A DNA stretch of 21,397 bases. Source: a virus. The translations under genes and the position numbers were made by a program. Below are positions 1 through 21,397 of this stretch, piece after piece. The notes under the pieces were generated by a model, which worked only from the letters and a program-made list of their open reading frames with translations, was not told the DNA's origin and made no database searches. Position 1 is the first letter of the stretch, and each line of letters starts with the position of its first letter. The stretch covers positions 1 through 21,397 of IMG/VR virus record IMGVR_UViG_3300031510_000046; one strand, given 5' to 3'.

Positions 1-647
1 GAGAAAGACTTCTTAGAGAACACTCTTCGGGAACATTTGAGGAAATCCATCCTTTAGGTGATAAGGTTGTAAAGGTTGTCGGATCGAATTACGAAATTAT
101 TGCTGGTTCCTCTAATGTTCTTATAAAGGGGAATGTAAATCTTACGATTGAGGGAACTAAGAAAGAATTGATAAAGGGTAACTACATTCTTGAGGTAGAG
201 GGTGACTATACTCGTAAGATACATAAGAACGAAAGAGTTAAGGTAGGTGCTGGTTCTTCTGGCGGAAACCTAGAATCTGAGATTAGAGGCAACTATTCAT
301 ACAACATAAATGATGAAGTAAAGGGTAGAGTTGGTAAAGATCAGACCGTTACTATTCTAGGAAATGAAATAAGAGCAGTTGAGGGTTACTTTAAACATAC
401 TGTTACTGGTGATATAACACAAAAGACTACAGGTGGTTCTATGAAGAGAAGTGCATTTTTAGATATTTTAGAAGAAGCTGGATTTGACTTTTCAGTAAAA
501 TCTCTAGATGTAGATATTCGATCTAAGTGGAGTACGACTCTAAAAGCTGGAATAAGTATAGTCGAAACCGCTGGTAATACAATAGACAGTACTGCTGGAA
601 CGATATATACAATCGTTGGTACTACTAAAGTGGATATTAACCCATAA
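1..647 (+). CDS. 5: Baseplate central hub/spike protein gp5-like, C-terminal part (5' end outside window)
   Basis: The reading frame is open from base 3 and ends with TAA at 645-647, so this is the 3' end of a gene that starts upstream; in-frame TTG or ATG codons inside it are not true starts. The visible residues open with RLLREHSSGTFEEIHPLGDK, a sequence typical of the OB-fold/needle junction of gp5/VgrG spike proteins. They continue with short repeated beta strands (SSNVLIKGNVNLTIEG, GNYILEVEGDYTRKI, GNYSYNINDEVKGRVG), the pattern of a trimeric beta-helical needle. In T4, gp5 forms the membrane-piercing spike at the centre of the baseplate and carries a lysozyme domain. Whether a lysozyme domain is present here cannot be seen. 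The next gene is a PAAR tip protein, which supports the call. The stop overlaps the next start as TAATG. Confidence 0.85.
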   Translation, partial: ERLLREHSSGTFEEIHPLGDKVVKVVGSNYEIIAGSSNVLIKGNVNLTIEGTKKELIKGNYILEVEGDYTRKIHKNERVKVGAGSSGGNLESEIRGNYSYNINDEVKGRVGKDQTVTILGNEIRAVEGYFKHTVTGDITQKTTGGSMKRSAFLDILEEAGFDFSVKSLDVDIRSKWSTTLKAGISIVETAGNTIDSTAGTIYTIVGTTKVDINP

Positions 648-922
648 TGGCCCCCGTTCATAGACATGGAGATGCAAGATCGTGTGATGCAACCACTGTG
701 GTAAGCATAAACACTAATGTATTTGCAAATGAAAAACTTATTGCGGTACATGGTAATTTTAACACTCATGGATCAGGGCCATTAGTTGCTGGGTCTAAAA
801 ACGTATTCATAAAAGGGATTGCTGTTGTAAATCATACACCCGATAACGGATTAGCTGACTCAGCAGGTCATAATCCCACCCCAACCGCAGCTGGTTCTGC
901 GAATGTTAATGTAGGAGATTAG
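647..922 (+). CDS. 5.4: PAAR-domain spike tip protein (gp5.4-like)
   Basis: This 91-residue protein starts MAPVHRHGDARSCDA and has a GSKNVFIKGIAV segment at residues 49-60, both typical of PAAR proteins. Its length is close to T4 gp5.4 (97 residues, from memory). PAAR proteins form a small cone that caps the gp5/VgrG needle and is held by a metal ion. His5, His7, His35, His41, His63, His75 and Cys13 are the visible candidate ligands, but which ones bind metal cannot be decided from sequence. The ATG overlaps the gp5 stop by one base (TAATG) and has no strong Shine-Dalgarno sequence, so translation is probably coupled to gp5. The adjacent gp5-like needle gene is the expected partner. Confidence 0.85.
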   Translation: MAPVHRHGDARSCDATTVVSINTNVFANEKLIAVHGNFNTHGSGPLVAGSKNVFIKGIAVVNHTPDNGLADSAGHNPTPTAAGSANVNVGD

Positions 923-923
923 A

Positions 924-1631
924 ATGGTAGATTTTACAACACCAAATTTGCCTGGCGCAAACGCATTGTTTAATGCAGTCGCAGCAAAAGTGGAAAGTAT
1001 AGACATTGCCGCTGTAGCTAACAAATCAAAAGATGCTGCAGATGTAGTGGATAAGCTTAAAGCAGACCTAGAAGATTTGAAAGCAAAAACTGGCCTTGTT
1101 ATTCCTACATTACCTACTCTACCATCATTAAACTTACAATCGGAACTAACTGCATTAACAAATTTAACGCCTGGTAGTTCTCAATATGCAGCTTCGTTAT
1201 CTTCTTTAGCCAGTAAATTCGGTTCTGGTCTTACTGCTGGCGGATTTAGTTTAGATAGTATAGTGTCTGAAGCATCTACTACTCTTGCATCTGCTGCGAA
1301 AGCTTTATCAGCTGGAATATCCAGTGTATCCTTATCTTCAGCATTATCTGCAGCCATACCAAACTTCGAATTGCCTTCAGGCCTGAATGAAGCGATAGAG
1401 AAAGCAAAAGCATCATTACTCGCAGATTTACCTTCATTAAAAGAACTTGCACATTCTTTTTCAGAAAGTATAACAGCAGATGAAACAAAAGGATTATATG
1501 GTGATAAATTATCAAGAGAAGCAATGGAATCAAATTTAAGTAGTTTGGCGTCAAACTTGGAATCTGCGGTATTTAAGTTTAATGCAAAGGCGAAAAGGTT
1601 ACAAACAAACTCAGAACAAATGGACGCATAG
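924..1631 (+). CDS. Hypothetical Ala/Ser/Leu-rich helical protein of the hub region
   Basis: This 235-residue protein is not recognised. The start is supported by AGGAG at 913-917, six bases before the ATG. Residues 12-56 look like a long amphipathic, possibly coiled-coil, helix rich in Ala, Lys and Asp. A Pro-rich linker follows (IPTLPTLPSL, 60-69). Residues 75-160 are a low-complexity Ser/Ala/Leu stretch, and the C-terminus (about 155-235) is again predicted to be helical and charged. There is no signal peptide and no convincing membrane segment. It sits directly behind the spike-tip gene and ahead of the late promoter for gp25, so a role in the hub or spike or in their assembly is an inference from position only. 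Confidence 0.75.
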   Translation: MVDFTTPNLPGANALFNAVAAKVESIDIAAVANKSKDAADVVDKLKADLEDLKAKTGLVIPTLPTLPSLNLQSELTALTNLTPGSSQYAASLSSLASKFGSGLTAGGFSLDSIVSEASTTLASAAKALSAGISSVSLSSALSAAIPNFELPSGLNEAIEKAKASLLADLPSLKELAHSFSESITADETKGLYGDKLSREAMESNLSSLASNLESAVFKFNAKAKRLQTNSEQMDA

Positions 1632-1641
1632 GAAAAATATT

Positions 1642-1905
1642 ATGGGTAAGAAGAAATCAAGCGAAGGTCAAGTATCTAACGGAGAAAGAAGAAATGTATC
1701 TTCATGGTCTAGAAAGGCTGGACGTAATAGTATTAGTGGATTAGAAAATCTATCAAATAAGGTTGCGGCATGGAAACAAGGTAAGAAAGTTTTCCTTACT
1801 ATCACGAATCCGATTAAGGGTGAGAAAAGTAAACCGTTTGTAAGAAAAGAAGCAAAAGAAATATGGGGTAAATATTCTCCATATTCTATGAAACAAACTC
1901 ATTAA
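1642..1905 (+). CDS. Small basic hypothetical protein
   Basis: This is an 87-residue protein starting MGKKKSSEGQ. The ATG at 1642 is preferred over an in-frame ATG at 1582, because 1642 has AGGA at 1630-1633 upstream and avoids a 50-base overlap with the previous gene, while 1582 has no ribosome binding site. The product is rich in Lys and Arg with few acidic residues, suggesting contact with nucleic acid or with an acidic protein partner. The central part (SGLENLSNKVAAWKQGKK) looks helical and is followed by a short beta-like segment (VFLTITNP). I do not recognise a family with certainty. It ends just seven bases before the late promoter of gp25, closing the hub operon. Confidence 0.7.
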   Translation: MGKKKSSEGQVSNGERRNVSSWSRKAGRNSISGLENLSNKVAAWKQGKKVFLTITNPIKGEKSKPFVRKEAKEIWGKYSPYSMKQTH

Positions 1906-1911
1906 CATTTG

Positions 1912-1919
1912 TATAAATA
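1912..1919 (+). promoter_or_regulatory. T4-type late promoter upstream of gp25
   Basis: A perfect TATAAATA, the T4 late-promoter -10 element recognised by the phage late sigma factor gp55, lies in one of the two longest intergenic gaps of the window, 23 bases before the gp25 ATG. As in T4 late promoters, no sigma-70 -35 box is evident. The start of transcription is expected about 12 bases downstream, which leaves room for the strong GAGGAG ribosome binding site at 1927-1932. It would drive gp25, gp6 and the gp7-like gene. Confidence 0.85.
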
Positions 1920-1941
1920 ATATGTAGAGGAGTTCGAAGAA

Positions 1942-2400
1942 ATGGCAATTACAGAAAGTCTAAGAAATAACGATGCTTATACTGATGCTCAGGGCCAGAA
2001 CAAATCTTCTAGGTCTGCTCAGATATATTCTGACTTAGACCTTTTCTTCGGAATGAATAATTCTGATAAAGATGTAAATATAATATATGATGTTCAAGCA
2101 GTAAAGAGATCAGTACGAAATCTTGTATTAACAAATCAATACGAAAAACCATTTCACCCAGAAATATATTCTGGAGTACGGGGGATGTTATTTGAATTGA
2201 TGACTCCAACAACAGCAGTCATTCTTGCCCGACAGGTTGAAGATGTTATAGAAAATTTTGAACCAAGGGCAAGGTTAGTGGGGGTAAGGGCTTCCCCAAA
2301 TTTAGATCAAAATTCTTATGAAGTGTCTGTAGAATTTTATATTGTTAATGCCCCATCAGAACTAGTTGAATTAACACTAGCATTAGAGAGAATACGATAA
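1942..2400 (+). CDS. 25: Baseplate wedge protein gp25 (sheath initiator)
   Basis: This 152-residue protein matches the gp25-like family. It has YSDLDLFF (residues 29-36), then AVKRSVRNLVLTNQYEKPF, FHPEIYSGVRGMLFELMTP (71-89) and the hallmark NFEPR (105-109), the EPR core motif shared by T4 gp25 and by contractile systems such as type VI secretion TssE. In T4 it joins gp6 and gp7 in the baseplate wedge and nucleates sheath polymerisation. It is about 20 residues longer than T4 gp25, the extra being a polar N-terminus. The start has GAGGAG at 1927-1932. The stop overlaps the gp6 start (TAATG). Older annotations call the family 'gp25-like lysozyme', but no lysozyme active site is apparent here. 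Confidence 0.95.
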   Translation: MAITESLRNNDAYTDAQGQNKSSRSAQIYSDLDLFFGMNNSDKDVNIIYDVQAVKRSVRNLVLTNQYEKPFHPEIYSGVRGMLFELMTPTTAVILARQVEDVIENFEPRARLVGVRASPNLDQNSYEVSVEFYIVNAPSELVELTLALERIR

Positions 2401-4310
2401 TGGCCAATGGAACCAATAGAAGACTAGACGTATCTGAATTTGATTTTGATGATATAAAATTAAACCTTAAAACATTTCTTAAAGCACAAACTACTTTTAA
2501 AGATTATGATTTTGAAGGTTCTGGAATAAATTCTCTATTAGATGTTCTAGCATACAATACGCACTATCTTGGTTTTAACTTGAATATGGTTGCAAATGAA
2601 ATGTTCATGGACACTTCAACCCTGCGATCCAGCATCGTGTCTCATGCAAAAACATTGGGGTATGAAGTAGATTCTTGTAGAGCTCCTTATGCAGATGTTA
2701 ATATTATTTTAAATGATTCAACATTAAGTTCCGCAACAATGTCAGCAGGAACAGTGTTTACTACCAAAGTTAATAATATAGATTATCAGTTTGTTACTGT
2801 AGAAGATATGACAAGGACAACTGCCGGGTCTTCAATACCTTTTAATAATATTAAAATTTATGAAGGCACATATGTTACATCTAGGTATACAGTAGATTAT
2901 AGTAGTGTTGATCAAAGATTTATTTTACCAGAAGATTCAGCAGACACTTCGACTCTGTCAGTAGAGGTACAAAATTCTGCAACTGATACGGCAACCACCA
3001 CATTTATAAAAGCAACAGATATTTCTCAATTAACTAGAAATAGTAATGTTTATTATCTTCAAGAAGTAGAAGCAGGAAAATTTGAAGTATACTTTGGAGA
3101 TGGAGTTGTAAGTAAAAATTTAACGGATGGTAATGTTGTTTTTCTTAAATATGTGGTAACAAATAAAAAAGAGGCAAATGGAGCTGATTCTTTTACTAGT
3201 TCTGGTTCAATTGATACGGTTACTAGTGTAACAGTGACAACCCTTAATAAGGCTGTAGGTGGAAGTGAATCAGAGGCATTGTCTTCCATTAAAATTAATG
3301 CTCCTTTAGACTATGCTTCTCAAGGAAGATGCGTAACATCAGAAGACTATAAGTTATATGCGAAAAAATTATTTCCACAAACACAAGCAGTTATGGTCTT
3401 TGGTGGTGATGTCGGTTCTTATGATCCTAGTTTGGGAGTAACTGATGTTGCTTCATACGGAAGAGTTTATATCTCTATTAAATCTACTACAGGGAATGTT
3501 TTAACATCTGCACAGAAAGCTCAATTAATATCTGATTTTCGAAAATACAATGTTGCGTCTATTACTCCAGTTATTATCGATCCAGAGATTGTCTATATTA
3601 TTTTAAATGTTAATTTTAGTTTTGATTCCAGTAAAACAACTAAAGAAAAAAATACTCTTGTTTCCGATGTTAATACTACGCTTACGAATTATAATAATAA
3701 TTCACTAAAAAGTTTTAATAATATGTTTAGACATTCTTATGTGTCAACATTAATTGATGATACGAATGATTCTATTTTAAGTAATGTTACAAATGTCACT
3801 TTAGCAAAATACTTTACCCCCATTTTAGGCACTACTGATAATACTGGGTATAATCTTTATTTTAATAATGCATTTTATAATCCTCACACTGAACATAATA
3901 AGTCTTCTGGTGGTATTGTAGGTTCCACTGGGTTTATTGTAGGAATAGAAACAGAGGTTAGTTTCTTTGATGATGATGGGTCAGGAAACCTAAGAAGGTA
4001 TCAAGGACTAATAACAAGAACATATATCGATTCAACAGCTGGTACTATAAATTATACAACGGGTCATGTCATAATTAATGCAATAAAAATTTCATCCATA
4101 TCTAATGTTGATGGTTTACCTTCAACTAAAATTAGGATGACGGTTATACCCTCATCTAAGGATATTGTACCTGTTCGTAATCAAATCTTAGAATTAGATA
4201 TGGTTAACATATCTGTATCAGGAGAAATAGATACTATTGCTGTAGGAGATTCTGGTGCAAGTTCATCATACACCACTTCAACAAGTTATTCAAGTAATAC
4301 GAGTTATTAA
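2400..4310 (+). CDS. 6: Baseplate wedge protein gp6
   Basis: This 636-residue protein is close in length to T4 gp6 (about 660). Diagnostic segments are YDFEGSGINSLLDVLAYNTH with the following FMDTSTLRSSIV (residues 36-80), QGRCVTSEDY (308-317) and YNVASITPVII (about 383-393), each having a counterpart in T4 gp6 as I recall it. gp6 dimers form the inner ring that links neighbouring wedges and works with gp7, gp25 and gp53. It lies between gp25 and the gp7-like gene, all probably on one late transcript. Its ATG shares a base with the gp25 stop, so translation is likely coupled. The last 18 or so residues are a Ser/Thr/Tyr-rich low-complexity tail whose role is unknown. Confidence 0.95.
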   Translation: MANGTNRRLDVSEFDFDDIKLNLKTFLKAQTTFKDYDFEGSGINSLLDVLAYNTHYLGFNLNMVANEMFMDTSTLRSSIVSHAKTLGYEVDSCRAPYADVNIILNDSTLSSATMSAGTVFTTKVNNIDYQFVTVEDMTRTTAGSSIPFNNIKIYEGTYVTSRYTVDYSSVDQRFILPEDSADTSTLSVEVQNSATDTATTTFIKATDISQLTRNSNVYYLQEVEAGKFEVYFGDGVVSKNLTDGNVVFLKYVVTNKKEANGADSFTSSGSIDTVTSVTVTTLNKAVGGSESEALSSIKINAPLDYASQGRCVTSEDYKLYAKKLFPQTQAVMVFGGDVGSYDPSLGVTDVASYGRVYISIKSTTGNVLTSAQKAQLISDFRKYNVASITPVIIDPEIVYIILNVNFSFDSSKTTKEKNTLVSDVNTTLTNYNNNSLKSFNNMFRHSYVSTLIDDTNDSILSNVTNVTLAKYFTPILGTTDNTGYNLYFNNAFYNPHTEHNKSSGGIVGSTGFIVGIETEVSFFDDDGSGNLRRYQGLITRTYIDSTAGTINYTTGHVIINAIKISSISNVDGLPSTKIRMTVIPSSKDIVPVRNQILELDMVNISVSGEIDTIAVGDSGASSSYTTSTSYSSNTSY

Positions 4311-4312
4311 AA

Positions 4313-7300
4313 ATGGCACCTTTTGATTCTGGTCTAGTAACAAAAATCTCTCCACTGATTGAGGGTCAAGTCCCTGATTTTATTCAGAGCGATCATCCCA
4401 AATTTGTAGAATTCCTCAAACAGTATTATCAATTCTTAGAAGCTGCAGAATTAACTGTTGATGGTATTATCAATAATGTTATTCAAGAAACTGAGTCAAC
4501 AAATTTTATTTGGGGTGAAGATGAAACAAGAATTGTTCTTGAAGTAGGTGGAGGAACAACAGGAAAATTTATAGAAGGGGAAATAATTACAGGGGCAACA
4601 TCTAAAGCTACTGCAACTGTATTAGTAGATGATCTTTCTAATGATACTTCCAGAATGTTTATATCTTCGCAACAAAAATTTGAAATTGGAGAAACAATAA
4701 CAGGATCAACCTCTAGTGCAACAGCAATAGTAAATACCTATCGTGCTAATCCTGTACAGACTATTCAACAATTACTAGACTATGCAAATACAGACAACAC
4801 TACTTCTCTTATGCTGGATGAAATGCAAAGACAGTTTATGGATATTATTCCTAACACACTGGCATCAGGAACATCTAAACGTAATCTTATCAAAAATATT
4901 AAAGACCTTTATGCAGCTAAAGGAACTTCTGAAGGACACAAATTATTTCTACGGTTAATGTTTGATGAAGAAGCTGAGACATTTTATCCCACAAAATATA
5001 TGCTAAGAACTTCTGATGGTAATTGGAATAAACCAGCTACCATTCGTTGTGAGAATACACCTGGCGCTGTTGGTTCAGAAGTTATAGGTCAAATCTTAAC
5101 AGGCAGAACTTCTGGTTCAACTGTGTTTATTATTAATGCCCTTGAATTGATTCAAGGTGCTTCTTCAGTCACTGAATTTGAAATAGACACTGATTCATTA
5201 GTAGGAACTTTTGTTGAAGGAGAAACACTTTATGCCACAGGTGTGAATTCTGATGTGGAACAAAGATTTGTAATTCAAAAAATAGTTACAGGGATTACTG
5301 TTCTAGACGGGGGTATTCTTTATAGCGTTGGTGATAATATAACTCTGGACGCTTCGGCTGGTAATGGATTAGCAACTGCAACAGTAAATACTGTTTCTAC
5401 AGGTGGGGTTAATGAAATAGTTGTAGATGCTGGAGGAAGTAATTATAGAGTAGGTGATGCTTTAGTTTTTAGTAGTACTTCTGCATCTATATCTGCCACT
5501 GGTTATGTTTCTGTGATTGGCGGTGCTATGTTATCAGAAGCTTCAGATGATTCCGATGGGTCTGGTGATTATATTATATTTGAAGATGGAACAAATGCCT
5601 GTTATCCAGAACTTAATTTTTCTACTCATGAAGAAGATACTATAGTTTTAAATGGAACAGATAGTTCTTCTACTGATGCTAATTGGAAAATTGTTGGTGA
5701 ATTCGGTACTCCAAGATTGAGAGTTTCAGATAATTCTATTGGTTCTAAAATAGTAGAGGAACTGGGCACAAGTTCTACTTATGGTGAAATAGCTGGAGTT
5801 AAATTAACAAGTGGTGGTTCTGGTTATGGTGCATTGCCAGCTATAACAATAGCAAGTTCTTATGGTACAGGGGCCATAATTATACCTACCACAAAAGATA
5901 TTGGCTCTATATTGGATGCAGAAATTCTAGATGCTGGTTTTCTTTACAGGGAAGCTCCATCAGTTTCGGTTCCAACAAATTTTATTTTAAAAGATGTAAC
6001 AGGAACTTTTTCTCCGGCCTCCGTACTGTCTTCTCATGTAGGTACTGTAACTTCATACGATACCAACACACAAGTTTTGTCTACAAATATTGAAGACGGT
6101 GTTAAAGTTAAAATGGAACAAGAAGATACTATTATTTCTCAAAACATAGAACAAGAGGAAAACACAGAAGTATTTTTCTCTAGAATTTTGGGTGATAATG
6201 TTATTCAGAGCAATACTTTAGAAAATCTTACAGATAGAGGCCTTCATATTACGGATGCTGTTGGTATAGAGGCTCAAACAGATTTGGTAGAAGGATTTGT
6301 TGATACCATCGTGACAGATGCTGAAGATATTCGCATTAATCAAATAAGTTTAGAAAATGAAGCTGATTATTCTTTAGATGATGAAAAAATTCAACTTGAA
6401 GATCAAAATATTGCTGGCGTTGGTAGAGATATCGAACAAAATTCATTTTTCAAAATCTATAGTAATAACGAATATGAAACAGGTGGTATGATACTTCAGC
6501 TTGATGGTATATCTGTCGGCGATTCAATTTTATTGAGTGGTACAGATGGTAGCTATTCTAATGCAGGAGATGAATTACTTTTAGATGGAACAGATGCTGG
6601 TGGGACTGATGCTGGAGGTAAAGTTTTACAACAGAGTGATGATGAAGGAGATGCAATTTTATATGAATCTAATCCAATGGTGTCTAACAAAACGCAAAGA
6701 AAAGATAAGTTTGTATTGGATGGGTCTAAAATTCAAAAATTCACTACTGGTGGGTGGATAGATTCTCTTGATACTATTCCTCTTATTTTAGAGACAGGAG
6801 AAAACATTCTACTGGACGGTACAGATTCAAATTCTTTAGATAGTGGCAGTCATTTACTATCACAAGTTTCGGATTCGGAACAAAATAGAATTAGAGATGA
6901 TAATCTCGAATCATCAATAACAAATAGTCAAGTAGTTTGGATTCCTTCTTCTGAGGGTGATGATATAGAATTAGAGAATGAGACTGGCAATTTATTACTA
7001 GATGGTACTACTAGAAATTCAATGGCTTTCGTAACATCTCTTACAACTTTTCATTTCGCAACTTTAAATAATGGTGATAAAGTTAAAACAGAGGGTATAA
7101 ATTCTTATTTTAAAAATGTTCCTATAGAAAGCATTAGAGCTCTAGATGAGACTGATGGTGTACTATTAGAAGATGGTTCTTCTGATATAGGAGTTCAATC
7201 TTTATTTTCAATAACTTTAGACAGTACAGCATCTGGTGGCGTTGATGCTGGTGATAACATTCAATTAGAAGATGATATTAATGAAGGACTTCCAGATGGA

Positions 7301-10300
7301 GGTAGACTCTTAGGAGAAAGTTCTGATGTGAAAGTTAATACTAAAGAAATGCTTATACTAGAAGGTAAAGATGGCAATTCTTCATCATCAGATATAAATG
7401 GTTTCTATGATATATTTGAAAACAAAACAATAAACCACGGTGGAAGTTCTGCTTCGAGATTAATAACAGAAGGCGGCGATGGTATTATTGATGAAGAAAG
7501 TATCGAAAAAGATAGCATTGGTACTTCCATAACAATTGGTGCTGGCAGTAAGATAATTCTTAACAGTCATCAAATTTCTTCTGATGTTGAAACCATTAGA
7601 ATAGTTTTTGATCAAACTGATTCGTCTGGGTCAAATGCTGGAGGTGTACTCAAGGCTGATGGTATTTCTGCAACAGAACGGTCTGGTAATCTTCTTATGC
7701 AAGAAAGCGGAATTTCTGCTGGTGTATCAGATACAGATGTAGGTGAAAATCTTTTATATGAAGCAGAAGCTTTCTTAACTGGTAATATTATATTAGATCG
7801 TACTGATGATAACGATTCTGATTTTGGTTCTGGGTTGATTAATGAAACTGAAAATTCTTTTAAAGGAAAGACGTTAACAACATCAGGTGGTGCTACTGGA
7901 AAAGTTATTGCTTCAAACATAGCAAAATTAATTTCTGAGATAGATTTTATAACAACTAAAGTTGGAAATTATAAAAATACAGATAGTTTAATTTCAGAAG
8001 ATGTTGTTAGAATTCAAGATTCATATTACTATCAAGATTTCTCTTATGAGGTTAGAATTGGCCAATCTGTAGCTACATATATGAACGAATTGAAACGTGC
8101 AGTACATCCTTCTGGTTTTGCTGCATTTGGTAAAGTTTCATTTGCTACTCTAATATCAATGGCTATGCCATCCAGCTCTGGAGGAGGACGGATTGATGTT
8201 CCATCAACAACATTCACTCCAGAACTGGCTTCTGTACTGGAGGCCATATTTAATTTAAGAATTAAACTTAGACTTGATATTCCGAAGTTTTATGAATCAG
8301 GTAATTTGTTTCAAAAACTTATGTTAGAATCTGGAGGTGAGTCACAATTTAATTTTGCTCTTGATGGAACAGATTATGGTACAGCAGCTGAAAGTCCAGG
8401 CTTTGATGCTATCGCATCTGAAGATTCAGACGATGATGGTGACAATATTATTATCACTGGTTCTGATGATGGTTCTCAGGTAGATGCTGGTGATCAAATT
8501 ATACTAGAAGGTACTGATGCAAGTGGTACAAATAATTTCGATATTACAGGCGAATATTCTTATCTAATTCTAAACGGCACTAGTATTTCAGATGGTGAAC
8601 TTAACGATGCCGGTTCTTATTGTGTATTGAGTGGTTCTGCATTAGGAGTTTATAATCTTGTAGATGCTGATAGCGACTCTCTTGTTCTAAACGGAACTGA
8701 TGGATCAAGCACTTTCTATAGAATTATACACGAAGATGGTAATGATGCTGGTAGTCGTATAGTTACTGATGCTATTATAGTTGACAGTAGTGTCTTTAGT
8801 GTACAACATTTAATTGTATCAGAAGATGCCAATGGCGATAATATTATTTTAAATAGGACAGATATTCTTGGTGCTGATGCAAATAGTAAATTAGTATCTG
8901 AATCTGCAGCTGGAGTTGGTGATAATGATCGTGATAAATTATTCCTAAGACAATTAACAGTAAAAATATCTCCTCCTAGGCCCAAAATTTTAACCTCTTA
9001 TGGTTTAGGTCTTATGGGCGATGGTAGTTTTACTGAGGCTTCTAGTGTTTCAACTATTCAATTGGAAGATGCCTTACGTAAACGTGGCCCAACTATTAAC
9101 TCAGATAATTTAATACTTGATGGAGTTGATGTTGGTGAAAAAGGCGATGTTAATGATATTAAGTATGGTGGAGATCCCATTCAATTGGAAGAAAGTGATG
9201 CTCTTATGCTTGGTACTTCTGTTTCTTTTGATGACTATGCACAGGTTAGTAGAGGTAAGTTTTCTTTATCTGCCGAAGATGGAGATAATCTCGCTTTAGA
9301 TAATCCATCAGGTGGTATTTTGTTATCAGAAGAAGATGTAACTGTATCATTTCCTATTAACGAGTTCTTGCGCCCAGATATTATGGTTATGGAAGGTGCA
9401 TATGATAGACATTCTGAATGGGGAAGATTTGTTTTGGATGGTACATCTTCTGATGGAAGTACGGGTGCATTAAATTCTACTGGTTATGATTATATTGTTC
9501 TTGATGGTATAGATGCAATGCAAAGTGGTGCTGATGATAATTTAATATTTGAAGAACAGAATGATAAAAATAAATCTATCGATGGTAACACTAATATTGG
9601 TATACTTATGGAGAATCATCATGTTGAGGGTGGTGCTTTTCTAAGAGAATATGGTGGCGGTGCTGTATCAGAAGGAGATAAGATTATACTGGACGGTACT
9701 GATGGCAGTTCTACAGATGCTGAAGATAATTTCATCCAAGAGAATACACCAGATTCTAGAATTAGTCAAAACTCTGGCGAATTTGTGTTGGAAAACAATA
9801 CTCAAGTTTTCTTAACAGCAACTGCTACTGATGCAAATGGATCTAATTCTGGTAGAGTTTTTGGATTGGAAGATGGGACAGGAGGATTTTTAAGTGAAAC
9901 CGCTGGAATTCCTGGCCAAGATATTCTTTTAGAGTCAGGATCAAGTAGCACTATTGGATCAAAATTATTATTAGATTCTCAAGTTATTGAAATAGAGTCT
10001 GGTATTAATGATGGAGAAATTCCAGATCCAAATATTGGAGATAATAGTATATTCCCAACCTATAGTACCCCAGCAATAATATCTACAAGGCCTATAGGAA
10101 GAATGTCTTTACAGGATGAGTCGCCTTCAACAATTCTATCACAAGAAGGTGATACAGGGGATGATGTTGTTTTAGATGGTACATCTACAATTGGTTCCAT
10201 TGCTCTTAATGGGACAAATGGTACTTCTAGTGACGAAAATAGTTCTCTTATTCTAGATGGGACTGACAGTTCTTCAGATAATATTGGAGATAAAGTTCTT

Positions 10301-10588
10301 CATGAAGACGCTGTTCTTATAGATGGTGGTGGTTATATCCTTATAAGTTCAGCAATATCAGATCAAGCTTCAGGTGGTCTTATGGAGATGAATGGAACGG
10401 ATGGATCATCTACAAATGCAGGCAGTTATCTTCAGTTTGAAAATGGTACACATGAGAGTTTATTAGGTACTGCGCCTGGATTTTTGGCGCCTGGCCAAGA
10501 TGCAGAATCATTTGATAATAATGGCGCACTAGTAAAAACTACTTTTGATAACACCAATCAAACTTATGATGTTCTTGAAGGTGTTTAG
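4313..10588 (+). CDS. 7: Giant gp7-like baseplate wedge protein with LDGTD repeat arrays
   Basis: This 2091-residue protein directly follows gp6. Residues 1-60 (SPLIEGQVPDFIQSDHPKF, then FLKQYYQFLEAAE) and 150-300 (DLYAAKGTSEGHKLFLRLMF at 198-217) resemble the C-terminal part of T4 gp7, including its DFYSTKG-KFLFKVLYNEE region. A second conserved segment at about 1185-1335 (SYYYQDFSYEVRIG at 1237, HPSGFAAFG at 1265) resembles the RSRSYYVMKI and RFVHPVGFGF region of T4 gp7. Small GEtITGsTSgAta beta modules occur near residues 83-145. Two long arrays of acidic LDGTD-type repeats fill about 405-1185 and 1345-2050. The protein is about twice the length of T4 gp7 (1032) and appears to lack the T4 N-terminal half. 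The T4 comparison is from memory. The name gp7 rests on these motifs and on position. The ATG lies two bases after the gp6 stop. Confidence 0.8.
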   Translation: MAPFDSGLVTKISPLIEGQVPDFIQSDHPKFVEFLKQYYQFLEAAELTVDGIINNVIQETESTNFIWGEDETRIVLEVGGGTTGKFIEGEIITGATSKATATVLVDDLSNDTSRMFISSQQKFEIGETITGSTSSATAIVNTYRANPVQTIQQLLDYANTDNTTSLMLDEMQRQFMDIIPNTLASGTSKRNLIKNIKDLYAAKGTSEGHKLFLRLMFDEEAETFYPTKYMLRTSDGNWNKPATIRCENTPGAVGSEVIGQILTGRTSGSTVFIINALELIQGASSVTEFEIDTDSLVGTFVEGETLYATGVNSDVEQRFVIQKIVTGITVLDGGILYSVGDNITLDASAGNGLATATVNTVSTGGVNEIVVDAGGSNYRVGDALVFSSTSASISATGYVSVIGGAMLSEASDDSDGSGDYIIFEDGTNACYPELNFSTHEEDTIVLNGTDSSSTDANWKIVGEFGTPRLRVSDNSIGSKIVEELGTSSTYGEIAGVKLTSGGSGYGALPAITIASSYGTGAIIIPTTKDIGSILDAEILDAGFLYREAPSVSVPTNFILKDVTGTFSPASVLSSHVGTVTSYDTNTQVLSTNIEDGVKVKMEQEDTIISQNIEQEENTEVFFSRILGDNVIQSNTLENLTDRGLHITDAVGIEAQTDLVEGFVDTIVTDAEDIRINQISLENEADYSLDDEKIQLEDQNIAGVGRDIEQNSFFKIYSNNEYETGGMILQLDGISVGDSILLSGTDGSYSNAGDELLLDGTDAGGTDAGGKVLQQSDDEGDAILYESNPMVSNKTQRKDKFVLDGSKIQKFTTGGWIDSLDTIPLILETGENILLDGTDSNSLDSGSHLLSQVSDSEQNRIRDDNLESSITNSQVVWIPSSEGDDIELENETGNLLLDGTTRNSMAFVTSLTTFHFATLNNGDKVKTEGINSYFKNVPIESIRALDETDGVLLEDGSSDIGVQSLFSITLDSTASGGVDAGDNIQLEDDINEGLPDGGRLLGESSDVKVNTKEMLILEGKDGNSSSSDINGFYDIFENKTINHGGSSASRLITEGGDGIIDEESIEKDSIGTSITIGAGSKIILNSHQISSDVETIRIVFDQTDSSGSNAGGVLKADGISATERSGNLLMQESGISAGVSDTDVGENLLYEAEAFLTGNIILDRTDDNDSDFGSGLINETENSFKGKTLTTSGGATGKVIASNIAKLISEIDFITTKVGNYKNTDSLISEDVVRIQDSYYYQDFSYEVRIGQSVATYMNELKRAVHPSGFAAFGKVSFATLISMAMPSSSGGGRIDVPSTTFTPELASVLEAIFNLRIKLRLDIPKFYESGNLFQKLMLESGGESQFNFALDGTDYGTAAESPGFDAIASEDSDDDGDNIIITGSDDGSQVDAGDQIILEGTDASGTNNFDITGEYSYLILNGTSISDGELNDAGSYCVLSGSALGVYNLVDADSDSLVLNGTDGSSTFYRIIHEDGNDAGSRIVTDAIIVDSSVFSVQHLIVSEDANGDNIILNRTDILGADANSKLVSESAAGVGDNDRDKLFLRQLTVKISPPRPKILTSYGLGLMGDGSFTEASSVSTIQLEDALRKRGPTINSDNLILDGVDVGEKGDVNDIKYGGDPIQLEESDALMLGTSVSFDDYAQVSRGKFSLSAEDGDNLALDNPSGGILLSEEDVTVSFPINEFLRPDIMVMEGAYDRHSEWGRFVLDGTSSDGSTGALNSTGYDYIVLDGIDAMQSGADDNLIFEEQNDKNKSIDGNTNIGILMENHHVEGGAFLREYGGGAVSEGDKIILDGTDGSSTDAEDNFIQENTPDSRISQNSGEFVLENNTQVFLTATATDANGSNSGRVFGLEDGTGGFLSETAGIPGQDILLESGSSSTIGSKLLLDSQVIEIESGINDGEIPDPNIGDNSIFPTYSTPAIISTRPIGRMSLQDESPSTILSQEGDTGDDVVLDGTSTIGSIALNGTNGTSSDENSSLILDGTDSSSDNIGDKVLHEDAVLIDGGGYILISSAISDQASGGLMEMNGTDGSSTNAGSYLQFENGTHESLLGTAPGFLAPGQDAESFDNNGALVKTTFDNTNQTYDVLEGV
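5530..7860 (+). repeat. Degenerate coding repeat array 1 (LDGTD type) in the gp7-like gene
   Basis: About a dozen divergent copies of a roughly 20-35 residue unit, approximately [I/V]-x-L-[D/N]-G-T-D-x-S-x-x-D-A-G-D-x-[I/L]-L-x-E. Clear copies are LNGTDSSSTDANWKI (DNA from 5650), LSGTDGSYSNAGDELL followed by LDGTDAGGTDAGGKVL (6532-6630), LDGTDSNSLDSGSHLL (from about 6812), LDSTASGGVDAGDNI (from about 7219), FDQTDSSGSNAGG (from about 7606) and LDRTDDNDSDFGSGL (from about 7794). The DNA copies have diverged well beyond the protein motif, so the array is old or under selection at protein level. Confidence 0.8.
8356..10450 (+). repeat. Degenerate coding repeat array 2 (LDGTD type) in the gp7-like gene
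   Basis: A second set of the same acidic repeat, on the C-terminal side of the conserved gp7 segment. Copies include LDGTDYGTAAES (from about 8360), LEGTDASGTNNFD (from about 8505), LNGTDGSSTFYRI (from about 8688), LNRTDILGADANSKL (from about 8850), LDGTDGSSTDAEDNF (from about 9688), LDGTSTIGSIALNGTNGTSS (from 10171), LDGTDSSSDNIGDKVL (from about 10254) and MNGTDGSSTNAGSYL (from about 10388). A few copies nearly match at DNA level (for example around 9690-9720 and 10390-10420). The unit is the same as in array 1. Confidence 0.8.
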
Positions 10589-10597
10589 TAGAACTTG

Positions 10598-10605
10598 TAT
10601 AAATA
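10598..10605 (+). promoter_or_regulatory. T4-type late promoter upstream of the gp10-like gene
   Basis: A second perfect TATAAATA lies 27 bases before the ATG at 10633, in a 44-base intergenic gap. It shares the flank CTTGTATAAATA, close to the ATTTGTATAAATA flank of the promoter at 1912. A ribosome binding site (AAGGG, 10621-10625) follows. It would restart late transcription after the 6.3 kb gp7-like gene and drive the gp10-like, gp8, DUF4815, coiled-coil and fibre genes. Confidence 0.85.
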
Positions 10606-10632
10606 TAAAGAAGAAGACGAAAGGGTTATTTA

Positions 10633-11352
10633 ATGGCATATCAAGCAGTTGGGATAGGAACAGTCGCAGATGACGGTACTGGTGATTCTCTAAGAATCGG
10701 TGCAGATAAGGTTAATGATAACTTTGTCGAAATTTACACTGCTCTAGGTAATGGGTCTGATATATGTAGTGGTATTTCTTCTACTGCAACTGTTGTTACT
10801 TTAGGTTCCCCAGTAATTAATACTCCTACAATCACTGGTGCGGTTGGTGGAACACAAACATCTGCAACTATTACAACTCTTGCAAATACTACTTTAAATA
10901 CTACTACAGTAGTTGCTGGCACCATGACAGTTGCAGCTGGTTCTATTACAGATAGTTCTGGTGAGATCACTTTCGTTAATGAAAACTTAGTAACTACTGG
11001 TACATTGGGTGCTGGTACAACCACATTAGGTGCTTTAACTTGTGATACTATTACTTCTACAGGTGCTACCATAGTATTTGAGGGTGCAACTGCTGATGCA
11101 AATGAGACAACTCTTACTGTTACCGATCCTACGGGAGATCGTACTATCACTTTTCCAGATGCCACGGGAACGGTGGTAACAACTGGTGATACAAACTCAG
11201 TAACAGGAACAGTAATTGCTGCTGATACTGTCGCAGAAGCAAATATGGCCGATGATGCAATTGGTTCTGTGCAATTAAAAACATTATCTACTCTACTAAT
11301 TAAAAACTCTAGTGGATCAACTTTAAAAACTTTATATGGTGCTGGCGCATAA
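10633..11352 (+). CDS. Short gp10/tail-fibre-like structural protein
   Basis: This is a 239-residue protein. Residues 7-40 (GIGTVADDGTGDSLRIGADK, then VNDNFVEIYTALGNG) match the N-terminal domain of T4 gp10 as I recall it (NVVDDGTGDYLRKGGIKINE). In T4 this region helps attach gp10, the wedge pin protein, to the baseplate. The rest is a Thr/Ala/Gly-rich repetitive beta region with the fibre motif FEGATADANETTLTVTDPTG (from 11077) and LPDATG-like strands, ending GSTLKTLYGAGA. It lacks the receptor-type and C-terminal domains of full-length gp10 (602 residues in T4). It is therefore probably a baseplate-attached adaptor or short fibre, not a complete gp10. A late promoter and AAGGG site precede it. 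The same FEGATAD module recurs in the fibre gene at the right end. Confidence 0.8.
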   Translation: MAYQAVGIGTVADDGTGDSLRIGADKVNDNFVEIYTALGNGSDICSGISSTATVVTLGSPVINTPTITGAVGGTQTSATITTLANTTLNTTTVVAGTMTVAAGSITDSSGEITFVNENLVTTGTLGAGTTTLGALTCDTITSTGATIVFEGATADANETTLTVTDPTGDRTITFPDATGTVVTTGDTNSVTGTVIAADTVAEANMADDAIGSVQLKTLSTLLIKNSSGSTLKTLYGAGA

Positions 11353-11355
11353 ATA
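11348..11355 (+). promoter_or_regulatory. Possible weak late promoter (CATAAATA) before gp8
   Basis: CATAAATA, one mismatch from the T4 late-promoter box, overlaps the stop codon of the gp10-like gene and lies 16 bases before the gp8 ATG, with GAGGA at 11360-11364 between them. The spacing is too short to give a normal leader with an intact ribosome binding site if transcription starts about 12 bases downstream of the box. This may be chance. Confidence 0.2.
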
Positions 11356-11371
11356 GAACGAGGAAAAAAAC

Positions 11372-12868
11372 ATGACTGCTATTATAACAGAAAAATTTAG
11401 ACAACATAATGCCGATCAGTTCTTTGAATCGTTCAGTGAAACTGATGGAAATACGTATTACTTGTTTATAGGTAAGTCCACATCTTTTACTTCTGGTACA
11501 TCTGGCGGTTCTGATGGCGCTCCTCCTACTCCAACTGATGGTATCGGAGAAGAATTTTATGTTTGGGATGATATGATTGCTGCAAAGAAAATAAGTTCAG
11601 CGTTTATAACTTATGCTCTTCCTCGTAGAAACTGGACGAATGGTACAATCTATGATCAGTATCATCATAATGTTAATTCTTCAAACACAGCAACATCTGG
11701 AGCAACAAATGTTTATGATTCTTCTTTCTTTTTCATGACTTCTGATTATCGTGTATACAAAGTTATTGATAATGGTGGTGGTATTGCATTTAGTGGTAGT
11801 GTTCCTACATCAGAATCAACTAGCCCATTTGAATCTGGTGGATACGTTCTACAATATATGTACTCATTATCCAGTTCGCAAATAGACAAATATTTAACAA
11901 CAGATTTTATGCCTGTATCTACTAACAGTACTATAAGTGCAGCTGCAACTGATGGTAAAGTTTCTTCTCTTAAAGTTACTTCTGGTTCTGGTTATACAAA
12001 TGGAACATACTACTCTGCTGTATATGGAGATGGTACAAGTCAGGGAACATCTTCTGGTGCAATTGTCAGAATTACCGTTGCAAATGGTTCAATTTCGGCC
12101 TTTGGTCTAACTGCTGGTTCTGATACAACAATGCAAGCCGGCGGATCAGGATATACTTATGGCACTGTCAATCTTTCAACTGGATATACTTTCTCTGATA
12201 CTTCTCTTTCCACTGCTTCTGTTATGGGGGGTTCTGGAGGAACGATTGAAGTTATAGTTTCACCTAAAGGTGGCCATGGGTTTGACGCTATTAGTGAATT
12301 AGGTGGTCATTATATTATGATGAATACTACACTAACTCAATCAGAGGGTGATGATTTTACTGTTGCTAATGATTTTCGTAGAGTTGGAGTGGTTGTTGAT
12401 CCTACTAATTATGATACTACAACTGTTGCAACTGGTTCTACAATTAGACAAACATATGCATTGAATCTTACATCCGTAGGCGGTACATTTGATGCAGATG
12501 AAAAAATCTCTCAAGCAACTACTGGAGCTATAGGTAAAGTTATAGATTGGGATTCAAGTTTAAATATTTTATATTATCAACAAGAACGGTTTGGTGATTA
12601 CGGAACGAATGGTACTAGTGGTGGTTATGTAGCATTTAGCGGAGCAAATGTAGTGACAGGTGCAACCAGCGGTGCATTGGGAACACCTAATGCAGCTTCA
12701 GATTCTGCTGTAACTTTAGCTGGTTCTGGAACAATAACTTTTACAAATGGGTATGCAAATCCAGAACTTCAACCTGATAGTGGTAATATTATATATATTG
12801 AAAATAGAAAACCGATCAGTCGTGCTTCAGATCAAACAGAAGATATTAAATTAATAGTGGAGTTCTAA
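11372..12868 (+). CDS. 8: Baseplate wedge protein gp8
   Basis: This 498-residue protein has both ends of gp8. The N-terminus is IITEKFRQHNADQFFESF, then NTYYLFIGKS (27-36), PTDGIGEEFYVWDDM and YALPRRNW (81-88). The C-terminus is IENRKPISRASDQTEDIKLI (476-495), which corresponds to the MENRPP...DQTEEINILFTF end of T4 gp8 as I recall it. gp8 dimers bind gp7 on the outside of each wedge and hold gp10. It is about 165 residues longer than T4 gp8. The extra lies centrally (about 195-450) and contains GSGY beta repeats (VTSGSGYTNGTYY near 11975, AGGSGYTYGTVN near 12137) and a GEtITG-type module (FDADEKISQATTGAIGKVI, near 12490). The ATG is supported by GAGGA at 11360-11364. Confidence 0.92.
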   Translation: MTAIITEKFRQHNADQFFESFSETDGNTYYLFIGKSTSFTSGTSGGSDGAPPTPTDGIGEEFYVWDDMIAAKKISSAFITYALPRRNWTNGTIYDQYHHNVNSSNTATSGATNVYDSSFFFMTSDYRVYKVIDNGGGIAFSGSVPTSESTSPFESGGYVLQYMYSLSSSQIDKYLTTDFMPVSTNSTISAAATDGKVSSLKVTSGSGYTNGTYYSAVYGDGTSQGTSSGAIVRITVANGSISAFGLTAGSDTTMQAGGSGYTYGTVNLSTGYTFSDTSLSTASVMGGSGGTIEVIVSPKGGHGFDAISELGGHYIMMNTTLTQSEGDDFTVANDFRRVGVVVDPTNYDTTTVATGSTIRQTYALNLTSVGGTFDADEKISQATTGAIGKVIDWDSSLNILYYQQERFGDYGTNGTSGGYVAFSGANVVTGATSGALGTPNAASDSAVTLAGSGTITFTNGYANPELQPDSGNIIYIENRKPISRASDQTEDIKLIVEF

Positions 12869-12871
12869 AAA

Positions 12872-15800
12872 ATGCCTAATAAAACAGATTTAAATGTTAC
12901 CCCGTATTATGATGATTTTGATAAATCTAAAAACTTTCAGCAAATTTTATCTAGGCCTGCGTATGCTGTTCAAGCACGTGAACTTACACAGATGCAGAGT
13001 ATTCTTAAAAATCAAATTGAACATTTAGGTAATTTTTCTTTATCAGAAGGTACTATGGTTATTCCTGGCTCCCTTAATCTAATGTCGAAACTCAAAGGTA
13101 TAAAATTAGAAACAAATTTCGGTGGTGCAACTATTGATGTAACACAATATCCAGATGAAGGAACTATTTTAACTGGTATAACATCAGGAGTTAAAGCACT
13201 AGTTATTCATAAGGAAGTTGGAACGACTACTGATGAGCCGATGATTTTTGTTAAATATACTCGAGCATCAGATGACAATAGTTCCTCAGAGTTCTTCTCA
13301 GGAGAAGATATTTCAGCAGATGTCGCCGTAACACATGGAACTACTGTATTTGCGGCAGGGGCTGCATCAATAAAAACAATTGCAACAAACGCTGCGGTAA
13401 ACTCTACAGGAGCTCAGGTAGAAGCTGGGATATATTGGATACGAGGTCAATTTGTTGAAACAAGTAAACAAATTGCAATAATTGCAAAAAACAATAGTTT
13501 AGGTGATGGAAGAGTTGGGTTTAATCTTTCGGAAACTATTGTTACTCCAGAAGAAGATTCTACTCTTTTAGATAATGCTTCTGGAACCTCAAATTATGCT
13601 GCAAAAGGCGCTCACCGACTAAAAATTACTGCAACATTAACAAGTATTGCTGTAGGGTCAACTGATGATGCTAATTTTGTAGAATTAATAACAGTTCTTA
13701 AAGGAATTGGACAAAGTACAGTAAAAACTAGACTTGGTGGTATACTTGAAACTTTAGCAAAAAGAACTCACGAAGAATCTGGAAATTATACTGTACGTCC
13801 TTTTACTTTTGAAATGAAAGAATCAGTTACACTTAATGAAAATATAGGTGTATACAATAAAGGAGAAGCAACCCGATTTGGTGGCGTTGCTTCTAATGAT
13901 CTTTTGGCTCTAAAAGTTTCGTCCGGCAAAGCATATATTCGAGGATATGATGTTGAGAAAATAGTATCAAGTGTTCTTGATATTCCTAAATCACGTAATT
14001 TTAATTCGGTAAATTCTGGAGTTACTACTTATGATGTAGGAAACTTTCTTAATATTACAAATGTTTATGGTAGTCCTGATATATCTTTTATTAGTGGAGA
14101 AACTACACCATATAAACAAATTGAACTTTTTGATACTGCAACTGCAACAAGGGGAAGTTCTTCTGGCACTAGGATTGGAGTATCTCGAGCTCGAACGATA
14201 GAGTATTCTTCTGGTACACCAGGCGACACATCTTCAATCTTTAAGTTATATCTTTTTGATTTTCGTCCATTTACATATCTAACTTTAGATGGAACGCCCT
14301 CACCAACACTAGAAGCTAATCATAGTAATGGTGGTGTTCAAGTTAAAGGTGTATCTTCTAAAGCAACAGGTTGGGTATTTGCAGATGGTACTGGAAGTGG
14401 TACAGTTATTCTTACTAACGTATCTGGTACATTTATTGATGGAGAAAAAATTACAGCTTCGGATTCTGCTGAAACAGATTCTATAGTAGAGACTTCTGGT
14501 AATGTTGATATTGTAATTTCACGAATAGTTACAAAAAATGTTGCAGAAGCTAGACAAATCTTTATGTCTGATGATGACGGCGGCCAAAATTTCAGTGCAG
14601 ATATTGTATTGGATAAAGTACCATCACCAGAATCTTTTTTAGTATTGGAGCCTGGTACTACTGGAAATGATTCGGGAGATAAGATTTTATCAGAGGGAGG
14701 AACTGTTCTCAAGTCAGTTCCTTTTAGTGTACAAAGAGCGGCCGCTACACCCGGCGGTTCTACATTAAATATAGCTAAATTAAAATTTCCAGAAAAAAAT
14801 GTTAGCTTATTTAAAATGAATAAAGAAAATGTTAAAACGCATCTTACTGCATTAAATAATGGGGTAAGTGATACTTCATATTATTTAAGAAAACAATTTG
14901 TTACAACATCAAGCAGTGTTGGTGTTGTTACTCTTAGTGGCGGTACGAATGAAATATTTCAACCACATGCAGAACCAGATTATATGATTACTATTCTTGT
15001 TGCTGGTTCTGGTGGATCTGGAGTTCAAGGTGATGTGGTAAGTGCATCTATTGGATTCTCTGGGGGTGGAACTAGTTCTGTTACTATCACTAATGAGGGG
15101 GTTTTTGGGAATGGTGCAAAGTTAAAAATTACTGCTACTCTACTGAAAACTTCAGCAATAGCAAAAACAAAATCTGCAAAATTAATGAAACAATTAAAAG
15201 TCTCCCCAGGCGCTGCTGATGCATATGGTACAAGGCCAACCGATAAAACTATTTCTCTAGGTCGAGGAGATGCAATTAAACTTGTTTCTGTTCTAGATTC
15301 AGAATCAACTTCAACAGACGCTATATCACCACAATTAACTTTAGGGACTACCGTTGGAAATTTTATTAGAGGTGAAGAAATTAGTGGTTCAAATAGTGGG
15401 GCAAAAGGAAGAATTATAGAGAATTCTTCTCCTATGGCTTTTGTTTATAAAAGAGGAACAAGTGTAGAATTTAGTGCAGCAGATACAGTTACTGGATTTT
15501 CTAGTCTCGCATCTGCACCTGTTACTGCTGTCACAATAGGTAGTAGTAATATTACAGAAAAGTATCAACTAGATACAGGTCAGCGTGATAATTATTATGA
15601 TATTTCTCGAATTATTAGAAAGCCTGGCGTTAGTTCTCCTCTAGGAAAACTTCTTGTTATTTATGATTATCTAGATCATGGTACTGGAGACTTTTTTACG
15701 GTTGATTCTTATACAGATGTTGCTGATCAAATGACATACGAAGATATTCCAAAATATTCTGCTACCAAGGTTGATCCTGATGACCCGGCTCCTTCTGGTG

Positions 15801-18800
15801 AATATAATCTGCAAGATGTTTTTGATCTACGTCCAAGGGCAGAGGATATTGCTGGTACGTCAACGAATTTATCTACTGTAGATGAAATCACAGGAAACTC
15901 TTTTGATTTTTTTAATAGACAATTTGAAAGTACAGGTTCTTCTACAGTAAACTTTATTAAACCTGGCAGTTTAATTATAACTGATTTTGAATATTACCTT
16001 GGTTATAGAGCAAGATTAACATTAAATGCTGATGGCGAATTTGATTTTGCTAGAGGTAGGTCTTCCGAAAACCCAAGTCTTCCAAAAGAAAATGAACAAA
16101 ATATGTTATTGGCAAATATATATGTTCCCCCTTATACATTTAAACCAAACGATGTTCAAATTCGTAGAGTTAAAAATCAACGGTTTACGATGAAAGATAT
16201 TGGTAAACTTGAAGAACGGGTTAATCATGTAGAGTATTATACATCTCTAAATTTGCTTGAAAGAAATGCTGATAGTTTTCAGATACAAGATGCTAATGGA
16301 TTAGATCGTTTTAAATCTGGATTTGTTGTAGACAATTTTGCTGGACATTCTGTAGGTGATGTTAAACATGAAGATTATAAATGTTCTATAGATATGCAAG
16401 AAAATGAATTACGTCCTTTACATACAACTAAAGGCGTTTCTCTAACAGAAGCGGCAACAACAGATGTAGAAAGAACAGTTTCTCACTATCAAAGAACTGG
16501 TGATCTTATTACTCTTCCTTACAAAGAAGTTGTTTTTACAGATCAACCTTTTGCCTCTAGAGTTGAACGTGTTACACCTTTACTTCTTTCAAATTGGGTG
16601 GGAAACATACAGCTTGATCCATCTGGAGATGAGTGGTTTGAAATTGAATATGCTCCTGATCTTATTATTAATGTTGAAGGAAATTTTGATACTTTTACTG
16701 CTGCTAATCAAGATGCTGTTGGTACTGTATGGAATGCTTGGGAAACTGCTTGGTCAGGTACGACAGTTACGGATTCTGTCGGCAGCGATAACAGTGTAAC
16801 TCGAACAACCACTACCACTGCCTCACAAAGAAGGCAAGGTGTAGAGACATCAATTGTTGCACAGATTGATCTAGAATCTCAAGGATCAAGAATTATTCAA
16901 CGTGCATTTATTCCTTTCTGTCGAGCAAAGAATATTACATTTACAGGTACAGAATTTTTACCAAATATACGATTGTACACATTCTTTGATGGTGTTGAGG
17001 TATCTCAGTATGTCACACCTCTTACTGGGTTTACTACAGATGCGGCTGATGTCAGTGGAGTTATACAAAAAGAAAGTCCGTTAATAACTTCAGCTGCTGG
17101 TAAAATTCAGGGTATTTTTGCACTACCTGATCCTAAAATTGAAGGAAATCCAGTATTTAGAACTGGAGAAATAACATTTAGACTTACTTCAAGTACGAGA
17201 GATGTAAGATCAAAACACCCAGAAACTGCCGGCAATGCCATATATCATGCTGTTGGTATATTAGAGACAGAACAAGAAACTATTATTGCTACACGAAATG
17301 CTGAAATAGTTGTAACTTCGGGTTCTGAAGATAGAAGTGTTTCTTCATCTTCGGGGTTTGTAATTGCAGCACCTGCTGGAGATGATGATGATTGGGGAGG
17401 GCCGGATCCAATTGCTCAAACATTCTTTGTGGAACCTAATTTTGACAATACAGTTGCCATGGCAGATAATTTAGATCCAAATAATACAGATGCTATAGCT
17501 CGAAGTCGAGCAACAAATTCTCCCGGCCGTTTCATAACATCTGTAGATGTTTTCTTTTCTGAAAAGGATGATATTTTACCAGTTTTCTGTGAGCTCAGAG
17601 CTACTGGTATGGAAAATGGTAGTTCTGACGGTGTACCGACTAAAAAGATTTTGCCTTTTGGTAGGAAGATAATTGAGCCTTCACAAGTAAACATATCAGA
17701 TGATGCGACTGTTGCAACTAAATTTACGTTTCCTTCTCCTGTCTATGTTAAAAATCAGACTTCATATGCCATTTTATTGGGATCGAGCTCACCAAAATAT
17801 AAAGTTTGGATTTCTCGAATGGGAGAAACAGATATTGGTGGTTCAAGAATGATTTCAGAACAACCACATGTTGGTGTTTTATTTAAGAGTCACAATGATA
17901 GAGTTTGGGCACCATCGATGACGGAAGATATGAAATTTACAGTATTTTGTGCTGACTTTGACATTAGTAAACCTGCGGTAGTTGAACTTAATAATGATGA
18001 ACTTCCAGTTAAAAGATTGCAGAAAAATCCTCTGACTTTTTCTCATGGAAATACAGCACTATTAGTAAACCATAAGAATCATGGGATGTATGACGTAAAT
18101 AATAATGTTACTATTTCTGGTGTGATATCTGAAGGCAAAACAACTCTCTCAGCTGCAATAGATTCTTCTGCAACAAGTATAACTATAGCTAATGGAACAA
18201 ATTTTGATGATACGACAGGAAAGTTTGCATATGACTCTAGTAATCAGTGGTGGATCAAAATTGATGATGAAATTATGAAGTATACTGTTATTAGTACAAC
18301 CAATATATCTACTATAACTAGAGCTCAGGATAATACTTCAGCTGCTAGTCATGCTGCTGGTGCAACGGTAGAATTGTATATGATTCACAAAGTACCATTC
18401 ACAGAGATTAATAAAACACATAATGCTATTGCAAATATGAATATAGATTCTTATACAGTTGTACTTACTAGTAGTCCAACGATTACGGGTGGATCAACTG
18501 ATGCATCTAATGGGGGACAGCTTGTTACAGCAACAGAGAATGCTGGTTATGATACTGGTCGGGCACTTTTATCTGTATTGGAATTAGAAAAAACGGAAAT
18601 TTTATCTACTATAACACCTATGACTTCAACATCTCCTTCTGGTGTTCAATCTTCATTTTCAATAAAGACCCCTATAGAAATAGACCTAAATGAAAATTAT
18701 GATTTTGATACGCCATATATGGTAGCTTCTACCATAAATGAAAGTCTTGAAAGTGGTGGTAATAAATCTCTTAAACTTGATGTATCGCTGACTTCACAGA

Positions 18801-19321
18801 ATGGTGATGTTTCTCCTATTATTGATATGGGTAGATCAACTTTCCTTGCCGTTGCAAATAGATTGAATAGTATCGATGTACAAGCTGATGTTTATCCAAC
18901 CGAACTTTATGACCCTTCTTCTGATCCATCAGGAGATGACAATTCAGCAATTTATTTAACTAAAAAAGTGTCCTTGGAAAATGCTGCTACTGCTATAAAA
19001 GTATTATTTTCTGCTAATAGACATTCCTCTGCTGAAATAGAATTGTATTTTAAAATTCTAAGATCAGATGATGCTTCTGAGTTTGATGATTTAAGTTATG
19101 AACCGTTTAATACTGATGGTGGTCCCGATAATACTGTAAAATCTTCTACATCCAAGGACAACTTTCAAGAGTATGAATATACTGCTGGAGTAACAGATGA
19201 TGGACTAGGAACTCCATTAGACGAATTTATTTCATTCCAAATTAAGATTGTGATGAAAGGTACTAATACGGCCAACCCTCCAAGGATTAAAGATTTACGA
19301 GCGATTGCATTGGCGATATAA
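12872..19321 (+). CDS. Giant virion structural protein with DUF4815-type N-terminus
   Basis: This is a 2149-residue protein. The N-terminus (LNVTPYYDDFDKSKNFQQIL at 7-26, RPAYAVQARELTQMQSIL at 28-45) is what I recognise as the DUF4815 domain found in large structural proteins of marine T4-like phages. GEtITG-type modules follow near 13155, 14425 and 15355. Later conserved segments are GSRIIQRAFIPFCRAKNITF (about 1337-1356), DPIAQTFFVEPN (from 1512) leading into a probable beta-sandwich (RFITSVDVFFSEKDDI), and an IDDEIMKYT/ITRAQ/HAAGATVELY module (about 1760-1838) of a kind seen in phage tail proteins. The end is PPRIKDLRAIAL. TGGAG at 12858-12862 supports the start. It sits where T4 has gp9-gp11, so a peripheral baseplate or adhesin-support role is likely, but its exact function is unknown. 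Confidence 0.85.
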   Translation: MPNKTDLNVTPYYDDFDKSKNFQQILSRPAYAVQARELTQMQSILKNQIEHLGNFSLSEGTMVIPGSLNLMSKLKGIKLETNFGGATIDVTQYPDEGTILTGITSGVKALVIHKEVGTTTDEPMIFVKYTRASDDNSSSEFFSGEDISADVAVTHGTTVFAAGAASIKTIATNAAVNSTGAQVEAGIYWIRGQFVETSKQIAIIAKNNSLGDGRVGFNLSETIVTPEEDSTLLDNASGTSNYAAKGAHRLKITATLTSIAVGSTDDANFVELITVLKGIGQSTVKTRLGGILETLAKRTHEESGNYTVRPFTFEMKESVTLNENIGVYNKGEATRFGGVASNDLLALKVSSGKAYIRGYDVEKIVSSVLDIPKSRNFNSVNSGVTTYDVGNFLNITNVYGSPDISFISGETTPYKQIELFDTATATRGSSSGTRIGVSRARTIEYSSGTPGDTSSIFKLYLFDFRPFTYLTLDGTPSPTLEANHSNGGVQVKGVSSKATGWVFADGTGSGTVILTNVSGTFIDGEKITASDSAETDSIVETSGNVDIVISRIVTKNVAEARQIFMSDDDGGQNFSADIVLDKVPSPESFLVLEPGTTGNDSGDKILSEGGTVLKSVPFSVQRAAATPGGSTLNIAKLKFPEKNVSLFKMNKENVKTHLTALNNGVSDTSYYLRKQFVTTSSSVGVVTLSGGTNEIFQPHAEPDYMITILVAGSGGSGVQGDVVSASIGFSGGGTSSVTITNEGVFGNGAKLKITATLLKTSAIAKTKSAKLMKQLKVSPGAADAYGTRPTDKTISLGRGDAIKLVSVLDSESTSTDAISPQLTLGTTVGNFIRGEEISGSNSGAKGRIIENSSPMAFVYKRGTSVEFSAADTVTGFSSLASAPVTAVTIGSSNITEKYQLDTGQRDNYYDISRIIRKPGVSSPLGKLLVIYDYLDHGTGDFFTVDSYTDVADQMTYEDIPKYSATKVDPDDPAPSGEYNLQDVFDLRPRAEDIAGTSTNLSTVDEITGNSFDFFNRQFESTGSSTVNFIKPGSLIITDFEYYLGYRARLTLNADGEFDFARGRSSENPSLPKENEQNMLLANIYVPPYTFKPNDVQIRRVKNQRFTMKDIGKLEERVNHVEYYTSLNLLERNADSFQIQDANGLDRFKSGFVVDNFAGHSVGDVKHEDYKCSIDMQENELRPLHTTKGVSLTEAATTDVERTVSHYQRTGDLITLPYKEVVFTDQPFASRVERVTPLLLSNWVGNIQLDPSGDEWFEIEYAPDLIINVEGNFDTFTAANQDAVGTVWNAWETAWSGTTVTDSVGSDNSVTRTTTTTASQRRQGVETSIVAQIDLESQGSRIIQRAFIPFCRAKNITFTGTEFLPNIRLYTFFDGVEVSQYVTPLTGFTTDAADVSGVIQKESPLITSAAGKIQGIFALPDPKIEGNPVFRTGEITFRLTSSTRDVRSKHPETAGNAIYHAVGILETEQETIIATRNAEIVVTSGSEDRSVSSSSGFVIAAPAGDDDDWGGPDPIAQTFFVEPNFDNTVAMADNLDPNNTDAIARSRATNSPGRFITSVDVFFSEKDDILPVFCELRATGMENGSSDGVPTKKILPFGRKIIEPSQVNISDDATVATKFTFPSPVYVKNQTSYAILLGSSSPKYKVWISRMGETDIGGSRMISEQPHVGVLFKSHNDRVWAPSMTEDMKFTVFCADFDISKPAVVELNNDELPVKRLQKNPLTFSHGNTALLVNHKNHGMYDVNNNVTISGVISEGKTTLSAAIDSSATSITIANGTNFDDTTGKFAYDSSNQWWIKIDDEIMKYTVISTTNISTITRAQDNTSAASHAAGATVELYMIHKVPFTEINKTHNAIANMNIDSYTVVLTSSPTITGGSTDASNGGQLVTATENAGYDTGRALLSVLELEKTEILSTITPMTSTSPSGVQSSFSIKTPIEIDLNENYDFDTPYMVASTINESLESGGNKSLKLDVSLTSQNGDVSPIIDMGRSTFLAVANRLNSIDVQADVYPTELYDPSSDPSGDDNSAIYLTKKVSLENAATAIKVLFSANRHSSAEIELYFKILRSDDASEFDDLSYEPFNTDGGPDNTVKSSTSKDNFQEYEYTAGVTDDGLGTPLDEFISFQIKIVMKGTNTANPPRIKDLRAIALAI

Positions 19322-19322
19322 A

Positions 19323-19559
19323 ATGGATGAACAACAAAAATATTTGCAAGTGGAAGGAAGTACAGATTTAGTTAGAGAAACTGGAAGTAAAGCTATTATA
19401 AATCGTAATAAGGGAGCATATGATCTTGCTATTAAACGTGCAAATTCAGCACAAGAACAAAGAGATGAGATCAGAGAGGGAACAAGAGAGATAAATATAT
19501 TAAAGTGTGAGATGCATGAGATTAAAAATCTACTTAAAGAATTAGTTGGGAAAACATAA
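19323..19559 (+). CDS. Small conserved coiled-coil protein
   Basis: This 78-residue protein starts MDEQQKYLQVEGSTDLVRET. The ATG at 19323, one base after the preceding stop, is chosen over an upstream in-frame TTG at 19305 that would overlap the DUF4815 gene. The pattern VEGSTDLVRETGSKAIINRNK followed by a Lys/Arg/Glu-rich helix and EINILKCEMHEIKNLLKELV is familiar from small proteins beside structural genes of marine myoviruses, as I recall. The C-terminal 40 residues have regular hydrophobic spacing (I, L, M, I, L, L, V) consistent with a coiled coil that could trimerise or bind a fibre protein. Its function is unknown. It abuts the fibre gene with no gap, so it may be a fibre chaperone or connector (inference). 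Confidence 0.8.
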   Translation: MDEQQKYLQVEGSTDLVRETGSKAIINRNKGAYDLAIKRANSAQEQRDEIREGTREINILKCEMHEIKNLLKELVGKT

Positions 19560-21397
19560 ATGGCTATCACCGCAGCACAAGTAACAGCGTCACAAACTCT
19601 TGAAGAGTTACGTTTAGAATTTAACAAACTCCAGAGTGATGTTACGATACTTAAAGATAATCCTACATTCGCCTCAAATTTAGTTTTTGAGGGTGCAACT
19701 GCTGATTCATTCGAAACAACATTGAATGTTGTAGACCCTACTGCTGATCGAAGTGTTAATCTTCCTGATTCAGATGGTACTTTATTGTTATCAGGTGTTG
19801 CAGCTTTAGCAGTTGCTGATGGTGGTACTCTTGGTTCTGCTTCTGATGCTGACGCAATCACTATCGCTACGGATGGACAATTAACTTTCACTCAAGCACT
19901 AACAGCAACATCAGCTGACTTCAGTGGTGTTGTAACTGCAACAACTTTCGAACCTGATGGAGATACTGCCGCTGGTGATAATGCGGCGATTGGTTATACC
20001 GCAGCTGAAGGACTTGTTATAACTGGTCAGGGATCAACTAATGACGTAACAATTAAGAATGACGCTGACGCTGATGTTATTGAAATTCCAACTGGTACAA
20101 CAAATGTTGGAATAGTAGGTAACTTACTAGTTGGTGGCACGTTGACGGTTACTGGTGCAGCTCAAACTGATATCGTTCAAGATGAGACACCACAATTAGG
20201 TGGCGACTTAGACGTTGTTGCACAAGCCATTGTTTCATCATCAAATAGAAATATTGCTATAACTCCACATGGTTCTGGTAAGGTAAGAATTGATGGTAAC
20301 GTAGATATTCAAACTGGTGAGATTGTTCTCAAGAACGGCGGTTCAGTTTCTAACATAAAATTTTATTGTGAAAGTTCAAACGCACACTATACACAATTAC
20401 AATCTGCCGCCCACTCAGCATACTCTGGTAACGTAACTCTAACACTACCAGCGGCAACTGATACAATAGTAGGTAGAGCAACAACAGATACATTGACAAA
20501 CAAAACACTAACTACAGCAATACTTACTACACCAATAATTAATGCTGGAGCTCAATTAAAAAATGGCGCTACATGTGCTGGATATCTAGAGTTTTTTGAA
20601 GATAGTGATAACGGGACAAACGCAGTAACACTGAAGGGCCCTGCTGCAACAGCTGATCTCGAAATATTGTTACCAGCAATTGCAGGTACGGTTGCGTTAA
20701 CAGGAACAAATATATTAGTCCCTGATGATGGTACGATTGGTTCTGCTTCAGATACAAATGCGATTGCGATTAGTTCTGCTGGTGTTGTTACTGTTAGTTC
20801 TAGTACTGCTTCTTCCAGTAAGACTACTGGTGCGTTAGTTGTTACTGGCGGTATCGGTACAAGTGCAGACCTTTATGTTGGTGATTTTCTTCAAGTAGAA
20901 GGTGACTTATGGCTTAAAGGTGATAATAAAGAATTACGTTTCTACGAAGGTGCAAACTACATAGGTTTTGAAGCGCCAGCTCTTAGTGCAAACCAAATTT
21001 GGGTATTACCTGATGCTGATGCAGAAAATTCTGGTGATGTTCTTATGTCAAATGGTAGTGGTGTTCTAAGTTGGAGTACTGCTGTTTCTGGTACTGCAAC
21101 TGTGTTTACTGCTTCTGCAAACAACTCTGCCAACGAAACTGTTTTTCCAGTATTTGTTGACGGTGCAACTGGAGCTCAAGGTGCAGAAACAGATACAGGA
21201 TTAACATACAATCCTTCTACTGGTCTAATGACAATGGCAAAACTTCTTCTTGCCGATGGTGGTACGATAGGTTCTGCATCTGCTACTTCTGCAATGACTA
21301 TCTCCTCTGGTGGTGTTGTTACCTTTATTGATGACATCATTATTAAAGATGGTGGTACTATCGGTTCCGCTTCTGATGTTGATGCGATAACAATCGA
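19560..21397 (+). CDS. Tail-fibre-like repetitive structural protein (3' end outside window)
   Basis: The frame is open from the ATG at 19560, immediately after the previous TAA, to the window end: 612 codons with no stop. The N-terminus (ITAAQVTASQTLEELRLEFN, then KLQSDVTIL) has a short heptad helix likely to trimerise. The rest is a repetitive beta-rich Gly/Thr/Ala/Asp sequence typical of marine phage fibres: FEGATADSFETTLNVVDPTA with LPDSDGTL (19686 on), DETPQLGGDLDVVAQAI with NIAITPHGSGKVRIDG (20182 on), GANYIGFEAPALSANQIWVL then GDVLMSNGSGVLSW (20950 on), and four DGGTIGSASDADAIT repeats. Such proteins usually form long or short fibres ending in a receptor-binding tip, which here lies beyond the window. 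Host specificity therefore cannot be judged. There is no strong ribosome binding site, so translation is probably coupled. Confidence 0.85.
   Translation, partial: MAITAAQVTASQTLEELRLEFNKLQSDVTILKDNPTFASNLVFEGATADSFETTLNVVDPTADRSVNLPDSDGTLLLSGVAALAVADGGTLGSASDADAITIATDGQLTFTQALTATSADFSGVVTATTFEPDGDTAAGDNAAIGYTAAEGLVITGQGSTNDVTIKNDADADVIEIPTGTTNVGIVGNLLVGGTLTVTGAAQTDIVQDETPQLGGDLDVVAQAIVSSSNRNIAITPHGSGKVRIDGNVDIQTGEIVLKNGGSVSNIKFYCESSNAHYTQLQSAAHSAYSGNVTLTLPAATDTIVGRATTDTLTNKTLTTAILTTPIINAGAQLKNGATCAGYLEFFEDSDNGTNAVTLKGPAATADLEILLPAIAGTVALTGTNILVPDDGTIGSASDTNAIAISSAGVVTVSSSTASSSKTTGALVVTGGIGTSADLYVGDFLQVEGDLWLKGDNKELRFYEGANYIGFEAPALSANQIWVLPDADAENSGDVLMSNGSGVLSWSTAVSGTATVFTASANNSANETVFPVFVDGATGAQGAETDTGLTYNPSTGLMTMAKLLLADGGTIGSASATSAMTISSGGVVTFIDDIIIKDGGTIGSASDVDAITI
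19815..21397 (+). repeat. Four dispersed DGGTIGSASDxxAITI repeats in the fibre gene
   Basis: The approximate 45-50 base units at 19815-19863, 20722-20773, 21252-21302 and 21346-21397 encode variants of [A/D]DGGT[I/L]GSASDxxAITI. Three of the four are followed within 25 bases by a strand of the GVVTF or GQLTF type; the last is cut by the window end. The spacing is irregular (about 0.9, 0.5 and 0.1 kb), so this is a module reused along a fibre shaft and not a strict tandem repeat. Confidence 0.75.

Follow-up and report, generated by a model that had tools for sequence, protein, structure and literature searches.

In T4-like phages the interval between the baseplate wedge genes for gp6 and gp8 is the position of gene 7. 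The marine viral sequence studied here (IMG/VR record IMGVR_UViG_3300031510_000046, positions 1 to 21,397; all 21,397 nucleotides are referred to as the window) carries in that interval one uninterrupted reading frame of 2091 residues. Is this ORF a gp7, and if so, where was its extra length added and what could it do? A published survey describes pelagimyophages and cyanomyophages as being without gp7 and having VrlC instead (PMC7029224). The genes concerned are the following.

2400..4310, + strand: gp6 wedge gene (phrog_219, E 9.9e-164; Pfam Gp6-like_1st)
4313..10588, + strand: gene for the enlarged baseplate wedge protein gp7, 2091 aa (PHROG baseplate wedge families; Pfam PF23786 Baseplate_wedge; flanked by gp6 and gp8)
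10633..11352, + strand: gp9/gp10-like fibre-connector gene (phrog_677, E 4.7e-18; Pfam T4_gp9_10_N slightly below its cut-off)
11372..12868, + strand: gp8 wedge gene (phrog_438; Pfam Phage-Gp8)
12872..19321, + strand: gene for a VrlC-like DUF4815 protein, not gp7 (Pfam DUF4815, E 1.3e-55)

Identity of the 2091-residue protein

The ORF is a recognisable, greatly enlarged gp7 of a marine T4-like phage. The gene order is 25-6-7-(9/10-like)-8, with a single gp9/10-like gene separating the ORF from gp8, and PF23786 is the only Pfam domain matched. Comparison of the single sequence with T4 gp7 (1032 aa; PDB 5IV5, 5HX2) gave a signal too weak for a decision and phmmer found no match in the PDB, so profiles were required for the assignment. 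A profile of 57 relatives had two matches among all PDB sequences, both of them gp7 (E 3.9e-7 and 5.9e-4), and both printed alignments contain the same two motifs in the same order. The first, DLYAAKGTSEGHK, begins at residue 198 and is equivalent to FYSTKG at residue 735 of T4 gp7; the second, SYYYQDF...HPSGF at residues 1237–1269, is equivalent to SYYVMKI...HPVGF at 862–888. The collinearity with T4 that the first-pass annotation had proposed is thus upheld, with a KGT-to-HPxG spacing of 1065 aa compared to 149 aa in T4.

With hhalign, the family profile aligned to T4 gp7 residues 647–826 (97.5%, E 7.5e-12) and, collinear with this segment, to residues 862–892 (E 3.1e-4), the latter being weak by itself (39%). 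Reversed T4 gp7 gave at most 0.3%, and gp6, gp8 and VrlC compared with T4 gp7 at most 0.4%. For T4 gp7 residues 1–640 hhalign found no counterpart (no alignment above 0.2%). As judged from sequence profiles and a predicted model, the homology detected lies towards the C-terminus of T4 gp7 and takes in the helical segment, the KGT motif, part of domain V and the HPxG helix. We do not take the T4-type N-terminal 640 residues as defining gp7, because gp17 of phage XM1, described as an orthologue (PMC10457771), has only 242 residues.

The predicted fold agrees. As query we used the model of L026, a natural compact relative of 811 aa, which retains the core intact, has reduced repeats and has almost lost the tail. 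Foldseek placed gp7 structures at PDB ranks 1–3 (E 3.3e-5 to 3.5e-3), as did VIA-align 2, in which residues 2–759 of the model were placed on T4 636–888 with Z 8.4, above the unrelated entries at Z of approximately 6–7. The rmsd of the VIA-align superposition was 21.9 Å over 212 residues and the pTM of the model 0.53; domain placement is therefore unreliable and the fold match is local. Profile and fold searches, the latter on the relative, both rank gp7 first, which bears out the identity given by the first-pass annotation.

That gp7 is missing from these phages and VrlC takes its place, as the survey states, now appears very improbable. Not only the enlarged ORF but also its orthologues in Melnitz, Mosig and HTVC008M match gp7 by profile at the gene 7 position, and the predicted fold of the relative matches gp7 as well. 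VrlC is encoded by a separate gene downstream of gp8. We reject it as a gp7 replacement: it is a DUF4815 protein whose hhalign score against T4 gp7 is 0.1%, and the only PDB match of the VrlC-like protein is the DUF4815 protein ORF65 (E 7e-38). Pfam finds the DUF4815 domain in the 12872–19321 ORF and not in the enlarged gp7.

The conserved core and the site of insertion

The enlarged gp7 can be divided as follows, with features nested within the larger parts given in order of position.

4334..6142, + strand: core part 1, residues 8–610, collinear with compact relatives (BLASTP to Melnitz 8–585, 41% identity, E 4e-124; profile 8–610, 572 bits)
4904..4978, + strand: DLYAAKGTSEGHKLFLRLMFDEEAE motif, counterpart of T4 gp7 733–757 (hhalign, PDB profile search)
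5045..5242, + strand, bounds approximate: TSGATA-type beta region, which aligns to a portion of domain V of T4 gp7 (hhalign to T4 reaches residue 826; Pfam Gp7_5th covers T4 gp7 766–861)
5957..6085, + strand: residues 549–591, first half of the beta-barrel that the insert interrupts (AF2 block pLDDT 69–86; equivalent L026 region above 90)
6143..7837, + strand: inserted acidic repeat block, approximately residues 611–1175 (absent from Melnitz, Mosig and Cr30; pLDDT mostly below 50)
7838..8275, + strand: core part 2, residues 1176–1321, which contains the other half of that barrel (profile 106 bits; BLASTP to Melnitz 579–717, E 1e-24)
8027..8119, + strand: YYQDFSY...HPSGF motif, residues 1239–1269, counterpart of T4 gp7 862–892 (hhalign, PDB profile search)
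8276..10585, + strand: C-terminal acidic repeat tail, residues 1322–2091 (approximately 770 aa), with 7 repeat copies

The insert is one block of about 565–575 aa at a single site between strands of one predicted beta-barrel, and its junction is nearly identical in the five long family members that were compared, one of them from the window. This fits the earlier proposal that a core wedge protein grew by insertion, with changed dimensions: the conserved segments are separated by this block rather than by some 800 residues, the first extends over 8–610 instead of 1–300, the second occupies 1176–1321, and the stretch following the core is about 770 residues long. Matches to barrels cover residues 580–692 of L026 and span that protein's own repeat insert (approximately 629–677). 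Matches to barrels like domain 3 of EF-Tu were rejected as a sign of kinship, this being a common small barrel. The AF2 prediction for residues 480–1346 of the enlarged gp7 has a mean pLDDT of 38.7, and the insert is predicted with low confidence.

The core itself is ordinary for its family, and the description of gp7 as rebuilt is not supported. The gp7s of Melnitz (896 aa), Mosig (874 aa) and HTVC008M (1016 aa) have the same core, the similarity to Melnitz extending over the first ~610 residues of the enlarged protein; these compact marine gp7s lack the large insert and have a much shorter C-terminus, and HTVC008M has four copies of the acidic repeat. Compact gp7s of other phages measure 767–1016 aa, and cyanophage gp7s are longer still (P-HM1, 4446 aa; S-SSM7, 3007 aa). 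The latter resemble the protein in the window in their core ends, position and great enlargement, but they have grown between other core elements, match one core beta segment repeatedly and almost lack the LNGTD repeat.

Acidic repeats, exchanged patches and selection

Insert and tail share a diverged repeat, IVLNGTDGSSTNAGDxIIxE. A repeat model built from relatives only detected 12 copies in the enlarged gp7 at a threshold of at least 6 bits, compared with none in 100 shuffled sequences, and the protein has 161 off-diagonal self-matches compared with 0–11 in shuffles. At the DNA level, Tandem Repeats Finder reported no array with a score of at least 40 within the gene. The repeats are old and diverged. 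Both regions are strongly acidic, with D+E of 19.5%, K+R of 5.7% and a net charge of −79 in the insert, and 17.7%, 4.1% and −103 in the tail. In searches of Pfam and PHROG the insert had no match above the cut-off, the tail had a single weak one (phrog_3465, through the repeat), and fibre families were absent from the matches of either; tblastn of the tail against cultured phages gave no match.

The acidic repeats noted in the first-pass annotation are therefore real, but they are not unique to gp7: among 77 motif-bearing ORFs of related phages not scored as gp7, 20 are of sheath, neck or tail-fibre families. That sheath and neck proteins carry the repeat too speaks for a role on virion surfaces generally and not for one specific to the baseplate or to receptors. 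Together with the lack of a confident predicted fold or fibre match for the insert, this also leaves the suggested new fibre-like or receptor-facing layer unsupported, although a receptor-facing role of insert or tail is plausible. There is a fair case, somewhat short of probable, that the repeats are a general element of virion surfaces, serving ion binding, solubility, spacing or stability in many exposed loops, with gp7 as one carrier and no part in host recognition. The diverged copies scattered across insert and tail suit this explanation, which by itself does not account for the exchange of a patch of the insert between near-identical phages, accompanied in one pair by exchange in the gp9/10-like connector.

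Such an exchange is seen between the window and L011, which are otherwise nearly identical, with 123 differences over 15.1 kb, most of which fall in two patches.

6443..6670, + strand: exchanged patch within the insert, residues ~711–786 (47 of the 123 differences)
10776–11076: second exchanged patch, in the gp9/10-like gene (66 of the 123 differences)

Patch exchange was found in two lineages only, window/L011 and the L017/L019/L045 group, all metagenome assemblies, and most near-identical pairs do not show it; assembly chimerism may be a source of the signal. Taken from sequence comparisons, the exchange in the insert suggests an exposed, selected and fast-changing surface.

The second patch is relevant to the possible, though doubtful, explanation by analogy that insert and tail would be docking arms for fibres or spikes. 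In XM1, gp17 binds tail spikes through a loop of its first domain (80–106) and its C-terminus (201–242) (PMC10457771), and gp7 in the window is enlarged at the apparent equivalents of these two places. The gp9/10-like gene was exchanged in the same pair as the insert; L017 and L045, however, show no exchange in the next gene as far as both contigs cover it, and we have dropped co-exchange of insert and gp9/10-like gene as a rule. XM1 gp17 and the gp7-like part of AlgoCIS Alg12 share with the enlarged gp7 its probable role as wedge partner, and gp7-like proteins are known to gain lineage-specific additions and to bind fibres. A long acidic repeat insert is not described in the portions of those papers used, and the comparison was made from the papers only.

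Near-neutral growth tolerated in exposed loops would agree with the wide range of KGT-to-HPxG lengths in the long clade (831–1120 aa) and with the near loss of the inserts in L026. We consider it improbable, as each of the 23 long relatives of full length retains both insert and tail, and the dN/dS of the insert is 0.19–0.44 in the six pairs with core part 1 identity below 90%, which indicates that the insert is constrained, though more loosely than the core.

Probable reading: a wedge protein with exchangeable outer loops

The reading that we favour as probable combines these observations: a wedge gp7 with its core retained, acidic repeat loops outside it, and patches swapped. In this predicted marine T4-like myovirus, every wedge of the baseplate would contain one copy of gp7 partnered with the two gp6 subunits. 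The wedge core (8–610 and 1176–1321) would consist of N-terminal helices, KGT-motif helices, beta domains and the HPxG helix, with the ~565-residue block fixed within the beta-barrel and the ~770-residue C-terminal extension both carrying the acidic repeat. Insert and tail may then lie outside the wedge as long acidic loops, probably flexible or ion-dependent, and leave the core unaltered. More speculatively, the loops might touch fibres, fibre connectors or the cell surface, which would explain why patches are swapped by recombination and the core stays fixed. We offer as a tentative proposal, itself rather unlikely, that an undescribed acidic repeat module occupies exposed loops of gp7, sheath, neck and fibres and that on gp7 it forms a recombination-swapped surface tuning contact with fibres or host.

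These results restore gp7 to an abundant group of marine phages in which the published survey calls it missing, and the gp25-gp6-gp7 wedge therefore stays a shared core of T4-like tails. Different lineages have enlarged gp7 differently, which agrees with the idea that this protein is a hotspot for changes in the baseplate. The repeat is common to several virion proteins, and the locally exchanged patch is a candidate determinant of host range.

The gp7 core and its identity

The 21.4-kb viral fragment carries, in order, a gp5 fragment, a PAAR protein, gp25, gp6, an uninterrupted ORF of 2091 aa at 4313-10588 (+), a gp9/10-like gene, gp8, a VrlC-like DUF4815 gene and the gene for another structural protein; in T4 the equivalent position is occupied by gp6-gp7-gp8. 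Two further ORFs, 924-1631 (235 aa) and 19295-19891 (-) (198 aa), had no PHROG match. Among cultured phages, residues 1-400 of the long ORF are matched best by Methylophilales phage Melnitz (49.5% identity) and the Pelagibacter phages Mosig and HTVC008M, and all three phages are assigned to Kyanoviridae.

A profile built from 57 relatives was compared with all PDB sequences and gave two matches, both gp7 (9f4a, E = 3.9e-7; T4, E = 5.9e-4), with the KGT motif followed by the HPxG motif within the printed alignments. In profile-profile comparison the family scored 97.5% (E = 7.5e-12) over T4 gp7 residues 647-826, with a weaker second collinear segment at 862-892, and a reversed T4 control reached at most 0.3%. 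Against full-length T4 gp7 the family scored 97.2%, compared with 0.1-0.4% for the controls VrlC, gp6 and gp8; no counterpart of T4 residues 1-640 was found above 0.2%. We also modelled a naturally occurring gp7 of 811 aa from the same clade (L026:1999-4434), which has few repeats and almost no tail and is possibly a deletion derivative or an assembly error. Its AF2 model has pLDDT >90 in the beta core, and the top three Foldseek matches are gp7 chains. VIA-align 2 placed residues 2-759 on T4 gp7 636-888 with Z = 8.4 (next unrelated rows, Z ~6-7); given an rmsd of 21.9 Å, this superposition is local, not global. As the first-pass annotation had proposed, both motif groups occur in the T4 order. 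In both the profile and the fold comparison gp7 came first, the latter through the local match of the L026 model. These comparisons show that the core is homologous to gp7.

The conserved segments proposed earlier are present but longer than first described, extending over residues 8-610 and 1176-1321. This is the span covered by the profile of compact marine relatives, and BLASTP against Melnitz gp7 (896 aa) is collinear at 8-609 and then 1184-1321. Some 565-575 residues lie between the segments and ~770 form the C-terminal tail.

Absence of gp7 from pelagi- and cyanomyophages, with VrlC as substitute, has been reported (PMC7029224), and gp7 has been listed among genes common to non-cyanophage T4-like phages (PMC3037559). 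Certain GenBank entries already label the cyanophage protein gp7, so annotation already captures this identity in part. The HTVC008M orthologue (L003:7436-10486) carries the RefSeq label 'head closure Hc2', probably via a common domain or repeat (phrog_460, phrog_3465). The VrlC-like DUF4815 protein (12872-19321) matches 9euf ORF65 in the PDB (E = 7e-38) and has only a beta-domain-like stretch in common with the gp7 relatives (86.6%).

Insertion at a single site

In each of the five long proteins compared, that of the window among them, the insert junction falls at nearly one profile position (562-578), which shows insertion at a single site. HTVC008M gp7 has a smaller insert close to it. In an AF2 model of residues 480-1346 the best-scored stretches, ~549-591 and ~1181-1206, are the two flanks of the insert, the insert itself having pLDDT mostly <50. 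L026 has a short repeat insert of its own, flanked in the model by strands 582-628 and 678-705; several barrel matches cover 580-692 as a single domain. By contrast, cyanophage gp7s (3007-4446 aa) are expanded between other core elements, have one core beta segment matched repeatedly and almost lack the repeat described below; gp7 has therefore been enlarged in different ways across lineages.

Local exchange between near-identical phages

The window differs from the related contig L011 at 123 sites over 15.1 kb: 47 fall at 6443-6670 within the gp7 insert, another 66 at 10776-11076 within the gp9/10-like gene and the remaining 10 elsewhere. Two other relatives, L017 and L045, are ~98-100% identical across most of ~9 kb and diverge by ~41% at gene positions 2100-2700, in the insert; L019 compared with L017 gives the same pattern. 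Most other near-identical pairs have no such divergence peak. The divergent patches represent local exchange, which affects at least two lineages and is most likely due to recombination. In the six pairs with identity <90% in the first core segment, insert dN/dS is 0.19-0.44, mostly faster than the core yet sub-neutral.

Separately, the window and the relative L009 are identical over 1-11092 and then accumulate 932 differences to 14857, a strong divergence that looks like a recombination breakpoint.

The repeat and its possible surface role

The repeat consensus, IVLNGTDGSSTNAGDxIIxE, was derived from 70 instances, all from relatives. The window gp7 has 12 copies of at least 6 bits (0 in 100 shuffles), five from KGT to HPxG and seven C-terminal of HPxG; no DNA-level tandem array was found in the gene. 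A pattern scan of viral contigs gave at least 77 motif-bearing ORFs, of which, among the matches listed, 57 are gp7-like and 20 are others, including members of the tail sheath, neck protein (PF11649) and tail-fibre families. Among these 20, a few are short fragments at contig ends and may represent gp7 tails.

Repeat in other virion proteins of relatives
LNGTDGSSTNAGD repeat, within members of the tail sheath, T4 neck-protein and tail-fibre families: L258:2462-4561, L273:5975-8137, L278:1187-2341, L270:1773-2786, L321:2183-3382

One repeat is common to gp7 and other virion proteins. A limited literature search yielded no published account of the insert, of the repeat or of its exchange.

Proteins of the gp7 type pair with two gp6-like subunits in the wedge (PMC6300606); they have been described as a hotspot of re-engineering (PMC8894135), and in XM1 they use an internal loop and the C-terminus to bind tail spikes (PMC10457771). 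The insert and tail loops would be placed outside the wedge and, by analogy with these proteins, could plausibly dock fibres or contact the host. The occurrence of the repeat in several protein families speaks for a general surface element of the virion, and such a role fits its spread at least as well as fibre docking or host contact.
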